Part shown: positions 1-64,000 of the stretch, piece after piece
Position numbering within the stretch: position 1 is the first letter of the stretch
How the letters are laid out: every line of letters begins with the position of its first letter
NCBI RefSeq assembly: GCF_035984545.1
Contig: NZ_JAXCHP010000001.1
Coordinates: forward strand, 806,001 to 870,000
Reading direction: 5' to 3'
From: Cryobacterium sp. GrIS_2_6
Lineage (GTDB): Bacteria; Actinomycetota; Actinomycetes; Actinomycetales; Microbacteriaceae
DNA: 64,000 bases
Made by a program: the position numbers and the translations under genes
The notes under the pieces: model-generated
What the model was told of the DNA's origin: nothing
Seen by the model: the letters and a program-made list of their open reading frames with translations, nothing else
Database searches by the model: none

Positions 1-802
1 TCTTGGCGGGTTGGCCGCGCATGGAGCTCATGACGAGCGCCTCCGACCCGCGGGTTTTGATCAGCGCCGAGGTGAGGAGCACGACAGCCTGCTTGATCGC
101 CTCGGGGAGGGCGGACACGTTCGCGCCCGCAGAGTGCAGGTTGACGAGAGGGGCGGCCAGTGTGGCAGTGTTGCCGGTCACGGAGAGCACGTTGACACGC
201 TCGCTCACACCCGGTTCATGGATGGTCAGTTGCATGCCCGGCAGGACGCCGAGAGTGGAGTCGACCAGGATTGTCGTTGCCCCGCCGTTCGTGGCCGCCG
301 TGAGGACGCTGTTCGCGTACCCGTTGACGTAGGTGACCGCGGCGTACAGGTACCCGGAGGCGGTGCGCGACGTTGCGCCGGGCATCGGGAACGACATGGC
401 CAGAATGGGGATCTCGGTGACCTTGCGGCCAACCCACACGTTGGACAGGTCCGGCAGGGAGGCCATCATGCTCGGCTGCGGGCCGACAGACACGTTCGTG
501 ACCTGAATGACAGGGGTGAAGGCGAGGGGAACCTTGAGGGTGCCCTCGTTGCTCACCCGGTACCGGCCCGCCTGCGTGTCCAAGGTCGCGCCGAGAATCT
601 GGTAGCAGTAGTCGTCAGCAAGCGAAGATGCGCGGGCGATGGTCTGGGAGAGGGCGTCCGCGTTCTGCTGCGGGGTGCCGCCCACAACGAGCTGGGAGAC
701 GTTCACGCCCGTGGGGGAGGCCAGATATTCGGCCGGGGTCAGATAGGGCGACCGGGAGGCGTACGTGGGGACGTACAGCGCCGAGGCGGGGGTGACAACC
801 AT
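1..802 (-). CDS. Head-tail adaptor, first copy, 3' end cut by window start
   Basis: Reads from an ATG at 802-800 toward position 1, where the window begins. The missing C-terminus is present in the second copy (52221-53103). The protein opens with short helices and a YCYQILG segment, then a beta-rich middle, and ends with a helix (EAIKQAVVLLTSALIKTRG), the layout of phage head-to-tail adaptors. It lies directly after the major capsid gene, where the connector ring gene is expected. This copy is in frame at the G5 run 788-792, while the second copy has G6 there and is frameshifted. Confidence 0.75.
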   Translation of the reverse strand, partial: MVVTPASALYVPTYASRSPYLTPAEYLASPTGVNVSQLVVGGTPQQNADALSQTIARASSLADDYCYQILGATLDTQAGRYRVSNEGTLKVPLAFTPVIQVTNVSVGPQPSMMASLPDLSNVWVGRKVTEIPILAMSFPMPGATSRTASGYLYAAVTYVNGYANSVLTAATNGGATTILVDSTLGVLPGMQLTIHEPGVSERVNVLSVTGNTATLAAPLVNLHSAGANVSALPEAIKQAVVLLTSALIKTRGSEALVMSSMRGQPAK

Positions 803-925
803 TGCGCACTCCAAAGTGTTGAGGTGAAACCCGACACCCCCCGATGGGAGGCAGACACCAGAGGGCGCCGGGGGTAGTGGGGTGGTGCCGCCGCGGCCCG
901 AAGGTCACGGCGGCACCGGAGGCCG

Positions 926-2374
926 CTAGTTAGCGGCGATGTCCTGCACGACCGCGCAGGCGACAGGAGCCCGGTTGATGAGCGTCGAGGTGGAGAAGAC
1001 TTCACCGTCGAAGCGGGGGCCGCCGCCGACGCCCGTGCCACGGTTGGTCGCGTACTCGTAGTCGGCGACGTCGTGCAGCGAGCGGACCTCGAGCACGTTG
1101 CTGATGTTCGAGTTCGGGAACGGCACCGTGTCGCTGACGGCGATGAGGGTTCCGGGGGTGAGGTTCGGGTGAACCTCGATCCGGACCGGGACACCGCCGG
1201 CAGCCTTGTTCACGTAGTGCGTGACGTAGCCGCCACCGGTCACGTCCGTGCGTCCTTCGGCGCCCGGGGTGAAGAACGTGTTCGCGGCACCGTTGGCGAG
1301 GAGCAGCTTGCTGATGCTGTTCGATTCCTGCGCGGACACGAGGTAGCGGGTCGGGGAGAGCTGCACCGTGTTGAAGATGCGTGTGTTGAGCGCGTCGAGC
1401 TCGTTGATGGACTGGCCCGAGCTGGTGAATGTGGAACCGCCGAGGCTGGTGAACCCGGCACCCGAGTTGATGCCGGAGCCGCGGGTGACGAGGCCCGTTG
1501 CACCACCGGTCACGTAGTCACCCGCGAGGGTGGCGAGCAGGCCGTTGAAGTCCGTCGCCTTGGCCGAGGAATCAGCGACGGGGACAGAGGTCGGCGCGAC
1601 ACCGTAGATGCCGGGGAGGTTCGGGACGGGCTGGTTGGAACCGGCCGGGGTCGTCAGGAACGTGACCGTGTTGACGGTGGTCGTGGTGATGTAGAAACCG
1701 CCGACGAACCAGTCATAGGCGACAGCGCCGGGGATGCTGGCCACGGTTGCGGTCAGCGTCGAGGTTGCGCCGGTCGTGATCTGCGAACCCTGCGCGGAGG
1801 CGATGGTGGATCCGCCGTAGGAGTAGTTCGAGCCGGTGCGCGCCGCGACCTTGATCAGGTACGTGGCCGCTGCGACGGTTCCGCCCGTGGCCGCGGTGGC
1901 CGTGGTGGGCACGGCGGGAGTCGGCAGGGCGAAGTTCTGGCCGCCGAGCAGCTTCTTGTCCGAACCGATCTTCCACTGGTTCATCGCGTTGATGACGGCG
2001 ATGGTGCGCGCGTCCGCGAAGCCCTTGGCGAGGTCGATGGCGTCCTGGGTGACGGTGTAGCCGTAACCGAGCTTCGCGTACTGGCTGGACGCGTTGATCA
2101 TGTTCAGGATGGCCATCGGGGCCGGCGCGTCGAACGCGGTTCCGGGGTCGGACTGCAGGTTGTTGACGTTGGTCAGCACGCGCCACAGGGCCGCGGGACC
2201 GGCGACCTCGGGCGTGGAGCGCGCCAGGGAGTCGAGGAACGGCGTGTTGACGGGGATCTGGCTGATCCAGCCGGTGAGGTCCACGCCGGTGAGGCCGGTC
2301 GCGGTGGTCACCCCGGAGGACTGCGCCTTGTACAGCTGCACGAGAGTGTCGCGGGAAACGGAATCGAGATTCAC
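926..2374 (-). CDS. Major capsid protein
   Basis: About 482 aa. A GTG at 2398 is possible, but the GTG at 2374 follows a GAAAGG ribosome site about 7 nt upstream, giving MNLDSVSRDTLVQLYKAQ as N-terminus. The central part (NMINASSQYAKLGYGYTVTQ, FADARTIAVINAMNQWK) and the C-terminal RYLVSAQESNSISKLLLANG, VRIEVHPNLTPGTLIA and DYEYAT segments suit an HK97-fold shell protein. A Thr/Ala/Gly-rich beta segment around residues 160-230 (YLIKVAARTGSNYSYGG, AYDWFVGG) looks like an inserted Ig- or fibronectin-like domain. It follows scaffold and protease, as expected. The second copy carries two one-base insertions and is broken. Confidence 0.85.
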   Translation of the reverse strand: MNLDSVSRDTLVQLYKAQSSGVTTATGLTGVDLTGWISQIPVNTPFLDSLARSTPEVAGPAALWRVLTNVNNLQSDPGTAFDAPAPMAILNMINASSQYAKLGYGYTVTQDAIDLAKGFADARTIAVINAMNQWKIGSDKKLLGGQNFALPTPAVPTTATAATGGTVAAATYLIKVAARTGSNYSYGGSTIASAQGSQITTGATSTLTATVASIPGAVAYDWFVGGFYITTTTVNTVTFLTTPAGSNQPVPNLPGIYGVAPTSVPVADSSAKATDFNGLLATLAGDYVTGGATGLVTRGSGINSGAGFTSLGGSTFTSSGQSINELDALNTRIFNTVQLSPTRYLVSAQESNSISKLLLANGAANTFFTPGAEGRTDVTGGGYVTHYVNKAAGGVPVRIEVHPNLTPGTLIAVSDTVPFPNSNISNVLEVRSLHDVADYEYATNRGTGVGGGPRFDGEVFSTSTLINRAPVACAVVQDIAAN

Positions 2375-2399
2375 GATGATGCCTTTCAAAATGGGCACG

Positions 2400-2446
2400 A
2401 CAAAAAACCCCCGCGGTGGAGGGCTTGTCGAAGAGGGTTTTAGGGG
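2400..2446 (-). terminator. Terminator-like hairpin between scaffold and capsid genes
   Basis: On the minus strand AAAACCC is followed about 20 nt later by GGGGG and a run of six T. It lies in the 89-nt gap between the scaffold stop (2464) and the capsid start (2374). A partial terminator here could set the scaffold to capsid ratio, or the stem could act on the mRNA end. The stem is short and the loop long, so the call is tentative. Confidence 0.45.
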
Positions 2447-2463
2447 GTGTGGTTCAGTTGGAG

Positions 2464-3771
2464 CTAGACGAAACGGCTCCGAAGCTCCGCGTATGTGAGG
2501 GCCTGCTGCGCCGCCACCTTCTGCGCGGGCGGTGCATCCTCGACGGCCTTGCGGAGATCCGCGAACTCGTCAGTGGAAGCGTCGCGGGCAGGCATTCCGG
2601 CGGTACCGGTGCTCCCGTTCAGCAGTGGGCTCTTGCGATCGTCAGGCATCTTGCCGAGGTGCTCGACGCGCTCCTGCAAGCTCTTCACCAAGTCCACCAG
2701 GTCCGCATTTTCTGCGGCCTGCTTCGCGAACGGGGCGAGAGCTTCTGTGAGCGCGAGGGTGAACTCGTTATGGAGTGCCTTCGTGACGTTTTCGGGGTCC
2801 GTCACCACAGGCGACTGGACAGTTTTGGTGCCGGGGATGACAGCCTCAGCGGGGGCCACCTCGGGGGTGGGCTCGGCCGCGTCAGGTACGGCTGGCACGT
2901 CTTCGGTGCCGGAGGTGAGGTCTTCCGCACCCTCGTCGGAGGTCGCATCGGGTTCGGCAGCTTCCTCGGCGGGGGTCTCAGCAGCCTCCTCGGCGGGGGA
3001 ATCCTCCGCGGGAGCCTCCGGGGCGAACGTGGTCAGATTGGCCGCGTCGACGGAGCCGAGCACGCGCCCGCTCGCATCGTAGACGAGCACCTGCGGGTCA
3101 CCCTTGGCCTTCATGACCGGTTCGGCGACGGGCGGCAGGCTCGCAAGGACGTTCTGGATCGCCGCGGCCGCACCGCGCAGGGCAGACTCGTTGGCCGAGG
3201 ACAGCGCACGGCCAGCCTTCACGAACGCCGACAGGACCGCGCGGGCATCCTCAGCGGACTTCGCCACCGGCTGCTCCGACTCCGCCTGCTCGCCGACCGC
3301 ATACGGGGCGATCAGGTCGATGGCCTGATCCACGAGCTCGCACGCCGTCTGCAGATCCCACGAGTTGTCGTCGCAAGCCTCGGCGCCAGCGAAGACCTCT
3401 TCGGCCTCCCGCTGCGAGAGCAGGTCGAGGGCGCGCTTCACACCCGTGAGAACAGCGAGCTGCTCCCATGCGGTGGCAGCGTCCACGGCCTCCCATGCGG
3501 GGGAACCGGGCTCGTTCACGTCACCTTCTGCGGTTGCGGTGGGAGCCTCGAGGACTTCCTCGTCAGCCTTGATCACGGGTTCAGTCATGTCTTCGCCCTC
3601 CTGGGCTTGTTTGAGAAGTTCCCGCACCGCGTCTGCGGGGAGAAGATTGGGTGTGCTGTCGGACTTCATGAAGATGAAGTCGAGGCCGTTCGCCGCTTTG
3701 GATACGAGGTCGACGCGGGGAATCTTCGCGTCGATCACTTCGGTGAGTTCATCGTCGATGAGAGTGTGCAT
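2464..3771 (-). CDS. Putative scaffolding / capsid assembly protein
   Basis: 435 aa, ATG at 3771, three bases after the preceding stop. The first 35 residues (IPRVDLVSKAANGLDFIFMK) resemble the N-terminus of phage prohead assembly proteins that follow XkdF-type genes. The middle is very rich in Glu, Ala, Pro and Asp (about residues 235-320), and the C-terminal 100 residues are helical and probably coiled coil (LVDLVKSLQERVEHLGKM). Size, acidity and position just before the major capsid gene fit an internal scaffold, probably cleaved or expelled during maturation. The second copy has one extra T (55093-55097) and is split. Confidence 0.65.
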   Translation of the reverse strand: MHTLIDDELTEVIDAKIPRVDLVSKAANGLDFIFMKSDSTPNLLPADAVRELLKQAQEGEDMTEPVIKADEEVLEAPTATAEGDVNEPGSPAWEAVDAATAWEQLAVLTGVKRALDLLSQREAEEVFAGAEACDDNSWDLQTACELVDQAIDLIAPYAVGEQAESEQPVAKSAEDARAVLSAFVKAGRALSSANESALRGAAAAIQNVLASLPPVAEPVMKAKGDPQVLVYDASGRVLGSVDAANLTTFAPEAPAEDSPAEEAAETPAEEAAEPDATSDEGAEDLTSGTEDVPAVPDAAEPTPEVAPAEAVIPGTKTVQSPVVTDPENVTKALHNEFTLALTEALAPFAKQAAENADLVDLVKSLQERVEHLGKMPDDRKSPLLNGSTGTAGMPARDASTDEFADLRKAVEDAPPAQKVAAQQALTYAELRSRFV

Positions 3772-3774
3772 GGG

Positions 3775-4152
3775 TTATGCCCTTCGCTTGCGAGTGGCAG
3801 AGCCCTGTGGGCTGAAGCCGGTTAGTTTTCCTGACTTGACGAGCTCCCACGACACCTCGTCGAGGAGCGCCTTGATCAGCCAGTCACCCTTGGAGGCGAC
3901 CACTTCGCCGTCGATGACGAACGGGTCATCGGACGGCCACGTGTACGACTCGCACACCTCGGCATGACCGATCGTCCCGTCCATGTGCTCGATGCCGATC
4001 TGCCGGCCGCCGTCACGGAGGAACGTGGCGGCGGCCTTCTCCAACTCGTCAGCGGTGAAATAGTCCCGGGAGCCATCCGCGCCCTTCTTGATGCGCGGAT
4101 CCGGACCCGCCTGATATGCGACGCCGAGCACGATCCGGAGTTCCTTGGCCAT
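3775..4152 (-). CDS. XkdF-like putative prohead serine protease
   Basis: 125 aa. The ATG at 4152-4150 with AAGGA upstream is chosen over longer upstream starts, which would read through the portal 3' end. It contains GVAYQAGPDPRIKKGADG, DYFTADELEKAAATFLRDG, the IGIEHMDGTIGHAEVCESYT segment and a C-terminal WELVKSGKLTGFSPQGSA. The conserved H (EHMDG) and the GFSP ending are typical of XkdF-type phage proteases. It lies 8 nt after the portal-MuF stop and just before the scaffold, so it is probably the maturation protease acting on scaffold and capsid N-termini. Confidence 0.7.
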   Translation of the reverse strand: MAKELRIVLGVAYQAGPDPRIKKGADGSRDYFTADELEKAAATFLRDGGRQIGIEHMDGTIGHAEVCESYTWPSDDPFVIDGEVVASKGDWLIKALLDEVSWELVKSGKLTGFSPQGSATRKRRA

Positions 4153-4160
4153 GTCAGTCC

Positions 4161-7100
4161 TTACTCGGTTGCGTCGATGGTGCGAATGTTGGACCCGTTG
4201 ATTGACTCGACCACCGGGGAGGCCGCACACCGACAGTTGTGAACCACAATTCCATTTGCCAAATACCACCCGTGCGTGGTGTTGCAGTTGTACACTTGGG
4301 TATGAGCAAAATATCTCTTGACACTCAATACCTTGTTCGCGAATACCTCGGGGGAACTAGCGAGAAGGCTCTCGCAGTATCCTTCGGCGTCGACCGCCGC
4401 GTGATCCGTCGGCATCTCATCGAGGCCAACATCCAGCCCCGAGATAGGAGTTCCGCCATGCTTGTTCGCATGTCCCGTTTGGGCGTCGAGGGCAGGCTGT
4501 CCCTCACGACCGCTGCTCATGAGGCCGTCCGGGGCAGCACTCAAAGCGATAGCATCAAGGCCGAGAGAGCTAGACGCAACGCGATCTACTTGCCCAACGT
4601 GAGCGTTTATGAGGACGCCCTCGTCGCCGGACTTGTCACGCGCGAGGTTGCCTTCACGAGGCAGCTCGCCTGCGGACCGTACAACGTAGACGTGGCCCTC
4701 GGAACCGTCGCCGTGGAAGTCCTCGGCGGCGCTTGGCATCGGTCCAAATCTCACGGGGAGCGCATCCGCTACCTCCTTGATAGTGGCTTCGATGTTCTCT
4801 ACATCTGGTCCGCCTTCAAGTACAGGGTCGACAGCGCCACGGCTGAGCACGTAATCGCCTTCACGGAGGTCGCCGGCCGGGACCCATCCATCAACCGTCG
4901 CTACCGGGTGATTCGGGGTAATGGTCAGTTTCTGGCCGAGTTCCGTCACAATGTCGATGAAATCCCCGACATAGTGCCGTTCAGTGACCGACCCGAGACC
5001 GAGCCAGCTACCGTGCCCTACGGAATCTGCCACTGCGGATGCGGTCGCACGACCGCCATCGCCAAATCCGACCGACGAGGCCACCTCAAGGGCGAACCGA
5101 TGACTTATATCAGCGGGCACAACCAGGCCCGTCGCGGCAGGTAAGCAGCGCGGGTGCACAGGCGGGGAATTGTCCGTGTCCGTGACCGGGTGCGGGTTGG
5201 CGGCCGCCACGTCGACACACTCGGAGCACGCGTCGTCGGAGAGGATCAGATCCCAGGAACCGACCCCGCTGGCGGAGTAGGAGTCGAGGGAGCCGAGGGT
5301 TTGCGCGCGGGCGATCTCCGTGTGAGCGATCAGTTGAGCCCGGGAATCCGAGCCGATCAGGTCGCTGATGGTGCCCGCGATCTTCTCTGACGACCAGCCA
5401 GAGTCAAGCCCTGAGCTGATCCGGTTCCCGACCTGATCGAGCACCGTGTCTTCGATGCCCTTGACTGTGATCCCAGCACTATCCAGCAGCGCCCTCAGGC
5501 CGCCGTCAGCGACCAGTGAGGCAGCCTGCGCATCACCGGGCACCCAGGCGTCCCAATTGACGTCAGCAACGGCCTGACCGGTCATCCCGGCCACACTCAC
5601 CGCATGCGCGCCCAACTGCTGCGCCGCACCATGAGCACCCGTCAGATACCCGTCCGCGAGAAGCTGCCGAAGCACCGACTCGATCTGCGAACTGTCCGCG
5701 TTCGCGCCCAACATCTGCCGGGCCCGTGCGAACATCGCATCGCTGGCCGCATCCTTGACCAGTGCGCCCGAAAGCGAACCGATCACACCGGCCACGTCCA
5801 TCGACGCCAGCAGCGCCCGCATTGCGGTTGCCACAAGCGGCGTGTAGTGGTCGGTCAGGCGCAGATCGAATGCATGCTGGGGCACTTTGTCCGAAGAATC
5901 GCGCCACGACTTCTCAATCGCGGCGGGCACTAAAAAAGGGACGCTCTCACGTCCCTTCTTGTTCAGCATCTCCGCAATGTCCGGCGGGGCGACCTCGAAC
6001 TGGAAATCTCGCCACTTGCCCGCCTTCACCCGTGTCTTCGTGAACGAGCGGAATTTCACCAGCTCAGCCTGCAAAGCGTCCGTGGCATCCTTCATCTTCA
6101 CCGGCCCCTCCAAAGAGGAACCCGTCAGCCCGGTTGCAGCGGTGACCCCGGCCGTCTCGGCCTTCGTGATCGCACCGCCCACCGTGGGCATGCCATTCAC
6201 GACATCGGACCCGGGGATGATGTGCTCAAGGTCCGGGAACGCGGGTTCGTCCGGGTTCGTCGGGGCCCGTTTGAAATCGGTCCCGCCTGGCAGCTTGTCC
6301 GGCAGGATCCCGCCGGCGCCCGCGAACGCGTCCAACCCCAACGGTTGCGCGTCGCTCGGCGCGCCCGTCTGTCCGTCGATCGTGCCAGAAATGGCCAGGA
6401 TCGACGTCAACGGGACGAACCCGGTGCGAGCGGTGATGATGCCGCGAGGGATCGGGCGCTCGTTATCCACCGGCAAGCCCAGGAGCTCCTGACGCATCTC
6501 GTCCATGGACGCCGCGCCAGTCTTGACGTACACCTCCCACGCCTGCGCCTCCATGAGACGGTCCTCTTTGTCCCGGCCGGTGTCCAGAGACACGCGCACG
6601 GGCAGGCCGAGGTCGTGCTGCAGGTAACGGTTCAGGATCTGCTCCACGAACCGCACCCACGGCAGGGTGTTCACGCGGAACTGGATGTCGACCTGCGTCT
6701 CACCGTTGGCCCGGTTCACGTCTTTCAGAAGACCGAGATCCTGCGGGACCACGCCATACGCCGCGGCGACACGCGTCACGAGGTAGTCAGGGAACAGCGG
6801 GTCGAAACCCTTGGGCCGGGTCTCCGAAATCTTGAAACCGGCCGGCACTGCGACGAGCTGGTGCAGCTTGGCCTGATCGCCCTGCACCACAGCGTCGTAG
6901 TAGTCCTGCCATTCCGCCACCTGATCCGGCGACGAAATATCCGGGGGCAGCTCCATGAACCCGGCCGGGACAGACCCGTCCGTGAACATCTGCAACAGGT
7001 GCCACTGGAAACGCATGTCCGTGTTCGCGGTCAGCATGATCGACTCGAGCGGCGCCAAACCGAACGGGGAATCCCCCTGCGGGCGGAACCGGGCGTAAAT

Positions 7101-7730
7101 GAGATCCTCGGCCGTGTACGACGACCACGACTGGCCCTTGATCACCTGGTAGTAGGCAGGGGCGGGGGCATGAGGGCGGCGGCCGTGCGCGTCGATGCTC
7201 GGGAACACCGTCGAACCGTCGAGAATTTCCAGGCCGATGATCTGCCCGGCCATGTTCCGGCGGCGGTAAAGCACCCCGGCGTCGTAGCGCAGCTGGTTTT
7301 CCATCCAGATCGACAGCCACTCGTCGTACGGGTGCTCCCGGTCCGGGAAAGCCAGCACCGCGCGCGCCGCCTCGATGGCATCCTTCACATCCGAGGTCAC
7401 GCCGGTGGCCGCCTGAAACAGGAGGCCCATCGACCGGATCTCATCGATTTTATGGTTAATGCACATACGAGAAACGTCGTAGGAGTTGACCATCTCGCGC
7501 AGAGTATCGTACGAGGTGCGGCCCCACGCCTGCCGGGACCGAACCGCAAGGTTCACCCCAACCGGGAAGTCCATCGCCCGCGGCACCTGCGAGTACCCCG
7601 TCGACGGGACAGCCGGGCGACCCGGGCCCATCATCGTGGAACCCGTCATGCCCTGATCGGTCATGGCCTGATCGATCGCAGCCGGGACGCCGAAACCAAA
7701 GGACTTTGCAAGCCGTTCGAAGATACCCAT
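4161..7730 (-). CDS. Portal-MuF fusion protein interrupted by an intein
   Basis: 1189 aa precursor. ATG at 7730 with GGAGG 5 nt upstream overlapping the terminase stop. Residues 1 to about 480 form a portal domain (VRSRQAWGRTSYDTLREMV, YYQVIKGQSWSSYTAEDLIY, GLAPLESIMLTANTDM, NRYLQHDLGLPVRVSLDTG). Residues about 560-885 of the spliced product form a MuF minor head domain (LIAHTEIARAQTLGSLDSY, DDACSECVDV, PPVHPR). Residues 862-1165 are an intein. Its removal joins VHPR to CRCAASPVV and restores the MuF HPxCRC motif, leaving an 885-aa protein. Fusing portal and MuF is unusual but not unique. A terminator-like hairpin lies in the linker near residue 593. Confidence 0.9.
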   Translation of the reverse strand: MGIFERLAKSFGFGVPAAIDQAMTDQGMTGSTMMGPGRPAVPSTGYSQVPRAMDFPVGVNLAVRSRQAWGRTSYDTLREMVNSYDVSRMCINHKIDEIRSMGLLFQAATGVTSDVKDAIEAARAVLAFPDREHPYDEWLSIWMENQLRYDAGVLYRRRNMAGQIIGLEILDGSTVFPSIDAHGRRPHAPAPAYYQVIKGQSWSSYTAEDLIYARFRPQGDSPFGLAPLESIMLTANTDMRFQWHLLQMFTDGSVPAGFMELPPDISSPDQVAEWQDYYDAVVQGDQAKLHQLVAVPAGFKISETRPKGFDPLFPDYLVTRVAAAYGVVPQDLGLLKDVNRANGETQVDIQFRVNTLPWVRFVEQILNRYLQHDLGLPVRVSLDTGRDKEDRLMEAQAWEVYVKTGAASMDEMRQELLGLPVDNERPIPRGIITARTGFVPLTSILAISGTIDGQTGAPSDAQPLGLDAFAGAGGILPDKLPGGTDFKRAPTNPDEPAFPDLEHIIPGSDVVNGMPTVGGAITKAETAGVTAATGLTGSSLEGPVKMKDATDALQAELVKFRSFTKTRVKAGKWRDFQFEVAPPDIAEMLNKKGRESVPFLVPAAIEKSWRDSSDKVPQHAFDLRLTDHYTPLVATAMRALLASMDVAGVIGSLSGALVKDAASDAMFARARQMLGANADSSQIESVLRQLLADGYLTGAHGAAQQLGAHAVSVAGMTGQAVADVNWDAWVPGDAQAASLVADGGLRALLDSAGITVKGIEDTVLDQVGNRISSGLDSGWSSEKIAGTISDLIGSDSRAQLIAHTEIARAQTLGSLDSYSASGVGSWDLILSDDACSECVDVAAANPHPVTDTDNSPPVHPRCLPAATGLVVPADISHRFALEVASSVGFGDGGRATASAVADSVGHGSWLGLGSVTERHYVGDFIDIVTELGQKLTITPNHPVATVDGWVPAGDLREGDYVLSRGAVDPVLEGGPDVENIEATIKEVADALPVRFGPMPSAAEDFHGDGSEGHVYVVRSAGELPREGNLARDKSGDEGVLINAHVGQVDRVASSSLGLDAIALSAAPDGLMSSGREGQPALDAQTGHANKHGGTPISGLDVGLDEMPTDHAAVDAEGYCESLLASSPEVFANKVLSVKRYFAHTQVYNCNTTHGWYLANGIVVHNCRCAASPVVESINGSNIRTIDATE
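4291..4296 (+). promoter_or_regulatory. Candidate -10 box for the antisense endonuclease gene
   Basis: TACACT ends 5 nt before the ATG at 4302, the spacing expected for a leaderless actinobacterial transcript starting at or near the start codon. The HTH gene at 12330 has the same TACACT 6 nt before its ATG. No convincing -35 hexamer is seen. The box lies opposite intein block F codons (VYN), so promoter and splicing motif share bases. Confidence 0.45.
4302..5144 (+). CDS. Vsr/EDxHD-like homing endonuclease encoded antisense to the intein
   Basis: 280 aa from ATG 4302. The frame is open from a GTG at 4239, opposite the intein penultimate His codon, to TAA at 5142-5144, opposite intein codon 2. 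Residues 10-45 form an HTH (EKALAVSFGVDRRVIRRHLI). Residues about 100-170 form a PD-(D/E)xK-type core: E104, D130 in CGPYNVDVALG, E139 in VAVEVLGGAWH, H146, then LLDSGFDVLYIW. Residues 240-275 hold CHCGCG and YISGH, a zinc-knuckle module known from free-standing phage homing endonucleases. An internal ATG at 4458 has AGGAG 7 nt upstream and would give an HTH-less 228-aa form. Codons 4422-4541 have 30 of 40 third positions G/C. No copy exists elsewhere in the unit. The nuclease assignment is by motif only. Confidence 0.85.
   Translation: MSKISLDTQYLVREYLGGTSEKALAVSFGVDRRVIRRHLIEANIQPRDRSSAMLVRMSRLGVEGRLSLTTAAHEAVRGSTQSDSIKAERARRNAIYLPNVSVYEDALVAGLVTREVAFTRQLACGPYNVDVALGTVAVEVLGGAWHRSKSHGERIRYLLDSGFDVLYIWSAFKYRVDSATAEHVIAFTEVAGRDPSINRRYRVIRGNGQFLAEFRHNVDEIPDIVPFSDRPETEPATVPYGICHCGCGRTTAIAKSDRRGHLKGEPMTYISGHNQARRGR
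5932..5957 (-). terminator. Perfect terminator-like hairpin inside the portal-MuF gene
   Basis: On the minus (coding) strand AAGGGACG pairs with CGTCCCTT across a 6-nt loop and is followed by T6. It sits in frame near residue 593 (NKKGRESVPFL), in the linker between portal and MuF domains. The shape is that of an intrinsic terminator. Translation through it would normally prevent folding. Confidence 0.55.
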
Positions 7731-7733
7731 GCG

Positions 7734-9284
7734 TTACCTCCGGGCTTTCAGATCATTAGCGATTTCGCGCCAGTTGCGCGCGATAGAGGGAACTTCGATG
7801 GCACGGTCAGCGGCCTGTTGCTTCCACGCCGACAGGAACACCACACCCGCCCCGGTGCCCTGAATGAACATCCGGTATAAGGCCTGAGACGCGCCGTCCA
7901 CCTGGTCGTCGTGCGCGCCGTTCGGGAAGGAAGCGCACTCGTCCACGAACTCGTCACCCCACTGGCCCGCCCACACGTGCACGTTGCCCGCCTCGATGAA
8001 CGGGGCCACAGCGTTCGCGCGGGAATACTTGGACTCTTTCGGGGTGATCGGGACGATCCCGCCAATTTTTGATTTCAACGTGTCGATGACAGCGGAACCG
8101 TTCGCCTTGTCCTCGACGAGCTTGGCGGTCGCCTGCGGCCACTTCAGCACCAGCCGTTCGAACGCGGCAATGGTCTGCGTGAATGACATCCGGCGGTGTA
8201 CCTGATCGACGAGGAAGACGTCGGCGCCCTTCCGTGCCCACACCTGCCCGACCACAAAGTCGGAGCCCTTCGTGTCCTTGAACGTCATGTCCCAAGACAT
8301 GAGCATTTCGTCGCACTCCATACGGCAGACACCGTTCACGTTCGCCCACATCGGCTCCGTGAAACGCTGCCACCACTGTCGCTGCCACACGTTGCCGGTA
8401 TCCGGTGACGGGCGGCCCTGATACAGGGAGTTGAACACTCGAGAGCCCGCACGCACCTGAATGGCCTGCCACTGCTCCACCGTGCGACCCCGGGCAGACG
8501 TCAACCACTCGCCCGGCTTCCGGCCCAACAGATCCGTCTCGCCCAGCTCAGGCTTGTGATCAGCGAGCGCGGGAATGTTCACCACAGTCCACAGGTGACC
8601 GTCATCAGCAGCCAACAGACGGCCGGCCAGGTCATCCTCATGCCAACGCGTCAGAATGACAATCACCGGGGCACCAGGGGCCAGACGTGTCGAACCGACC
8701 GACTGCCACCAATCCCACGCCTGATTCCGGTAATACTCCGAATCAGCCTGCGCAGCATCAGCCACCGGGTCATCAATGACCAGCAGATCCAGCGGGCGAC
8801 CCGTCAAACCGGAACCGATACCCACACAGACGACGCCGCCGCGGTGACCATTCAACTGCCAACGCTTGGCCGCACCATTGTCCGGGGCAATCCGCAAACC
8901 CAGATCCAGCTCACCCTCGTCACCGTTATTGTTCGCGATCCAGTTGCGAATCTCACGCCCGAAACCCTCAGCCAAGGTCTGCGAATACGAAGCGATGCCC
9001 ACCCGAAGATCCGGGTTCTGCAACAGCGCCCACAGCACGCCCGTCTTCGTGACCCTCTGGCTTTTGCCCTCCTGAGGGGGCAGGGACACGATCAGGCGGC
9101 CATCAGGAGTATTCAGCACCTTCACCAGCGCCTCATCGATGACCGACAGCGCCTCCGTCTGCACCGTCTTCACATCGATCGCCCGAGCCAAATCACCCGG
9201 CGTCTCCCACCGAACAACCGGAGGGGCAAACCGGGCCAACGCCGCATCAAACGCAGCCAGATCAAGCGAGGAAAAACCCGACAT
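7734..9284 (-). CDS. Terminase large subunit
   Basis: 516 aa. The ATG at 9284 has AGGAGGG 7 nt upstream, preferred to the ATG at 9308. ATPase: Walker A variant LPPQEGKSQ near residue 70, Walker B LDLLVIDDP near 170, and a coupling ILTRWHEDDLAGRLL. RNase H-like nuclease: SWDMTFKDT (about 325), KLVEDKANG (about 375) and HDDQVDG (about 455) supply the acidic residues. It is the ATP-driven motor and nuclease that packages DNA into proheads through the portal encoded next to it. It is separated from the small subunit gene by an unusual 690-bp gap. Confidence 0.93.
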   Translation of the reverse strand: MSGFSSLDLAAFDAALARFAPPVVRWETPGDLARAIDVKTVQTEALSVIDEALVKVLNTPDGRLIVSLPPQEGKSQRVTKTGVLWALLQNPDLRVGIASYSQTLAEGFGREIRNWIANNNGDEGELDLGLRIAPDNGAAKRWQLNGHRGGVVCVGIGSGLTGRPLDLLVIDDPVADAAQADSEYYRNQAWDWWQSVGSTRLAPGAPVIVILTRWHEDDLAGRLLAADDGHLWTVVNIPALADHKPELGETDLLGRKPGEWLTSARGRTVEQWQAIQVRAGSRVFNSLYQGRPSPDTGNVWQRQWWQRFTEPMWANVNGVCRMECDEMLMSWDMTFKDTKGSDFVVGQVWARKGADVFLVDQVHRRMSFTQTIAAFERLVLKWPQATAKLVEDKANGSAVIDTLKSKIGGIVPITPKESKYSRANAVAPFIEAGNVHVWAGQWGDEFVDECASFPNGAHDDQVDGASQALYRMFIQGTGAGVVFLSAWKQQAADRAIEVPSIARNWREIANDLKARR

Positions 9285-9973
9285 CAGGAAGCCCTCCTGA
9301 CTGCCCAACGGGCAAGAAAATATTTATGGGGGAGCAGGACCAACCAGACCGGAAACCCCGCCAGATCGACCCACAACCCCGGGGGACGCCACACCAGCCC
9401 AACCAGACCGGGAGAAAACGGTTTGGAGTCGAAAAAACCGGGGAAATGGGTGTGGGGGGTATTGCGGATTGGCCGTCACCTCTTTGGGGGGTGCGCTGAA
9501 AACTGACGGAAGTTTGAACCGGCCGGCGTAGTCGTGTCTGTGTGCGGCCTTGTGCGTCTGTGTGGGGCGTTGGATGTTCGGCGGGTGCGTCCGTCGCGGC
9601 GGTGCGTCACTGTGGCTCGTGTGTGGCCGTGGTGGCGTGCCGGGGTGATTGTGTGGCTGCCGGGTGCGGTCGTGGGTGCTCTGCCGCGTGCTCGCTGGGG
9701 TGGCGAGGTCGTGGCGGGCGGCCGTGTCGAGGTGTGGCCGGCCCGGGGTTGCCTGTTGTCTGTCCTGTTCGGCGTGTCGTCGACTGGGCGGGGCGTGAGG
9801 CGGGCGAATCAGGTGGGGGAAAGTGCTTGGGAATGGGTGGGTTTAGCCGGGCTGAAATCCGGGGTTATCCACAGGAAAAAGGCCGAAACTGACATAATAC
9901 TGTTTATCGGTCACTTTTTCACCGAAGTTATCCACAGGGTAAATGCTCACCTGAAAATGTTCATGCCCCCATT
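9285..9973. other. Long non-coding gap between terminase genes
   Basis: About 690 bp without a convincing gene. The part from 9530 to 9830 is strongly G/T-rich on the plus strand, unlike neighbouring coding DNA. Two DnaA-box-like sites and an A/T-rich stretch lie near 9865-9936. Candidate roles are the late promoter, the packaging recognition site (cos or pac), or a replication site. Open plus frames here have no protein-like composition. Confidence 0.6.
9865..9936 (+). promoter_or_regulatory. Two perfect DnaA boxes in the terminase gap
   Basis: TTATCCACA at 9865-9873 and again at 9928-9936, same orientation, with A/T-rich DNA between them (CATAATACTG, TTTATCGG). The nonamer is the consensus DnaA box. 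Two exact direct copies 63 bp apart in G+C-rich DNA are unlikely by chance. They could bind host DnaA for replication or regulate the late operon promoter. Confidence 0.6.
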
Positions 9974-10573
9974 TTATCGGGCATTCAACTCCCCGGCAGC
10001 AGCCAGGACCAGAGTCTCCCGCATCAGCCCCGGCATCAGCGACTTCTGCGCCGCACTCAACCCCAGCTGGGCCGAGTCGAGGACCGTCGTCAACACCATG
10101 GCCATAAGCTCGCCTTGACGTTCAGCGAGACGCACCTGACGTTCACCAAGACCCGCCTGCACCGCCTTACTCGCGAAGGTGGCCAGACGGTCACGCTCCA
10201 AAGACTCCAACTGTGCAAGACCGCGAATGTACTCGCCGACCTTGCCGAACTCGCCCATCGCATCACCGACCAGCGCATCACGCAGCGTGGGGGACTCAGC
10301 GACCAGCTTCTCCAACTCGGCACTGTACGCATCCACGCGCATCCGCGACTGAGTGACCAGGCGCAGCAGGACCTCGCCCGGATCGTCCACAGCCTCACCC
10401 AAAGCCCACTTCGACAGCTGCGCGCGCACCATCGCACTCGACCGAACCTGAGGGGCAGCACCGCCATGAAAGCGACACACCATCCCCCCAGCAATCGCCG
10501 AGTGCCCACACGGGCCGCCGCCATCTTTCTTCTGTGCCGTGCACATCTGCTTGACGACGTAAGCCCGAGGCAT
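9974..10573 (-). CDS. Terminase small subunit (putative)
   Basis: 199 aa, ATG 10573. The N-terminus carries a Cys/His cluster (CTAQKKDGGGPCGHSAIAGG followed by CRFHGGAAPQV) common in actinophage proteins encoded before the large terminase. It is followed by helical segments (LLRLVTQSRMRVDAYSAELE, GEYIRGLAQLESLERDRLA), suited to an oligomeric DNA-recognition subunit. Position is the main support for the name. The Cys/His cluster may bind zinc. Confidence 0.7.
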   Translation of the reverse strand: MPRAYVVKQMCTAQKKDGGGPCGHSAIAGGMVCRFHGGAAPQVRSSAMVRAQLSKWALGEAVDDPGEVLLRLVTQSRMRVDAYSAELEKLVAESPTLRDALVGDAMGEFGKVGEYIRGLAQLESLERDRLATFASKAVQAGLGERQVRLAERQGELMAMVLTTVLDSAQLGLSAAQKSLMPGLMRETLVLAAAGELNAR

Positions 10574-10639
10574 CGAATCTCCCTACTGGGTATACATTCA
10601 CCAAAGGGTGAGGCTCAGGCGTCCGGGTCGTGTGTGCGT

Positions 10640-11077
10640 TCATTCGGGGATGTACACCCACCGGTTGGTTTGTGGGTTGATGCCTGCGAGCTTGTAGCGT
10701 GCTGCACTGGCGGGTATGACTGTCACGGGGCCGTCGCTCATGAAGAGCTGCGGGACTACGACCACGGGGAGCATGATGTGTGCCATCCCGTTGTGTGATT
10801 TGACGAGCATGCCGTCGTGGGCGCCGCCTTCGATTTCGATGGGCTTGGCGTCTTCGGGGTGCCATGTGGCGGTGATGGTGCGCTCGAGGGTCGCGGTGTC
10901 TTCGCGTGCAGAGTATTGGACCGCTTCGGGGTCGAAGTCGCAGAGGCCGTGAGTGTCGGCGTATGTGACCATTTCGCGCTGGAGCTGATCGTGTGCCCAG
11001 CTTTCGGCTTCGGCCTGCAACATGATTGTTGGGTCTGAGATGTGCATCTTGGCGTGGAACGGGGCGACGTAGCTCAT
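10640..11077 (-). CDS. Hypothetical protein
   Basis: 145 aa, ATG 11077 with AAGGAG upstream. It has an N-terminal helical part (TIMLQAEAESWAHDQLQREM) and a beta-rich C-terminal half (GMAHIMLPVVVVPQLFMSDG). No family is recognised. It is the last gene before the small terminase, so probably co-transcribed with the packaging genes. Confidence 0.65.
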   Translation of the reverse strand: MSYVAPFHAKMHISDPTIMLQAEAESWAHDQLQREMVTYADTHGLCDFDPEAVQYSAREDTATLERTITATWHPEDAKPIEIEGGAHDGMLVKSHNGMAHIMLPVVVVPQLFMSDGPVTVIPASAARYKLAGINPQTNRWVYIPE

Positions 11078-11092
11078 TGGTCTCCTTCGCCC

Positions 11093-11224
11093 TTATCGGG
11101 TGCTCGGGTGCGCTTCGGCCAGGTGTTGGTCTATCTCTGTGGTGTCCCACACGCTTCGGACGTCGACCTGTGTTCCGCAGTGGTGGCAGGTGGCTGTGAT
11201 CGTCTGTGCTCGTTGGTCACTCAT
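11093..11224 (-). CDS. Small zinc-finger-like protein
   Basis: 43 aa, ATG 11224, overlapping the upstream stop by 8 nt. CHHCG near residue 13 and a C-terminal HLAEAH form a C2H2-like pattern. Such mini zinc fingers are common among small actinophage genes. Role unknown. Confidence 0.6.
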   Translation of the reverse strand: MSDQRAQTITATCHHCGTQVDVRSVWDTTEIDQHLAEAHPSTR

Positions 11225-11558
11225 GGGCGCCGTGTATCGCGTCCGTGTGTGCTGCGAGTAGCTGGTCATACGTCAACGTGCTGCCACCGATGATCGCTAG
11301 GACGCAGCGGGTGCAGGTGGAGAGTGTCTCGGGGGCGTTGGTGTGTGCGTTGGTGCGCGAAGTGTTGTCCGTGAGCCATGGTGGCTTGACGGGCGTCGCG
11401 TGCGGAGGCTTGCGGGATGTGCGCTCCCACGCTGCGCTGTACAGGCGGGGCTGGTACTCGGTGAAGCTCAGGAGGAGCGAGCCCTCCCTGTTGTCCCAGT
11501 ACCCTGCCCGGGCGTCTTCGATACCGGCGCGGATCGCGCGTGCGTGACTGGTCTTCAC
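11217..11558 (-). CDS. Hypothetical protein with CTRC motif
   Basis: 113 aa, ATG 11558 overlapping the previous stop as ATGA. The N-terminal half (ARAIRAGIEDARAGYWDNRE) is basic and helical. A single CTRC lies near residue 82. Function unrecognised. Tight coupling to both neighbours supports expression. Confidence 0.65.
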   Translation of the reverse strand: MKTSHARAIRAGIEDARAGYWDNREGSLLLSFTEYQPRLYSAAWERTSRKPPHATPVKPPWLTDNTSRTNAHTNAPETLSTCTRCVLAIIGGSTLTYDQLLAAHTDAIHGAHE

Positions 11559-12049
11559 TGGGTGGCCTTCCCTCTCGGGCTGAAGTATGCGGCGTTGAGG
11601 TCGCGGGGTGGGCAGCTTGCCTGCGCAGATCCGGATCCGGGCGAGGGTGGCGGGTTCTGCGGGCCAGCGTTACTCGTGCGGGGCTGCGAACCTTTGGAGA
11701 TTGGTGTTCCGACGGGGCGAGGCCGCTTTGCCGCTGCGCTGTCCGAAGCTGGCGCGACTGCGGTGGGTGCAGATGTCGGCTCGGGTACGAACGCGAGGAG
11801 GTCCCTTGCCCGGTTCCATTCGCGGCGGTTGAACAGCTTGGGGAGGTCTTCCCACGCCCATGTGCCGGGGCATTGCATGCGGCCGTTGGTCTTGGCGACG
11901 ATTTGGATGCGGCCGTGTTCGCATTCGCGGAGGTCGTCGAGCCTGAATAGCTTCGGGCCGCTGAGGTGGTCACGGCTGGGCGGGTTGGCCAGTGCCCGGC
12001 AGTGTGTGGCGTGCTGACGGGGCCGGTCGTCGTTCAGGTTCGGGGTCAC
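11555..12049 (-). CDS. Hypothetical protein with disordered tail
   Basis: 164 aa from GTG 12049, which overlaps the preceding TGA (GTGA). The first 90 residues look folded (KLFRLDDLRECEHGRIQIV, WAWEDLPKLFNRREWNRARD). The remainder is rich in Pro, Ala and Ser. No family recognised. The 5' part is not present in the second copy, which ends at 64000. Confidence 0.6.
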   Translation of the reverse strand: MTPNLNDDRPRQHATHCRALANPPSRDHLSGPKLFRLDDLRECEHGRIQIVAKTNGRMQCPGTWAWEDLPKLFNRREWNRARDLLAFVPEPTSAPTAVAPASDSAAAKRPRPVGTPISKGSQPRTSNAGPQNPPPSPGSGSAQASCPPRDLNAAYFSPRGKATQ

Positions 12050-12216
12050 TGGGCGCCGCCGTGGCCCTTGAAGATGTTGACCGTGGAGGGGGCTGCGGTC
12101 TTCTCGGTCTTGAACGGGGCGACAGCGACGGCGACCGCGAGGCCGACAGTGAGCGTGATGATAATGACACCGGTGCAGATAGCGCCGATCCAGCTGACGA
12201 TTTCCCAGGGGTTCAT
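12046..12216 (-). CDS. Small single-pass membrane protein
   Basis: 56 aa, ATG 12216 with GGAG about 8 nt upstream. One long hydrophobic helix (WIGAICTGVIIITLTVGLAV) spans residues 9-33, and a short polar C-terminus follows. Function unknown. Confidence 0.6.
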   Translation of the reverse strand: MNPWEIVSWIGAICTGVIIITLTVGLAVAVAVAPFKTEKTAAPSTVNIFKGHGGAQ

Positions 12217-12299
12217 GGTGTGCGCTCCGTTGTTGTTTTGGCCAGGATGTCGGGCATGCCGTATGAGGGCGGATACATGACTGGGTTTACCCAATTCCA

Positions 12300-12327
12300 G
12301 TACACTGTGTACTCGGGTACACTGTGT
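12300..12327 (+). promoter_or_regulatory. Palindromic operator repeat overlapping a leaderless promoter
   Basis: GTACACTGTGTAC at 12300-12312 is a perfect 13-bp palindrome. GTACACTGTGT recurs at 12317-12327, 17 bp on. The second copy contains the TACACT -10 box lying 6 nt before the ATG at 12330, so a protein bound here would block that promoter. The adjacent HTH gene is the obvious candidate binder. Confidence 0.55.
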
Positions 12328-12329
12328 GG

Positions 12330-12533
12330 ATGACTCGTGATGATGCCGTAGACGACCTCAAGGCGCTCGCCTCATACGATTTCGAGGCCGACCGCGCCCA
12401 ACGCATCGAAGCAGCTCGATCGTCTGGCGTTACGTGGCGCGAGATCGCAGCCATCCTCGGCATGACCGATAACGGCGTTCACAAGGCCTACAAGAAGTGG
12501 TTAGCCACCAAAGAGCAGCCTCAGCCGATGTGA
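12330..12533 (+). CDS. Small HTH protein, plus strand, probably autoregulated
   Basis: 67 aa, ATG 12330 (a GTG at 12324 is also in frame). Residues about 30-55 form a helix-turn-helix (SGVTWREIAAILGMTDNGVH) like those of sigma-70 region 4 or resolvase-type regulators. It is one of very few plus-strand genes. It is convergent with the zinc-ribbon gene, overlapping by 13 nt, and is preceded by its own promoter and palindromic repeat. Likely a DNA-binding regulator or a segregation/homing accessory. Confidence 0.65.
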   Translation: MTRDDAVDDLKALASYDFEADRAQRIEAARSSGVTWREIAAILGMTDNGVHKAYKKWLATKEQPQPM

Positions 12534-12886
12534 GCGGCGAACGCTGCAGCGGGCAAACCTGCGACGTCGACCGCGGGTAGTTCCACCCGTGAAGGGTTCG
12601 TTTCGAGCCCGCACACCGTGCACACGTCGACGGTGACCCGGATGGGAGCCTGCACAGTGCCCTCTAAGCGCGTAACAGGCTCCGTGGTGTGCTGGCAGAG
12701 GAGGATACCCCCGCACGAGCCACAGTGGACGGGCTGCGGAGTATCAGCGTGCACCTGCACGTGATGTCCGAGGTTCGCACAGCCGGGCTTCCCGCACACG
12801 ACGGCGGCGACGGCCGGTGAACCCGAAGATTCGCCCTTGCCGCCGAAGGTGAAGCCGTGCTCAGCCTCAATGTCTGCGAGTGTCAC
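12521..12886 (-). CDS. Zinc-ribbon hypothetical protein
   Basis: 121 aa, GTG 12886 overlapping the upstream stop (GTGA). Three Cys pairs (CGKPGC, CGSC, CTVC near residues 31-36, 55-58, 88-91) and HH near 41 suggest two metal sites. No recognised family. It may act as a structural or nucleic-acid-binding protein. Confidence 0.6.
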   Translation of the reverse strand: MTLADIEAEHGFTFGGKGESSGSPAVAAVVCGKPGCANLGHHVQVHADTPQPVHCGSCGGILLCQHTTEPVTRLEGTVQAPIRVTVDVCTVCGLETNPSRVELPAVDVAGLPAAAFAAHIG

Positions 12887-13023
12887 TGGTCAGTCCTTAG
12901 CTTGATGTGCTGCATGACGAGGGCGAGCGCCTGCTCCTCGAGAAAACCCGCCTGCATGTAGGCGACGAACATCCGGAACGTTTCAGCGGCGTGTGAGCGC
13001 ATCGCGGCGGAAGGTTCAACCAT
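12883..13023 (-). CDS. Small helical hypothetical protein
   Basis: 46 aa from ATG 13023, sharing one base with the upstream stop (TGATG). All helical (MRSHAAETFRMFVAYMQAGF, EEQALALVMQHI). Unknown function. Confidence 0.55.
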   Translation of the reverse strand: MVEPSAAMRSHAAETFRMFVAYMQAGFLEEQALALVMQHIKLRTDQ

Positions 13024-13511
13024 CACAGCCAGCCCTTCGCCTTGAAAACGGCCACGTAGGATCCGGGGAACACGCACCCGAAGTAACGGCGGTCCTCGAA
13101 GACCTGAATGCCGGCGCCATACACGTAGGCGGCATCAGCCAGGGCGGCGCACTGCAGTGTCTTTGTGGCCGATAGCCGGCGGAGTAGCCAGCGCGGGGTG
13201 CGCTCGTGCATGATCTGCTCAAGGCCGATCGCCACGTCGTCAATCCACGAGTACGGGCTGCCCTCGATGCCTTCACACCATGCGACGATCCCGGAACGCT
13301 CCGAGTCCGTGAGTGCGAACGACGACCAGTCGATGTGCCCAAAATGTGTCATCGGGCGGATGCGGGCCCCGGACTTCTCGGCGCCAATGCACAGCACCTC
13401 GTCCACGGCGACCACGACATGGTTCACGGGGGAGCGGGTGACGGCACGGATCAGCCAGCCAAGCGGGCCGCGCGTGCGGACGAGGCCGATCTGGCCGGCG
13501 AGCTCAGACAC
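13023..13511 (-). CDS. Permuted NlpC/P60 (YiiX-like) hydrolase
   Basis: 162 aa. The order IGLVRTRGPLGWLIRAVTRS, then NHVVVAVDE with H31, then LQCAALADAAY with C121 is that of circularly permuted papain-like enzymes. In these the His precedes the Cys and they act on lipids, amides or peptidoglycan peptides. It sits beside a PLD-like gene in a block of accessory genes, not in the lysis cassette. Substrate unknown. Confidence 0.65.
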   Translation of the reverse strand: MSELAGQIGLVRTRGPLGWLIRAVTRSPVNHVVVAVDEVLCIGAEKSGARIRPMTHFGHIDWSSFALTDSERSGIVAWCEGIEGSPYSWIDDVAIGLEQIMHERTPRWLLRRLSATKTLQCAALADAAYVYGAGIQVFEDRRYFGCVFPGSYVAVFKAKGWL

Positions 13512-14058
13512 GGACGGCCAGCCTTTTAGCCATATCTTTGAGCGCCTTGTTGTGCGAGATGTCGAGCACGGGGCGGGCCTCAGCGCAGATGACCGCGTTT
13601 CGGTGAACAGTCATTTCGTTGTCTTGAAGGGTCTCGCCCGAGGCGGACCAGTTGGTGGATCCGCCGATGCGCCACACGCCGTCGATGATCACCATTTTCC
13701 GGTGAACGATAGCCCCGTGCTCAGACGTGCCGATGGCGACGGAGTTCGAGTCCATCTCGTGCTTGAACTTGGTCAGCAGAGCCTTCTCGTGCACCCCGCC
13801 GGCCTGGGACTTGTCGAGGGTGATCTGCACGAAGATGGCGGGGTTGTCGATGATGTGCGCGATGATCTCGGCGAGTTCGTCATCGTCCCAGCCGAACATC
13901 GAAATGATAAGGCTGTGCTGCGCGGACGCGATGACGGCCTTGAGTGCCCCATGGACGTCATCGATGGGCGAGTAGAACGTGCGCGTGTCCGCAGGGTACG
14001 TGGGGTCGACGGGGGAGGCTTTGAACTGGTCGAGGTCAGCGATGGTCAGCAGTGCCAT
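13504..14058 (-). CDS. Phospholipase D-like nuclease
   Basis: 184 aa. The ATG at 14058 with GAGAGG upstream is chosen over a GTG at 14082. One HKD motif, VHRKMVIID (H119, K121, D126), is followed by GGSTNWS, as in bacterial single-domain PLD nucleases that work as dimers. It has no clear signal peptide. Probable DNA or phosphodiester hydrolase. Its role in the phage is unknown, but it may degrade or repair DNA or act in exclusion. Confidence 0.75.
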   Translation of the reverse strand: MALLTIADLDQFKASPVDPTYPADTRTFYSPIDDVHGALKAVIASAQHSLIISMFGWDDDELAEIIAHIIDNPAIFVQITLDKSQAGGVHEKALLTKFKHEMDSNSVAIGTSEHGAIVHRKMVIIDGVWRIGGSTNWSASGETLQDNEMTVHRNAVICAEARPVLDISHNKALKDMAKRLAVRV

Positions 14059-14078
14059 GGTGGGCCTCTCGATCGGTG

Positions 14079-14156
14079 TCACTTTTCGTCTACCGTGTGC
14101 TCGGCGTCGAACTGGGTTGCGTAGGCTTCTTCGGTGTCGTCTTCGCGGCCGGTCAT
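14079..14156 (-). CDS. Acidic micro-protein
   Basis: 25 aa, ATG 14156 overlapping the upstream stop (ATGA). Acidic, no domain. The coupling to its neighbours is the only support. Confidence 0.4.
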   Translation of the reverse strand: MTGREDDTEEAYATQFDAEHTVDEK

Positions 14157-14239
14157 GGCTTGACCTTGTGCGTGCACAGGGTGGCGAGTGTGATCGTGGG
14201 CCAGACGCGGTTGCAGTACTGGCACTGGAACGGGTTCAT
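14153..14239 (-). CDS. Mini zinc-finger protein
   Basis: 28 aa, ATG 14239 overlapping the upstream stop (ATGA). FQCQYCNRVW followed by LCTH gives a C2-CH metal-site pattern. Function unknown. Confidence 0.5.
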   Translation of the reverse strand: MNPFQCQYCNRVWPTITLATLCTHKVKP

Positions 14240-14466
14240 GCGCGCTCCCTGGCTTCTCTGCCGTCGAGTGAGCAATGAAGCACGTGCCAGCAGTCGCCGT
14301 CTCCGTCGTTGTGCACGGACGACGCAGGACCGCACCAGCAGTCGATCGCTTCGTGCTGCATCTTGTCCCGGTTCGGGTACCGATGCGCCTCGGGGTAAGA
14401 CTCGAAATCCCAGATCCAGTATTTGCGCGTGACGAACGCCGTGAACAGCCATTTGAGCCGCCGCAT
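14236..14466 (-). CDS. Hypothetical protein
   Basis: 76 aa, ATG 14466 with GAGAGGG upstream. Basic, aromatic N-terminus (RRLKWLFTAFVTRKYWIWDF), then a Cys/His-rich part (CWCG, CWHVLHC). No family recognised. Confidence 0.55.
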   Translation of the reverse strand: MRRLKWLFTAFVTRKYWIWDFESYPEAHRYPNRDKMQHEAIDCWCGPASSVHNDGDGDCWHVLHCSLDGREARERA

Positions 14467-14485
14467 GTTCGCCCTCTCGAAGAAC

Positions 14486-14581
14486 TTCCGTCATCCCGCG
14501 CAGGTCAACCAGTCGTGAACAGGAACACGACCTCAGGGCTGCCTTCACCGCTATGGACGGTGTTGACGCGGGATGACGGAA
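14486..14581. repeat. 15-bp inverted repeat enclosing a branched structure
   Basis: TTCCGTCATCCCGCG (14486-14500) and its perfect complement (14567-14581) enclose 66 bp in the gap between two genes. Inside, on the minus strand, GTCAAC/GTTGAC extends the stem after a 3-nt bulge, and two hairpins follow: ACCG-CGGT with a 7-nt loop and GTCGTG-CACGAC with an 8-nt loop. This could be a structured RNA or a MITE-like element. No target duplication is seen. Confidence 0.6.
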
Positions 14582-14625
14582 AGGTGAACGCCCCGTGGAG
14601 TAGACGAGGCGTGCAAGGGGTGCCT

Positions 14626-14787
14626 TTAGCCGGCGCAGTCGTCACACAGCCAGACACCGGGCCAGCACCACGGCGCTGGAAGGCTGCCACAGTGAATGCA
14701 CGGATGCGGGGGTGTCACCGGGGGCAGCTTGCGGGCCTTGGCCTGTCGAGCGTAGGACTTGGTAAGGTCGCGCTTCGGCTTGCCCAT
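14626..14787 (-). CDS. Small zinc-ribbon protein
   Basis: 53 aa, ATG 14787 with AAAGG 7 nt upstream. Basic N-terminus (GKPKRDLTKSYARQAKARK), then CIHC and CDDC, a four-Cys ribbon. Probably nucleic-acid binding. Confidence 0.6.
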   Translation of the reverse strand: MGKPKRDLTKSYARQAKARKLPPVTPPHPCIHCGSLPAPWCWPGVWLCDDCAG

Positions 14788-15090
14788 GTCGCGCCTTTCG
14801 GTAGGTGCTTTCCGCGCCCGCCCCGTTTTCCAGTCGCCTTCACGGCATAGGCCAGGACTCGCTCACCCGCTCACGAAACACAGTGTCTGCGGGGGAGGTC
14901 GTAGCCTCTCAGGGGATTTCATGGTGGGCGGGCGCGGAAAATATTGGGTGGATACAGCGAGGGGCCAATGCTCGCCTTGCGCGAATCGCCGTCGAGCAGC
15001 AGTCAGTCACGGTGGATTCGGGGAACACTCTGGGGATCGCTTCGTCTCGTGCTACCGCGACTAGACACCTGCTTGGGCTATGTGTATCCG
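14788..15090. other. Non-coding stretch with a second long inverted repeat
   Basis: About 300 bp with no protein-like frame. It contains the 132-bp inverted-repeat element at 14809-14940 and leads into the tRNA-Ser-like gene. Confidence 0.5.
14809..14940. repeat. Second 15-bp perfect inverted repeat element
   Basis: TTTCCGCGCCCGCCC (14809-14823) and its exact complement (14926-14940) enclose 102 bp. Small hairpins are possible inside on the minus strand (GAGG-CCTC; AGTC-GACT with GCC-GGC). The repeat sequence differs from the element at 14486-14581 but stem length and setting are alike. Confidence 0.55.
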
Positions 15091-15178
15091 CGGATGTCGG
15101 AGGATTCGAACCCCTCACGGCTACAAACCGTGCCCTGGTATTCGACACCAGTGCCCCACCATTGGGACTTCGCCACCC
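15091..15178 (-). tRNA. tRNA-Ser(CGA)-like gene, class II
   Basis: Read on the minus strand: acceptor GGGTGGC with GACATCC (6 of 7 pairs including one G-T), D stem GTCCC/GGGGC, and anticodon stem CTGGT/ACCAG with loop GTCGAAT (anticodon CGA). A long variable arm CACGG/CCGTG follows, then a T arm with loop TTCGAAT. CCA is not encoded. The long variable arm fits Ser. Some weak pairs leave open that it is degenerate. It would supply decoding of UCG codons. Confidence 0.6.
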
Positions 15179-15311
15179 TTGAGCCCCGATATCTACCGTC
15201 GTGGCTAGCGCGTGTTCAGTTGTGCACGATGCCTGTTCGGTGCTCTCGTGCGCTCGTTGGCTTGCCTGCCGGTGAGCTACCGGCGTCTGCACTTCGGCAA
15301 GTTTTGGGCAC
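15179..15311. other. Non-coding spacer with hairpins
   Basis: Between tRNA and terminator. A nested hairpin is visible near 15263-15300 (CTTGCC/GGCAAG enclosing GCCGGT/ACCGGC). No gene seen. Confidence 0.4.
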
Positions 15312-15342
15312 AAAAAAAGGGCGACTACCGAAGTAGCCGCCC
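15312..15342 (-). terminator. Strong intrinsic terminator of the early operon
   Basis: Minus strand: GGGCGGCTAC-TTCG-GTAGTCGCCC, a 10-bp stem (one G-T) with a UUCG loop, followed by seven T. It lies 72 nt after the last early gene (stop at 15414), so it most likely ends the long leftward early transcript. Confidence 0.85.
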
Positions 15343-15413
15343 TCTCTTTTGAAAGTCAGATGGACACTCACCGTGGGAACGGGAATGCCTTACATGCATA
15401 GCATACTGCCTGA

Positions 15414-15644
15414 CTATGAAGTCGTGCATCCATTTTCTCGGCGTGTTGTGCCGCCCTTGACGCTCGGGTTCGCGGCGGCATTCAACCGGAGCCGAGCCAT
15501 GAGCACGCGGTGATCGATGACGATGATTCCGGCGACCTCGCGGCACTCCATGCCGTCGCGAATCCACTGGCTGATCGTGCGAGTTGTCCGGCCGGCTCGT
15601 TCGGCTGCCTTCCGGATCGTGTAGTTCGGCTGGTTGACGATCAC
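15414..15644 (-). CDS. Excisionase/MerR-type HTH protein
   Basis: 76 aa, ATG 15644 overlapping the HNH stop (ATGA). TIRKAAERAGRTTRTISQWI forms a winged-helix DNA-binding motif, followed by the wing IIVIDHRVLMARL. Small proteins of this kind act as directionality factors or local regulators. Here it is the last gene of the early operon. Confidence 0.65.
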   Translation of the reverse strand: MIVNQPNYTIRKAAERAGRTTRTISQWIRDGMECREVAGIIVIDHRVLMARLRLNAAANPSVKGGTTRRENGCTTS

Positions 15645-16267
15645 CGTGCCGCCATCTTCTTAGCGAAATCGGCGCGCGCCCAGGCGTTGTGGCAGATCCT
15701 GCACAGCAGGTAACCACCTGATCTGACCGTCCCGTCGTAAGCGTGCCCCTTTGGGCAGTGGGTCTTCGCCATTGGATCACGGCGGACCTTCGGGACATAG
15801 GCATCACGGCCCTGCTGGTTGTGGCAAGTCCGGCAGATGCGCGATCCGCCGTCCATCTTCGTGTTTTCCGGACTGTACTCGTGCCCCTGCGGGCAATGGG
15901 TCTTGTTGGAACGAGCATTAGTCCCATGTTCCCGTTGGTCGAGCAAGTTTTCAGATTGCGTGCCATACCGCAGATTGCTCAGGGCGTTATTTCGAACGTT
16001 GCCGTCGAGGTGGCGCCGCACCATGCCCTTCGGCAGCGGGCCGACAAATGCCAGTAGGACGAGAGAGTGCACCTTGCGTGTGTGGCTCGTGCCATTATGC
16101 AACCCAACATGCCCATAGCCGCCCGTTGAGGTGAACTGCTGGCGCATGATGATCGGTGCCGAGCGCATGAACGATCGCACGCGGCCGAGGTCGGAAACCT
16201 CGTATCCTGGGAAGTCTGGAATGGGCAGCCAATTCTCGGCGGCGGGAGCGTTTCGGGTACCATTCAC
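15641..16267 (-). CDS. HNH homing endonuclease with NUMOD4
   Basis: 208 aa. The GTG at 16267 with GGAGGG upstream gives MNGTRNAP as start. NUMOD4 (NWLPIPDFPGYEVSDLGRVR) at about 10-30 and an HNH core (HSLVLLAFVG, RRHLDGNVRNNALSNLRYGT) at about 70-115 are followed by two zinc-type modules (THCPQGHEY with CRTCHN; THCPKGHAY with CRICHN). It is a free-standing intron-homing type nuclease. The first five codons and the leader are shared with the HNH gene at 24137-24760. Confidence 0.85.
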   Translation of the reverse strand: MNGTRNAPAAENWLPIPDFPGYEVSDLGRVRSFMRSAPIIMRQQFTSTGGYGHVGLHNGTSHTRKVHSLVLLAFVGPLPKGMVRRHLDGNVRNNALSNLRYGTQSENLLDQREHGTNARSNKTHCPQGHEYSPENTKMDGGSRICRTCHNQQGRDAYVPKVRRDPMAKTHCPKGHAYDGTVRSGGYLLCRICHNAWARADFAKKMAAR

Positions 16268-16355
16268 GGTAGCCCTCCAATCGGTTAGACGATATGTGGG
16301 GTGAGGCCCCGCCAAGTGCGTCAAACACTCGTCGGGGCCGTCTCCATTCTATCGG
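16252..16355 (-). repeat. Leader repeat, copy A, upstream of the NUMOD4-HNH gene
   Basis: 104 bp nearly identical to 24745-24849, ending in the start codon region of an HNH gene in both cases. On the minus strand it holds CTATCGG... no, more precisely ATAGAATGGAGACGGCCCC, then a GGCCCC/GGGGCC hairpin, then ACCGATTGGAGGGC as ribosome site. The apical part of the hairpin differs between copies but keeps complementarity (CGAGTG with CACTTG). Confidence 0.75.
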
Positions 16356-16368
16356 TTATCGGCCTCGA

Positions 16369-17103
16369 TCAGGCTATTTCTGCGAGATAGGCCGCATATT
16401 TCTTGGCGTCCGGTGTGACGACATGAGCACACCGACCGCACATGATCGAGACCTCAGGGTCGAATAGGTCGGGGGGCTTGCAAAAGATCTCACGTTCCCC
16501 GCACACCTCGCACTCGCGCTTGTCTGCTGGGCGCACGGGCCGCGCTTCGACGCCATACATGGCTGAGAGGCTGAACACGCCTCGTGCGTCCTCGTGGCCC
16601 GCGGTTAGGTCATCGTGGTAGGCGACCGCGGACGGTGACTGTGCGATCTCTTCGGCCCTGTCGAGCAGCCAATCACACAGCCAGGATGCGAGCATATGCG
16701 CGGCTTCCACGGATACGGGCTTGGACCCTTGGACCTCGCGGGTGTTCGCCCATGACGGGACGGCTGGCGGGGCGACGTGCAGTTCTTCGGCGAACTCGGT
16801 GCACCATGAGAGCAGCTTGGCGAACAGTGCGTCACTCGCGTCGAGCGGCCCGATGTTCAGCGGCGCGGGCGAATTCCCGCCGCCCCCTGACACCCGTTCG
16901 GAGTAGTCGGCGGTCCCCATGGTGAACAGCTGCGCGCGCATGTTCGCCATGAGGTCCGGGACCAGTTTCAGTGCTCCCCGGATCCGGTAGAAGCACGAGT
17001 CGCAGAGGATGCCGTGACGTGCGCCCTTCGGCCTGGGGGGTTCGTCGTCGATGGGGTCCCAGGTGCAACCTCTGGCACAGGGGAAGAGTTCTGCGTCACT
17101 CAT
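16369..17103 (-). CDS. Hypothetical protein with two zinc-ribbon regions
   Basis: 244 aa, ATG 17103, overlapping the upstream stop by 8 nt. Cys clusters occur at the N-terminus (CARGC, then CDSC near 34-37) and the C-terminus (CEVCGEREIFC, CGRC). The middle is helical (AHMLASWLCDWLLDRAEEI). No recognised family. Confidence 0.65.
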   Translation of the reverse strand: MSDAELFPCARGCTWDPIDDEPPRPKGARHGILCDSCFYRIRGALKLVPDLMANMRAQLFTMGTADYSERVSGGGGNSPAPLNIGPLDASDALFAKLLSWCTEFAEELHVAPPAVPSWANTREVQGSKPVSVEAAHMLASWLCDWLLDRAEEIAQSPSAVAYHDDLTAGHEDARGVFSLSAMYGVEARPVRPADKRECEVCGEREIFCKPPDLFDPEVSIMCGRCAHVVTPDAKKYAAYLAEIA

Positions 17104-17176
17104 TGCGCGCCTCCTGGGCTGCGAGCCATTCCGGCACGTCGTTGGTGAGCACGTAGTCGGCCTGTCTGCCGCTCAT
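17096..17176 (-). CDS. Micro-protein
   Basis: 26 aa, ATG 17176 overlapping the DUF3039 stop (ATGA). The sequence includes DYVLTNDVPEWLAAQEARN. Unknown. Confidence 0.5.
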   Translation of the reverse strand: MSGRQADYVLTNDVPEWLAAQEARNE

Positions 17177-17391
17177 GGTTTCATCCTTCCGATGATGTCT
17201 TTGCACGTCCCGCAGACCGGGTACTTGGTGAAGTCCTTCGTGGGGATGTCCCACTTGCCGCAGAGGGCTTCGATGGGCTGGCCGTCGATCCATGCCTTGT
17301 CGAGGTCGGTCTTCTCGAAGTAGTGCGAGAAGGTGTCGTGGTCGCCGGTGTCCGTGGTGACTGGCTTGGTCCTTTCGAGGAGGTTGCTCAT
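17173..17391 (-). CDS. DUF3039 family protein
   Basis: 72 aa. DHDTFSHYFEKTDLDKAW, ALCGKWDIPTKDFTKYPVC and CGTC match the actinobacterial DUF3039 pattern, with a likely metal site from the Cys residues. Function unknown. The family supports an actinobacterial host. Confidence 0.75.
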   Translation of the reverse strand: MSNLLERTKPVTTDTGDHDTFSHYFEKTDLDKAWIDGQPIEALCGKWDIPTKDFTKYPVCGTCKDIIGRMKP

Positions 17392-17597
17392 TCTTCGCTT
17401 CTTCCTCGCACGGGTATCACCCAGTGCATCCGGTGGGGCTTGTACACGGGGGTGCCGAGCTGGTCGGCGGTGAATCCGCGGGCTTCGAGTTCAGCGGCGA
17501 GGCCATCCATGCCCAGTTCGGCGAGGTCGGTTTCCTTGATACGGATCTCGTGGCCGCCGTTGACCTTCGCTGTGAGGTGCACGCGGGCGTCAGTCAT
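17388..17597 (-). CDS. Hypothetical protein
   Basis: 69 aa, ATG 17597 overlapping the upstream stop (ATGA), preferred to ATG 17603. Mixed alpha/beta with EIRIKETDLAELGMDGLAAE. Unknown. Confidence 0.55.
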   Translation of the reverse strand: MTDARVHLTAKVNGGHEIRIKETDLAELGMDGLAAELEARGFTADQLGTPVYKPHRMHWVIPVRGRSEE

Positions 17598-17779
17598 CGC
17601 CACACCGATCTGCTGATCGCGAGCGAGAGAGCCTTGAACGCGTCACGGACGCTATCCAGCGACACGGGCGCGTTCTTGGTTGCCCGCACGAGAGCCTTCA
17701 TGTACTTTCGGTACGCCACCTGTTCGTTGTGGTCGCTCGGTGCCCATGCTCCCGGGCGAAATGACTGCTTACGGCTCAT
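17594..17779 (-). CDS. Hypothetical basic protein
   Basis: 61 aa, ATG 17779 overlapping the upstream stop. Basic helices (VAYRKYMKALVRATKN). Unknown. Confidence 0.55.
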   Translation of the reverse strand: MSRKQSFRPGAWAPSDHNEQVAYRKYMKALVRATKNAPVSLDSVRDAFKALSLAISRSVWR

Positions 17780-18012
17780 CGGGTCAACTTCCAGACCGGA
17801 ACCGGGAACTCGATCCAGTGCGTGACGCCGAGGAACTTCTGGCCGCTGCCAACGTCGCTGTTCGCTTCCCACAGGGGGTCGCCGCCCTCGATCGGCCAAC
17901 CGGACACCATGCACCCGTCGAAGATGAAAGCGACTCGCCCCGTCATCTCGTCCATCCGGGGCATGCCATCCGTGGCGATCTCGTGGACCTTGATCTTGAT
18001 CTTCTTGCTCAT
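17776..18012 (-). CDS. Hypothetical protein
   Basis: 78 aa, ATG 18012 (ATGA overlap). Beta-rich (KKIKIKVHEIATDG, GRVAFIFDGCMV, THWIEFPVPVW). Unknown. Confidence 0.55.
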   Translation of the reverse strand: MSKKIKIKVHEIATDGMPRMDEMTGRVAFIFDGCMVSGWPIEGGDPLWEANSDVGSGQKFLGVTHWIEFPVPVWKLTR

Positions 18013-18290
18013 CGTGCCTGCTCGCTCTCTGCGCCCTCAGGACGCGCCGGAATTGTGGGTGCGCAGTGCTCGGTTTGGACGATGGTCCATTCGTTTCGGC
18101 CGATCGCTTGGACGCGGATCCGCTTACCCTTCGCCGCGAGTAGTTCGTCCGCGCTGAACGTGCTGTCTGGGTATTTCGTGATCCATGCCGCCAGCAGTTC
18201 GCCCATCGACATCGCCTTCAGGGCGTCGAGCTGCTCGCTGGATGAACGCAGCCCTAGTCGCTTGGGGAACTGAATCACCGTGTCACTCAT
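18009..18290 (-). CDS. Hypothetical protein
   Basis: 93 aa, ATG 18290, 8-nt overlap with the upstream gene. Helical N-terminal half (SSSEQLDALKAMSMGELLAA), beta segment RIRVQAIGRNEWTIVQTE. Unknown. Confidence 0.55.
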   Translation of the reverse strand: MSDTVIQFPKRLGLRSSSEQLDALKAMSMGELLAAWITKYPDSTFSADELLAAKGKRIRVQAIGRNEWTIVQTEHCAPTIPARPEGAESEQAR

Positions 18291-18561
18291 CGCTCTCTCC
18301 TTCGCTCTCTGCGGCCGTTTCAGGTTCCGCGCTTGTCGGTGTGCCCGGTGTGGGCGTTACGGGCTGTGCTGGGGGCTGGTGGGCTGCGGTGGGGGTTTGC
18401 GCGTCCGGCTCCCAGTGCCGCTTCTCGAAGTGGTCATAGGCGACCACCGCTTGCCACTGCCGCGATCCCATGAGCGGCACCACGTAGCCGCAGTGACGGC
18501 ATGTGTACGGTTTGCGCTTCACGATGCCGAGCTTGATCAGCACGCGGCGGACCGCGCTCAC
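18283..18561 (-). CDS. Zinc-finger-like protein with Pro/Thr-rich tail
   Basis: 92 aa from GTG 18561 (GTGA overlap). CRHCGYVVP and HFEKRHW give a C2H2-like site near residues 21-50. The last 40 residues are Pro/Thr/Glu-rich and probably disordered. Confidence 0.55.
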   Translation of the reverse strand: MSAVRRVLIKLGIVKRKPYTCRHCGYVVPLMGSRQWQAVVAYDHFEKRHWEPDAQTPTAAHQPPAQPVTPTPGTPTSAEPETAAESEGESDE

Positions 18562-19112
18562 GAGGGCTGCTCCGTACTGGGGGTGACGGGCGGCGTGAAG
18601 AGGATCAGGAATGGCCCGATCAGGTACTCCTCGAGGTCCTCGCTCGTGCGCGGGTAGATGTAGCCATCCAGCAACCAGCCGTCCGGTGTCTTGCGTCCGA
18701 CGCCATTGAGCCCCTTGACGATGCTCCACAGCGGCAGCGCGTCCAGTTCCTCGAACGTCGTGACCTCTCGCGGCTCAGGCTCACGGTAGGGCAGGGCCGC
18801 GAGGATTGCATCGACAATCCCACCGGTCACCTCGTCATCCTCCCAAGCGGGCGAGAAGTCATCCTGCGTCATCGTCCCGTACTGCCATGCCTCCCAGACG
18901 CGCCCACATGTGTAGGTGATATCTCGCAGGCACTCGGCGACAACCTCTCGCAGCGCTTCCCGTTCCGGCTCTCCTGCGGGAGGGGTGGGAATGGATTCGA
19001 GGTCTCCGCCTTCGATCAGCCCATCCTCGATTAGACCGGCGATGTCGTTGCCCGACCATCCGGCGAGTTCCACCACCGCGTTCTGCAATCTGGCCATCTT
19101 GTCATTGCTCAT
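18558..19112 (-). CDS. Hypothetical acidic protein
   Basis: 184 aa, ATG 19112 (ATGA overlap). Acidic, helical (EREALREVVAECLRDITYTC), then FEELDALPLWSIVKGLNGV. Similar layouts occur in phage proteins of unknown role. No domain identified. Confidence 0.6.
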   Translation of the reverse strand: MSNDKMARLQNAVVELAGWSGNDIAGLIEDGLIEGGDLESIPTPPAGEPEREALREVVAECLRDITYTCGRVWEAWQYGTMTQDDFSPAWEDDEVTGGIVDAILAALPYREPEPREVTTFEELDALPLWSIVKGLNGVGRKTPDGWLLDGYIYPRTSEDLEEYLIGPFLILFTPPVTPSTEQPS

Positions 19113-19243
19113 CGCTCGCCATCCTCGTATCGCCGTTCGTCCTGCTGGGCACCAAGCCATTCCTGACGGGCCTCCTCATCGGTCATGTCTCCGCGCTCCA
19201 CTGCCCTGTCGATCTGGTCGTAAATGCGGTCCAGGTTGCTCAT
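19109..19243 (-). CDS. Small charged helical protein
   Basis: 44 aa, ATG 19243, overlapping both neighbours by ATGA. LDRIYDQIDRAVERGDMTDE looks like a single amphipathic helix. Unknown. Confidence 0.55.
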   Translation of the reverse strand: MSNLDRIYDQIDRAVERGDMTDEEARQEWLGAQQDERRYEDGER

Positions 19244-19443
19244 GATTCGTTTCCCTCCGTGTCGGTTATCAGGTGTGCACCGCATGGCGGCTCGTCCTCA
19301 GCGTTCAGCCACCGGGCAATCCACCAGTTCCAGTGCTGGTTGCAGAGGGCGATGTTTTCGGTCTTGGACACGCCCAGTGAAGACATGGGCAGTACCGGCT
19401 GTCCGCACGCGAAACACTTCACACGCTTGTCGTTCTCGCTCAT
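19240..19443 (-). CDS. Small zinc-binding-like protein
   Basis: 67 aa, ATG 19443 (ATGA overlap). CFAC, then CNQHWNWW and a later CGAH suggest one metal site. Unknown. Confidence 0.55.
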   Translation of the reverse strand: MSENDKRVKCFACGQPVLPMSSLGVSKTENIALCNQHWNWWIARWLNAEDEPPCGAHLITDTEGNES

Positions 19444-19841
19444 GATTCGTCGTCCTTCGTGTCGTCGCTCGCTGCTCTCGCGTTCCATCCGGCAAGGAAG
19501 ATGCTGTCGACCAGCAGGCTCTTGCCCTTGTTTCGGTGCATCCATTCCTCGTATGCCCGCTTCTGCTCAGGCGATTTGGGGGTGTCGCGGATGTCGCGCT
19601 TGTTCAGAGTGAATGCTTCGGCGCGGTGCTCCCGGAGCGCCATCTCGGCAGCGATCGCGCGGTCGATGGCCTTGAGCTCGTCCGACTCGGCGCGGATGTA
19701 GAACTCAGCGATCTCAGCCTTCGTCCACGTCATCAGGACTCGCCGTGATTCTGCGAGGCTCTGATTGCCCACCTTCGGGTGCAGGCCGAGGTCGATGCGC
19801 TCCTGCATGATGGCCTTGCGGATTTCGTCTCGGTTCGTCAT
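19440..19841 (-). CDS. Hypothetical helical protein
   Basis: 133 aa, ATG 19841 (ATGA overlap). Long charged helices (SDELKAIDRAIAAEMALREH, SPEQKRAYEEWMHRNKGKS). Unknown. Confidence 0.6.
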   Translation of the reverse strand: MTNRDEIRKAIMQERIDLGLHPKVGNQSLAESRRVLMTWTKAEIAEFYIRAESDELKAIDRAIAAEMALREHRAEAFTLNKRDIRDTPKSPEQKRAYEEWMHRNKGKSLLVDSIFLAGWNARAASDDTKDDES

Positions 19842-20248
19842 TCGTCTCTCCCTGTGTCGTCTGTTCGTGGGTGTTTGCGGTAGAAGTCGCTCTGAGATTT
19901 CAGGGCGGCATGATTCTGGGATGACAGGAGGTCGGCGGCGTGCTTGGCGAACAGATCGGCGTGTGTTCCGCGTATCGCCGAGTCACCCGCCAGTCGTGCG
20001 CAATCCGAGCAGACCTCGTGATTGACGCGGGGGCCGGTCATTCCGCCGCCGACCGAGAACCCGACGAGGTGCCGCCCGTTCTCGTCTCGCGCATGGCGAT
20101 CGAATCCGCAGATGCACGGCCCTGTGCCGCCGCTCTCAGCGGGCCCGGCCAGATGAACCTTGAGCCTCGGGCTGCTGCTGAACAGCGTGTAGGCCCCGCC
20201 TGGCTGTGAGCACTCAATCGTGATCAAGCTCTCATCTTCCTTGCCCAT
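19838..20248 (-). CDS. Hypothetical protein
   Basis: 136 aa, ATG 20248 after GGAAGGA. Contains CICGFDRHARDENG and CSDCARLAG, so a possible metal site, and a helical C-terminus. Unknown. Confidence 0.6.
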   Translation of the reverse strand: MGKEDESLITIECSQPGGAYTLFSSSPRLKVHLAGPAESGGTGPCICGFDRHARDENGRHLVGFSVGGGMTGPRVNHEVCSDCARLAGDSAIRGTHADLFAKHAADLLSSQNHAALKSQSDFYRKHPRTDDTGRDE

Positions 20249-20368
20249 GGTGCTTTCCTTCCGTAGATGTTGGTGGTCATGTTCGAGTGCGTCGGCAAGG
20301 TGCTTGGTAGCAACCGCCGACCGTTCGAAGGGATGCTGCGGCCGCGGTGATCTGCGGCCAGGTGAGGC

Positions 20369-20962
20369 TCACCGCGGGCGCCCTTCTCGTCGTGCCTTGT
20401 CCTGCAATTTCCCGGCCGCCCGCTTCACATCAGTGCACGTCTCACCAGCGGGCAGCGGGCAACCCTCGACCGTCGTGCACCCGCCCTGATACGCGTGAAT
20501 GGTGCCGTGATTCAAGGGCGGGCCGTCCCCTGCGATTCGCCGTTTCCGGTACTCGCGCTGCCAGGCACGCCGGGCATCCGTGCACGAAATCCCGCCAGCC
20601 TCCTCATTCGGACAGTTGGTGTTGCACGCCTTCGCCCCGGACGGTGTGCCGTGTGTGACGCCTGCCTTGCCGATCATGACTTTCACCACGCGGCGACCCA
20701 GCGTCCCCCGTCTGGACTTCTTCACCGGTGCCGGTCGTGCCGCCGCTTCCTCCACCGTTTCGAGGACCAGCCGCGGGGGCTTCGGGACCGTGTACGTCTC
20801 CTTCTCAGCGGTCGCCGTGCCCGCCTTCACGGCATTCATGTACGGGTAGTCGCCGCGGTACCGGATGACCGCCTCGTCGCACGTCATCAGGGTTGCCGAG
20901 CCTTTATTGAGGCAATCCGAGCCGTGGCATGTGGTGTTCGTGGGGGTTCCGTGCTCGATCAT
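20369..20962 (-). CDS. Cys-rich protein with three HGT zinc-type repeats
   Basis: 197 aa, ATG 20962. Three copies of a module beginning HGT and carrying three Cys occur: HGTPTNTTCHGSDC (from residue 4), HGTPSGAKACNTNC (about 104) and HGTIHAYQGGCTTVEGC (about 151). Each is followed by a further Cys (SCTDARRAW, TCTDVKRAA). The first is separated by a basic linker (KKSRRGTLGRR). This looks like a multi-finger nucleic-acid-binding protein. It lies directly after the helicase-methyltransferase. Confidence 0.65.
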   Translation of the reverse strand: MIEHGTPTNTTCHGSDCLNKGSATLMTCDEAVIRYRGDYPYMNAVKAGTATAEKETYTVPKPPRLVLETVEEAAARPAPVKKSRRGTLGRRVVKVMIGKAGVTHGTPSGAKACNTNCPNEEAGGISCTDARRAWQREYRKRRIAGDGPPLNHGTIHAYQGGCTTVEGCPLPAGETCTDVKRAAGKLQDKARREGRPR

Positions 20963-21042
20963 GAGGCCCCTTTCTGGGCAAAGGAAAAGGCCCCAGTCGG
21001 AGTGACGGGTGCCTCGGATGAATCGGTGGTTGCGTGTTTCAC
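20959..21042 (-). CDS. Micro-protein bridging methyltransferase and Cys-rich gene
   Basis: 27 aa from GTG 21042, overlapping the upstream TGA and the downstream ATG. GGAGGA lies 6 nt before the start, an excellent ribosome site. The sequence contains SEAPVTPTGAFSFAQKG. It may serve mainly for translational coupling. Confidence 0.5.
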   Translation of the reverse strand: MKHATTDSSEAPVTPTGAFSFAQKGAS

Positions 21043-23669
21043 GACGCTTCCTCCATGGCGAGGTCGATCAGGTCGAACAGCGACGGCATCTCCTGCTTTC
21101 GCTCGCCCGCTTCGAGGTACTTGATCCCGTCGCGGAACGATTCAGGGTTTAGCTCCGCGGCACGGCCGCGGCGGCCGAGCTTGTTGGCGCGCACCGGGAC
21201 CGTGCCGAGCCCGCCGAACGGGTCATAGACCAGGTCGCCGGGGTTCGTCTTCTCGATGATGAGCCGGTCCACGATGTCAAACTGCAGCGGGCAGATGTGC
21301 ATCGTCAGGTTGCGGCGGGCCTGCTCGCTGTTGAGGGTGAGCATGCGGTTCACGTCATGCCACACGTCCGGATGCCAGGACGCCGGGGCGAGCGACATGA
21401 ACGTCGACGGCAGCCGCTTCCGGCCGGCTAGCAGCTCGCCGACCTTGATGTGCGACGCGTAGTCGTAGACCTCGTGCTTCGTCTGCTCGGTGAACAGGCG
21501 AGACATGTCCTCGGGCTTGAGCTGCGCCAGCTCCTCAGGGGTGAGGTGCCGGTCGCCCGACGAGCGCCAGAACGCGTGTGCGTCGATCTGCCAGCGGGCC
21601 AGCGAGTACCCGTCCTCCGGGTTGTTCTCCTCGGTGACAGGCTTCGACGGGTCGTAGACGTTCTTCGTGACCCGCTCGTCGCCCCAGCCTTTCGTCCGGT
21701 CCGTTTGCGGCTTGCGGAAGATGAGCACGTACTCGGGCATGCCCATGCCCATCGAGGACGCGTCAGCGCGCATCTTCGTGTAGCCGAGGCGATAGGTCTG
21801 GTTGTTCTCGCGCACGACGTCGGTGACGATGGTGTGCATACCCAGGTAGTCGAAGCCGTGCGACCGGAAGTGCGCGATCGTCTCGGCGTGGAAGGCCTGC
21901 ACGGTCGGGTTGCCGGTGCCCTCGACGTTGCCGAAGAGGATCCGGTCCTTCACGTGAATGGCCGCCACCCGGCCGGGCTTGAGCACCCGGAGCAGGTTCG
22001 GCGTCAGGTAGTCCATCTGCTGCCAGAAGTGCCCGTTGTCGTCCGTGTGCCCGAAGTCGTTGTAGCTCGGCGAGTACTCGTACTGCGTGCCGAACGGGAT
22101 GCTCGAAAGGATCATGTCGACCGAGTCGGTCTCCATGTGGTCGCGGGTTTCCAGAACGCAATCGTTGAGGGCAAACATCCACTTAGCACCGGACGCCTCG
22201 ACCCGCTCGACACCCATCGTCCGGGTGAGGGCCTCCGAGATGGCGCCGGCGTCGAGACCGTACTCGCGGATGATGTCCGACATCGAGGAGGTCAGCTTCT
22301 TGTGCTGCTCCCACTTCGCCAGCAGGATCTCGATCACCGACTCCTCGGACTCCGCCAGGATCACGTCAATCTGCACCTGCTCCGTCTGCAGGAACCGGTG
22401 GAGACGGTGCACGGACTGGATGAAGTCGTTGAACTTGAAATCGATGCCCGCGTAGATCGCCCGGTGGCAGTGACGCTGGAAGTTCGACCCGGACCCGGAC
22501 AGCGACGGCTTGGTCGCGAGGATCCGGGACTCACCGTCGGCGAACTTCACCGCGCGCTCCTCGCGCTCGTCGAGGTCGAGGGTGCCGAAGATCTCCATGG
22601 CCTCGGGGATCGCCTTCTTGATCGCCCGGCGCTCATCCTCGAGGGTGTGCCAGAGCACGAAGTGATCTTCGGGGGAGGCATTCACGATCTCGGTGAGCTT
22701 CTCGATCCGCGCCGGCAGGCTGTTGCGCTTCTCCAGCGCGGCGCCGGACAGGCCGAGCGCGCCGTTCGCGAAGAGGACAGCCTGACCGTCCGAGTCGGTG
22801 CGGACCTCGCCGTCCGTGACCTCGACCCGGTGGAACCGGACCTCGATCTCGGGGAGCTCGTAGCCGTCATCCGAATAGCCGAGGTCGGAAGGCTTCTGGA
22901 TGAAGCACGCCCAGGTGTTCAGCCACAGCCAGAACTCGCGCTCCTTGTGGGGATGGAGCGTGAGGTTCCCCGCCTGCGAAGAGTCCCGCTGGAAGAATCG
23001 GGTGAGGATCTGGCCGGAGTCCATTATGCCGAGGTAGGCGGCGTAGTGGGACAGCTCCTTGAACCGGTTCGGGCTCGGCGTCGCGGTGGCGACGAAGCGG
23101 AACGCGATGTCCTTGAACAGGTGCAGGAACGTCTGGAACGTCTTCGAGCCGTAGTCGCGGAGCACGGATGCTTCGTCGAGGGTCGTGGCCGTGAACAGGT
23201 TCGGGTCGATCTTCCCGTCCCGCACGCTCTCGTAGTTCGTGACGAACATGCCCTCTGCCGGGAGGCCGAACGCCGCGGTCTTGATGAACGAGATGTCCAC
23301 GCCGAGCTTCTGCCCGTCAGCGATGAAGTCATGCCGCATCCCCAGCGGGGCGACGATCAGGGCCCGGCCGCCGCGGTGCTTCGTGATCAGCCGCAGCGTC
23401 TCGATCTGAACGAACGTCTTGCCCAGGCCGAACGCGGCGAAGAACGCGCGACGGCCGCCGGCGACACCCCACTGCACCAGGTCGCGCTGGTGGGGTTTCA
23501 GCATCGGGTTCACTTCGGACTGGTCGATGTGGAAGCCGAATGACTTATCGAAGTTGACCTTCTCGCGGAGGAACGCTTCGTAGGAGAGTGCGGGTGTGGG
23601 TTCGAGCGGGTGGGCCGCGAGCCAGCGGTCAACCTCGTCTCTCGTGAGTGTGCGGTCAGCGATCGTCAT
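21039..23669 (-). CDS. SNF2/DEAD-like helicase fused to DNA methyltransferase
   Basis: 876 aa, ATG 23669 with AGGAAG upstream. The N-terminal helicase part has FGLGKT (80-85), LDEAS (164-168, motif II variant), ATATPSPN and a motif VI region QSVHRLHRF near 430. The C-terminal methyltransferase has SSIPFG near 525, a variant of the catalytic (S/N/D)PP(Y/F) motif, then DPFGGLGTVPVRANKLGR near 820 as SAM-binding motif I. That is a permuted beta-class order. It may protect phage DNA from restriction. The SIPF change at the catalytic motif leaves activity uncertain. Confidence 0.8.
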   Translation of the reverse strand: MTIADRTLTRDEVDRWLAAHPLEPTPALSYEAFLREKVNFDKSFGFHIDQSEVNPMLKPHQRDLVQWGVAGGRRAFFAAFGLGKTFVQIETLRLITKHRGGRALIVAPLGMRHDFIADGQKLGVDISFIKTAAFGLPAEGMFVTNYESVRDGKIDPNLFTATTLDEASVLRDYGSKTFQTFLHLFKDIAFRFVATATPSPNRFKELSHYAAYLGIMDSGQILTRFFQRDSSQAGNLTLHPHKEREFWLWLNTWACFIQKPSDLGYSDDGYELPEIEVRFHRVEVTDGEVRTDSDGQAVLFANGALGLSGAALEKRNSLPARIEKLTEIVNASPEDHFVLWHTLEDERRAIKKAIPEAMEIFGTLDLDEREERAVKFADGESRILATKPSLSGSGSNFQRHCHRAIYAGIDFKFNDFIQSVHRLHRFLQTEQVQIDVILAESEESVIEILLAKWEQHKKLTSSMSDIIREYGLDAGAISEALTRTMGVERVEASGAKWMFALNDCVLETRDHMETDSVDMILSSIPFGTQYEYSPSYNDFGHTDDNGHFWQQMDYLTPNLLRVLKPGRVAAIHVKDRILFGNVEGTGNPTVQAFHAETIAHFRSHGFDYLGMHTIVTDVVRENNQTYRLGYTKMRADASSMGMGMPEYVLIFRKPQTDRTKGWGDERVTKNVYDPSKPVTEENNPEDGYSLARWQIDAHAFWRSSGDRHLTPEELAQLKPEDMSRLFTEQTKHEVYDYASHIKVGELLAGRKRLPSTFMSLAPASWHPDVWHDVNRMLTLNSEQARRNLTMHICPLQFDIVDRLIIEKTNPGDLVYDPFGGLGTVPVRANKLGRRGRAAELNPESFRDGIKYLEAGERKQEMPSLFDLIDLAMEEAS

Positions 23670-23736
23670 CGTGTCTTCCTGTCTGTGTGGAGTTGTCAAA
23701 GCGGGGGCGACTAGTGCCGCCCCCGGTGGATCAGGG

Positions 23737-24150
23737 CTAGAAGGGGGTTCCGCCCGCGTAGTCGTCGGTGGGTGCCTGAGCCCACGGTTCCTCGTCCGGA
23801 GCTTCCTGAGCCGTCTCCGGCGATCCTGTGGCTGCAGAGCCCCGTTCGGCGGGTTCGACCCGATCGGCCCACACGATCAGGTCGTAGTACTTCTTCCCCT
23901 CGTGCTCGCGGGTCTCCGTGGCCTCTGTGCCCCACACGTGCACCCGGTCGCCCTTGACGAACTCGGACAGGTCGATCCCTGACGCTCTCGACACCTTCAC
24001 CGTGCGGAAGGTGCGCCCGATCGTTTCGTACTTGCCGGCGTCGTTCTTCTTCGAGTGCGGTTCGGCGGTCTTGATTCCCCATGCGGGGTGCTCATCAGAG
24101 TGCTTTGTCCAGCTTTCGACGAATGCGGACTCGATTTCAATCTTTGCCAT
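23737..24150 (-). CDS. ssb: Single-stranded DNA-binding protein
   Basis: 137 aa. OB-fold-like strands (YETIGRTFRTVKVSRASG, DRVHVWGTEATETREHEG, YYDLIVWADRVEPAERG) and an acidic tail ending GGTPF resemble bacterial SSB, where the tail recruits partner enzymes. It sits between replication and methyltransferase genes and works with RecT/YqaJ on single-stranded DNA. The start ATG 24150 overlaps the upstream HNH gene by 14 nt. Confidence 0.8.
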   Translation of the reverse strand: MAKIEIESAFVESWTKHSDEHPAWGIKTAEPHSKKNDAGKYETIGRTFRTVKVSRASGIDLSEFVKGDRVHVWGTEATETREHEGKKYYDLIVWADRVEPAERGSAATGSPETAQEAPDEEPWAQAPTDDYAGGTPF

Positions 24151-24760
24151 TTCGGCTCCTTTTTTTCACAGGTGTTATGGGTCCGCCAGCGCGCTTCCAA
24201 TTCGCGCCTGACGTTGCTTCTCGGATGGATGCTGGGGAGACTCCGAACTCGCGTGCGAGTACGGTGCTGAAATCCCCTGCTGCGTACCGCGTACGGATTG
24301 ATCGGACGTTCGCTGCCGTTAGCCTCGATGTCGGGTGGCTGTTCCCGTGCGACTTGCGATTCCTCACGACGGCATCTTGGGAATTCTGTTTCTCCGTCCC
24401 CCAGTAGAGGTGAGCCGGGTTCACGCACGGCGGGTTGTCGCAGGTGTGACATGCGCGGAACTCAGGCTGTTGAGCTGCGCCCTTCGCCCGTTCGAGCGCA
24501 TACCGGGAAGCAATTACCCGTCGCCCACCAGACGTGTTAAACCGGCCATAGCCGTCCTCTGTCACACCGGCCTTCCACTCCCAGCACTCAGACTGGGACC
24601 CAACTGTGTACTTCGAGTCGAATCGCTCGCACTCGGTAGGTCGGCTCCGTTCGTCGGGCGGCGTGACGTACTTCCAGTGCGAATAGTGCGAAGCGCACAT
24701 CCCGCGCGCTTCGTATGGCTTCCCACAGTCGGGGATTGTGCAGGTTCGGGTACCATTCAT
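24137..24760 (-). CDS. HNH homing endonuclease with C-terminal DNA-binding repeat
   Basis: 207 aa, ATG 24760 after GGAGGGC. The N-terminal Cys/His motif CTIPDCGKPYEARGMCASHY is followed by the HNH_3-type core (ECWEWKAGVTEDGYGRF, ACHTCDNPPCVNPAHLYWGT) at about 55-125. The C-terminal SRLTAANVRSIRTRYAAG and REFGVSPASIREATSG form a NUMOD/IENR-like HTH. Free-standing homing nuclease. It begins MNGTR like the gene at 15641-16267 and shares its leader. Confidence 0.85.
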   Translation of the reverse strand: MNGTRTCTIPDCGKPYEARGMCASHYSHWKYVTPPDERSRPTECERFDSKYTVGSQSECWEWKAGVTEDGYGRFNTSGGRRVIASRYALERAKGAAQQPEFRACHTCDNPPCVNPAHLYWGTEKQNSQDAVVRNRKSHGNSHPTSRLTAANVRSIRTRYAAGDFSTVLAREFGVSPASIREATSGANWKRAGGPITPVKKRSRNGKD

Positions 24761-24849
24761 GGCAGCCCTCCAATCGGTTAGACGATTTGTGGGTCAGGCC
24801 CCGGCGAGTGCGACTAACACTCGGTTTGGGGCCGTCTCCATTCTATCGG
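24745..24849 (-). repeat. Leader repeat, copy B, upstream of HNH gene
   Basis: 105 bp matching 16252-16355 with few differences. It includes the MNGTR start codons, the GGAGGG ribosome site, the GGCCCC/GGGGCC hairpin and the distal ATAGAATGGAGAC segment. A short upstream frame starting ATGGAGACG (MET) is possible in both copies but differs in length. Confidence 0.75.
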
Positions 24850-24882
24850 AAATGCATGAAAAGCGCTGGTCATTAGCCGCTT

Positions 24883-24960
24883 TCACGACTCCGTGATCTT
24901 CACGCAGCGGCCGTCCTGGAAGATCCTGTCGACGGTCCCGCTGATCTTGATGATTGCCAT
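24883..24960 (-). CDS. Micro-protein
   Basis: 25 aa, ATG 24960 with AGGAAG about 8 nt upstream. MAIIKISGTVDRIFQDGR reads as two beta strands. Unknown. Confidence 0.45.
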   Translation of the reverse strand: MAIIKISGTVDRIFQDGRCVKITES

Positions 24961-24964
24961 GTGC

Positions 24965-25102
24965 TTACTTCCTGTTCTGGCCCTGAGGCCGGTCCGTTTG
25001 CGACACGAGCCACCGGTCAGGTGACATCCGCATCGCGGCCATGCATGTTTCGATGAACACGGTGAAAGCCGTATCCGATGGGGTTTCGACGTAGGTGGTC
25101 AA
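24965..25102 (-). CDS. Small hypothetical protein, TTG start
   Basis: 45 aa from TTG 25102 overlapping the upstream TGA, with GAGG 8 nt before. Helical (SDTAFTVFIETCMAAMRM). Unknown. Confidence 0.45.
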   Translation of the reverse strand: MTTYVETPSDTAFTVFIETCMAAMRMSPDRWLVSQTDRPQGQNRK

Positions 25103-25410
25103 AAGCTGACCTCTTCCGGGTGCTCCTTGCACCGGTCGCAAGGCAGCGGGTAGAAGTCGTGAGTCCGGCAGTAGACCGGCCCGCTGTCGATTGCCCGCTT
25201 CGCCCTCACTCGCACGGCGTTCCGGATGACGTGCGCCATCTGCAGGTAGTCCGTTGACTCCTGCCGGTGCATCTTCACGGCCGCGATCGCATCCGCCGCG
25301 TTCAGGTGACCGATGGTGTCGAACCACTCCATGATCACGAGCCGGTCAACCTGCCTGTTGTCGCCCAGTTGCACCTTGGCGACTACCTGCTTGCACTCGT
25401 CGAGCGTCAT
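25099..25410 (-). CDS. Possible replication accessory protein
   Basis: 103 aa, ATG 25410 (ATGA overlap with the initiator gene). Helical body (ECKQVVAKVQLGDNRQVDRL, ADAIAAVKMHRQESTDY) and a C-terminal CRTHDFYPLPCDRC that may bind zinc. Its place directly after the initiator suggests a helicase-loading or primase-related role, which is inference. Confidence 0.55.
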   Translation of the reverse strand: MTLDECKQVVAKVQLGDNRQVDRLVIMEWFDTIGHLNAADAIAAVKMHRQESTDYLQMAHVIRNAVRVRAKRAIDSGPVYCRTHDFYPLPCDRCKEHPEEVSF

Positions 25411-26207
25411 GCGCTGATTCCCTTCATGTCGATGTCAGTTGCGAGCGCCAGGGTTGCCCGTGCTCGCTGTTCGGGGGTTTGTCGTGTCGGCCGGCTCTTG
25501 ACGTCCGCCTGCTTGCGGCGCATCCAGTTCCGCCACGTTGACTCCCAGTTCGTTTTGACTCCCTTTTGGCCCGGCTGGGCGATCCAGTAGTCGACGAACG
25601 TTGAGTGTTCGGCTTGGCAGTCGATGTCCGGCGCGTCCGTCTTCGCCGTTGCGACAGAGGCAGCAGAGGGCATCCATTCGGGAGAGAGACGAGAACCGCG
25701 ACTAGCGGGTCTCTCTTTTATTACTTCTTTAGAAGTAATAGGGGTCGGGTCGGGTCGGGTCGGGTCGGGGGCAGGGTTACCAAGTGGTTCGTAACCACCC
25801 TGTAACTCGGTTACATCGGGCTGTGTAACCCGGTTACGTTCCCGCCACTTCCGCAGTTTCTCGGCGTTCTTCTCCCGGCCCGCCTCGACCTCAGCTTTCG
25901 TAGGCTGGTACTCCTCCCAGTTCCAGAATCGAAACTCAGCCGTCGAGTTTCGAGACTCGACGCTTGAGTTTGGAAACTCGACAGGGACTCGCGCCCACAG
26001 CCTCACCGAAACGAGTGCGTCAACGAGCGTCGTTGTGCCGCCCCATTCGTCGATCATGAAATCGGGGACATGCCCATCGGTGAGCTGATCAGCCGCCCAC
26101 GACCCCGCCACCGTCCACAGCCCGATCGCCGCCAGCCTGTGTCGGCGCGGGATCTGCATCAGCTTTCTCGACGAGTGGAGTTTGTCGTCTACCTTGAACC
26201 ACGCCAT
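25407..26207 (-). CDS. Replication initiator-like (DnaD/phage O type) protein
   Basis: 266 aa, ATG 26207 with AAGGAGG upstream. The N-terminus MAWFKVDDKLHSSRKLMQIP and AAIGLWTVAGSWAADQ is the winged-helix start of phage replisome organisers. A Pro-rich linker (DPTRPDPTP) separates it from a C-terminal WIAQPGQKGVKTNWESTWRN module typical of partner-binding domains. The linker and preceding DNA are built of short repeats (25742-25980), like lambda O with its internal origin. Confidence 0.75.
   Translation of the reverse strand: MAWFKVDDKLHSSRKLMQIPRRHRLAAIGLWTVAGSWAADQLTDGHVPDFMIDEWGGTTTLVDALVSVRLWARVPVEFPNSSVESRNSTAEFRFWNWEEYQPTKAEVEAGREKNAEKLRKWRERNRVTQPDVTELQGGYEPLGNPAPDPTRPDPTPITSKEVIKERPASRGSRLSPEWMPSAASVATAKTDAPDIDCQAEHSTFVDYWIAQPGQKGVKTNWESTWRNWMRRKQADVKSRPTRQTPEQRARATLALATDIDMKGISA
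25742..25980. repeat. Iteron cluster inside the initiator gene, candidate origin
   Basis: GGGTC is repeated five times (25742-25768). Two copies of GGTTAC-N10-GTAACC follow (25775-25796, 25809-25830), with further GTAACT and GGTTAC boxes (25802, 25832). A second family GAAACTC/GAGTTTC occurs at 25931-25937, 25945-25951, 25966-25972 (GAGTTTG) and 25973-25979. All lie within the coding sequence between the two domains. Confidence 0.6.
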
Positions 26208-26346
26208 TTCTACCTCCTTCCTTCTCGTTGAAATCGCCCCGCTCGATGCGAGTGCGGAGTCCGCTGTACACGGCGTGCACGACGTCGTTGCTTGATGCCT
26301 GACGTTCGGCCAACCATGCGAGGATTGCTGCCTTGTCGAGCGACAT
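26089..26346 (-). CDS. Small hypothetical protein overlapping the initiator start
   Basis: 85 aa, ATG 26346, sharing one base with the HNH stop. The first 45 residues (AAILAWLAERQASSNDVVHA) look folded. The rest overlaps the initiator gene by 119 nt and reads like its out-of-frame shadow. A one-base error before 26207 or a real overlap would both explain this. Confidence 0.45.
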   Translation of the reverse strand: MSLDKAAILAWLAERQASSNDVVHAVYSGLRTRIERGDFNEKEGGRNGVVQGRRQTPLVEKADADPAPTQAGGDRAVDGGGVVGG

Positions 26347-26750
26347 CAGAACACCGTTCCGTCGCCGGTCATCAGCCGTCGCGCCGTGGCCTCGTCGACC
26401 GTGCGCACCCCGCCGAGGTCGTCGTACAGGACCCAGACGAGGTGCAGACCGTGAGGCCCGCAGACCATGCGTTGTGCCGGCCAGGATGACGGGACGCCCC
26501 ACCGTGGGACTGACCAGCCTTCCTCCGTCGCCAGCATCGGGTGCTCCGACTTGAACTGGTGACAGCGGGGACACAGCGCCTGCAAATTCGAGGCGACCGT
26601 GTTCCCTCGCATCCGATTCTGGCGATGGTCGCGCTGCACCGTCCCGACCGCGCCACACCTTACACACCGGCCCATATCGCGCAAGGTGCAAATCTCGTAC
26701 GCAGCCTTCTCAGCGAGGCGGGTTGGAGGGTCAGGCTTCGGGGTGATCAC
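26346..26750 (-). CDS. HNH endonuclease
   Basis: 134 aa from GTG 26750 (GTGA overlap with recT). CVRCGAVGTVQRDHRQNRMR, then NLQALCPRCHQFKSEHP, forms a classical Cys4-HNH site near residues 30-70. It may be a homing nuclease or a processing nuclease linked to recombination. Confidence 0.8.
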   Translation of the reverse strand: MITPKPDPPTRLAEKAAYEICTLRDMGRCVRCGAVGTVQRDHRQNRMRGNTVASNLQALCPRCHQFKSEHPMLATEEGWSVPRWGVPSSWPAQRMVCGPHGLHLVWVLYDDLGGVRTVDEATARRLMTGDGTVF

Positions 26751-27580
26751 TGCCCTGCCGCGTCTTCGGCCTGCTCTTCGGCCGTGCGCTCCATCGGGTC
26801 GGCGGGCCGTTCCTGGACCGTCATCACCTCGGGTTCGTCGCGGGTGACGACGAGATCGTGAATCCCCGCGATCGACTCCACCTTGTTCTCGTCGGCCTCG
26901 ATTGCCTTGGCGAGCTCGGTGGACTTCGGCAGGTATGGGGCGAGAGCGCGGATGCCGGTCTTGCGGGCCATCTCTTCCTCGTTGGTCTGCCATGGGGTGC
27001 CCTTGTCCCAGTAGTGCGGGCGGCGGGCGAGAACCTTGTCCTTCGGCAGGTACGCCCACACGGTGCCGGCGCCCTTGATCTTCGCCATTGCGACGACGCC
27101 CGTCCATGCGCGGTCCTCGTCGTAGTCGGCGGGGTTCCACTCGAAGAAGCGGCCGCGCTCACTGTTGGCGCCGTGGTCGAACTTGTCGCCGTCGCGGACG
27201 AGGAACGTCTCGATCTTCTCGATGCGCCCGGACCGGTAGGCCAGTTCGATGTAGCCCTGGTAGCCGATGATCGGCAGGCAGATGTCGACGCCCTTCTCAC
27301 GTCTGGGGGTGAGGTAGAAGTGTCCGAGCGCCGGGCCGATCTCGAGCTTGAGCTGCGCGGCCAGCATGATGCCGCCGAGTACGGAGGCCGGGGTGGCCTG
27401 CTGCAGCTTCGGGGAGGATGCGATGGTGCTGATCGCCGCCCGGACGAACGCGGCCGAGTTGAGCGCGCCGGCCAGCTGCACTTCGATCGCGGCCTGCTGT
27501 GCCTGCACGAGATCCTTGATGGTGGGGTTCTTCCGCTGCGCTACCTGCTGGGTGGCGATCTTGCCGGAGAGGTCAGTCAT
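26747..27580 (-). CDS. recT: RecT-family single-strand annealing protein
   Basis: 277 aa. FVRAAISTIASSPKLQQATP, SVLGGIMLAAQLKLEIGPA, and LPIIGYQGYIELAYRSGRI followed by TVWAYLPKDKVLARRP are characteristic RecT segments. The last 40 residues are acidic. It pairs with the YqaJ exonuclease upstream (8-nt overlap) to form a Red-like recombination system that anneals single strands. Confidence 0.9.
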   Translation of the reverse strand: MTDLSGKIATQQVAQRKNPTIKDLVQAQQAAIEVQLAGALNSAAFVRAAISTIASSPKLQQATPASVLGGIMLAAQLKLEIGPALGHFYLTPRREKGVDICLPIIGYQGYIELAYRSGRIEKIETFLVRDGDKFDHGANSERGRFFEWNPADYDEDRAWTGVVAMAKIKGAGTVWAYLPKDKVLARRPHYWDKGTPWQTNEEEMARKTGIRALAPYLPKSTELAKAIEADENKVESIAGIHDLVVTRDEPEVMTVQERPADPMERTAEEQAEDAAGQ

Positions 27581-28628
27581 TGTGTGCCTTCTGTTCTTTT
27601 TTCCAAATGGTGAGTTCGCCGTAGTCGCTGAGCACGTCGGAGACGGTCAGTCCTGCCTCCCAGCCCTCGGGCGGGTCGGTCGCGAATTCTTCGTTCAGCG
27701 CCTTGGTGTCCTTGCGGAGGAATCGGGGCGCTGCGGGGTGCTCGCGGGTGTACATGTCCACGAGTGCAGGATGCTCAGCCTTGAAGAGGGCCATGTCGAA
27801 CGACGTCGTCGGCTTCGGGCGCTTCCACGTGTAGAGCGCCTTTCCCTGGTAGGCGAGGACGCTCTTGTTCGTGACGTTGAGCAGTTCCTTGTACGCGGCC
27901 TTCACCGATTCGATGCGGGCGTCGGCTTCCTTGTACGCGCTGCGTTCCTGCCCGTCGAGGTACCACGCCATGAGCAAGCGCTCGTCGCCGTCCAGCGTCT
28001 CGCCAGAGTCGCGGTGGGTTAGCGCCAGTTCCTCGCTCGTTGTGGGCTCAGGCGGCGTTTTCGCCATGACATTGTTCTGCCAGAAGTCCTTCGTGATGCT
28101 GATGATCTGGTCGACCACCTGCTGATCCCACTCGATGACGTAGAACTCCGGACGGTTGCCACCGTGGAGCACCGCAAGGTACCCGCGGCGGGCGCCGAGG
28201 ACGATCATCTGGACGAACACCTGAATCAGGTAGTTGTCCGGCACCCCGTCAGCCCACGCATCAGCCATGAACCGATCCGACGTCTTAAGTTCCAGAGGTT
28301 CTCCGAGGTCGGTCACCCGGTCAGGGGTTGCACCGAGCCACGGGTATTCCGTGGACTGCAGCAGCCCCGGCGACGGCAGGACCGTGAGGCCCTTCTTGTC
28401 AGCGACCCATGTGGCGATCGCATCCTCGAGGCGGTGGCCCCATTCCTGCCACTCGGTCATGTCGTCGGTGACGTTCGGGTTCAGCTTGTCGAGGTAGATC
28501 CCCAGGGGTGTCGAATAGTGGGACAGGCCGAGAATGCACGCGACCTCGGATGCCCCGATGATCGACTTGCGGAGCGTCAGCCATTCCGGGGTATTTGCCG
28601 TGGCGGTCAGGATTCGGTAGGCGGTCAT
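27573..28628 (-). CDS. YqaJ-like 5'-3' exonuclease (RecE/lambda exo role)
   Basis: 351 aa, ATG 28628 (ATGA overlap). TLRKSIIGASEVACILGLSH, EWGHRLEDAIATW, LGATPDRVTDLGEPLELKTS (the D...ExK catalytic core near residue 105) and YLIQVFVQMIVLGARRG are the YqaJ domain signatures. It would resect double-strand ends for RecT. Confidence 0.88.
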   Translation of the reverse strand: MTAYRILTATANTPEWLTLRKSIIGASEVACILGLSHYSTPLGIYLDKLNPNVTDDMTEWQEWGHRLEDAIATWVADKKGLTVLPSPGLLQSTEYPWLGATPDRVTDLGEPLELKTSDRFMADAWADGVPDNYLIQVFVQMIVLGARRGYLAVLHGGNRPEFYVIEWDQQVVDQIISITKDFWQNNVMAKTPPEPTTSEELALTHRDSGETLDGDERLLMAWYLDGQERSAYKEADARIESVKAAYKELLNVTNKSVLAYQGKALYTWKRPKPTTSFDMALFKAEHPALVDMYTREHPAAPRFLRKDTKALNEEFATDPPEGWEAGLTVSDVLSDYGELTIWKKEQKAHND

Positions 28629-29218
28629 ACCTCCCACCTCACGGCGTCCATGGCTTCGAGGTTTAGCAGGGGCAGGGACTCCTCGACGGGCATCCAGAGG
28701 TGTCGGGCACCCATCGCGGCGAAGATCACAGCGTCGGCCTCGTCGTTGCCCTTCACGTCGACCTGTGCGTAGCGCTTGATCACCGCGGCGAGAACCTTGT
28801 CCTTCGGCGCGTTGCCCTTGCCGGTCGCGTACTTGCAGCGCTGGCCCGAGGTAATGACCACGGGCTCCTGATCAACGAACTCGCTGATGTACTTGACCAC
28901 TAGCCACCAGTGCGCGTGGATCTTGTCGAGGGAGGAGGACTTGGCGCCGAATGCCATGCCCTCGATGACCACAAGGTCGGTGCGGTCGAATATCACCGCT
29001 TTGTCGATCTGTTCCGCGATCTTTTCGGACCGAGCAAGGAAGCTGCGCAGCGTCCCGGCGTCCGGCTTCGAGGTGATCGTGTGTGTCGCGATCACCCCGT
29101 TCGCAATGACCGCGATCCCGGTTGACGTCATTGACAGGTCGATGCCGATCACGCGGCGGCCGGTGAGGTGCTGCGAGTGTGCGGGCATCAGGCCGGTGTC
29201 AGTTCCGATGTCGGTCAC
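28625..29218 (-). CDS. RuvC-like Holliday junction resolvase
   Basis: 197 aa. RNase H-fold acidic residues are seen at D27 (IGIDLSMTSTG), E86 (VVIEGMAFG) and E160/D162 (NDEADAVIFAAMG), the RuvC pattern, with a K-rich YATGKGNAPKDKVLAAV segment. Likely resolves branched DNA before packaging. Coupled to the exonuclease gene. Confidence 0.8.
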   Translation of the reverse strand: MTDIGTDTGLMPAHSQHLTGRRVIGIDLSMTSTGIAVIANGVIATHTITSKPDAGTLRSFLARSEKIAEQIDKAVIFDRTDLVVIEGMAFGAKSSSLDKIHAHWWLVVKYISEFVDQEPVVITSGQRCKYATGKGNAPKDKVLAAVIKRYAQVDVKGNDEADAVIFAAMGARHLWMPVEESLPLLNLEAMDAVRWEV

Positions 29219-29370
29219 TTGGTGGCACCGATCGCCAGGGTGTTTGCAGCGCTCAACGCCTCAACTTCTTCCACGAGCTGGCGGATGACATCCTTGGCGA
29301 TATTCGGTACCGAGAGGCTGAAATCCGGGTCGGCCAGATCGCGGGCGAAGGCCATCTGGGCGGCGTTCAC
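29215..29370 (-). CDS. Small helical hypothetical protein
   Basis: 51 aa from GTG 29370 (GTGA overlap). DVIRQLVEEVEALSAANTLA suggests a coiled coil. Unknown. Confidence 0.5.
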   Translation of the reverse strand: MNAAQMAFARDLADPDFSLSVPNIAKDVIRQLVEEVEALSAANTLAIGATK

Positions 29371-29753
29371 TCGGCGACCCACTTGGAGATTACGGCTTGC
29401 ATCGAGGGGTGCTGCATGGTAGCCGGGATGACCTTGCGCACGTCCGCAATCACTTCGGCGGCGACCTCGGCAACAGGACGGAGCAGGGTGAAGGACTCCG
29501 ACTGGGAAGCCTCGGTCTCCATGTAGTGCATGAGATTCGGGGAGCGCCACCCCATGATGCTCAGGTCCAGCACCATGCCGTTGCTGATCTGGTAGAGGCC
29601 ATACTCGGTTGGCAGCTCGGCGGGGCGGTTGATCAGCTCGTAGGTGTTGCCGGGGTATGCCTCGACGAACTGGTCACACGTTGCGGTGTACTCGCGGATC
29701 TCGCGTACCTTGTCGCCCTTGCGGATGTCTTCCCGCTTGATCGGTGTGCTCAT
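29367..29753 (-). CDS. Hypothetical protein
   Basis: 128 aa, ATG 29753 (ATGA overlap). N-terminal beta part (IRKGDKVREIREYTATC), C-terminal helix (AAEVIADVRKVIPATMQ). Unknown. Confidence 0.6.
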   Translation of the reverse strand: MSTPIKREDIRKGDKVREIREYTATCDQFVEAYPGNTYELINRPAELPTEYGLYQISNGMVLDLSIMGWRSPNLMHYMETEASQSESFTLLRPVAEVAAEVIADVRKVIPATMQHPSMQAVISKWVAE

Positions 29754-31015
29754 GCCGCCAGCTCCCCAGCGGTGAAGACGGCGCCGAGCTCGCGAGAGTC
29801 ATCCCGGTCCCGCTCGACGATGACGTAGTACTCGCGCTCAATGGCGAGCTTTCGGATCCCGGCGAGCGACACCGCGTCGAGCATGTCGCCGTCCTCGATG
29901 AAGACGAGTCGCAGGTCCGACTTGTCGCTCGTGGCCAGGTCGAACGCGGTGATGATCTTCGCCGCCGAGTTCACCTGCTGTTTGAACGGGATGCCGTCGA
30001 TGGTGATGCCCGTGTCATCGACCGACATGCCCGTGATCGGGAAGACTGCGGCCTTGAGGCCGTCCGACTTCGTCTTGGCGATCGCCTCGAGCTTCGCGTT
30101 CAGCCCGGCGACCACAGCGTTGGCCGCGGTCGCTCGCTCGTCGGCGTCGTGCCAGGCGCGGGCGGCCCGGATGGTGGCGTTCGTCTCTTCGACGCTCGCC
30201 AGCTTCGCGGTGATGGCGTCCACGTTGACCGGGCGCACGGTGCGAGCCTCGGCGAGAGTCGTCGCGGCGACCTCTGTGGCGGTGAGCAGGAATGTCTTGG
30301 CGGCGTCGAGCAGATCCGAGAGACGGGCGACCTCGCGCTCGGCATCCGACTTCGCGTTCTCCGCGTTGATCGCCGCGGCGCGCAGCCGGTCGACGTGCGC
30401 GTTGTGCAGGCGGGCCGTCTCGGCCTCCGCGAGCACTGCCGTCGCCGACACCTCCACGGTGGGCGTGCCGGCCGCGGGCTTCACGAGCGCCTCGACGACG
30501 GCCGTGAGCCGCTTTGCCTCGCGTGCCGCATCCGTGCGCCCGTCGTACGCCGCCTTGTGCTCGGCCTCCAACTTGGCGAGGTCGAACGGCAGGGCCACCT
30601 TGGACAACAGCACCTCTCGCTGTTTCGGTGCGTCCAGGTTGATGAACGTCTTCGTGTTGAACGACTGGCCGCCTGCCGCTTCGAGGACGAACGCGGGACC
30701 GGACGGGTACTTGGCGCCGTCGAGCGCCCACACCTCGAACTTCATGGCCTTGCCCTCGCGGTACGTCTTCCGCAGTCGCGCCTTCGACGTGACGACCTCG
30801 AGGTACGCCTCCGTCTCGCCGTCGTGGATGGGCTTCGGGGTGCCCTTGATCCCGCCCGGGGCGAAGATCTCCTCGATGCCGTTGAGGAAGGACGACTTGC
30901 CGGAACCGTTCGGCCCGGCGATGACGATCAGCCCGGGCCCGTCCGGCCGGATCGTTGCCGTGCCGACGATGCCGCCGTACTGGTGAGCAGTGAGCTCGGT
31001 GATTGCCTGTGTCAT
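29750..31015 (-). CDS. SMC/RecF-like AAA ATPase
   Basis: 421 aa, ATG 31015. Walker A GPNGSGKSS near residue 35, a long Ala/Glu/Arg-rich helical section (about 155-330) likely to form a coiled coil, and a Walker B-like LRLVFIEDGD near 375. This is the plan of SbcC/RecN/RecF-type DNA repair ATPases. With RuvC, YqaJ and RecT it forms a recombination cluster. A clear ABC signature was not seen. Confidence 0.75.
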   Translation of the reverse strand: MTQAITELTAHQYGGIVGTATIRPDGPGLIVIAGPNGSGKSSFLNGIEEIFAPGGIKGTPKPIHDGETEAYLEVVTSKARLRKTYREGKAMKFEVWALDGAKYPSGPAFVLEAAGGQSFNTKTFINLDAPKQREVLLSKVALPFDLAKLEAEHKAAYDGRTDAAREAKRLTAVVEALVKPAAGTPTVEVSATAVLAEAETARLHNAHVDRLRAAAINAENAKSDAEREVARLSDLLDAAKTFLLTATEVAATTLAEARTVRPVNVDAITAKLASVEETNATIRAARAWHDADERATAANAVVAGLNAKLEAIAKTKSDGLKAAVFPITGMSVDDTGITIDGIPFKQQVNSAAKIITAFDLATSDKSDLRLVFIEDGDMLDAVSLAGIRKLAIEREYYVIVERDRDDSRELGAVFTAGELAA

Positions 31016-31188
31016 GAGTGATCCGTTTCTGTGAAGTACGTCGCCTGGATGTAGGCGACGGTGATGAGTGGTGTGATGAGGCCGAATCCCCAGCCGAGGG
31101 TCGGCCAGAGAGGCCAGACGAAGCGCGCCCCGACGAGGAAGACGAGGATGCCGACGATGAAGAGGAGCCAGAGGATGAGTTTCAGCAA
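31012..31188 (-). CDS. Small two-helix membrane protein, TTG start
   Basis: 58 aa. TTG 31188 (CTG 31185 possible), overlapping the upstream stop. Hydrophobic segments LILWLLFIVGILVFLVGARF and GWGFGLITPLITVAYI. The stop overlaps the ATPase ATG. Confidence 0.5.
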   Translation of the reverse strand: MLKLILWLLFIVGILVFLVGARFVWPLWPTLGWGFGLITPLITVAYIQATYFTETDHS

Positions 31189-31397
31189 GGTGGCTCACCC
31201 ATCCCGAGCGCCTCAGCGGTCGTCTCGTGGAGCGTTCTGCAGTACGGGCACGTCCACCAGGCGGTATTGTCCGAGTCCACGTCGACGTCCGAGATGCCCG
31301 ACCAGTTGCAAGGGACCTCGAAGCCCAGAAGGATGACGGGCTCCGTGCACTCGGTATTGGCGATCTCGACGGCGACGCCCTGACCTGAGGAAGCCAT
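31182..31397 (-). CDS. Small zinc-binding-like protein
   Basis: 71 aa, ATG 31397 sharing a base with the upstream stop. CTEPVILLGFEVPC and CPYCRTLH form a four-Cys ribbon. Unknown. Confidence 0.55.
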   Translation of the reverse strand: MASSGQGVAVEIANTECTEPVILLGFEVPCNWSGISDVDVDSDNTAWWTCPYCRTLHETTAEALGMGEPPC

Positions 31398-31726
31398 TAG
31401 GCGGTCCCGTTGATTGCGCGGGCGAGCTCAATGTGGAAGTGATAGACGTTCGACGAGAAGTCCTTACCGTTCACGAAAAAGAACGGCAAGGGATTCATGA
31501 GAGCGTTCAGCCCATCGGACAGGATGTCGAGCTGCGCGTCGATGGTGCGGTGCAGGGTGACCATTAGTGGGTCGTTCGTGACCGGTGCGTATCCTGGATC
31601 GTCGATTGCGCCCGATGCCCCGGGGACTTCTTCGGCGAGCCACCCGTTCATCTCGAAGTAGCCGCACTCATCTCGAAGCGAAGTCAGCTTCTCGATCGCT
31701 GCCTGGATCTCCTCGACGGCGGTCAC
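31397..31726 (-). CDS. Hypothetical protein
   Basis: 109 aa from GTG 31726 (GTGA overlap). Helical, with DPLMVTLHRTIDAQLDILSD. Unknown. Confidence 0.55.
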   Translation of the reverse strand: MTAVEEIQAAIEKLTSLRDECGYFEMNGWLAEEVPGASGAIDDPGYAPVTNDPLMVTLHRTIDAQLDILSDGLNALMNPLPFFFVNGKDFSSNVYHFHIELARAINGTA

Positions 31727-31821
31727 GAGGCAGCCCGCCACACGACTGCGACGATCGCGCCGAGGATGAGGACAGTCCAGACGACGGCGAGCACTCGTGC
31801 GACCTTCCAGATGGCGGTCAC
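31723..31821 (-). CDS. Membrane micro-protein
   Basis: 32 aa from GTG 31821, overlapping both neighbours as GTGA. VLAVVWTVLILGAIVAVVW is one transmembrane helix. Unknown. Confidence 0.5.
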   Translation of the reverse strand: MTAIWKVARVLAVVWTVLILGAIVAVVWRAAS

Positions 31822-32090
31822 TGGGAGATCGCCACAGCGAGAACGAGCAGGCCGAGGACGGCCAGTAGGAGCGCCGTGGTAGCCCAGGCGAGTGCGCTGT
31901 GCGACTTCCGGGGCGGGGCAATCGGGGCAGTCACAATGGGCGGGAGCATGAGGCTCCGCGCCACAGCGTCGCGTACCCACTGACGGTTCTCCATCAGATC
32001 CAGGCGGGAGATCTCCGGGTCAGACCAGGCGTAGGCGGGCACGTCGATGCTGTCGGCGTGCGGATCAAAGTTCGGGGGCGTGAAGCTCAT
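31818..32090 (-). CDS. Tail-anchored membrane protein
   Basis: 90 aa, ATG 32090 (ATGA overlap). Soluble N-terminal 65 residues and a C-terminal helix ATTALLLAVLGLLVLAVAI. Unknown. Confidence 0.55.
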   Translation of the reverse strand: MSFTPPNFDPHADSIDVPAYAWSDPEISRLDLMENRQWVRDAVARSLMLPPIVTAPIAPPRKSHSALAWATTALLLAVLGLLVLAVAISQ

Positions 32091-32410
32091 GAGGTCACCC
32101 GCCAGACGTTGACCTGTCGGTTACTACGGCCCGTGGCGGTGACGCCGGATGCTTCGATCACGCCGTCCTTGGTGAGTTCCGACCGCCGCTTGCGGGGTGA
32201 GTCGAGGTCGGCGGGCACGTAGTCGAGCTCGGCGAAGTACGCGGCCGTCAACTGCTCGTCCGTCATCGGGCGGCCCGTGATCAGCCGGAGTACGGCGGCC
32301 TTGACGTGCACCCGGTTCGTGTTGCTGTCCGCCGCGGCGTGGGAGGTGAGCGGGTCCGACTCTCGGGCTCTCGTCGTGTCGGCGCCGGTGATAGTTGGTA
32401 CGGTGTCCAT
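32087..32410 (-). CDS. Winged-helix-like hypothetical protein
   Basis: 107 aa, ATG 32410 with AAAGGA upstream. DPLTSHAAADSNTNRVHVKA and the following helices plus a wing (RKRRSELTKDGVIEASGV) match a small DNA-binding fold common in actinophages. A GGCCTCAC hairpin lies just upstream. Confidence 0.6.
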   Translation of the reverse strand: MDTVPTITGADTTRARESDPLTSHAAADSNTNRVHVKAAVLRLITGRPMTDEQLTAAYFAELDYVPADLDSPRKRRSELTKDGVIEASGVTATGRSNRQVNVWRVTS

Positions 32411-32433
32411 GACGTTCCTTTCGTGTGCGTGAT

Positions 32434-32466
32434 GGCCTCACTGGCTCGAACCGGTGAGGCCTTTTT
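32434..32466 (+). terminator. GGCCTCAC hairpin with T5 on the plus strand
   Basis: GGCCTCAC pairs with GTGAGGCC across a 12-nt loop, followed by TTTTT on the plus strand. No plus gene precedes it. On the minus strand it forms a leader hairpin 24 nt before the ATG at 32410. A near twin stands before the gene at 36426-36599. Confidence 0.5.
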
Positions 32467-32476
32467 CGTGTGTGCG

Positions 32477-32533
32477 TAGCGCCGGGAGGATTCGAACCTC
32501 CGCAACCCCGCGACCGACTCGGCGCCCGTCGTG
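32477..32533 (-). other. tRNA-like 3' half (remnant)
   Basis: On the minus strand a perfect T arm (GGAGG, loop TTCGAAT, CCTCC) is followed by CGGCGCTA like an acceptor strand. The space before it is too short for D and anticodon arms, so this is probably a decayed tRNA or an old attachment site. Confidence 0.35.
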
Positions 32534-33100
32534 CTACTGCGTTTTTGCGGTGACGGTTGGTGCACCGTCGAGCAGGATCAGACCCTGCGTGTTGTCCCAG
32601 TGGGCAGCGCCACCCTCGGTCTGCACGTCGCCCTCCCAGTAGGAGATGTACTTACTCCCATCGGAGGCGACACAGACGACGTACGTTCCAGACGATGCGC
32701 CCGTGTACACGCCGCTCGGCTCCTGCTGTGCGACAACCCCGTAGCCGGCCGCCGCCCCGCTGGTGTTGGTGATCTGGTCCGGATTGGTCAGCTGCGCGGT
32801 CGTCGGGACGGCGAACCCGATGGACGGGCACACCTTGATCGGCTTGGGCGTGCCCTGATTGAAGAAGAACGTGGTCGTCGCAACCCCGTGGATCTGCGCG
32901 TTCTCCACGTCGATCACCGTCTGCCTGTATTGGGACCAGTCAGCGGCGGGGATCGGTTGGTTCTTCTGGTAACGGTCCAACTGGCTGTTCGACGCCACCT
33001 GATCGTTCTGCGTGGCGCTCGGCGTTTCCGTGCAGCCCGTCAGCGCCAGCCCGAGGGCGACCACGGCGGCCAAGGCGAGAATGGTTTTCTTGCGGTTCAT
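32534..33100 (-). CDS. Lipoprotein
   Basis: 188 aa, ATG 33100. Signal peptide of type II: basic MNRKK, hydrophobic core, lipobox LTGC with Cys at about 23. The mature part is polar and beta-rich (GTYVVCVASDGSKYISYW). Anchored outside the cell membrane, it may act in superinfection exclusion or lysogenic conversion. The paired upstream gene is also exported. Confidence 0.7.
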   Translation of the reverse strand: MNRKKTILALAAVVALGLALTGCTETPSATQNDQVASNSQLDRYQKNQPIPAADWSQYRQTVIDVENAQIHGVATTTFFFNQGTPKPIKVCPSIGFAVPTTAQLTNPDQITNTSGAAAGYGVVAQQEPSGVYTGASSGTYVVCVASDGSKYISYWEGDVQTEGGAAHWDNTQGLILLDGAPTVTAKTQ

Positions 33101-33114
33101 GGTTGCTCTTTCTG

Positions 33115-33405
33115 TTAGAAGCAGATGCGGGCGTTTGCCTGCACCAGATCGGTGGGGGCCGGTTTCAGGTCCGGGAAGACCTGGCAGAAGGTGACCTTGA
33201 TCTGTGCCTTCTGCGCGGGGTCGAGCGCCTTGTCGTAACCGGCGATGCGGTCGCGCTCCTGGGAGACAAGACCCGACTGGTACTGCTGGCCGTTCGTGTT
33301 CACGCCGTACTGTGCGGTCTGGTTGGCCTGAGCGAGCGCCCAGTAGCCGAACCACGCACCGACAAGCACGACGATCGCGGCAAGGGTGAGTAAGACGTAT
33401 TTCAT
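33115..33405 (-). CDS. Small exported or membrane-anchored protein
   Basis: 96 aa, ATG 33405 with GAGAGG upstream. N-terminal helix YVLLTLAAIVVLVGAWFGYW, then a soluble domain with two Cys (TFCQVFP, ARICF). Lies directly before the lipoprotein gene and probably functions with it. Confidence 0.6.
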   Translation of the reverse strand: MKYVLLTLAAIVVLVGAWFGYWALAQANQTAQYGVNTNGQQYQSGLVSQERDRIAGYDKALDPAQKAQIKVTFCQVFPDLKPAPTDLVQANARICF

Positions 33406-33901
33406 ATGGACCTCTCTGTTGGTGAGTGCCAGTGCGCCGATCAGTGAGCGCACGCACTGGCTGGTCGGGACTCGAAGCCGACCGGCTGGTTACCTCGTGA
33501 CCGCTTAGCCCTTACCGGGTACCCATGAGGGCCGTCTGTAACCACGTCTGCCGCCGATCGCGCTAGAGCGGTCATCGACGGCCTTACCCACCAACCTCAG
33601 GGGGTCAGCGGTCGTGCTCCCCTGCCGTTTGTGGCCTGGGTCATGTGAGCGAGGGCTTTACGGGCCTGACGCTCTACGCAACGAATCTGCTGCGCCTCTC
33701 CGGCCGGGTGCTAAACCGTGCGGAGGCTTCCCCTCATCTATTTCGCGGGGTTCCGTGTGTAGTTATGAATGAGCGAGCGCCCCCTCCTTCACGCGGACCC
33801 GGAGGCGGCGTGTGGCATGGGGCAGAGCTGGTCGTGCAGCCGTTTTAGGTTCGGCAAACCTGATCCCCAGACGCCGGCGAGAGCGACGGGGGACAGATGC
33901 C
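33406..33901. other. Structured non-coding stretch at the head of the early operon
   Basis: About 500 bp with no protein-like frame. Several stems are visible: GGTCGG/CCGACC at 33464-33484 with loop containing TTCGAG on the minus strand, and GGCCGTC/GACGGCC enclosing about 40 bp at 33530-33583. It could hold an untranslated leader or a small RNA. No full tRNA cloverleaf was found. Confidence 0.45.
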
Positions 33902-34129
33902 CTACTTCTGCAGGGGTTCCGGCTTGTCCAGGGGGGCAGTTTCAGCCCACTCGAGGAGGTCGCTGTGGAGGATCATCGGCTTCGAGTTGCGAAACCGAGG
34001 GGTCAAGGTGTTGGCCGCGATAGCCTTCTTGATGGTGTCGACCGACTGGCCGATAGCGCGGGCCGCGCCTGGAATGTCATAGGCGATAGGGGCCGGGGCC
34101 AGATTCGACCAGCGGTCGAGGGCGGTCAT
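33902..34129 (-). CDS. Excisionase-like winged-helix protein
   Basis: 75 aa, ATG 34129 (ATGA overlap with the Cro-like gene). AYDIPGAARAIGQSVDTIKK is the recognition-helix region and PMILHSDLLEWAE the wing, as in AlpA/Xis proteins. As an early gene next to the switch it likely controls integrase direction or the operon. Confidence 0.7.
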   Translation of the reverse strand: MTALDRWSNLAPAPIAYDIPGAARAIGQSVDTIKKAIAANTLTPRFRNSKPMILHSDLLEWAETAPLDKPEPLQK

Positions 34130-34368
34130 ACTGCAACCTCAGCGGAGTCGGCACGCTGGAGGAGTTCAGAGATTGATATCCCGAGGAAAGCGCAGCAGGC
34201 GTCAAGCTCATCTACGTAGAAGGGCATGACGCCTGCTAGGCGGCGTCTCAGGACTGGTACTGCAATGTCGGTGGCTCGTGACAGGCTGGCCTTGGTCTTG
34301 TTCTGTCGGGCAAGTTCTGCGCGAAGCTCAGTCGCGATCCTTGCTCTTCTTAGCTTGGTGTGTTCCAT
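34126..34368 (-). CDS. Cro-like XRE regulator
   Basis: 80 aa, ATG 34368 (an ATG at 34380 is also in frame). KASLSRATDIAVPVLRRRLA is the HTH and FLGISISELLQRA the closing helix. It is divergent from the plus-strand repressor across a compact operator region and is first in the leftward early operon. Confidence 0.7.
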   Translation of the reverse strand: MEHTKLRRARIATELRAELARQNKTKASLSRATDIAVPVLRRRLAGVMPFYVDELDACCAFLGISISELLQRADSAEVAV

Positions 34369-34388
34369 GTAGAACAGCATGGCACACG

Positions 34389-34447
34389 TTGGAACGTTTA
34401 GGAACCATATGGAACTATTTAGGCGAAAAATAGCGGATTAGTTCCAT
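34389..34447. promoter_or_regulatory. Phased operator boxes of the lysis-lysogeny switch
   Basis: GGAAC boxes at 34391, 34401 and 34411 are spaced exactly 10 bp. ATGGAACTA (34409-34417) and TAGTTCCAT (34439-34447) form a perfect 9-bp inverted repeat. The region separates divergent Cro-like and repressor-like genes and should contain both promoters. Confidence 0.65.
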
Positions 34448-34486
34448 CGGTGGCACACTGGGGGCATGCCCGGAGGAACAAAGAGC

Positions 34487-34756
34487 GTGCCAGGTCCGCT
34501 CACAGAAGCTATTACGTCTATCCTGCGCGCCCGCATGGGCCGTGACAACATCACCAAGACAGCTCTGGCCGCCGCGGTGGGAATCTCGCGACCGCAAATG
34601 CAGAAGATACTGGCCGGCGAGAAGCAGATCGACATCGAGCAGATCGACGCTATCTGCTGGGCGCTCGGCTTGAAAACTCGGGCCGTGATAGCCGAGGCCG
34701 ACGCTGCGTCCAGTTCACGCAACGCCGAGCCCGACCGAGGGATTGCGCCGCTTTAG
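34487..34756 (+). CDS. XRE-family repressor-like protein
   Basis: 89 aa. The GTG at 34487 with GGAGG 8 nt upstream is chosen; the in-frame ATG at 34466 would add 7 residues. HTH: ITKTALAAAVGISRPQMQKI, followed by IDIEQIDAICWALG. It is the only plus-strand gene of the switch region, so the best candidate for the immunity repressor. It lacks the C-terminal oligomerisation domain of lambda CI. The stop overlaps that of the convergent gene. Confidence 0.65.
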   Translation: MPGPLTEAITSILRARMGRDNITKTALAAAVGISRPQMQKILAGEKQIDIEQIDAICWALGLKTRAVIAEADAASSSRNAEPDRGIAPL

Positions 34757-34989
34757 GCAATCCATCTCGGCATGGTTTCCAGCCATGCCACCAAATCTGC
34801 GTGCAGGACGATAGCCCGGTCAGATCCCATGCACGGGACCCTTCGGGCGCTCAGCTTGTTCGTGGCGAGCGCGACTTCGATGTCTCTTTCCTCGACCCCT
34901 GCTGCATCCGCTGATTCGGTGATTGTGTATCCACACTTGCTCAATTTGTACCCCAGTGCTTCCCCTGCGCCGAGCCATTCTCGGTGCAT
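34753..34989 (-). CDS. Second excisionase-like winged-helix protein
   Basis: 78 aa, ATG 34989. ITESADAAGVEERDIEVALA and AIVLHADLVAWLETMP parallel the protein at 33902-34129 (ILHSDLLEWAE). Located after integrase on the same strand, it is a good candidate for the directionality factor or a paralogous regulator. Confidence 0.6.
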   Translation of the reverse strand: MHREWLGAGEALGYKLSKCGYTITESADAAGVEERDIEVALATNKLSARRVPCMGSDRAIVLHADLVAWLETMPRWIA

Positions 34990-35056
34990 GGTTCAACGGT
35001 ATGTCCCACCGCTGACACCCAAAGCTGTGTAGTCCTCATTAATGGGGACAGCTGAT

Positions 35057-35086
35057 CAGGGGTTTAGGCATGTCTAACCCTGTTTT
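35057..35086 (+). terminator. Plus-strand terminator after the repressor gene
   Basis: CAGGG and TTAG pair with CTAA and CCCTG across a short loop, then TTTT. It ends about 330 nt after the repressor stop and overlaps the integrase 3' end. Confidence 0.5.
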
Positions 35087-36429
35087 GGGGGTACGTCGAG
35101 AGGCATCAAAGCGGAGATTGCCGTCAGCGCCTTGTCAAGTTGCTTGCGATCGACCGTCTGATAGGCGCGGGTCACTGCGAACGAGTTGTGCCCGAGTATC
35201 TTCATGATGATCGCTTCGGGCACGTTGGCCTCGAGTAGCAGGGACGCGGTTGTGTGTCGTGCGGCGTGCAGGGGGACACTTGCGACCCCGGCGCGTTCGA
35301 GTACGGCGTGCCAGGCGAGGTTGTCGGGGGAGGGGTCGAGGGGTGAGCCGTCAAGGGGCTGCCGGACACGTATCGTACCCTTAGCGCCGCCCCGGTTCAG
35401 CTTGGGATCTTGCGTCCACACGAGGCCGTGCGGGTTGGGTTCGGTCGCGGCCACGGCGATGCGGCGCTCGATGATGGTGCGCAGCGGTTCCACGAGGGGG
35501 ATGATGCGCCACCCTGCCGCAGACTTCGGGCGGGTGAGACACAGACCGGTGGTTCCGAGGCGTCGATATTCCCAGTCGGCGGGGTGCGTGATCTTCTGTT
35601 GCGGGCAGTCGGTGCCGCGCTTGCGTCCGCACGTTCCGCCGCAACCGTGCTCCCAGGTGATGCGTTGCAGCTGCCAGGACAGGTCGAGAACATCGGTTAC
35701 CCGGTCGAGCTCCAGCCCGATCACTTCACCTTGCCGCGCACCCGTGAGTAGCGCCGTCGCCCAGCGCGATCCCAGCCGGTCACCTGCGACCGCCTGTAGG
35801 ACTTTCACGCCGTCAAGGGCTGTCATTACGCCAAGGTTCGCCACGGCCTTACGTGGGGCGTCAGCGAGCTTGGCGGGGTTCTTCGTGATGCGTGACTCGC
35901 GTTCGGCATAGTCGAGTGCGACCGTCAGCATCCGGTGCGTGTTCATCGCTGTGGTCGAGGACAGGAAACCCTTGCTCGGGTCGTTCGGGTTCTTCGGCTT
36001 TGACGTGATGTAATCGGCCACCCGGTAGATGTGCACAGCGGTCAGTTTGTCCAACCGGATCTTGCCAATCGCGGGGATCACGTAGTTGTTGATCTGGCCC
36101 CGGTATGCGCTCGCAGTACGCGGGGCAATCTTCTTCAGCGCGATCGTGTCAAACCAGATGTTCATCCACTTCTCAACGGTGACACTCGACGTCGAGAGAT
36201 CCCCGTTCTTGAGCAGGTCGCGCCTGGCGTTCTTTGCCTTGAGCTTCACGGCGCCCTCGGTCTTGGCGACGAGGACCTTGCGCCGGCGTGTGCCGTCACG
36301 CGAGGGGAGCTCGACGGGCACGCACCACATTCCATCGGATGCGCGCTGGTACGGTCGGGGCTCCCCACGCGGCTGGCGGGTCTTCTTCACAGCCTCGGGT
36401 TCAGGCTTCGGGACACGAGGCTTGGTCAC
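35074..36429 (-). CDS. int: Tyrosine integrase
   Basis: 451 aa. The GTG at 36429 with AGGAG 8 nt upstream overlaps the stop of the small gene before it. An N-terminal arm-binding region (about 1-70) and core-binding domain (about 80-195) precede the catalytic domain with R232 (TGARQGE), K302 (RPKSAAGWR), H388xxR391 (HAARHT), H414 (ILGHNS) and Y423 (RAYQT). A Cys insert (C263, C267, C275) occurs in several actinophage integrases. It acts on the attP at 37153-37386, 730 bp upstream. Confidence 0.93.
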   Translation of the reverse strand: MTKPRVPKPEPEAVKKTRQPRGEPRPYQRASDGMWCVPVELPSRDGTRRRKVLVAKTEGAVKLKAKNARRDLLKNGDLSTSSVTVEKWMNIWFDTIALKKIAPRTASAYRGQINNYVIPAIGKIRLDKLTAVHIYRVADYITSKPKNPNDPSKGFLSSTTAMNTHRMLTVALDYAERESRITKNPAKLADAPRKAVANLGVMTALDGVKVLQAVAGDRLGSRWATALLTGARQGEVIGLELDRVTDVLDLSWQLQRITWEHGCGGTCGRKRGTDCPQQKITHPADWEYRRLGTTGLCLTRPKSAAGWRIIPLVEPLRTIIERRIAVAATEPNPHGLVWTQDPKLNRGGAKGTIRVRQPLDGSPLDPSPDNLAWHAVLERAGVASVPLHAARHTTASLLLEANVPEAIIMKILGHNSFAVTRAYQTVDRKQLDKALTAISALMPLDVPPKQG

Positions 36430-36599
36430 GCCTTGCGCTCCTGGCTGTCGTTCATCATCTTGGCCACCTTCTCCATGATCGGGGGCCGCGGCCCTTCGGG
36501 GATTCTTCTGGCATGCACGCTCCACATTGAGCCGCACATGACACCGGACCTATCCAGTCTTCTGCCGACTGAAGCGTTACGGGGGTTGCTAGAGTGCAT
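36426..36599 (-). CDS. Small protein translationally coupled to integrase
   Basis: 57 aa, ATG 36599 with AAGGAAGG upstream. Its TGA overlaps the integrase GTG. It includes VGRRLDRSGVMCGSMWSVHA and PIMEKVAKMMNDSQERK. A weak resemblance to an XRE helix pair is possible. It may be a regulator or leader that couples integrase translation. Confidence 0.55.
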   Translation of the reverse strand: MHSSNPRNASVGRRLDRSGVMCGSMWSVHARRIPEGPRPPIMEKVAKMMNDSQERKA

Positions 36600-36634
36600 G
36601 ATGTTCCTTCCTTGTCGAGAGCTTGGATTGAACT

Positions 36635-36670
36635 GGCCTCACGGGCTCCTACACCCGTGAGGCCTTTTTT
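36635..36670 (+). terminator. Second GGCCTCAC hairpin with T6 on the plus strand
   Basis: GGCCTCACGGG pairs perfectly with CCCGTGAGGCC across an 8-nt loop, followed by TTTTTT on the plus strand. On the minus strand it precedes the ribosome site of the gene at 36599, like its twin at 32434-32466. Confidence 0.6.
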
Positions 36671-36678
36671 GTTGCGAG

Positions 36679-36882
36679 CTAGATCTGGGAAATCTCGACG
36701 GTTAGCGCGCGCATGTCTTCGTAGGCCGCTGCGTAACGCGCCCGGAACTTGGCAAGTTCAGGGCCGGCGTTGAACTGGTAAACCCCCACCCCAAAGCTGG
36801 CATCGTCAATGCGCTGGGTGATCGCAATGAGCTCCCGCGCGAGGTCGGCTCCGGTTCTTCTGGTGTTCGTCTTGGTGGGCAT
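36679..36882 (-). CDS. Small helical hypothetical protein
   Basis: 67 aa, ATG 36882. Helical: GADLARELIAITQRIDDASF, GPELAKFRARYAAAYEDMRA. Unknown. Confidence 0.55.
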   Translation of the reverse strand: MPTKTNTRRTGADLARELIAITQRIDDASFGVGVYQFNAGPELAKFRARYAAAYEDMRALTVEISQI

Positions 36883-36884
36883 GT

Positions 36885-37133
36885 CTAGAGGACCGATCCG
36901 AGAATCGTGAGCTTGTCCGGGTTCAGCCACCTGGAATGGGCCACGTTGCCCCGGTCCAGGCGGGTGCCGTGAACCTCGCCCCTCGAAATGCCGTCTACCA
37001 CCCGTTGCGTCTTGGACCCCGCGGTTACAACAATGTCGCCGAGCTTGATTTCGAGGCTTTTCGCGTTGGTGATGCTCGGCACCGTGTTCCCGGATGGGGA
37101 GATGCTGCTCTTGGTGTTCCCTGTTTCGCTCAT
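36885..37133 (-). CDS. Hypothetical protein
   Basis: 82 aa, ATG 37133, ending 2 nt before the next start. KSLEIKLGDIVVTAGSKTQR reads as a small beta domain. It begins 20 bp from the attP arm sites. Unknown. Confidence 0.55.
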   Translation of the reverse strand: MSETGNTKSSISPSGNTVPSITNAKSLEIKLGDIVVTAGSKTQRVVDGISRGEVHGTRLDRGNVAHSRWLNPDKLTILGSVL

Positions 37134-37152
37134 GTCTAGAACCTAGCACGAC

Positions 37153-37386
37153 GTTAGCCTAACCGTTAGCCTAAGTGTCTTCGCGCTACGGGGTGCTAGC
37201 GAGATGTGAACCGCGTAATCATGCGGATGTTCAATGATTCATTGCCCCCAAAACCATTAAACAGCGAGCTTCTAATCCGCTTGTCGTTGGTTCGATTCCA
37301 ACCGGGGGCACCAATGAAACAAAGGGATGCAAGGGTGTTCGACCCCCATCCGGGAAACGGTTTGTAAGCCTAACGTTTAGCCTAAC
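37153..37386. other. attP: attP region with tandem integrase arm-type sites
   Basis: GTTAGCCTAAC (37153-37163) and GTTAGCCTAAG (37165-37175) lie on one side of the core. GTAAGCCTAAC (37364-37374) and GTTTAGCCTAAC (37375-37386) lie on the other, all in one orientation and paired at 11-12 bp. Such direct pairs flanking a core are the normal plan of arm sites for tyrosine integrases. Confidence 0.8.
37269..37313 (+). other. attP core: 3' half of a tRNA-Arg(TCT)
   Basis: The 45 bp read as anticodon loop CTTCTAA (TCT), stem TCCGC, variable TTGTC, T arm GTTGG-TTCGATT-CCAAC, acceptor CGGGGGC, A, CCA. Upstream bases do not complete the anticodon stem, so only the 3' half is carried. Integration would regenerate an intact host tRNA gene. 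Confidence 0.8.
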
Positions 37387-37510
37387 GAGTTTTAAACAGT
37401 ACCCCATGAGGCCGCGACTGGCATGTGACGCCGTGTCACCCGGAATGGGGGAGTTGCGGGGGACGTCACTGCCCGTCGTGCTTGACGGCGGTGCTCGCGC
37501 GTTAACGACG

Positions 37511-37559
37511 AAAAGGCCCCCGGCTCACCCACCGAAGTGGATGGCCGAGGGCCTTATTT
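37511..37559. terminator. Bidirectional terminator-like hairpin
   Basis: AAGGCCCC-CGGC pairs with GCCG-GGGCCTT across about 19 nt. It is flanked by AAAA on the left and TTATTT on the right, so it could stop transcripts from both directions between the tail gene cluster and attP. Confidence 0.6.
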
Positions 37560-37679
37560 GCGTGCGGACGAATCACACGTACTGGGTCGAATTGACGGGG
37601 TTACGCGAGGGCGGTGTGCCCTTGTTCGGGGGGTCTCGTTCGGCATCCTGCCGGGTAGCAGCCCCGTAGGCTCAAAGTT

Positions 37680-38465
37680 ATGTCACGGGGGAAGAAACGC
37701 AGCCGGAGGAACCACCACCAGTCGAGGCAGACTCGCATGCTGACGATGGTCGGTATCGGCCTGACGGTGGTCGCAGCGCTTGCCCTGGTCGTCGTCGCGC
37801 TCAGTCCACGCGCCACCGAGTCTTCGTACGCTCGACCGGCCGAGACTGCATCGCCCACAGTGGAGGCCGCGAGGACGGCATTCCAGACCTTCGTTGCGGC
37901 GAAGCCCGGACCGGTCGCTATGGCCAGCCTCGGAAGCTCACTGACAGCGGGTAACGGCGCGAGCACCTACGCGGAGACCTGGGGTTGGAAGCTCAAGACC
38001 ACGCTCGGCGACCGATTCACGATCGGCGTCCACGGCTACCCAGGCCAAACAATCAAGGCGATCCGCGCAAGCGGCGGCGTTGCGGCGGTCGAGGCCGACC
38101 ATCCTGACATCGTGTTCGTTGAGCCGGGCACTCCGAACAACATGGGTCAGGCGCTCAGCATCAAGGACTCCAAGAGCCTGACCGCCCAGACGATCGCGGA
38201 TCTCCGCGCACAACTTCCCGACGCCTTCATTGTTGGGATCGTGCCTTCACCAATTGCCGACCTCGGCAGCAATTCCCTCGGCCTGCACTACTCCGACTAC
38301 ATCGCGGGAGATCGCGAAGCTCTCGCCTCTGCGAACGTTGTCTGCGATGTGTTCGCCGCGTTCTCGGATACGAGCACTCAGCTCCGCGACGGCGTGCACC
38401 CGAACGATCAGGGGAACACGATCTGGGCGGACGCCGTCGTTGCCTGCCTGACGGCTACGCCCTAG
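37680..38465 (+). CDS. Membrane-anchored SGNH/GDSL-like hydrolase
   Basis: 261 aa, ATG 37680. TAGGCT lies 7 nt upstream, suggesting a leaderless start. Basic N-terminus, one helix (about 21-42), then an outward SGNH fold: S87 in LGSSLTAG, N153/N154 in GTPNNMG, D237 and H240 in DGVHPNDQGN. Likely an extracellular esterase acting on cell-wall or polysaccharide acyl groups. Plus-strand position next to attP suggests a gene expressed in the prophage. Its stop overlaps that of the convergent SGNH fibre gene. Confidence 0.75.
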   Translation: MSRGKKRSRRNHHQSRQTRMLTMVGIGLTVVAALALVVVALSPRATESSYARPAETASPTVEAARTAFQTFVAAKPGPVAMASLGSSLTAGNGASTYAETWGWKLKTTLGDRFTIGVHGYPGQTIKAIRASGGVAAVEADHPDIVFVEPGTPNNMGQALSIKDSKSLTAQTIADLRAQLPDAFIVGIVPSPIADLGSNSLGLHYSDYIAGDREALASANVVCDVFAAFSDTSTQLRDGVHPNDQGNTIWADAVVACLTATP

Positions 38466-40048
38466 TTGTTCGCGCCGACTCCGAGCGCGGTCAGGTTGTA
38501 GACGCCTACTTGACCCATCCGGATGTTCACGCTGACCCCGACAGGCACGTTCGCCCGCAGGGTCAGGGCCATGTTAGTGTGCGCGGCCGCGACCGTGACG
38601 AGCTTGGCGAAGCTGATCGTTCCTGCCGCGTCCACGTCCACCATTGCAACGGCCACGTTGACGGCCGAATCGGCATCAATGATCGCCACGCTCACCTTGG
38701 CATTTCCGCCGCCCACGACGTGGGCGGTGAGCCATCCGGACACGTCATCGATCTGGAGGCGACCGCAGACGAGAAGCACAGTGCCCGCGGCGAACGGACT
38801 GCCCGGGAAGTTGCCCGTGCTGAGCACGCGCTGCGATGCGGCGGCGGCTGCGGTCCATGCGAACTGCGACCACTGCCCGGCGGTGAGGGTTCCGCTCGTG
38901 TCGGCAACGAGGCTGAATGTCGGCACGGTCCCGGAACCGCCGAGCCACGTCGCGTCCGACCAGCCGGTCGGGATGGTTCCGGCCCCAGCCATGATCGGGT
39001 TTGCGACGAGGCAACCCTTTGACGGGGATGATACGAACCATGCGGGCTGCACGTCGGTAACCTGCTTCATTGCCGCAGCGACCGCGAGGCCGAGGAGTCG
39101 GTGCCCTTCCGTCGTTGGGTGGGTGCCGTCGCTGCTGTAGGCGGCGAGCATGTCGCCTGTCGCGGGGTCGGTCACCGCCGTAGAAGTGTCCGCGAGGATC
39201 ACCCCTGCGCCCGGTGCCCAGAGGCGAAGCCAGAGATTGTACGAGTCGCGAAGAAGACGGTGCGCGTCCGTGAGGCCAGCCGTCCCAGCGGCCTGCGGCG
39301 GCACGGTCCCGATCGTTACCGGGATGCCGAGGGCCTTGCACTTCGCAACGATCGCCTTCATGTTGGCGGAGTAGACGGCCAGCGTTACGTCCTGACTTAC
39401 GTCGTTGGTCCCAAGCTGAATGTGGACTGCCTGCGGGGCGAATGCGGCCACCTGCGCATCGAAGCGGCCGAGAGCACCATTGCTGGTATCACCGGGCACG
39501 CCCGCATTGATCGACCCGTCCGCGATGTCTCGAGCTCGTGCCCCTGCACCACGGAGCGCCACGTCCACATAGCTGTAGAGTGCTGCTGCGTTGCTGCCGT
39601 ACGTGATCGAATCACCGAGGAATGCCCATCGCCGTCCGGGTGCGAAACGGGCCGCAGCGGATCGTGCAAACGTGGCAGATAGCACGGGTGAGAGCGCCCA
39701 GTTCGCCGGGGTGAACGTGCTCCCCGAGGTGTGCGCTGCCAGGGCGGTCACGTTGTCGCCGTTCGGGGAGGTGACCATGGCGGATGCTGCGTAGACGGTG
39801 CTGGGGGTCCACCGGGGGACGATGACAGCCGCGGCCGGGGATGCCGGGTTGGTGATATCGCCCGCTGCGATCTGTGCCGTGTGCGTGGCAAGGGCGGCGG
39901 TATGGACGGCGAATGCATTCGCGGCCGCGGACCCCAGGATGAGGATGTCTTCGGCTGCAGCCTCGTTCTCGAGCGCGTTGAGGTCAGCCGCGAGGATCGG
40001 AGTGTTACCTGCCGCACCGTCCTGGTAGACCTTGGGGGTGAAGGGCAT
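38462..40048 (-). CDS. Tail fibre / receptor-binding protein with SGNH hydrolase domain
   Basis: 528 aa, ATG 40048 with AGGAG upstream. Residues 1-60 (PFTPKVYQDGAAGNTPILAA) are like tail-fibre base segments. The SGNH core at about 140-330 has S147 (FLGDSITYG), GTND 213-216, D307 and H310 (DGTHPTTEGH). The C-terminal 170 residues are beta-rich, probably carbohydrate binding. It may deacylate the host surface polymer during adsorption. Confidence 0.78.
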   Translation of the reverse strand: MPFTPKVYQDGAAGNTPILAADLNALENEAAAEDILILGSAAANAFAVHTAALATHTAQIAAGDITNPASPAAAVIVPRWTPSTVYAASAMVTSPNGDNVTALAAHTSGSTFTPANWALSPVLSATFARSAAARFAPGRRWAFLGDSITYGSNAAALYSYVDVALRGAGARARDIADGSINAGVPGDTSNGALGRFDAQVAAFAPQAVHIQLGTNDVSQDVTLAVYSANMKAIVAKCKALGIPVTIGTVPPQAAGTAGLTDAHRLLRDSYNLWLRLWAPGAGVILADTSTAVTDPATGDMLAAYSSDGTHPTTEGHRLLGLAVAAAMKQVTDVQPAWFVSSPSKGCLVANPIMAGAGTIPTGWSDATWLGGSGTVPTFSLVADTSGTLTAGQWSQFAWTAAAAASQRVLSTGNFPGSPFAAGTVLLVCGRLQIDDVSGWLTAHVVGGGNAKVSVAIIDADSAVNVAVAMVDVDAAGTISFAKLVTVAAAHTNMALTLRANVPVGVSVNIRMGQVGVYNLTALGVGANN

Positions 40049-40136
40049 GATGTCTCCTAGCTGGGGTGTTTGCATTAGTCACAGGCGCGGTCGTGCTGGC
40101 ACCCCGGCTGGTTGCAGGGGTGCTTGCACTCGCACA

Positions 40137-40535
40137 TCAGACGGTTGGGACGACAGGGACAACCGCGGGGACAGAAACGGGCGTCACAATCGCTGCGACG
40201 GGGGGCTCCGGGATGATGGTGACAACCTCAGGGGCCGGGGCGTCCACGATCGGGGCGGCCGGGGTCACGATGGCAGGCTGAGCGGGCACTTCAACGGCGG
40301 GCAGGACCGGGGCCACACGCTCCGTGCTCGACTTCAGGTAACCCGCGATGAGGCCGACGAGCGTTGAGACAGCGAGAGCGGCGGCAGGATCGATCGCGAT
40401 GCCTGCGTACGCGGCCGCCTTGACGACGACAGTTGCGGTGACACCGGTCGCGAGCCACGCCCACAGCTTCGGTTCGATGTCACCCCACGCCCGCTTCAAG
40501 ATGTTCGTGGTGATGGTTTGGACGATGGTGGACAT
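40137..40535 (-). CDS. Holin-like membrane protein with Pro/Val tail
   Basis: 132 aa, ATG 40535. Two hydrophobic stretches (WLATGVTATVVVKAAAYAGI, ALAVSTLVGLIAGYL) followed by a long Pro/Val/Ala-rich tail. It lies in the lysis cassette after the endolysin, as is common for holins. Confidence 0.6.
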   Translation of the reverse strand: MSTIVQTITTNILKRAWGDIEPKLWAWLATGVTATVVVKAAAYAGIAIDPAAALAVSTLVGLIAGYLKSSTERVAPVLPAVEVPAQPAIVTPAAPIVDAPAPEVVTIIPEPPVAAIVTPVSVPAVVPVVPTV

Positions 40536-40543
40536 GATTTCTC

Positions 40544-41089
40544 CTAGGGGTGGGTGACGAGGATGGCGAGGGATACGACGGCGGCGATCATGGCGACGAC
40601 GACGCCCGCGATCGCCCAGCCTTGTGCGATGGCGATCCGGTGCAGGGCGCTCGCATCCGTGGTGCCCGTGGCCTGCCCCTGATCGAGGTCAAGCCGGGAC
40701 GTGAGGCGGAGCTCCAACTTATTCAGCCGGTCCGAGAGTCGCGCGGAGTCGGTGTCCTGCTTCTCGCCCTGGGCCCGGATTTGCATGTCAGACTCAAGTC
40801 GAAAGGCATCGAAGCGCTTTTCGGCGGCAGCCTCGGCCTTGTCGACGGCTTTCTCCTGCGCCTGCAGGGCCGTCTCCACAGCTTGTTTGGCGGCGGTGAG
40901 CGCGGTTGCCATGGCGGTGGACTGGGCCAAGAAGGCGGCGTCGACGGCGCGGGTCTGGGTCGCATACCGCTCGTCGAGCATGGTCCGCAGGTCAGACACC
41001 TGCTGGGTCATGAGGGTTTGCAGTGAGTCGATCTGCTGCTGCATGAGGGTTCGCAGCATGTCGGGTGTCCACTCCTGAGCGATGGTCAT
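40544..41089 (-). CDS. Coiled-coil protein with C-terminal membrane anchor
   Basis: 181 aa, ATG 41089 overlapping the upstream stop (ATGA). Long Gln/Ala/Glu helices (residues about 10-130) and a C-terminal helix GWAIAGVVVAMIAAVVSLAI. Probably part of the lysis cassette, as a spanin-like or holin partner. Confidence 0.55.
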   Translation of the reverse strand: MTIAQEWTPDMLRTLMQQQIDSLQTLMTQQVSDLRTMLDERYATQTRAVDAAFLAQSTAMATALTAAKQAVETALQAQEKAVDKAEAAAEKRFDAFRLESDMQIRAQGEKQDTDSARLSDRLNKLELRLTSRLDLDQGQATGTTDASALHRIAIAQGWAIAGVVVAMIAAVVSLAILVTHP

Positions 41090-41472
41090 GCTTGTGCCTT
41101 GACCATCTCGCGGAGGTCCGTCAGGATCTCCGTCATCTCGTCGCGTTCTAACGATGCGGCTGCGTGATTCTCTGCACTGTCGCGCATGATCGTCGTCCAC
41201 ATTTCGATGTCGCGAGCTTCGACCTTCGCCGCATGCTCGGCGTCACGGGCTTCAACCTTCGCGGCCTGCAAGTTCTGGCCCACGATGATGACGGGCAGCA
41301 GGACGAGCTGTAACAGCGTCTGGGCGATCCATGCGACGAGGATCACAGAATCGCCCGACGCGATCACAGCGGGCAGTGAGACGAGGGCGAGCAGGGTGAA
41401 CAGGTATGCCGCCCACATGGTGCCCACGATGCGGGTGATGCGTGCACCGATACGTTGATTCAGGGTTTGCAT
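41086..41472 (-). CDS. Putative holin, two membrane helices
   Basis: 128 aa, ATG 41472 after GGAGGGG. Helices WAAYLFTLLALVSLPAVIAS and AWIAQTLLQLVLLPVIIVG with a charged C-terminal coil (AKVEARDAEHAAKVEARD). Position directly after the endolysin supports a holin role. Confidence 0.6.
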   Translation of the reverse strand: MQTLNQRIGARITRIVGTMWAAYLFTLLALVSLPAVIASGDSVILVAWIAQTLLQLVLLPVIIVGQNLQAAKVEARDAEHAAKVEARDIEMWTTIMRDSAENHAAASLERDEMTEILTDLREMVKAQA

Positions 41473-41518
41473 TTCCCCTCCAGGGGTGAGGCCGCCTCTC
41501 GACGGCGCGAGTGGGGGG

Positions 41519-42436
41519 TCAGAATGCGGGTGCGAAGACGATCTGCTCGAGCTCGTTGCCGGTGACTTCGACCACGTTGAGGGTGATCGCCGTCTTGGGC
41601 AGGGCGTTGAGGATGCGCCACTGGATCGCGGTCAGCCGGCGTGCTGTGCCGTTGCCGTCAACGCCCCACACGTCGGCGTACTCGATGCCGTCGAGGGTGC
41701 GGTAGCCGGTCCAGATGCGACTGGTGCCGTCAGGGAGCGGGCTGGAATTGTCGGTGGGCTTGAGGTAAACGGTCATGTCGTCGTCCTTCGGTGTCGGGGG
41801 TGCAAGCGGGGTGATGGTGGTGGCCGCGGTGGCGGCGAAGTTGAACGCGTCGTCTTTCCACACGTCGTGGTCGACGGCGATGCCGCCGATGGTGACGCCG
41901 CCCGTCTGGTGCCCGTGGTTGCGGTCGGCGGGGATCGTGGCCAGCGTGTAGGCGAATGGTGCGTACGAGTACGCGGCGATGACAATGTCGCAACCGGTGG
42001 CGAGAAGTGCCGGCCAGCTTTGCGAGTTCGCGACCGACAGCCCGAGGTAGGTCTTCCCCTGCAGCCCGCTGGTTCGCAGACGCGCGTTGACCCGGTTCGC
42101 GAACGCTGCCGCCTGGCCGTCGTTGTACTGCCGGCACCCGTCGAGGGGCTCGTTGTCCAAGACCCAGAAGTCGCCGGGAGCCCACCCGTGAAGGTGGTCC
42201 ACGAAGTAGTCGGCGGCCTCAGTCGGGTCCTTCGCTGCGGAGGGCACCCAGTAGTGCCCGATGCCGCCCTCTCCCGCACTCCGGGCGAGATCGCACTCGG
42301 CCGCGTAGTGCGGCGCAACATACCGGCCATTGTTGTCGCCGCCGAGTTTGATGTAGGGGTGCCGGAACCCCTGCGCGTGCGCGAGCGCCCAGTCGAGTGA
42401 GCTCTGCGGGGTTGCCGCGTCGATGCCGTCAAGCAT
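41519..42436 (-). CDS. Endolysin, GH25 muramidase
   Basis: 305 aa, ATG 42436 with AGGAG upstream. The N-terminal 205 residues form a GH25 barrel: D6 (GIDAATPQ), D94 and E96 (VLDNEP), then late strands (TIGGIAVDHDVWK). A linker and a C-terminal module of about 85 residues (MTVYLKPTDNSSP, RIWTGYRTLDGIEYADVWG) probably bind the wall. It cleaves the glycan backbone of peptidoglycan for release. Confidence 0.85.
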   Translation of the reverse strand: MLDGIDAATPQSSLDWALAHAQGFRHPYIKLGGDNNGRYVAPHYAAECDLARSAGEGGIGHYWVPSAAKDPTEAADYFVDHLHGWAPGDFWVLDNEPLDGCRQYNDGQAAAFANRVNARLRTSGLQGKTYLGLSVANSQSWPALLATGCDIVIAAYSYAPFAYTLATIPADRNHGHQTGGVTIGGIAVDHDVWKDDAFNFAATAATTITPLAPPTPKDDDMTVYLKPTDNSSPLPDGTSRIWTGYRTLDGIEYADVWGVDGNGTARRLTAIQWRILNALPKTAITLNVVEVTGNELEQIVFAPAF

Positions 42437-42444
42437 GGGATCTC

Positions 42445-43515
42445 CTAGCCGTTGTTGTAGCCGTAGATGCGGGCCGTGCCAGCTAACGTGGAGCCCGCGA
42501 GCGCGAAGAGGGTGAGCCCGTCAGCGGAGAACGCCGCGTTGTGGGATCCGCCCAACTGCTCGTAGTACCCATCGCCATCCATCGCTGAAGCCGTGAGCCG
42601 TGTCGGACGCATGTTGAACGGGGACAGGATCTCCGCCTTGATGTCGCCGCCCGATGTCGCGACCCTGCCGATGGCTGTGAAAGTCGCCCCGGACGTGTAC
42701 GTGTATGACGGGGAGACGGAGACCATCGCCGCGGCCGCCCGGACATAGTTCGCAGCGGACTGGGCGACCCCTGCCGCGCTCACTCGCACGGCGACATCAT
42801 CCGGGGCGCTGGCGGACGTCACGTTCAGCAGCACGCAGTAGTTGTCGTACAGGGCGGAGAAGCAACCGTTGATGCCCACCGCCGTCGTTGCCGAGAATGT
42901 CACCGTCCCGAGGGCGGACACTGTGGGCGAGCCAGCACCAGAGACCGACGTGGGTTTGACCAGGGTGAGGCCCCCCGAATTCACTGACGCGGGCGTGGGC
43001 GTGGGGATCGCCATGGCGGCGACCCTCGCGACGTTCCCGGCGACGATCACGGTCGCGTTCGCGGCAACGGCGATCGTCCCCAGGGCGAGAGCGTTGGAAG
43101 GGGTCGCCGGTGCCACTGGCGATGTTGCCGGGGTGCCGGTCACAACACCGAGGACGGCCTGATTTGTTGCCCCCGCGTAGTACGAGTCCTGCACCTGCAC
43201 GTACGCGACATCGATGCGCGGGTTCGTCGCGTCGGCGGCCGCGACAGTGACCGTTGCGGCCGCGTCGTTCAGGACGTCGTAGAACCCCTGCGTGGTGAAC
43301 GTGAACCCGGACGGCGGCGCGATGCTCGAACCGAGCACCTTCGCCCGCCCGGCCGAGATTTGAACGCTCATATTCGGTGTGCTCTGCGCGGTGACGGAGA
43401 GCTCGCCCAGACCGATCACGCCCGCGGTCGACCATCCTGCGCTTGCCGACTGGCGGAAGAGAGCCGCCGAATGCGAAGCATTCTGGAGGGCGAAAGGTAC
43501 AAGCTGAATAGCCAA
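42445..43515 (-). CDS. Minor tail / fibre protein
   Basis: 356 aa from TTG 43515 with GGGAG upstream. The N-terminus AIQLVPFALQNASHSAALFR and GVIGLGELSVTAQSTPNMSV is common in phage fibre or baseplate-wedge proteins. The rest is a Thr/Ala/Val-rich beta protein. Located between fibre and endolysin genes. Confidence 0.65.
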   Translation of the reverse strand: MAIQLVPFALQNASHSAALFRQSASAGWSTAGVIGLGELSVTAQSTPNMSVQISAGRAKVLGSSIAPPSGFTFTTQGFYDVLNDAAATVTVAAADATNPRIDVAYVQVQDSYYAGATNQAVLGVVTGTPATSPVAPATPSNALALGTIAVAANATVIVAGNVARVAAMAIPTPTPASVNSGGLTLVKPTSVSGAGSPTVSALGTVTFSATTAVGINGCFSALYDNYCVLLNVTSASAPDDVAVRVSAAGVAQSAANYVRAAAAMVSVSPSYTYTSGATFTAIGRVATSGGDIKAEILSPFNMRPTRLTASAMDGDGYYEQLGGSHNAAFSADGLTLFALAGSTLAGTARIYGYNNG

Positions 43516-43604
43516 TGTGGGCTCCCTAATAGTGGGTTTGCGGAAATTGCTGATCGCGGGTGCGCGGCAGGGCGTAAGGTGTCGTCATTGGATGAGGGGG
43601 AACG

Positions 43605-44147
43605 ATGAACAAATTCAGCCGGGCCGCGAAGGTCGGGATGGTTGTGGCCGCGTTGGTGGTGGCGGGTGCGGGCTTCGGTGCGTTGTCTACGGCGACGGCG
43701 GAAACAGCCCCGGCGAACCCGTCGATGACGGACACCGCGGGGAGCCAGCGGGCCGACTACACGGCGCAGACCGCGGAGCAGGTCGCGGCCGTCCTCGCGG
43801 ACGAGCAGGCTGCCGCCGCGGCTCAGGCTGCCGCCGCGGCTCAGGCTGCCGCGGACGCTGCGGCGGCTCAGGCCGCAGCTCAGGCTGCTGCTGCCGCACA
43901 GGCGGCCGCGGATGCCCAGGCGGCCACTGTCGCCGCTCATGCCGCGTCTGTGCCCGTCGCGTCAACCTCGCACGCGAGCGCCGCCCCAACGGTTGCCGCG
44001 CCCTCAGGCCTGGTCAAGTGCCCAGCAGGAAGCTCAGCAAACTCCGGGGATGCCGGAAACGACACCAGCTGCTTCCCTGATATCTGCTTCCACATCACAC
44101 TCCCGGACCCCGCTCACCCCGAGTGCGCGACACCATTCAAGCCCTAA
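43605..44147 (+). CDS. Exported Ala-rich protein, plus strand
   Basis: 180 aa, ATG 43605 after GAGGGGGA. Signal peptide (MNKFSRAAKVGMVVAALVVA to about residue 33), then an Ala/Gln repeat segment (about 60-115) that should form a long helix, and a short domain with four Cys (LVKCPAG, SCFPDICFH, ECATPF). It is inserted head-on in the tail module, its stop overlapping the fibre stop. Likely a moron expressed by the prophage. Role unknown. Confidence 0.65.
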   Translation: MNKFSRAAKVGMVVAALVVAGAGFGALSTATAETAPANPSMTDTAGSQRADYTAQTAEQVAAVLADEQAAAAAQAAAAAQAAADAAAAQAAAQAAAAAQAAADAQAATVAAHAASVPVASTSHASAAPTVAAPSGLVKCPAGSSANSGDAGNDTSCFPDICFHITLPDPAHPECATPFKP

Positions 44148-45166
44148 ACGATTCCCGCGTTCGTCAGTCGCAGACTCAACGCATCGATTTGGACCTGCTG
44201 GGCCGTGACCAGTCCGCGCAGGTAACGGAGGGCTACCTGCTGCGGAATGACCCATTCCGAATAGTTGAGTGAGACTGGGAGCCCGTCCGAGTCGTAGACG
44301 ACGGTCTGCGGAATGCCAGCCTCGACGAGTCGCTCGGCGATGAATCCGACGTGGAGTGCGTCGGTCTCGGCTTCCTCGAATCCTGCGATGATCCGTGTCA
44401 CGGGGAGACCAGTCTCGGGGTCGAGGGCCTGCACGCCGGTGGATTCGTCGACGACGGGGACGATCCGGTCGGGAATCGCCAGCCGGTACTGCATCGGAAG
44501 AATGCTGAGCACAACTTCGGGGTCAATGCCAGCCCAGGGCGCGATGTCCTTCTTGAAGCGTTCTGTCGATGCGGAGATGCCGAGGTGCCCGCTCGAGTCG
44601 ATCCAGCTCGACGCATACCCGGTGACGACGGTGAAGTTGCGGGCGTCCGTGGAGTAGATCCCGGAGTTGAACGTTCCCGTGGTTCCGCTGACCGCGCCGG
44701 AGGCAGCGATGGTCGTCGCACCGGTGACCGCGCCGCCGACCGCGACCCCGCCCACGGAGGAGAGCGACCCGGCCGTGACCGCACCGGAGGCGGCGAGAGA
44801 TGCCCCGCTGAGCGCCCCGGTCGCAGCCAGGGAAGAAACACCCGTGACCGCCCCTGACCCGCCCGAGAGCGCCAACGACTGCCCGTTGAGGGATGTTCCT
44901 GCTGTGACTGACGTGCCCGCGGTGATCGCGCCACCCGTGTTCAACGACCCAGCAGGCACCGTGAGCGAGCCTGAGAAGGTAGCCGTGCCGGAGACAGTCA
45001 GAGCCCCGCCGCCCGTGATGTTGATCGAGCCGCCGTTCACGGTCAGACCACCCGTTCCGATGGACGCGTTCTGCAACACGTCGCGGGTGGAGAGCTTGGC
45101 GATGTTGGATTCCATCGTGGACAGTCGTTTGGCCAAGTCGTGCGCTGGGCCGAGATCTATCTGCAC
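44144..45166 (-). CDS. Tail fibre with S74-type intramolecular chaperone
   Basis: 340 aa from GTG 45166 with AGGAG overlapping the preceding stop. The middle consists of short Gly/Ala/Ser/Val-rich turns (SLAATGALSGASLAASGAVT), typical of trimeric beta-helical fibres. The C-terminal 120 residues begin SASTERFKKDIAPWAGIDPE, the peptidase S74 chaperone start, and end in helices. The chaperone probably self-cleaves after trimerisation. Confidence 0.78.
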   Translation of the reverse strand: MQIDLGPAHDLAKRLSTMESNIAKLSTRDVLQNASIGTGGLTVNGGSINITGGGALTVSGTATFSGSLTVPAGSLNTGGAITAGTSVTAGTSLNGQSLALSGGSGAVTGVSSLAATGALSGASLAASGAVTAGSLSSVGGVAVGGAVTGATTIAASGAVSGTTGTFNSGIYSTDARNFTVVTGYASSWIDSSGHLGISASTERFKKDIAPWAGIDPEVVLSILPMQYRLAIPDRIVPVVDESTGVQALDPETGLPVTRIIAGFEEAETDALHVGFIAERLVEAGIPQTVVYDSDGLPVSLNYSEWVIPQQVALRYLRGLVTAQQVQIDALSLRLTNAGIV

Positions 45167-45173
45167 GCTGCTC

Positions 45174-46307
45174 CTAAATGATCGGCGGTCGGTTGAAGGT
45201 GAGAGTGACGGTGGCAACGCCCGCGTCAGGAACCTTCGTGGAGAACTGGATGATGCGCCAGAACTGGTCCTTGCCGTTCGGGAATCGCCCATCGCCGGGC
45301 GTCCAGAGCCGGGCGTCGTCGCCTGCAAGCCAGGATCCCAGCTGTGGCTCTGCCGCGGTCGGCTGGGTGAGGGTGGGTGTGGCGACAGGGAGGCCGTTGA
45401 GGAGCGCGTACCCGTTCGCCATCGCAGTCACCTGCGCCACGGATTCCACGTTGCTGAACGAGATGACCTGATCGAGGCGGGGTGCCTGGCCGAGGCCACC
45501 GACTGGGGCGGCAGAGTAGACCGTTGCCGTGGGGGTGGCTGCCCCGGTCCCTGAGCCCGTCGCAATGATGGTCGTGCCCATTTTCGTGGCGTCCGTCGGC
45601 CACGTGTAGTCCAGGCACGAGGTCATGTCGAAGGCGAGCCCGGTGAACGCTGCCGTCCGGCCGGCGCGCGGCGACCAGATTCTTAGAACACGCTGCGGGT
45701 TGCCGTTGGCATCCCAGTAGCAGGTGATGGTCGTGTCCACCGACCCCGCGCCGGGGGCGGAAACGGAGGCCATGTCGGCAGCAACCTGCGAGACCGTCGT
45801 GTGCTGCGTGACCGGGTACCCCGGGATGAACGGCGGGATCGTCGACGTGCCCCCGACCACGGTCAGTCCGATGGATGCTCCGGGCCCGCACAGGGCCACG
45901 TTCTGCGCGTCCGTGTACGCCTTGAACACCAGTTGCGCCGGGTCAATCCCCGCCGGGTAGGTGATCGCGGAATAGTCGGCGGCGATCACACGCTGGTTGA
46001 AATGGGAGCCGAACTCCTTGCCCGTGACGGGAAGCATCCCACTCGATCGCGCGAACGCGCCTGTCCAGACGATCCCACCCCACACGATGGTGCCATTCCG
46101 GTCCACATACACGGCGAAGGGGATGCCGTCGTAGCTGAGGATCGGGCCGGCCGAGAGGGCGCTGTCAGGGTTCTGCAAATTGATCTCGAACCCGATCGAA
46201 CCGGAATCGTTGAGCCGGGTATCAAAGGACAGATTCTGCACGGAAAGCTCAGTCAGTCTTGTGTTCGTGTTCAAGTCGTACGCGAACACCCGGAACGTTT
46301 CGACCAT
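45174..46307 (-). CDS. Tail-associated (Tal/gp27-like) minor tail protein
   Basis: 377 aa, ATG 46307 sharing one base with the preceding stop. FRVFAYDLNTNTRLTELSVQ and SIGFEINLQNPDSALS, then a beta-rich hub domain ending FNRPPII, match the tail-tip protein encoded after Dit in siphophages. Confidence 0.75.
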   Translation of the reverse strand: MVETFRVFAYDLNTNTRLTELSVQNLSFDTRLNDSGSIGFEINLQNPDSALSAGPILSYDGIPFAVYVDRNGTIVWGGIVWTGAFARSSGMLPVTGKEFGSHFNQRVIAADYSAITYPAGIDPAQLVFKAYTDAQNVALCGPGASIGLTVVGGTSTIPPFIPGYPVTQHTTVSQVAADMASVSAPGAGSVDTTITCYWDANGNPQRVLRIWSPRAGRTAAFTGLAFDMTSCLDYTWPTDATKMGTTIIATGSGTGAATPTATVYSAAPVGGLGQAPRLDQVISFSNVESVAQVTAMANGYALLNGLPVATPTLTQPTAAEPQLGSWLAGDDARLWTPGDGRFPNGKDQFWRIIQFSTKVPDAGVATVTLTFNRPPII

Positions 46308-47224
46308 CAGGCAAACCCCCAAGCCGAGCGGAAACCGATACTGAACCGGGCAGCGACTTGTGCGCTATCCGCTGAGGCCACACGGATCGTGGATGACCCG
46401 GGCGGCAGCGTGAACCAGTTGGACCCGGTTGCCACAGCGTTGAACCGTGTAGCCGTGCCGTTGAGCATGATGCTCCGCGTGCCCATGTCAATGACCACCG
46501 AGTCGGAGGCTGCCAGGGTCAGGTTCAGCTTCATGAACTGGCCCGTTGATGAGTTCGTGAGGCTCGGGTTCGTGCACGGGCCGGTGATGGTGAAGACGGG
46601 GGCGGTCGCGTAGTTCCCCGCATTGTTGACCTGCATGGAACCACCTGTGGACGCTCCGAACGATGCCGGAAACGTCAGCGGAAACGTGATTCCGGCCGTC
46701 GGCGACGGCAGTCCGGCGGACGCGGTTTGGAGCACCGTGTCATACAGGAGCGGATCGGCCGCGGTGAACTCGACCGGGATGACAGCCTTGTGAAAGGAAT
46801 AGTCCAAGTCGATCGGCAGGGCCGCTTTCGTAGGGCGACACGTGATCTGCCGCGGTCCGGCCCACCCCGGGGCGAGGAACTGCAGTTGCAGCTGCTTCGC
46901 CGGGTCCGAGATGTTCTGCAAGGCGTTCGCCACACCCGACAGGACTGTTTCGAACGGCTGCGAGGTGACGGTCACCATCAGGTCGACAACAAAGATCCGT
47001 GAGCCCAGCAGGTTCACGCCGGGATACGAGCCGTCCCGGCGCGGAACTACAACGTCACCGGACCGCAGTGCGGGCAGGGCGCGCAATCCGTCGATCTTCG
47101 TGAACTGCACGTCCGTGCCTGGACCGAACAGGAGCCCGTTGAAGGACCCCTGGAACGCGGCCACGAGAGTGCTGCCGGGATACGTGGTGACCCCGGGGTA
47201 AAGCGTTGCGCCAGAGTATGGCAT
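46307..47224 (-). CDS. Distal tail (Dit-like) protein
   Basis: 305 aa, ATG 47224 with GGAGGT upstream. The segments RALPALRSGDVVVPRRDGSY, IFVVDLMVTVTSQPFETVLS and VIPVEFTAADPLLYDTVLQ are typical Dit features. A C-terminal jelly-roll-like half follows (QVNNAGNYATAPVFTITGPC). It is placed between tape measure and Tal. Confidence 0.8.
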   Translation of the reverse strand: MPYSGATLYPGVTTYPGSTLVAAFQGSFNGLLFGPGTDVQFTKIDGLRALPALRSGDVVVPRRDGSYPGVNLLGSRIFVVDLMVTVTSQPFETVLSGVANALQNISDPAKQLQLQFLAPGWAGPRQITCRPTKAALPIDLDYSFHKAVIPVEFTAADPLLYDTVLQTASAGLPSPTAGITFPLTFPASFGASTGGSMQVNNAGNYATAPVFTITGPCTNPSLTNSSTGQFMKLNLTLAASDSVVIDMGTRSIMLNGTATRFNAVATGSNWFTLPPGSSTIRVASADSAQVAARFSIGFRSAWGFA

Positions 47225-47227
47225 GGG

Positions 47228-49048
47228 CTACCTCCGCCGTTTCGTGTTGTTCATCCGAGGCCGCGGAGGACCCCAGCCGACCTCAGCCCCGATCCGGTGC
47301 GGGTCCGCGTTGGTTTGCGCAAACACCTGCACCGTTTGTGAGCGAGTGGCCGGGGCTGCTGTTGCGCCCTGCTGGCCCTGCTGTGCGTTCACCGCAGCCG
47401 TGACCCGGGAGGGCATGGCCTTCCGACCGGCGAGCATGTCCGTGGACAGGACCGCCTCGCCGCCGTGGATGACAGCAGGCACCGGAGTGCCATCCGCGCC
47501 AGGCACCCGGTCGGTGCCGATATCAAAGTGCGGCAGGGTCGGGAGGGCCAGGTGGATGCCGATCACCGACCCGGCCGACAAGATGCCGTTGATCGGCCCG
47601 AGGAGCCCGTTCACGACGTCAATAACGTTGTTGAAGATTCCCTTGACGAAGCCGACGACACCGTTGAAGCCGTCGCCGACCATGCCGCCGAAACCCCGCC
47701 ACAATCCAGACCACCAGGACGAGATCCCGTCGCCGATGATGCGCAGGCCCAGCCACAGGTTATTGAAGGAATCGTGGGCGAATCCGACGAGTCCGTTCCA
47801 TGTGTCCGACGCGAATTGGCCGATCCCGGACCATAATCCGTTCCACCACGACGCGATACCGTCACCGACAGATACGAAGAATCCGGCGACAGCCTGCCAA
47901 GTGGTTTGCAGAAATGACGTCACCTGATCCCAGTTCGCGACGAGCCAGAGGATCGCGGCGACCAGCAATCCGATGCCCACAATGATGAGCAGGATCGGCC
48001 ATGTTGCGGCGATTGTCGCTACGGCCGCGGCGATCATGGACACTGTGTACGCGCCGATGGCGATCACGAGGACGCCGCCGATGATTCCCGCGATCGTGTA
48101 TAGCAGCGGCCTGTTCTGGTCGAGATAGTCGGCCCATTGAGACCCGACCGTGATGACCTTCTCCACGATGGGGATGAGCATGCCGCCGAGCTTCTCGCCC
48201 ATGGCCTCTACGCCAGCCTTGGCCTGCGCGAGCTTGCCCGCGAAAGTATCGCCGAACGCGTCCGCGGAACCCTTCACCCTGTCGGAGAGGGTCTTGAGGA
48301 TCTCGTCGCCGGCGCCCTGCTTCTCGGTGAGTTTCTCCTGTGCGAGCTGGCTGGCGGCGACAGCTTTCTCGTACGCGCCGTGAGCCTTCGATGCCGAGTC
48401 GGCCGCGCCCGGGGTCTTCGCGAGGATCGCGTTCACGTTGTCTTGCGCCTTCGCGAGAGCATCCTGCGCGAGACGGACCGCTTGCGCGTTGCCCGCATAA
48501 ATGGGCATGTCGATGCCGAGAGCTTTCAGGGGCTTCGTCTGCCCCTCCATGCCCTTCGCAACGAGGAGCGCTGCGGCGTTCAAGTCCATGTTCTTCGCCT
48601 TGGCGAGGTCCGCGGCCACACCCATGACGGACATGGCCTTCTCCGGGTCCTTCAAAGACATAGTGAGGGTCGCGAGGGCGGTGTTCGTCTGGTCGTTGGT
48701 GAACCCGTAACCGCGCATCGTCGAGTCGAGCCCGGCAACCTTCGGTTCTAGCTCCTCCATGGAACCGCCCGCGTTCTGGACAGCCGTTTTCAGCTTCGCG
48801 TCCACGACTTCGGCGGCAGCCCCAGCCTCCAGGCTGAAACCGGCGATTGCCCCGCCAGCGGCGACGACGCCGAACGTGATCGCCTTGCCAGCAACTGCCG
48901 TCGTCTGGAAAGCGTGCTGCATTTTGGAGGAAGACCCGTCAGTCTCCTTCTCCATCTTGGAGACCTCGCCCTTGACCTTGCCGAGCTCGCTGTAGAGCTC
49001 CCCAGCCTTTGCCCTCAGCTCCAAAACCAGCGGGGGAAACATTTCCAC
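47228..49048 (-). CDS. Tape measure protein
   Basis: 606 aa from GTG 49048 (GAGG upstream). Coiled N-terminus (ELYSELGKVKGEVSKMEKET), a helical stretch, hydrophobic helices at about 310-370 (IAGIIGGVLVIAIGAYTVSM, PILLIIVGIGLLVAAILWLV) and Trp-rich repeats (IASWWNGLWSGIGQF, ISSWWSGLWRGFGG). The short length predicts a short tail, of the order of 90 nm if the usual 0.15 nm per residue holds. Confidence 0.88.
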   Translation of the reverse strand: MEMFPPLVLELRAKAGELYSELGKVKGEVSKMEKETDGSSSKMQHAFQTTAVAGKAITFGVVAAGGAIAGFSLEAGAAAEVVDAKLKTAVQNAGGSMEELEPKVAGLDSTMRGYGFTNDQTNTALATLTMSLKDPEKAMSVMGVAADLAKAKNMDLNAAALLVAKGMEGQTKPLKALGIDMPIYAGNAQAVRLAQDALAKAQDNVNAILAKTPGAADSASKAHGAYEKAVAASQLAQEKLTEKQGAGDEILKTLSDRVKGSADAFGDTFAGKLAQAKAGVEAMGEKLGGMLIPIVEKVITVGSQWADYLDQNRPLLYTIAGIIGGVLVIAIGAYTVSMIAAAVATIAATWPILLIIVGIGLLVAAILWLVANWDQVTSFLQTTWQAVAGFFVSVGDGIASWWNGLWSGIGQFASDTWNGLVGFAHDSFNNLWLGLRIIGDGISSWWSGLWRGFGGMVGDGFNGVVGFVKGIFNNVIDVVNGLLGPINGILSAGSVIGIHLALPTLPHFDIGTDRVPGADGTPVPAVIHGGEAVLSTDMLAGRKAMPSRVTAAVNAQQGQQGATAAPATRSQTVQVFAQTNADPHRIGAEVGWGPPRPRMNNTKRRR

Positions 49049-49081
49049 GGGGCACCTCGATCAGTTTTGAGTTGTGAAAAA

Positions 49082-49528
49082 TCAGAGGCGGACGATTTCC
49101 GCCCAGGCATCCCGTGCAATTGCGGCAAGCAACGGCCGGGCATTCAGAACTCCGGGCTCGAAGAACGGGTAGCCCTTGGACCCGTTCAGACCCAGCTCGA
49201 CACGACGGCCGTAAGCCATCCGCGGGGCGACCTTGGTGCCGTACTCGGTGAAACCGAACCGGGTGATCGGGTCCGCCTTGATCGAGCGGCGCAGGTCGCC
49301 CGAGATGACATTCGGCTTATCGCCGCCCACGTGACGGTCCGCGACGAGATGCCCGTATTTCTCGGCCCGCGGGCCCATGATCCGTTTACGGGTGCCCTCG
49401 AAGTTGCTCATGGCCTCTTTGACCACGACCGCCGCGGACTTAGCGACAATGATTTTCGAGGCGTCGTCAGCCTGAGCCGCAACCTTCTTCAGCGCGGACT
49501 CGAATTCGGAGATCCCCAACCAGCCCAC
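49082..49528 (-). CDS. HK97 gp10-like tail/neck protein
   Basis: 148 aa from GTG 49528. SEFESALKKVAAQADDASKI, then SGDLRRSIKADPITRFGFTE and RVELGLNGSKGYPFFEPGV, match the gp10 family of tail-completion or neck proteins. Its place between tail chaperones and tape measure is unusual, since it normally lies before the tail tube gene. Confidence 0.7.
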   Translation of the reverse strand: MGWLGISEFESALKKVAAQADDASKIIVAKSAAVVVKEAMSNFEGTRKRIMGPRAEKYGHLVADRHVGGDKPNVISGDLRRSIKADPITRFGFTEYGTKVAPRMAYGRRVELGLNGSKGYPFFEPGVLNARPLLAAIARDAWAEIVRL

Positions 49529-49543
49529 AGAATCACCCTCAAA

Positions 49544-50226
49544 TCACGAGTTGTGCCGTGCTTCTTCCGCCTTGTACAGCTGGTCGATTCGCAGCGTCCA
49601 CTCGATGACGTCGCCCGGTTCGTCCATGTATTCGTCGTGAGTCATCGGGATGAGTTTGCGAAACAGATATTCGTTGTTCGCCCTCGACGCACGCAGGGAC
49701 AGGGGCATTGCGCCCCCATCCCGAAGCGCAGACTCTAGGTGTCGGAGGCCCCAGTAGGGGAGTCCGGCTCCTCGATGCCCGGGTCGATCTGGAAGGAATC
49801 TTCGGCGACGACACGCTCGGCCGCGAAGATCTTCTGCGCGTGGTCCGCGATCGCCTTCTTCGTGTCCTTCGGCAGGTCCAGAAGATCATCGACGGACTGC
49901 GGGAGAGGGATCGGCTTGCCGTCACGCTTGAGCGTCCACGACTTCAGCAGCACCCACGCAACCGTGTTGTTCAGATACAGGATGTCGCGGGCCTCCTCAC
50001 GGGTGAGGTGCACGTCCGCCCCGGTAAGCGCAGCCGACTCGGCCGGCTCGAACCCGTCCGCGGTCACCGAGCGGGCCGATTGAATCTTCCGAATCGCACC
50101 CTCGGCCGGGGTCCCGGCCACAGCCAGCTCCTCCTCGCGACGGTTCGAAAGCTCCTTGAGCTTGTAAAACGACGCGGACCCGCCAGGGATGCGAGTCCGG
50201 TATAGATCATCTTTCTGTGCTGCCAT
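49544..50226 (-). CDS. Tail assembly chaperone, -1 frameshift product
   Basis: The upstream frame (stop 49735) continues in the -1 frame as LESALRDGGAMPLSLRASRA, NNEYLFRKLIPMTHDEYMDE and PGDVIEWTLRIDQLYKAEEA to a TGA at 49546-49544. Chaperone pairs made by -1 slippage before the tape measure are a hallmark of siphophages. Possible slip sites near 49740-49762 are C-rich or G-rich (CTCCCCT, TGGGGCC). An internal ATG could instead start a separate small protein. Confidence 0.6.
49735..50226 (-). CDS. Tail assembly chaperone, unshifted product
   Basis: 163 aa, ATG 50226. SASFYKLKELSNRREEELAV, LTREEARDILYLNNTVAWVL and SVDDLLDLPKDTKKAIADHA resemble small helical chaperones that bind the tape measure. 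It follows the tail tube gene. Confidence 0.7.
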   Translation of the reverse strand: MAAQKDDLYRTRIPGGSASFYKLKELSNRREEELAVAGTPAEGAIRKIQSARSVTADGFEPAESAALTGADVHLTREEARDILYLNNTVAWVLLKSWTLKRDGKPIPLPQSVDDLLDLPKDTKKAIADHAQKIFAAERVVAEDSFQIDPGIEEPDSPTGASDT

Positions 50227-50246
50227 GATTGCCTCCGATAGGTGGG

Positions 50247-51237
50247 TTAGTAGGCGGTGGACTGTGCGGAGGTGAGGATCACCTGGGCGGGAGAGAATCC
50301 GCCGCCGAGAGCGTCCGTGGCGTTGGCAAGCATCTTTGTGGTCGCCTTCACTTCCATCCACTTGTTCGTGCCGGATGGGGCCGCGACGTCGTAGGTGACC
50401 TTCGAGTGCTGGAACAGGATCGAATTCACCGCGTCGCCGGCCGGGGCGACCTTCACGAGCAGGGTCGGCTGGGTGTTGGTGAGGTAATCCTGGAGGTTCG
50501 TGTCAGCGGTGTACCCTTGGTAGATCGCCGTGATGGAACCGGCCACGGTGACCGGGCCGCCGAAGATCGCGAACGGTGTCTGCGTGCCCGTGACCGCCGG
50601 GATGATCTCGGTGGCACGCTTGTACTCGACGTCAACCTCGGAGAAGGTCGAGAGGGCGGTTCCGCCGAGGGTGATGATGGTATTCCAGCCCGGCATCGGC
50701 TTGGCCGTCGTCGGAGTGTTGGCGGGCGGGGTGATCGCCGTGGCCGGAAGACCCCACCCACGTGACGTTGAGCTCGGCGAGGCCCTCAGGCTTGATGGTG
50801 ATCTTCACCGTCGACGGGATGGCGCCGGGCATGGCGAGGACCTTGCCCGCGCCGTCGTTGTAGAAGACGGTGTAGGACGGCGGCTGGGCCGCGTCCCCGC
50901 CAGAACCGTTGTATAGGGCCGTCTTGTGCGTGTACGGGCCGGCACCGCCGATGGTGTCCGGGTTACCGAGGACGGCGAGCAGGTGCGGGTACACCGAGTC
51001 GAGGTAGAAGTACGTCTTGTAGGCGATGGTGTCGTGGCCCTGGCCCTGCTGCTGCTCGTACTCACCGGCCATGGAACCGCGGAGGGCGCCGTCGACGATC
51101 GGGGGGCGGGTCGGAACCCATGTGGGCGAGTCGACCGGGACCCAGAATGTGGGGGCGGCCATGGCGACGCCGCGGGTGGTCTCTTTTGCGAGGCCCATCC
51201 ACTGCAGATTCGCCGGGGCAAACGTCGATGCGGGCAT
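50247..51237 (-). CDS. Major tail protein with an apparent one-base insertion
   Basis: Two overlapping frames make one protein: 51237 to about 50757 (TFAPANLQWMGLAKETTRGV ... LNVTWVG), then 1 nt out of phase LPATAITPP ... MPGWNTIITLGGTALSTFSE to 50247. Removing one C from the CCCC at 50752-50755 gives a continuous 329-aa tube protein. The C-terminal part (FAIFGGPVTVAGSITAIYQG, LLVKVAPAG) is typical. The shift needed is +1 and lies mid-protein, so a sequence error is more likely than programmed slippage. Confidence 0.75.
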
Positions 51238-51240
51238 GTG

Positions 51241-51471
51241 TTATTCCTTCGATTCGGTCGACTTGGGAGCCTTGGTGGGCTTGGTGGGCTCTTCGACCGG
51301 CACCAGGTGCGCGTGTTCGAGAGGTTCAGTGAGGGTGATCTCGTCGCCCGGATTCAGGACGACGGTGGAGCCTTCCGCGTCGTCGCCGTCGCGGTGCACG
51401 AGAGCATCGGGGCCGTGTACGAGGTGGGCGAAGACTTCGGCGAAATCGTGGACAAATTTGTATCGGGCCAC
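51241..51471 (-). CDS. Small head-tail region protein
   Basis: 76 aa, ATG 51471. ARYKFVHDFAEVFAHLVHGP and STVVLNPGDEITLTEPLEHA with a Lys/Pro/Thr-rich tail. Short proteins of this type precede tail tube genes in actinophages. Role unknown. Confidence 0.6.
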   Translation of the reverse strand: MARYKFVHDFAEVFAHLVHGPDALVHRDGDDAEGSTVVLNPGDEITLTEPLEHAHLVPVEEPTKPTKAPKSTESKE

Positions 51472-51499
51472 GGGGGCTCCTAACGGGGTTGAGTGAGAG

Positions 51500-51718
51500 T
51501 TACTTGTGGCGTTTGGCGGCGCGCGCCTTCAGGGCTGTTGAGACGCGGGCGGTGTGGCCCAGGCGAAGACGGCCGGTCGTCGCCTTCTTGCCGGTATGGC
51601 GGGCCTTCTGGCCGCGCTTGACACGGATGACACGGGTGGAGCGGCGAACCGGGCGGCGCTTCCGAACCTTCTTGCCGGTCCGGCCGTGCCGGGTGGATGT
51701 TGCACGTGCGCGCCCCAT
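51500..51718 (-). CDS. Small highly basic protein
   Basis: 72 aa, ATG 51718 sharing one base with the preceding stop. Nearly a third Arg or Lys (GRTGKKVRKRRPVRRSTRVI), no acidic residues. It should bind nucleic acid or a negatively charged surface. Possibly a capsid-associated or DNA-condensing protein, which is inference. Confidence 0.55.
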   Translation of the reverse strand: MGRARATSTRHGRTGKKVRKRRPVRRSTRVIRVKRGQKARHTGKKATTGRLRLGHTARVSTALKARAAKRHK

Positions 51719-52224
51719 CAGGCTTGAAGAATCTCGGTCACGTCGAACTCGACGACGGCGAAGACGACGACCCGGCCGACATCATCCTGGGGAAGATCGC
51801 GGGTGACCCGAATGTCGTTCTGGTCCTGACCGCCCTGGAAGATCACCGCCGAATTTCCCATCGTCGGGTCCGAGCGGATCCGCGTCTTGATCGCGTCGAT
51901 GATGGAGTCGAACGGTGTCACCCAGGCGTCCTCGTCAGTGCCGTCCGGGTAGGCGGCAGGGACGAGGAACTGATACTGGACGACGAGCCCCACGGTGTGG
52001 TTGACCTGTTTGGAGCCGCCGATCGCAGCGCCCAAAGTCACCCGGGATTCGTGCGACGTGTCCAGGTGCACGAACCCGACCGCACCCCAGCCAAGATTGA
52101 CTTGAACATTCCAGTTCGCGCCTTGGATGATGGTCGGCTGGTCCAAATACACCTTCGGCATGCCCACGATTGCCGGGGTTTGGAAGAAGTTCCGGAGGGC
52201 GACCCGGACCGCCCCGTCGCTCAC
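51718..52224 (-). CDS. Tail terminator / connector protein
   Basis: 168 aa. The GTG at 52224 with GGAGGA upstream forms a GTGA overlap with the adaptor stop and is preferred to the ATG at 52251. VALRNFFQTPAIVGMPKVYL, QPTIIQGANWNVQVNLGWGA and VVFAVVEFDVTEILQA suit a tail-terminator-like fold. Position between adaptor and tail tube. Confidence 0.65.
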   Translation of the reverse strand: MSDGAVRVALRNFFQTPAIVGMPKVYLDQPTIIQGANWNVQVNLGWGAVGFVHLDTSHESRVTLGAAIGGSKQVNHTVGLVVQYQFLVPAAYPDGTDEDAWVTPFDSIIDAIKTRIRSDPTMGNSAVIFQGGQDQNDIRVTRDLPQDDVGRVVVFAVVEFDVTEILQA

Positions 52225-53103
52225 TGCGTCCTCCGGTGACGGGACAGCCATTCGACGGCGAGGTCGATCTCTTCGAGGCCGCCATCCTCGACCTTGGCTG
52301 TCTTGGCGGGTTGGCCGCGCATGGAGCTCATGACGAGCGCCTCCGACCCGCGGGTTTTGATCAGCGCCGAGGTGAGGAGCACGACAGCCTGCTTGATCGC
52401 CTCGGGGAGGGCGGACACGTTCGCGCCCGCAGAGTGCAGGTTGACGAGAGGGGCGGCCAGTGTGGCAGTGTTGCCGGTCACGGAGAGCACGTTGACACGC
52501 TCGCTCACACCCGGTTCATGGATGGTCAGTTGCATGCCCGGCAGGACGCCGAGAGTGGAGTCGACCAGGATTGTCGTTGCCCCGCCGTTCGTGGCCGCCG
52601 TGAGGACGCTGTTCGCGTACCCGTTGACGTAGGTGACCGCGGCGTACAGGTACCCGGAGGCGGTGCGCGACGTTGCGCCGGGCATCGGGAACGACATGGC
52701 CAGAATGGGGATCTCGGTGACCTTGCGGCCAACCCACACGTTGGACAGGTCCGGCAGGGAGGCCATCATGCTCGGCTGCGGGCCGACAGACACGTTCGTG
52801 ACCTGAATGACAGGGGTGAAGGCGAGGGGAACCTTGAGGGTGCCCTCGTTGCTCACCCGGTACCGGCCCGCCTGCGTGTCCAAGGTCGCGCCGAGAATCT
52901 GGTAGCAGTAGTCGTCAGCAAGCGAAGATGCGCGGGCGATGGTCTGGGAGAGGGCGTCCGCGTTCTGCTGCGGGGTGCCGCCCACAACGAGCTGGGAGAC
53001 GTTCACGCCCGTGGGGGAGGCCAGATATTCGGCCGGGGTCAGATAGGGCGACCGGGAGGCGTACGTGGGGACGTACAGCGCCGAGGCGGGGGGTGACAAC
53101 CAT
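52221..53103 (-). CDS. Head-tail adaptor, second copy, complete but frameshifted
   Basis: Complete 3' end. The protein would be 293 aa if the G6 run at 53088-53093 were G5 as in the first copy. The extra base lies five codons after the ATG (53103) and breaks the frame. C-terminus: EAIKQAVVLLTSALIKTRG, then KVEDGGLEEIDLAVEWLSRH. See the entry at 1-802 for the role. Confidence 0.75.
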
Positions 53104-53226
53104 TGCGCACTCCAAAGTGTTGAGGTGAAACCCGACACCCCCCGATGGGAGGCAGACACCAGAGGGCGCCGGGGGTAGTGGGGTGGTGCCGCCGCGGCCC
53201 GAAGGTCACGGCGGCACCGGAGGCCG

Positions 53227-54677
53227 CTAGTTAGCGGCGATGTCCTGCACGACCGCGCAGGCGACAGGAGCCCGGTTGATGAGCGTCGAGGTGGAGAAGA
53301 CTTCACCGTCGAAGCGGGGGCCGCCGCCGACGCCCGTGCCACGGTTGGTCGCGTACTCGTAGTCGGCGACGTCGTGCAGCGAGCGGACCTCGAGCACGTT
53401 GCTGATGTTCGAGTTCGGGAACGGCACCGTGTCGCTGACGGCGATGAGGGTTCCGGGGGTGAGGTTCGGGTGAACCTCGATCCGGACCGGGACACCGCCG
53501 GCAGCCTTGTTCACGTAGTGCGTGACGTAGCCGCCACCGGTCACGTCCGTGCGTCCTTCGGCGCCCGGGGTGAAGAACGTGTTCGCGGCACCGTTGGCGA
53601 GGAGCAGCTTGCTGATGCTGTTCGATTCCTGCGCGGACACGAGGTAGCGGGTCGGGGAGAGCTGCACCGTGTTGAAGATGCGTGTGTTGAGCGCGTCGAG
53701 CTCGTTGATGGACTGGCCCGAGCTGGTGAATGTGGAACCGCCGAGGCTGGTGAACCCGGCACCCGAGTTGATGCCGGAGCCGCGGGTGACGAGGCCCGTT
53801 GCACCACCGGTCACGTAGTCACCCGCGAGGGTGGCGAGCAGGCCGTTGAAGTCCGTCGCCTTGGCCGAGGAATCAGCGACGGGGACAGAGGTCGGCGCGA
53901 CACCGTAGATGCCGGGGAGGTTCGGGACGGGCTGGTTGGAACCGGCCGGGGTCGTCAGGAACGTGACCGTGTTGACGGTGGTCGTGGTGATGTAGAAACC
54001 GCCGACGAACCAGTCATAGGCGACAGCGCCGGGGATGCTGGCCCACGGTTGCGGTCAGCGTCGAGGTTGCGCCGGTCGTGATCTGCGAACCCTGCGCGGA
54101 GGCGATGGTGGATCCGCCGTAGGAGTAGTTCGAGCCGGTGCGCGCCGCGACCTTGATCAGGTACGTGGCCGCTGCGACGGTTCCGCCCGTGGCCGCGGTG
54201 GCCGTGGTGGGCACGGCGGGAGTCGGCAGGGCGAAGTTCTGGCCGCCGAGCAGCTTCTTGTCCGAACCGATCTTCCACTGGTTCATCGCGTTGATGACGG
54301 CGATGGTGCGCGCGTCCGCGAAGCCCTTGGCGAGGTCGATGGCGTCCTGGGTGACGGTGTAGCCGTAACCGAGCTTCGCGTACTGGCTGGACGCGTTGAT
54401 CATGTTCAGGATGGCCATCGGGGCCGGCGCGTCGAACGCGGTTCCGGGGTCGGACTGCAGGTTGTTGACGTTGGTCAGCACGCGCCACAGGGCCGCGGGG
54501 ACCGGCGACCTCGGGCGTGGAGCGCGCCAGGGAGTCGAGGAACGGCGTGTTGACGGGGATCTGGCTGATCCAGCCGGTGAGGTCCACGCCGGTGAGGCCG
54601 GTCGCGGTGGTCACCCCGGAGGACTGCGCCTTGTACAGCTGCACGAGAGTGTCGCGGGAAACGGAATCGAGATTCAC
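53227..54677 (-). CDS. Major capsid protein, second copy, two insertions
   Basis: Same gene as 926-2374. Extra C at 54042-54044 and extra G at 54497-54500 split the frame into three. Read the first copy for the protein. Confidence 0.8.
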
Positions 54678-54767
54678 GATGATGCCTTTCAAAATGGGCA
54701 CGACAAAAAACCCCCGCGGTGGAGGGCTTGTCGAAGAGGGTTTTAGGGGGGTGTGGTTCAGTTGGAG

Positions 54768-56076
54768 CTAGACGAAACGGCTCCGAAGCTCCGCGTATGT
54801 GAGGGCCTGCTGCGCCGCCACCTTCTGCGCGGGCGGTGCATCCTCGACGGCCTTGCGGAGATCCGCGAACTCGTCAGTGGAAGCGTCGCGGGCAGGCATT
54901 CCGGCGGTACCGGTGCTCCCGTTCAGCAGTGGGCTCTTGCGATCGTCAGGCATCTTGCCGAGGTGCTCGACGCGCTCCTGCAAGCTCTTCACCAAGTCCA
55001 CCAGGTCCGCATTTTCTGCGGCCTGCTTCGCGAACGGGGCGAGAGCTTCTGTGAGCGCGAGGGTGAACTCGTTATGGAGTGCCTTCGTGACGTTTTTCGG
55101 GGTCCGTCACCACAGGCGACTGGACAGTTTTGGTGCCGGGGATGACAGCCTCAGCGGGGGCCACCTCGGGGGTGGGCTCGGCCGCGTCAGGTACGGCTGG
55201 CACGTCTTCGGTGCCGGAGGTGAGGTCTTCCGCACCCTCGTCGGAGGTCGCATCGGGTTCGGCAGCTTCCTCGGCGGGGGTCTCAGCAGCCTCCTCGGCG
55301 GGGGAATCCTCCGCGGGAGCCTCCGGGGCGAACGTGGTCAGATTGGCCGCGTCGACGGAGCCGAGCACGCGCCCGCTCGCATCGTAGACGAGCACCTGCG
55401 GGTCACCCTTGGCCTTCATGACCGGTTCGGCGACGGGCGGCAGGCTCGCAAGGACGTTCTGGATCGCCGCGGCCGCACCGCGCAGGGCAGACTCGTTGGC
55501 CGAGGACAGCGCACGGCCAGCCTTCACGAACGCCGACAGGACCGCGCGGGCATCCTCAGCGGACTTCGCCACCGGCTGCTCCGACTCCGCCTGCTCGCCG
55601 ACCGCATACGGGGCGATCAGGTCGATGGCCTGATCCACGAGCTCGCACGCCGTCTGCAGATCCCACGAGTTGTCGTCGCAAGCCTCGGCGCCAGCGAAGA
55701 CCTCTTCGGCCTCCCGCTGCGAGAGCAGGTCGAGGGCGCGCTTCACACCCGTGAGAACAGCGAGCTGCTCCCATGCGGTGGCAGCGTCCACGGCCTCCCA
55801 TGCGGGGGAACCGGGCTCGTTCACGTCACCTTCTGCGGTTGCGGTGGGAGCCTCGAGGACTTCCTCGTCAGCCTTGATCACGGGTTCAGTCATGTCTTCG
55901 CCCTCCTGGGCTTGTTTGAGAAGTTCCCGCACCGCGTCTGCGGGGAGAAGATTGGGTGTGCTGTCGGACTTCATGAAGATGAAGTCGAGGCCGTTCGCCG
56001 CTTTGGATACGAGGTCGACGCGGGGAATCTTCGCGTCGATCACTTCGGTGAGTTCATCGTCGATGAGAGTGTGCAT
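54768..56076 (-). CDS. Scaffold protein, second copy, one insertion
   Basis: Same gene as 2464-3771. T5 instead of T4 at 55093-55097 breaks the frame near residue 328. Confidence 0.8.
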
Positions 56077-56079
56077 GGG

Positions 56080-56457
56080 TTATGCCCTTCGCTTGCGAGT
56101 GGCAGAGCCCTGTGGGCTGAAGCCGGTTAGTTTTCCTGACTTGACGAGCTCCCACGACACCTCGTCGAGGAGCGCCTTGATCAGCCAGTCACCCTTGGAG
56201 GCGACCACTTCGCCGTCGATGACGAACGGGTCATCGGACGGCCACGTGTACGACTCGCACACCTCGGCATGACCGATCGTCCCGTCCATGTGCTCGATGC
56301 CGATCTGCCGGCCGCCGTCACGGAGGAACGTGGCGGCGGCCTTCTCCAACTCGTCAGCGGTGAAATAGTCCCGGGAGCCATCCGCGCCCTTCTTGATGCG
56401 CGGATCCGGACCCGCCTGATATGCGACGCCGAGCACGATCCGGAGTTCCTTGGCCAT
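56080..56457 (-). CDS. XkdF-like protease, second copy
   Basis: Intact repeat of 3775-4152. Confidence 0.7.
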   Translation of the reverse strand: MAKELRIVLGVAYQAGPDPRIKKGADGSRDYFTADELEKAAATFLRDGGRQIGIEHMDGTIGHAEVCESYTWPSDDPFVIDGEVVASKGDWLIKALLDEVSWELVKSGKLTGFSPQGSATRKRRA

Positions 56458-56465
56458 GTCAGTCC

Positions 56466-59400
56466 TTACTCGGTTGCGTCGATGGTGCGAATGTTGGACC
56501 CGTTGATTGACTCGACCACCGGGGAGGCCGCACACCGACAGTTGTGAACCACAATTCCATTTGCCAAATACCACCCGTGCGTGGTGTTGCAGTTGTACAC
56601 TTGGGTATGAGCAAAATATCTCTTGACACTCAATACCTTGTTCGCGAATACCTCGGGGGAACTAGCGAGAAGGCTCTCGCAGTATCCTTCGGCGTCGACC
56701 GCCGCGTGATCCGTCGGCATCTCATCGAGGCCAACATCCAGCCCCGAGATAGGAGTTCCGCCATGCTTGTTCGCATGTCCCGTTTGGGCGTCGAGGGCAG
56801 GCTGTCCCTCACGACCGCTGCTCATGAGGCCGTCCGGGGCAGCACTCAAAGCGATAGCATCAAGGCCGAGAGAGCTAGACGCAACGCGATCTACTTGCCC
56901 AACGTGAGCGTTTATGAGGACGCCCTCGTCGCCGGACTTGTCACGCGCGAGGTTGCCTTCACGAGGCAGCTCGCCTGCGGACCGTACAACGTAGACGTGG
57001 CCCTCGGAACCGTCGCCGTGGAAGTCCTCGGCGGCGCTTGGCATCGGTCCAAATCTCACGGGGAGCGCATCCGCTACCTCCTTGATAGTGGCTTCGATGT
57101 TCTCTACATCTGGTCCGCCTTCAAGTACAGGGTCGACAGCGCCACGGCTGAGCACGTAATCGCCTTCACGGAGGTCGCCGGCCGGGACCCATCCATCAAC
57201 CGTCGCTACCGGGTGATTCGGGGTAATGGTCAGTTTCTGGCCGAGTTCCGTCACAATGTCGATGAAATCCCCGACATAGTGCCGTTCAGTGACCGACCCG
57301 AGACCGAGCCAGCTACCGTGCCCTACGGAATCTGCCACTGCGGATGCGGTCGCACGACCGCCATCGCCAAATCCGACCGACGAGGCCACCTCAAGGGCGA
57401 ACCGATGACTTATATCAGCGGGCACAACCAGGCCCGTCGCGGCAGGTAAGCAGCGCGGGTGCACAGGCGGGGAATTGTCCGTGTCCGTGACCGGGTGCGG
57501 GTTGGCGGCCGCCACGTCGACACACTCGGAGCACGCGTCGTCGGAGAGGATCAGATCCCAGGAACCGACCCCGCTGGCGGAGTAGGAGTCGAGGGAGCCG
57601 AGGGTTTGCGCGCGGGCGATCTCCGTGTGAGCGATCAGTTGAGCCCGGGAATCCGAGCCGATCAGGTCGCTGATGGTGCCCGCGATCTTCTCTGACGACC
57701 AGCCAGAGTCAAGCCCTGAGCTGATCCGGTTCCCGACCTGATCGAGCACCGTGTCTTCGATGCCCTTGACTGTGATCCCAGCACTATCCAGCAGCGCCCT
57801 CAGGCCGCCGTCAGCGACCAGTGAGGCAGCCTGCGCATCACCGGGCACCCAGGCGTCCCAATTGACGTCAGCAACGGCCTGACCGGTCATCCCGGCCACA
57901 CTCACCGCATGCGCGCCCAACTGCTGCGCCGCACCATGAGCACCCGTCAGATACCCGTCCGCGAGAAGCTGCCGAAGCACCGACTCGATCTGCGAACTGT
58001 CCGCGTTCGCGCCCAACATCTGCCGGGCCCGTGCGAACATCGCATCGCTGGCCGCATCCTTGACCAGTGCGCCCGAAAGCGAACCGATCACACCGGCCAC
58101 GTCCATCGACGCCAGCAGCGCCCGCATTGCGGTTGCCACAAGCGGCGTGTAGTGGTCGGTCAGGCGCAGATCGAATGCATGCTGGGGCACTTTGTCCGAA
58201 GAATCGCGCCACGACTTCTCAATCGCGGCGGGCACTAAAAAAGGGACGCTCTCACGTCCCTTCTTGTTCAGCATCTCCGCAATGTCCGGCGGGGCGACCT
58301 CGAACTGGAAATCTCGCCACTTGCCCGCCTTCACCCGTGTCTTCGTGAACGAGCGGAATTTCACCAGCTCAGCCTGCAAAGCGTCCGTGGCATCCTTCAT
58401 CTTCACCGGCCCCTCCAAAGAGGAACCCGTCAGCCCGGTTGCAGCGGTGACCCCGGCCGTCTCGGCCTTCGTGATCGCACCGCCCACCGTGGGCATGCCA
58501 TTCACGACATCGGACCCGGGGATGATGTGCTCAAGGTCCGGGAACGCGGGTTCGTCCGGGTTCGTCGGGGCCCGTTTGAAATCGGTCCCGCCTGGCAGCT
58601 TGTCCGGCAGGATCCCGCCGGCGCCCGCGAACGCGTCCAACCCCAACGGTTGCGCGTCGCTCGGCGCGCCCGTCTGTCCGTCGATCGTGCCAGAAATGGC
58701 CAGGATCGACGTCAACGGGACGAACCCGGTGCGAGCGGTGATGATGCCGCGAGGGATCGGGCGCTCGTTATCCACCGGCAAGCCCAGGAGCTCCTGACGC
58801 ATCTCGTCCATGGACGCCGCGCCAGTCTTGACGTACACCTCCCACGCCTGCGCCTCCATGAGACGGTCCTCTTTGTCCCGGCCGGTGTCCAGAGACACGC
58901 GCACGGGCAGGCCGAGGTCGTGCTGCAGGTAACGGTTCAGGATCTGCTCCACGAACCGCACCCACGGCAGGGTGTTCACGCGGAACTGGATGTCGACCTG
59001 CGTCTCACCGTTGGCCCGGTTCACGTCTTTCAGAAGACCGAGATCCTGCGGGACCACGCCATACGCCGCGGCGACACGCGTCACGAGGTAGTCAGGGAAC
59101 AGCGGGTCGAAACCCTTGGGCCGGGTCTCCGAAATCTTGAAACCGGCCGGCACTGCGACGAGCTGGTGCAGCTTGGCCTGATCGCCCTGCACCACAGCGT
59201 CGTAGTAGTCCTGCCATTCCGCCACCTGATCCGGCGACGAAATATCCGGGGGCAGCTCCATGAACCCGGCCGGGACAGACCCGTCCGTGAACATCTGCAA
59301 CAGGTGCCACTGGAAACGCATGTCCGTGTTCGCGGTCAGCATGATCGACTCGAGCGGCGCCAAACCGAACGGGGAATCCCCCTGCGGGCGGAACCGGGCG

Positions 59401-60035
59401 TAAATGAGATCCTCGGCCGTGTACGACGACCACGACTGGCCCTTGATCACCTGGTAGTAGGCAGGGGCGGGGGCATGAGGGCGGCGGCCGTGCGCGTCGA
59501 TGCTCGGGAACACCGTCGAACCGTCGAGAATTTCCAGGCCGATGATCTGCCCGGCCATGTTCCGGCGGCGGTAAAGCACCCCGGCGTCGTAGCGCAGCTG
59601 GTTTTCCATCCAGATCGACAGCCACTCGTCGTACGGGTGCTCCCGGTCCGGGAAAGCCAGCACCGCGCGCGCCGCCTCGATGGCATCCTTCACATCCGAG
59701 GTCACGCCGGTGGCCGCCTGAAACAGGAGGCCCATCGACCGGATCTCATCGATTTTATGGTTAATGCACATACGAGAAACGTCGTAGGAGTTGACCATCT
59801 CGCGCAGAGTATCGTACGAGGTGCGGCCCCACGCCTGCCGGGACCGAACCGCAAGGTTCACCCCAACCGGGAAGTCCATCGCCCGCGGCACCTGCGAGTA
59901 CCCCGTCGACGGGACAGCCGGGCGACCCGGGCCCATCATCGTGGAACCCGTCATGCCCTGATCGGTCATGGCCTGATCGATCGCAGCCGGGACGCCGAAA
60001 CCAAAGGACTTTGCAAGCCGTTCGAAGATACCCAT
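56466..60035 (-). CDS. Portal-MuF fusion with intein, second copy
   Basis: Intact repeat of 4161-7730, including the linker hairpin (58237-58262). The unchanged second reading supports both overlapping frames against sequencing error. Confidence 0.9.
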   Translation of the reverse strand: MGIFERLAKSFGFGVPAAIDQAMTDQGMTGSTMMGPGRPAVPSTGYSQVPRAMDFPVGVNLAVRSRQAWGRTSYDTLREMVNSYDVSRMCINHKIDEIRSMGLLFQAATGVTSDVKDAIEAARAVLAFPDREHPYDEWLSIWMENQLRYDAGVLYRRRNMAGQIIGLEILDGSTVFPSIDAHGRRPHAPAPAYYQVIKGQSWSSYTAEDLIYARFRPQGDSPFGLAPLESIMLTANTDMRFQWHLLQMFTDGSVPAGFMELPPDISSPDQVAEWQDYYDAVVQGDQAKLHQLVAVPAGFKISETRPKGFDPLFPDYLVTRVAAAYGVVPQDLGLLKDVNRANGETQVDIQFRVNTLPWVRFVEQILNRYLQHDLGLPVRVSLDTGRDKEDRLMEAQAWEVYVKTGAASMDEMRQELLGLPVDNERPIPRGIITARTGFVPLTSILAISGTIDGQTGAPSDAQPLGLDAFAGAGGILPDKLPGGTDFKRAPTNPDEPAFPDLEHIIPGSDVVNGMPTVGGAITKAETAGVTAATGLTGSSLEGPVKMKDATDALQAELVKFRSFTKTRVKAGKWRDFQFEVAPPDIAEMLNKKGRESVPFLVPAAIEKSWRDSSDKVPQHAFDLRLTDHYTPLVATAMRALLASMDVAGVIGSLSGALVKDAASDAMFARARQMLGANADSSQIESVLRQLLADGYLTGAHGAAQQLGAHAVSVAGMTGQAVADVNWDAWVPGDAQAASLVADGGLRALLDSAGITVKGIEDTVLDQVGNRISSGLDSGWSSEKIAGTISDLIGSDSRAQLIAHTEIARAQTLGSLDSYSASGVGSWDLILSDDACSECVDVAAANPHPVTDTDNSPPVHPRCLPAATGLVVPADISHRFALEVASSVGFGDGGRATASAVADSVGHGSWLGLGSVTERHYVGDFIDIVTELGQKLTITPNHPVATVDGWVPAGDLREGDYVLSRGAVDPVLEGGPDVENIEATIKEVADALPVRFGPMPSAAEDFHGDGSEGHVYVVRSAGELPREGNLARDKSGDEGVLINAHVGQVDRVASSSLGLDAIALSAAPDGLMSSGREGQPALDAQTGHANKHGGTPISGLDVGLDEMPTDHAAVDAEGYCESLLASSPEVFANKVLSVKRYFAHTQVYNCNTTHGWYLANGIVVHNCRCAASPVVESINGSNIRTIDATE
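56541..57452 (-). mobile_element. Intein, second copy
   Basis: Intact repeat of 4236-5147. Confidence 0.92.
56607..57449 (+). CDS. Antisense homing endonuclease, second copy
   Basis: Intact repeat of 4302-5144 with the same -10 box (56596-56601) and internal AGGAG site (56751-56755). Confidence 0.83.
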   Translation: MSKISLDTQYLVREYLGGTSEKALAVSFGVDRRVIRRHLIEANIQPRDRSSAMLVRMSRLGVEGRLSLTTAAHEAVRGSTQSDSIKAERARRNAIYLPNVSVYEDALVAGLVTREVAFTRQLACGPYNVDVALGTVAVEVLGGAWHRSKSHGERIRYLLDSGFDVLYIWSAFKYRVDSATAEHVIAFTEVAGRDPSINRRYRVIRGNGQFLAEFRHNVDEIPDIVPFSDRPETEPATVPYGICHCGCGRTTAIAKSDRRGHLKGEPMTYISGHNQARRGR

Positions 60036-60038
60036 GCG

Positions 60039-61589
60039 TTACCTCCGGGCTTTCAGATCATTAGCGATTTCGCGCCAGTTGCGCGCGATAGAGGGAACTT
60101 CGATGGCACGGTCAGCGGCCTGTTGCTTCCACGCCGACAGGAACACCACACCCGCCCCGGTGCCCTGAATGAACATCCGGTATAAGGCCTGAGACGCGCC
60201 GTCCACCTGGTCGTCGTGCGCGCCGTTCGGGAAGGAAGCGCACTCGTCCACGAACTCGTCACCCCACTGGCCCGCCCACACGTGCACGTTGCCCGCCTCG
60301 ATGAACGGGGCCACAGCGTTCGCGCGGGAATACTTGGACTCTTTCGGGGTGATCGGGACGATCCCGCCAATTTTTGATTTCAACGTGTCGATGACAGCGG
60401 AACCGTTCGCCTTGTCCTCGACGAGCTTGGCGGTCGCCTGCGGCCACTTCAGCACCAGCCGTTCGAACGCGGCAATGGTCTGCGTGAATGACATCCGGCG
60501 GTGTACCTGATCGACGAGGAAGACGTCGGCGCCCTTCCGTGCCCACACCTGCCCGACCACAAAGTCGGAGCCCTTCGTGTCCTTGAACGTCATGTCCCAA
60601 GACATGAGCATTTCGTCGCACTCCATACGGCAGACACCGTTCACGTTCGCCCACATCGGCTCCGTGAAACGCTGCCACCACTGTCGCTGCCACACGTTGC
60701 CGGTATCCGGTGACGGGCGGCCCTGATACAGGGAGTTGAACACTCGAGAGCCCGCACGCACCTGAATGGCCTGCCACTGCTCCACCGTGCGACCCCGGGC
60801 AGACGTCAACCACTCGCCCGGCTTCCGGCCCAACAGATCCGTCTCGCCCAGCTCAGGCTTGTGATCAGCGAGCGCGGGAATGTTCACCACAGTCCACAGG
60901 TGACCGTCATCAGCAGCCAACAGACGGCCGGCCAGGTCATCCTCATGCCAACGCGTCAGAATGACAATCACCGGGGCACCAGGGGCCAGACGTGTCGAAC
61001 CGACCGACTGCCACCAATCCCACGCCTGATTCCGGTAATACTCCGAATCAGCCTGCGCAGCATCAGCCACCGGGTCATCAATGACCAGCAGATCCAGCGG
61101 GCGACCCGTCAAACCGGAACCGATACCCACACAGACGACGCCGCCGCGGTGACCATTCAACTGCCAACGCTTGGCCGCACCATTGTCCGGGGCAATCCGC
61201 AAACCCAGATCCAGCTCACCCTCGTCACCGTTATTGTTCGCGATCCAGTTGCGAATCTCACGCCCGAAACCCTCAGCCAAGGTCTGCGAATACGAAGCGA
61301 TGCCCACCCGAAGATCCGGGTTCTGCAACAGCGCCCACAGCACGCCCGTCTTCGTGACCCTCTGGCTTTTGCCCTCCTGAGGGGGCAGGGACACGATCAG
61401 GCGGCCATCAGGAGTATTCAGCACCTTCACCAGCGCCTCATCGATGACCGACAGCGCCTCCGTCTGCACCGTCTTCACATCGATCGCCCGAGCCAAATCA
61501 CCCGGCGTCTCCCACCGAACAACCGGAGGGGCAAACCGGGCCAACGCCGCATCAAACGCAGCCAGATCAAGCGAGGAAAAACCCGACAT
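60039..61589 (-). CDS. Terminase large subunit, second copy
   Basis: Intact repeat of 7734-9284. Confidence 0.92.
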   Translation of the reverse strand: MSGFSSLDLAAFDAALARFAPPVVRWETPGDLARAIDVKTVQTEALSVIDEALVKVLNTPDGRLIVSLPPQEGKSQRVTKTGVLWALLQNPDLRVGIASYSQTLAEGFGREIRNWIANNNGDEGELDLGLRIAPDNGAAKRWQLNGHRGGVVCVGIGSGLTGRPLDLLVIDDPVADAAQADSEYYRNQAWDWWQSVGSTRLAPGAPVIVILTRWHEDDLAGRLLAADDGHLWTVVNIPALADHKPELGETDLLGRKPGEWLTSARGRTVEQWQAIQVRAGSRVFNSLYQGRPSPDTGNVWQRQWWQRFTEPMWANVNGVCRMECDEMLMSWDMTFKDTKGSDFVVGQVWARKGADVFLVDQVHRRMSFTQTIAAFERLVLKWPQATAKLVEDKANGSAVIDTLKSKIGGIVPITPKESKYSRANAVAPFIEAGNVHVWAGQWGDEFVDECASFPNGAHDDQVDGASQALYRMFIQGTGAGVVFLSAWKQQAADRAIEVPSIARNWREIANDLKARR

Positions 61590-62278
61590 CAGGAAGCCCT
61601 CCTGACTGCCCAACGGGCAAGAAAATATTTATGGGGGAGCAGGACCAACCAGACCGGAAACCCCGCCAGATCGACCCACAACCCCGGGGGACGCCACACC
61701 AGCCCAACCAGACCGGGAGAAAACGGTTTGGAGTCGAAAAAACCGGGGAAATGGGTGTGGGGGGTATTGCGGATTGGCCGTCACCTCTTTGGGGGGTGCG
61801 CTGAAAACTGACGGAAGTTTGAACCGGCCGGCGTAGTCGTGTCTGTGTGCGGCCTTGTGCGTCTGTGTGGGGCGTTGGATGTTCGGCGGGTGCGTCCGTC
61901 GCGGCGGTGCGTCACTGTGGCTCGTGTGTGGCCGTGGTGGCGTGCCGGGGTGATTGTGTGGCTGCCGGGTGCGGTCGTGGGTGCTCTGCCGCGTGCTCGC
62001 TGGGGTGGCGAGGTCGTGGCGGGCGGCCGTGTCGAGGTGTGGCCGGCCCGGGGTTGCCTGTTGTCTGTCCTGTTCGGCGTGTCGTCGACTGGGCGGGGCG
62101 TGAGGCGGGCGAATCAGGTGGGGGAAAGTGCTTGGGAATGGGTGGGTTTAGCCGGGCTGAAATCCGGGGTTATCCACAGGAAAAAGGCCGAAACTGACAT
62201 AATACTGTTTATCGGTCACTTTTTCACCGAAGTTATCCACAGGGTAAATGCTCACCTGAAAATGTTCATGCCCCCATT
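61590..62278. other. Terminase gap, second copy
   Basis: Repeat of 9285-9973 with DnaA boxes at 62170-62178 and 62233-62241. No gene seen. Confidence 0.6.
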
Positions 62279-62878
62279 TTATCGGGCATTCAACTCCCCG
62301 GCAGCAGCCAGGACCAGAGTCTCCCGCATCAGCCCCGGCATCAGCGACTTCTGCGCCGCACTCAACCCCAGCTGGGCCGAGTCGAGGACCGTCGTCAACA
62401 CCATGGCCATAAGCTCGCCTTGACGTTCAGCGAGACGCACCTGACGTTCACCAAGACCCGCCTGCACCGCCTTACTCGCGAAGGTGGCCAGACGGTCACG
62501 CTCCAAAGACTCCAACTGTGCAAGACCGCGAATGTACTCGCCGACCTTGCCGAACTCGCCCATCGCATCACCGACCAGCGCATCACGCAGCGTGGGGGAC
62601 TCAGCGACCAGCTTCTCCAACTCGGCACTGTACGCATCCACGCGCATCCGCGACTGAGTGACCAGGCGCAGCAGGACCTCGCCCGGATCGTCCACAGCCT
62701 CACCCAAAGCCCACTTCGACAGCTGCGCGCGCACCATCGCACTCGACCGAACCTGAGGGGCAGCACCGCCATGAAAGCGACACACCATCCCCCCAGCAAT
62801 CGCCGAGTGCCCACACGGGCCGCCGCCATCTTTCTTCTGTGCCGTGCACATCTGCTTGACGACGTAAGCCCGAGGCAT
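62279..62878 (-). CDS. Terminase small subunit, second copy
   Basis: Intact repeat of 9974-10573. Confidence 0.7.
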   Translation of the reverse strand: MPRAYVVKQMCTAQKKDGGGPCGHSAIAGGMVCRFHGGAAPQVRSSAMVRAQLSKWALGEAVDDPGEVLLRLVTQSRMRVDAYSAELEKLVAESPTLRDALVGDAMGEFGKVGEYIRGLAQLESLERDRLATFASKAVQAGLGERQVRLAERQGELMAMVLTTVLDSAQLGLSAAQKSLMPGLMRETLVLAAAGELNAR

Positions 62879-62944
62879 CGAATCTCCCTACTGGGTATAC
62901 ATTCACCAAAGGGTGAGGCTCAGGCGTCCGGGTCGTGTGTGCGT

Positions 62945-63382
62945 TCATTCGGGGATGTACACCCACCGGTTGGTTTGTGGGTTGATGCCTGCGAGCTTGT
63001 AGCGTGCTGCACTGGCGGGTATGACTGTCACGGGGCCGTCGCTCATGAAGAGCTGCGGGACTACGACCACGGGGAGCATGATGTGTGCCATCCCGTTGTG
63101 TGATTTGACGAGCATGCCGTCGTGGGCGCCGCCTTCGATTTCGATGGGCTTGGCGTCTTCGGGGTGCCATGTGGCGGTGATGGTGCGCTCGAGGGTCGCG
63201 GTGTCTTCGCGTGCAGAGTATTGGACCGCTTCGGGGTCGAAGTCGCAGAGGCCGTGAGTGTCGGCGTATGTGACCATTTCGCGCTGGAGCTGATCGTGTG
63301 CCCAGCTTTCGGCTTCGGCCTGCAACATGATTGTTGGGTCTGAGATGTGCATCTTGGCGTGGAACGGGGCGACGTAGCTCAT
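62945..63382 (-). CDS. Hypothetical protein, second copy
   Basis: Intact repeat of 10640-11077. Confidence 0.65.
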   Translation of the reverse strand: MSYVAPFHAKMHISDPTIMLQAEAESWAHDQLQREMVTYADTHGLCDFDPEAVQYSAREDTATLERTITATWHPEDAKPIEIEGGAHDGMLVKSHNGMAHIMLPVVVVPQLFMSDGPVTVIPASAARYKLAGINPQTNRWVYIPE

Positions 63383-63397
63383 TGGTCTCCTTCGCCC

Positions 63398-63529
63398 TTA
63401 TCGGGTGCTCGGGTGCGCTTCGGCCAGGTGTTGGTCTATCTCTGTGGTGTCCCACACGCTTCGGACGTCGACCTGTGTTCCGCAGTGGTGGCAGGTGGCT
63501 GTGATCGTCTGTGCTCGTTGGTCACTCAT
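63398..63529 (-). CDS. Small zinc-finger-like protein, second copy
   Basis: Intact repeat of 11093-11224. Confidence 0.6.
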   Translation of the reverse strand: MSDQRAQTITATCHHCGTQVDVRSVWDTTEIDQHLAEAHPSTR

Positions 63530-63863
63530 GGGCGCCGTGTATCGCGTCCGTGTGTGCTGCGAGTAGCTGGTCATACGTCAACGTGCTGCCACCGATGATC
63601 GCTAGGACGCAGCGGGTGCAGGTGGAGAGTGTCTCGGGGGCGTTGGTGTGTGCGTTGGTGCGCGAAGTGTTGTCCGTGAGCCATGGTGGCTTGACGGGCG
63701 TCGCGTGCGGAGGCTTGCGGGATGTGCGCTCCCACGCTGCGCTGTACAGGCGGGGCTGGTACTCGGTGAAGCTCAGGAGGAGCGAGCCCTCCCTGTTGTC
63801 CCAGTACCCTGCCCGGGCGTCTTCGATACCGGCGCGGATCGCGCGTGCGTGACTGGTCTTCAC
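63522..63863 (-). CDS. Hypothetical CTRC protein, second copy
   Basis: Intact repeat of 11217-11558. Confidence 0.65.
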   Translation of the reverse strand: MKTSHARAIRAGIEDARAGYWDNREGSLLLSFTEYQPRLYSAAWERTSRKPPHATPVKPPWLTDNTSRTNAHTNAPETLSTCTRCVLAIIGGSTLTYDQLLAAHTDAIHGAHE

Positions 63864-64000
63864 TGGGTGGCCTTCCCTCTCGGGCTGAAGTATGCGGCGT
63901 TGAGGTCGCGGGGTGGGCAGCTTGCCTGCGCAGATCCGGATCCGGGCGAGGGTGGCGGGTTCTGCGGGCCAGCGTTACTCGTGCGGGGCTGCGAACCTTT
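63860..64000 (-). CDS. Hypothetical protein, second copy, 5' part outside the window
   Basis: C-terminal 46 codons of the gene at 11555-12049. The window ends inside it. Confidence 0.55.
   Translation of the reverse strand, partial: KGSQPRTSNAGPQNPPPSPGSGSAQASCPPRDLNAAYFSPRGKATQ

Follow-up and report, generated by a model that had tools for sequence, protein, structure and literature searches.

An intein in a phage portal-MuF gene with a predicted homing endonuclease encoded on its opposite strand

Can the same base pairs encode an intein on one strand and the nuclease that would spread it on the other? This question is raised by 912 bp of Cryobacterium sp. GrIS_2_6, lying in a stretch of 64,000 nucleotides (the window) for which a sequence-only reading had proposed that a homing endonuclease is encoded antisense within its own intein. 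Our analysis supports this interpretation: very probably, the intein shares its DNA codon for codon with a gene on the opposite strand for a predicted homing endonuclease of the Vsr/EDxHD type, and the two together make up one two-strand element. We also think it likely, from the relatives described below, that there is a widespread class of such ambigrammatic mobile elements, about 0.8-1.2 kb long, with two enzymes in codon-opposite frames, in which the splicing motifs of one strand also serve the other strand's gene as promoter, ribosome site, start and stop codons.

The host gene, its intein and the opposite frame

The host gene (4161..7730, minus strand) is a single ORF of 1189 aa running from 7730 to 4161 across both exteins and the intein, and encodes a phage portal protein with a MuF-like domain, as indicated by Pfam matches to Phage_portal (2.1e-21), Intein_splicing (PF14890; 1.3e-7, slightly under the curated cut-off) and Phage_Mu_F (0.0012, also under the cut-off). 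By sequence, the N-extein (5148..7730, minus) is the portal-MuF part ending in PPVHPR, and the C-extein (4161..4235, minus) begins with CRCAASPVV, so that the intein is preceded by HPR and followed by CRC. The boundaries (4236..5147, minus) and splicing residues given by the earlier reading proved exact: the intein has 304 codons, from C1 to N304, and the window copy retains T77, H80, H303 and a Cys at +1. These are the splicing residues of a class 1 intein of the Hint type (Cys1, block B TxxH, C-terminal His-Asn, Cys+1), and a Hint fold, as found in that class, is predicted over residues 1-304, with residues 146-253 predicted to be disordered. C1, T77, H80 and N304 are invariant among 38 aligned inteins. 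Intein_splicing is matched by 51 of 53 sense ORFs, and the 12 families matched by these 53 (E 0.01) include no endonuclease, in agreement with the claim that the intein's own frame is devoid of such a domain.

A second, identical copy (100% identity) lies in the next tandem prophage unit, at 56541..57452 on the minus strand (862541-863452 in the contig). The host assembly holds the intein three times, about 52.3 kb apart (810236, 862541 and 914843), and an alignment of window positions 1-11690 with 52301-63995 (11,695 positions, 5 gaps) shows 99.96% identity; the three copies are either tandem lysogens or an assembly effect.

On the plus strand, no stop interrupts the frame between 4206 and a TAA at 5142-5144, and the predicted antisense homing endonuclease gene (4302..5144) would give 280 residues from the ATG at 4302, as judged from 43 homologues, their alignment (A1) and the predicted fold; the gene likely starts either there or at an in-frame TTG at 4296. 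Its stop (5142..5144, plus) is the reverse complement of TTA, the codon of intein Leu2. The coordinates place the two frames codon-opposite: they share codon borders, and sense position 3 faces antisense position 1. Residues 8-41 (4323..4424, plus) form a putative helix-turn-helix, with predicted helices; HTH_58 is matched by 24 of 28 A1 members (E 0.1). Residues 98-214 (4593..4943, plus) form a predicted Vsr/EDxHD-like nuclease domain, with putative active-site residues (4611..4739, plus) E104 (4611-4613), D130 (4689-4691), E139 (4716-4718) and H146 (4737-4739), conserved in 180, 182, 182 and 176 of 183 loci, respectively; their catalytic role, and the division of roles among them, we assume by analogy with Vsr. 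Near the C-terminus, opposite the N-terminal part of the intein, comes a CxCxC domain (5010..5123, plus; phrog_25114, 8e-6). All the parts of the HTH, Vsr/EDxHD-like and CxCxC protein that had been described are therefore present in the window copy, but the last is no general feature of the family, since the CxCxC columns hold aligned residues in just 13 of 183 loci.

The antisense fold is predicted with confidence. Its top Foldseek match is a homing endonuclease, with modest E-values (2.8e-3) and in a kind of search whose lists of matches leave room for other families; the nuclease fold on which the earlier reading had staked its proposal was thus matched. The predicted Vsr-like catalytic fold and the conserved acidic and His residues are those of EDxHD/Vsr-like homing endonucleases. 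A sequence-only search of the PDB with the antisense profile found no nuclease; the window protein by itself stays under the Pfam cut-offs, with weak nuclease and HTH hints from Pfam and PHROGs, and as a single sequence it retrieved no relatives from viral contigs. Among the 43 homologues, six are named "very-short-patch-repair endonuclease" by their source. P0004, P0006, P0007, P0036 and other long homologues apparently have at least two tandem N-terminal HTH units, for which a correspondingly longer intein would be needed on the sense strand.

Conservation of, and selection on, both strands

In a tblastn search of 50,697 phage records, the sense query matched 119 and the antisense query 125 (sense/antisense: Salmonella 63/62, Gordonia 15/15, Pseudomonas 14/15, Klebsiella 8/8, Vibrio 4/4), and the places of the two matches coincide in the rows listed for both queries (Fosterous, LP31, AH01, Snoke). 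In Gordonia phage Fosterous the antisense protein is 44.0% identical to the query and the sense protein 34.3%; in Salmonella phage LP31 the two are about equal (30.7% and 29.7%). Scans with the A1 profile contributed 80 of 280 viral loci and 22 genome loci (of 57 stretches), the record titles of the latter including, among others, Acidimicrobiaceae, Firmicutes, Gordonia, Micromonospora, Mycolicibacterium, Streptomyces, Ornatilinea, Anaerolineaceae, Gemmatimonadales, Rubellimicrobium, Peregrinibacteria, Lamprocystis and Scytonema. Single host names may be wrong, because most genome-contig loci come from metagenome bins. As judged from these records, phages and bacterial genomes from several phyla share the two-strand layout. 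Phages PK1, PK2 and vB_StyS-sam have two extra hypothetical proteins annotated under the match besides the head morphogenesis protein, and a 1.5 Mb genome of the window's phylum (G149, with locus L200) has ten Intein_splicing matches.

Together with three phage records and the window, the 102 loci from the A1 scans make 106, in all of which the codon-opposite sense frame runs without a stop across the antisense match. Four have an antisense stop inside the match: in L002 and L087 the match overruns the gene's own end, and in L076 and L107 the stop is early. Intein ends were set by pattern, which bounded 101 of the 106, left five unbounded and misplaced the end in several (among them L050, L055, L059, L082, L091, L104 and L107); 73 of the 91 dereplicated loci were kept as having plausible ends.

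To avoid choosing loci by their antisense gene, we also sampled from the sense side, with a query of 39 residues (blocks F and G and the first extein residues). This query was itself built from antisense-selected loci, and the best 80 of 442 matches were taken, so that the sample consists of near relatives in block F/G; 26 were already known, and 51 of the 54 others have the antisense gene (E < 1e-20). The three without a full gene are two contig ends (L110, L127) and a shortened remnant (L163). One stop lies inside the profile match in 14 of the 80, in some of them only at the gene's own end. Adding the 76 of the 80 with a recognisable C1 gave 149 inteins, or 116 after dereplication. In 109 of the 116 the first antisense stop is no more than 20 codons short of C1 or lies past it (in 44, exactly opposite codon 2), and in at most seven it is early; the antisense frame, which the earlier reading had held up for comparison across homologous inteins, is thus not often broken. 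Four of these stops come just 24-29 codons before C1, that of L098 lies upstream of the likely start, and only those of L076 and L135 are clearly internal; single offsets may be wrong, because C1 was picked by pattern.

Some members depart from the common form. L163, a shortened intein with a remnant of the antisense nuclease, is possibly a mini-intein derived from a two-strand one. The intein of L083 (about 3113-4084) apparently starts with Ala instead of Cys1 (HPNGR, then AELPNN), which we take to be reminiscent of class 2 inteins or of a decaying splicing site. In L019 and L034 the family's intein sits at another Cys (before VRCLAY and LTCLA, not in HPxC...CRC), a placement which suggests that the endonuclease changed its target. 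In L042, additional residues separate the usual block G motif from the final HN, and the end assignment is uncertain.

How much of this could be a by-product of base composition? Among ordinary inteins of the window's phylum (9 of 29 control loci could be parsed), four of the nine, at 67-72% GC, also lack an antisense stop over 200 codons. Because of this, and because the frames are codon-opposite, an open frame is by itself weak evidence; it is the conservation that goes beyond chance, as seen for example in the identity contrast, the active-site residues, stop avoidance, the reversal of codon positions and omega. None of the nine ordinary inteins has an antisense nuclease match. Mean hydropathy differs little between the strands, although the per-codon values are opposed (r -0.72, 116 loci).

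The sense codons TTA, CTA and TCA, which are antisense stops, make up 3 of 3527 Leu and Ser codons in the nuclease span as against 267 of 3335 in the N-exteins (91 dereplicated loci), and 1 of 1027 as against 153 of 870 in the 25 loci below 60% GC; the antisense frame remains open in loci of 43-60% GC. The exteins and splicing blocks diverge fastest at the sense third position, whereas in the nuclease core the sense first position, which is the antisense wobble position, diverges more than the third in 37 of 40 pairs (of the three exceptions, one is the only pair of the closest divergence bin and the others come singly from two further bins); the N-exteins of the same comparison show the usual order in 40 of 40. 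When each change is classed by its effect on both strands (8 and 14 pairs), antisense omega in the core is 0.28 (0.23-0.33) and 0.30 (0.26-0.33), as against 0.78 and 1.01 in the N-exteins, and 0.34-0.52 in the splicing blocks. Sense omega is 0.67 and 0.53 in the core and 0.12-0.30 in the splicing blocks. For codon positions and omega, independence of the pairs holds inside each divergence bin but not between bins. On these alignments both proteins are constrained, each most strongly in its own part, and the purifying selection in both frames that the sequence-only reading had called for was found.

Control signals within the splicing motifs

The analysis also brought out a point absent from that reading, namely that a promoter-like box, a ribosome site, a start and a stop are embedded in the splicing motifs of most relatives. 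Counting from the base opposite the Asn, 91 of the 116 inteins have an antisense start codon at 60 nt, where it faces the His of block F (HVYNL); 11 others have an ATG at 66 instead, and 14 have a start codon at neither place. Eight bases upstream of the start, opposite NL, the position of the ribosome site reads GAGG in 65 of 116, AAGG in 20 and GAGA in 13. Block F spacing is regular in 95 of the 116. The block F His is CAT in 70 of 92 (exteins 162 of 495, P 1e-14) and the block F Leu is CTC in 79 of 109 (exteins 658 of 2288, P 5e-20), and because the choice among synonymous codons is biased, these signals are not just a reflection of protein conservation. Two adjacent Ile columns of block G prefer ATT (69% vs 21%) and ATA (55% vs 10%), which together read TATAAT on the antisense strand, and in 26 of 95 a TGT stands ahead of the TATAAT-like box, much as in an extended -10 box. 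AT-richness was rejected as the cause, because neighbouring Ile residues take different codons and Leu takes CTC.

In a null model that draws synonymous codons from each locus's own exteins (three registers allowed, 1000 draws), TANNNT occurs in 9.3 inteins on average and in 17 at most, and is observed in 76 of 116 (40 are without it); a perfect TATAAT is observed in 29 of 116 (mean 1.6, maximum 7), CAT in 70 of 92 (29.5) and CTC in 67 of 92 (26.8). The TATAAT-like box is found in none of the nine ordinary inteins. No codon bias was seen at the penultimate His, the final Asn, Cys+1 or the block B His (CAT in 27 of 114), and further columns of blocks F and G are biased (Glu GAA, Asn AAT and Gly GGA, for example), so that our explanation does not cover every biased column. 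At the other end, Leu2 is TTA or CTA in 46 of the 54 inteins that have it, as against 181 of 2288 extein Leu codons (P 1.5e-40). In most relatives the intein itself thus houses the nuclease gene's -10-like box and ribosome site as well as its start and stop codons.

The window copy is a poor example of these signals. Its -10-like position (4245..4250, plus) reads CACAAT, matching at 4 of 6 bases, and in the start region (4284..4304, plus) GCAG stands in place of GAGG; the codon at +60 is the TTG at 4296, with the ATG at 4302 next. A sigma-70 scan of 3900-5300 found nothing. The expression signals are weaker than in most relatives, while the reading frame and the conserved residues are intact, and the activity of this copy is uncertain.

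Mobility, rival explanations and related systems

Evidence on mobility comes from Guernseyvirinae and their relatives. Coverage of the phage Snoke MuF gene reaches 80% or more in 70 of the 497 records that match it; of 60 rows sampled evenly, 9 run the full length, and 48 match in two or three pieces with a coverage of 46-56%. E. coli phage fFiEco03 has exteins 91.2% identical to those of Snoke with exactly 816 bp missing, and Salmonella phage Jersey is likewise without the intein. Since the intein is present or absent among close relatives at one exact site, it must have been gained or lost there, and these empty sites support the mobility of the family. The intein is more similar than its exteins in 6 of 6 pairs compared (95.8% and 75.4% for Snoke and UPWr_S2, 88.0% and 65.8% for AH01 and L223), an excess which double coding constraint, rather than transfer, could partly explain. 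The window's own MuF N-extein has a match in 1 of 57 genomes of the genus, its own; megablast with 11.8 kb of the window phage matched no phage record, and no intein-free close relative of this MuF was found in either set.

We envisage that the sense product is translated with MuF and would splice itself out, as its intact motifs and predicted Hint fold suggest; the sense loop opposite the nuclease core, being predicted disordered, would mainly need to stay open. On the antisense strand the splicing motifs of most relatives may double as a transcription unit, with the TATAAT-like box opposite block G, GAGG and the start codon opposite block F, and the stop opposite or near intein residue 2, so that the endonuclease would have a message of its own and yet take up no gene space beyond the intein. 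Its fold, residues and distribution suggest that it would cut intein-free MuF genes, and repair would then copy the whole 912 bp into the cut gene. Such copying by repair is established for homing in general.

Could the antisense frame simply mirror the conservation of the intein, frames opposite GC-rich codons being often open? The codon-opposite register, the four open ordinary inteins and the nearly equal identities in Salmonella phages would fit this. We nevertheless give it next to no credence, in view of the better conserved antisense protein in Gordonia phages (44% vs 34%), a core in which the antisense wobble position is the one that changes faster (37 of 40 pairs) and antisense omega is near 0.3, a confident antisense fold facing a disordered sense stretch, and open frames at 43-60% GC. 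It is very improbable, too, that a real plus-strand nuclease gene has landed in MuF opposite a frame that is merely open and does not splice. The nuclease does dominate evolution in the core, and open out-of-frame HNH insertions with no detectable splicing motifs are described for phage methylases (PMC11855218), but the four invariant residues among 38 inteins, Intein_splicing in 51 of 53 sense ORFs, sense omega of 0.12-0.30 in the splicing blocks and the predicted Hint fold over residues 1-304 all speak for an intein. A role of the antisense protein in repair, defence or packaging, as a nuclease or as a DNA-binding regulator that hides in the intein, agrees with its N-terminal HTH and with the repair name given to 6 of 43 homologues; we hold it improbable given that the protein faces an open sense frame in 106 of 106 loci (homologues known only as proteins not counted), with intein ends given by pattern, several of them misplaced, in 101 of these, that the distribution is sporadic with exact empty sites, and that the top Foldseek match is a homing endonuclease. 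A chance open frame, a non-splicing insertion and a repair or other gene were set aside on this evidence.

A different matter is whether the nuclease, real in the family, has become fixed or is fading in the window copy, which would still splice and be no longer expressed or homing. This is compatible with a two-strand element in the family at large, and we regard it as possible, if rather unlikely. The weak -10 (CACAAT), the degenerate ribosome site (GCAG), the three identical copies in tandem prophages and a MuF that is matched, within the genus, in the genome of the window alone (1 of 57) point that way; against it stand a frame intact over 280 codons with its conserved residues, the retained ATG at 4302 and TTA-derived stop, and other inteins with poor boxes and intact genes (L021 and L022, for example).

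If the ambigrammatic class is real, its members would carry a whole, expressible homing gene while growing hardly any longer, and neither function could easily be lost without harming the other. The overlap with the splicing blocks is possibly why these inteins rarely shed their nuclease; L163 indicates that shedding can happen. Antisense gene overlaps tend to be discounted as artefacts in both bacteria and phages. In the present case an overlap of two proteins is backed by comparative data from phages and from bacterial genomes of several phyla, as well as by a codon choice that builds a promoter-like box within catalytic motifs, and the two-strand intein would offer a testable natural example of ambigrammatic coding, as well as a new way for inteins to carry a mobility gene. 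The MuF or "head morphogenesis" annotations of more than 100 phage records (125 with an antisense match) may miss a second gene.

Several systems come close to this arrangement. The "fractured genes" of Dassa et al. 2009, a study cited in PMC12350094, reportedly have a Vsr-like homing endonuclease gene between two split-intein halves. Both cases tie a Vsr-like nuclease to inteins; here, by contrast, the nuclease is antisense within one contiguous intein, as the single 1189-aa sense ORF of the window and the open sense frame of 106 of 106 loci indicate. A preprint by Gosselin et al. 2025 (bioRxiv 2025.01.02.630785) is said, from its title, to treat the "non-canonical architecture" of actinobacteriophage inteins, and one by Gorbalenya, 1998, reportedly bears the title "Non-canonical inteins". 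The nearest solved homing endonuclease by predicted fold is the EDxHD enzyme I-Bth0305I, which is intron-encoded and for which we know of no double coding. It, too, is a multi-domain phage enzyme (PMC3943268). I-DsqI, from a nuclear group I intron of Didymium, is encoded antisense, expressed and active (PMC9548176), and so resembles our case in having a homing gene antisense to its host gene; it differs in belonging to an RNA-splicing element, whose opposite strand need not encode protein, whereas here both strands do. As regards group I or II introns with a homing endonuclease gene, the sense frame here is open and has protein-splicing motifs. The phage methylase insertions (PMC11855218) also hide a homing endonuclease in another frame of an insertion that is open in the host gene; that endonuclease is of the HNH type, in another frame of the same strand. 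The same text cites Gosselin et al. 2025 for overlapping reading frames in actinobacteriophages. The literature searched yielded no intein with an antisense endonuclease gene, nor did the accessible portions of PMC11855218, PMC9548176, PMC3943268, PMC8966425, PMC12350094, PMC6801210, PMC5050341 and PMC7765530; Gosselin et al. 2025 may already report one in Gordonia phages. In our view the element is of a known kind, an intein with a homing endonuclease, and what would be new, with no counterpart in that literature, is a two-strand design whose catalytic motifs contain control signals. It shares with canonical large inteins the splicing blocks, the Hint fold and the homing logic; theirs is an endonuclease in frame between blocks B and F, whereas the nuclease predicted here is encoded on the opposite strand, in an overlap that takes in even the splicing blocks.
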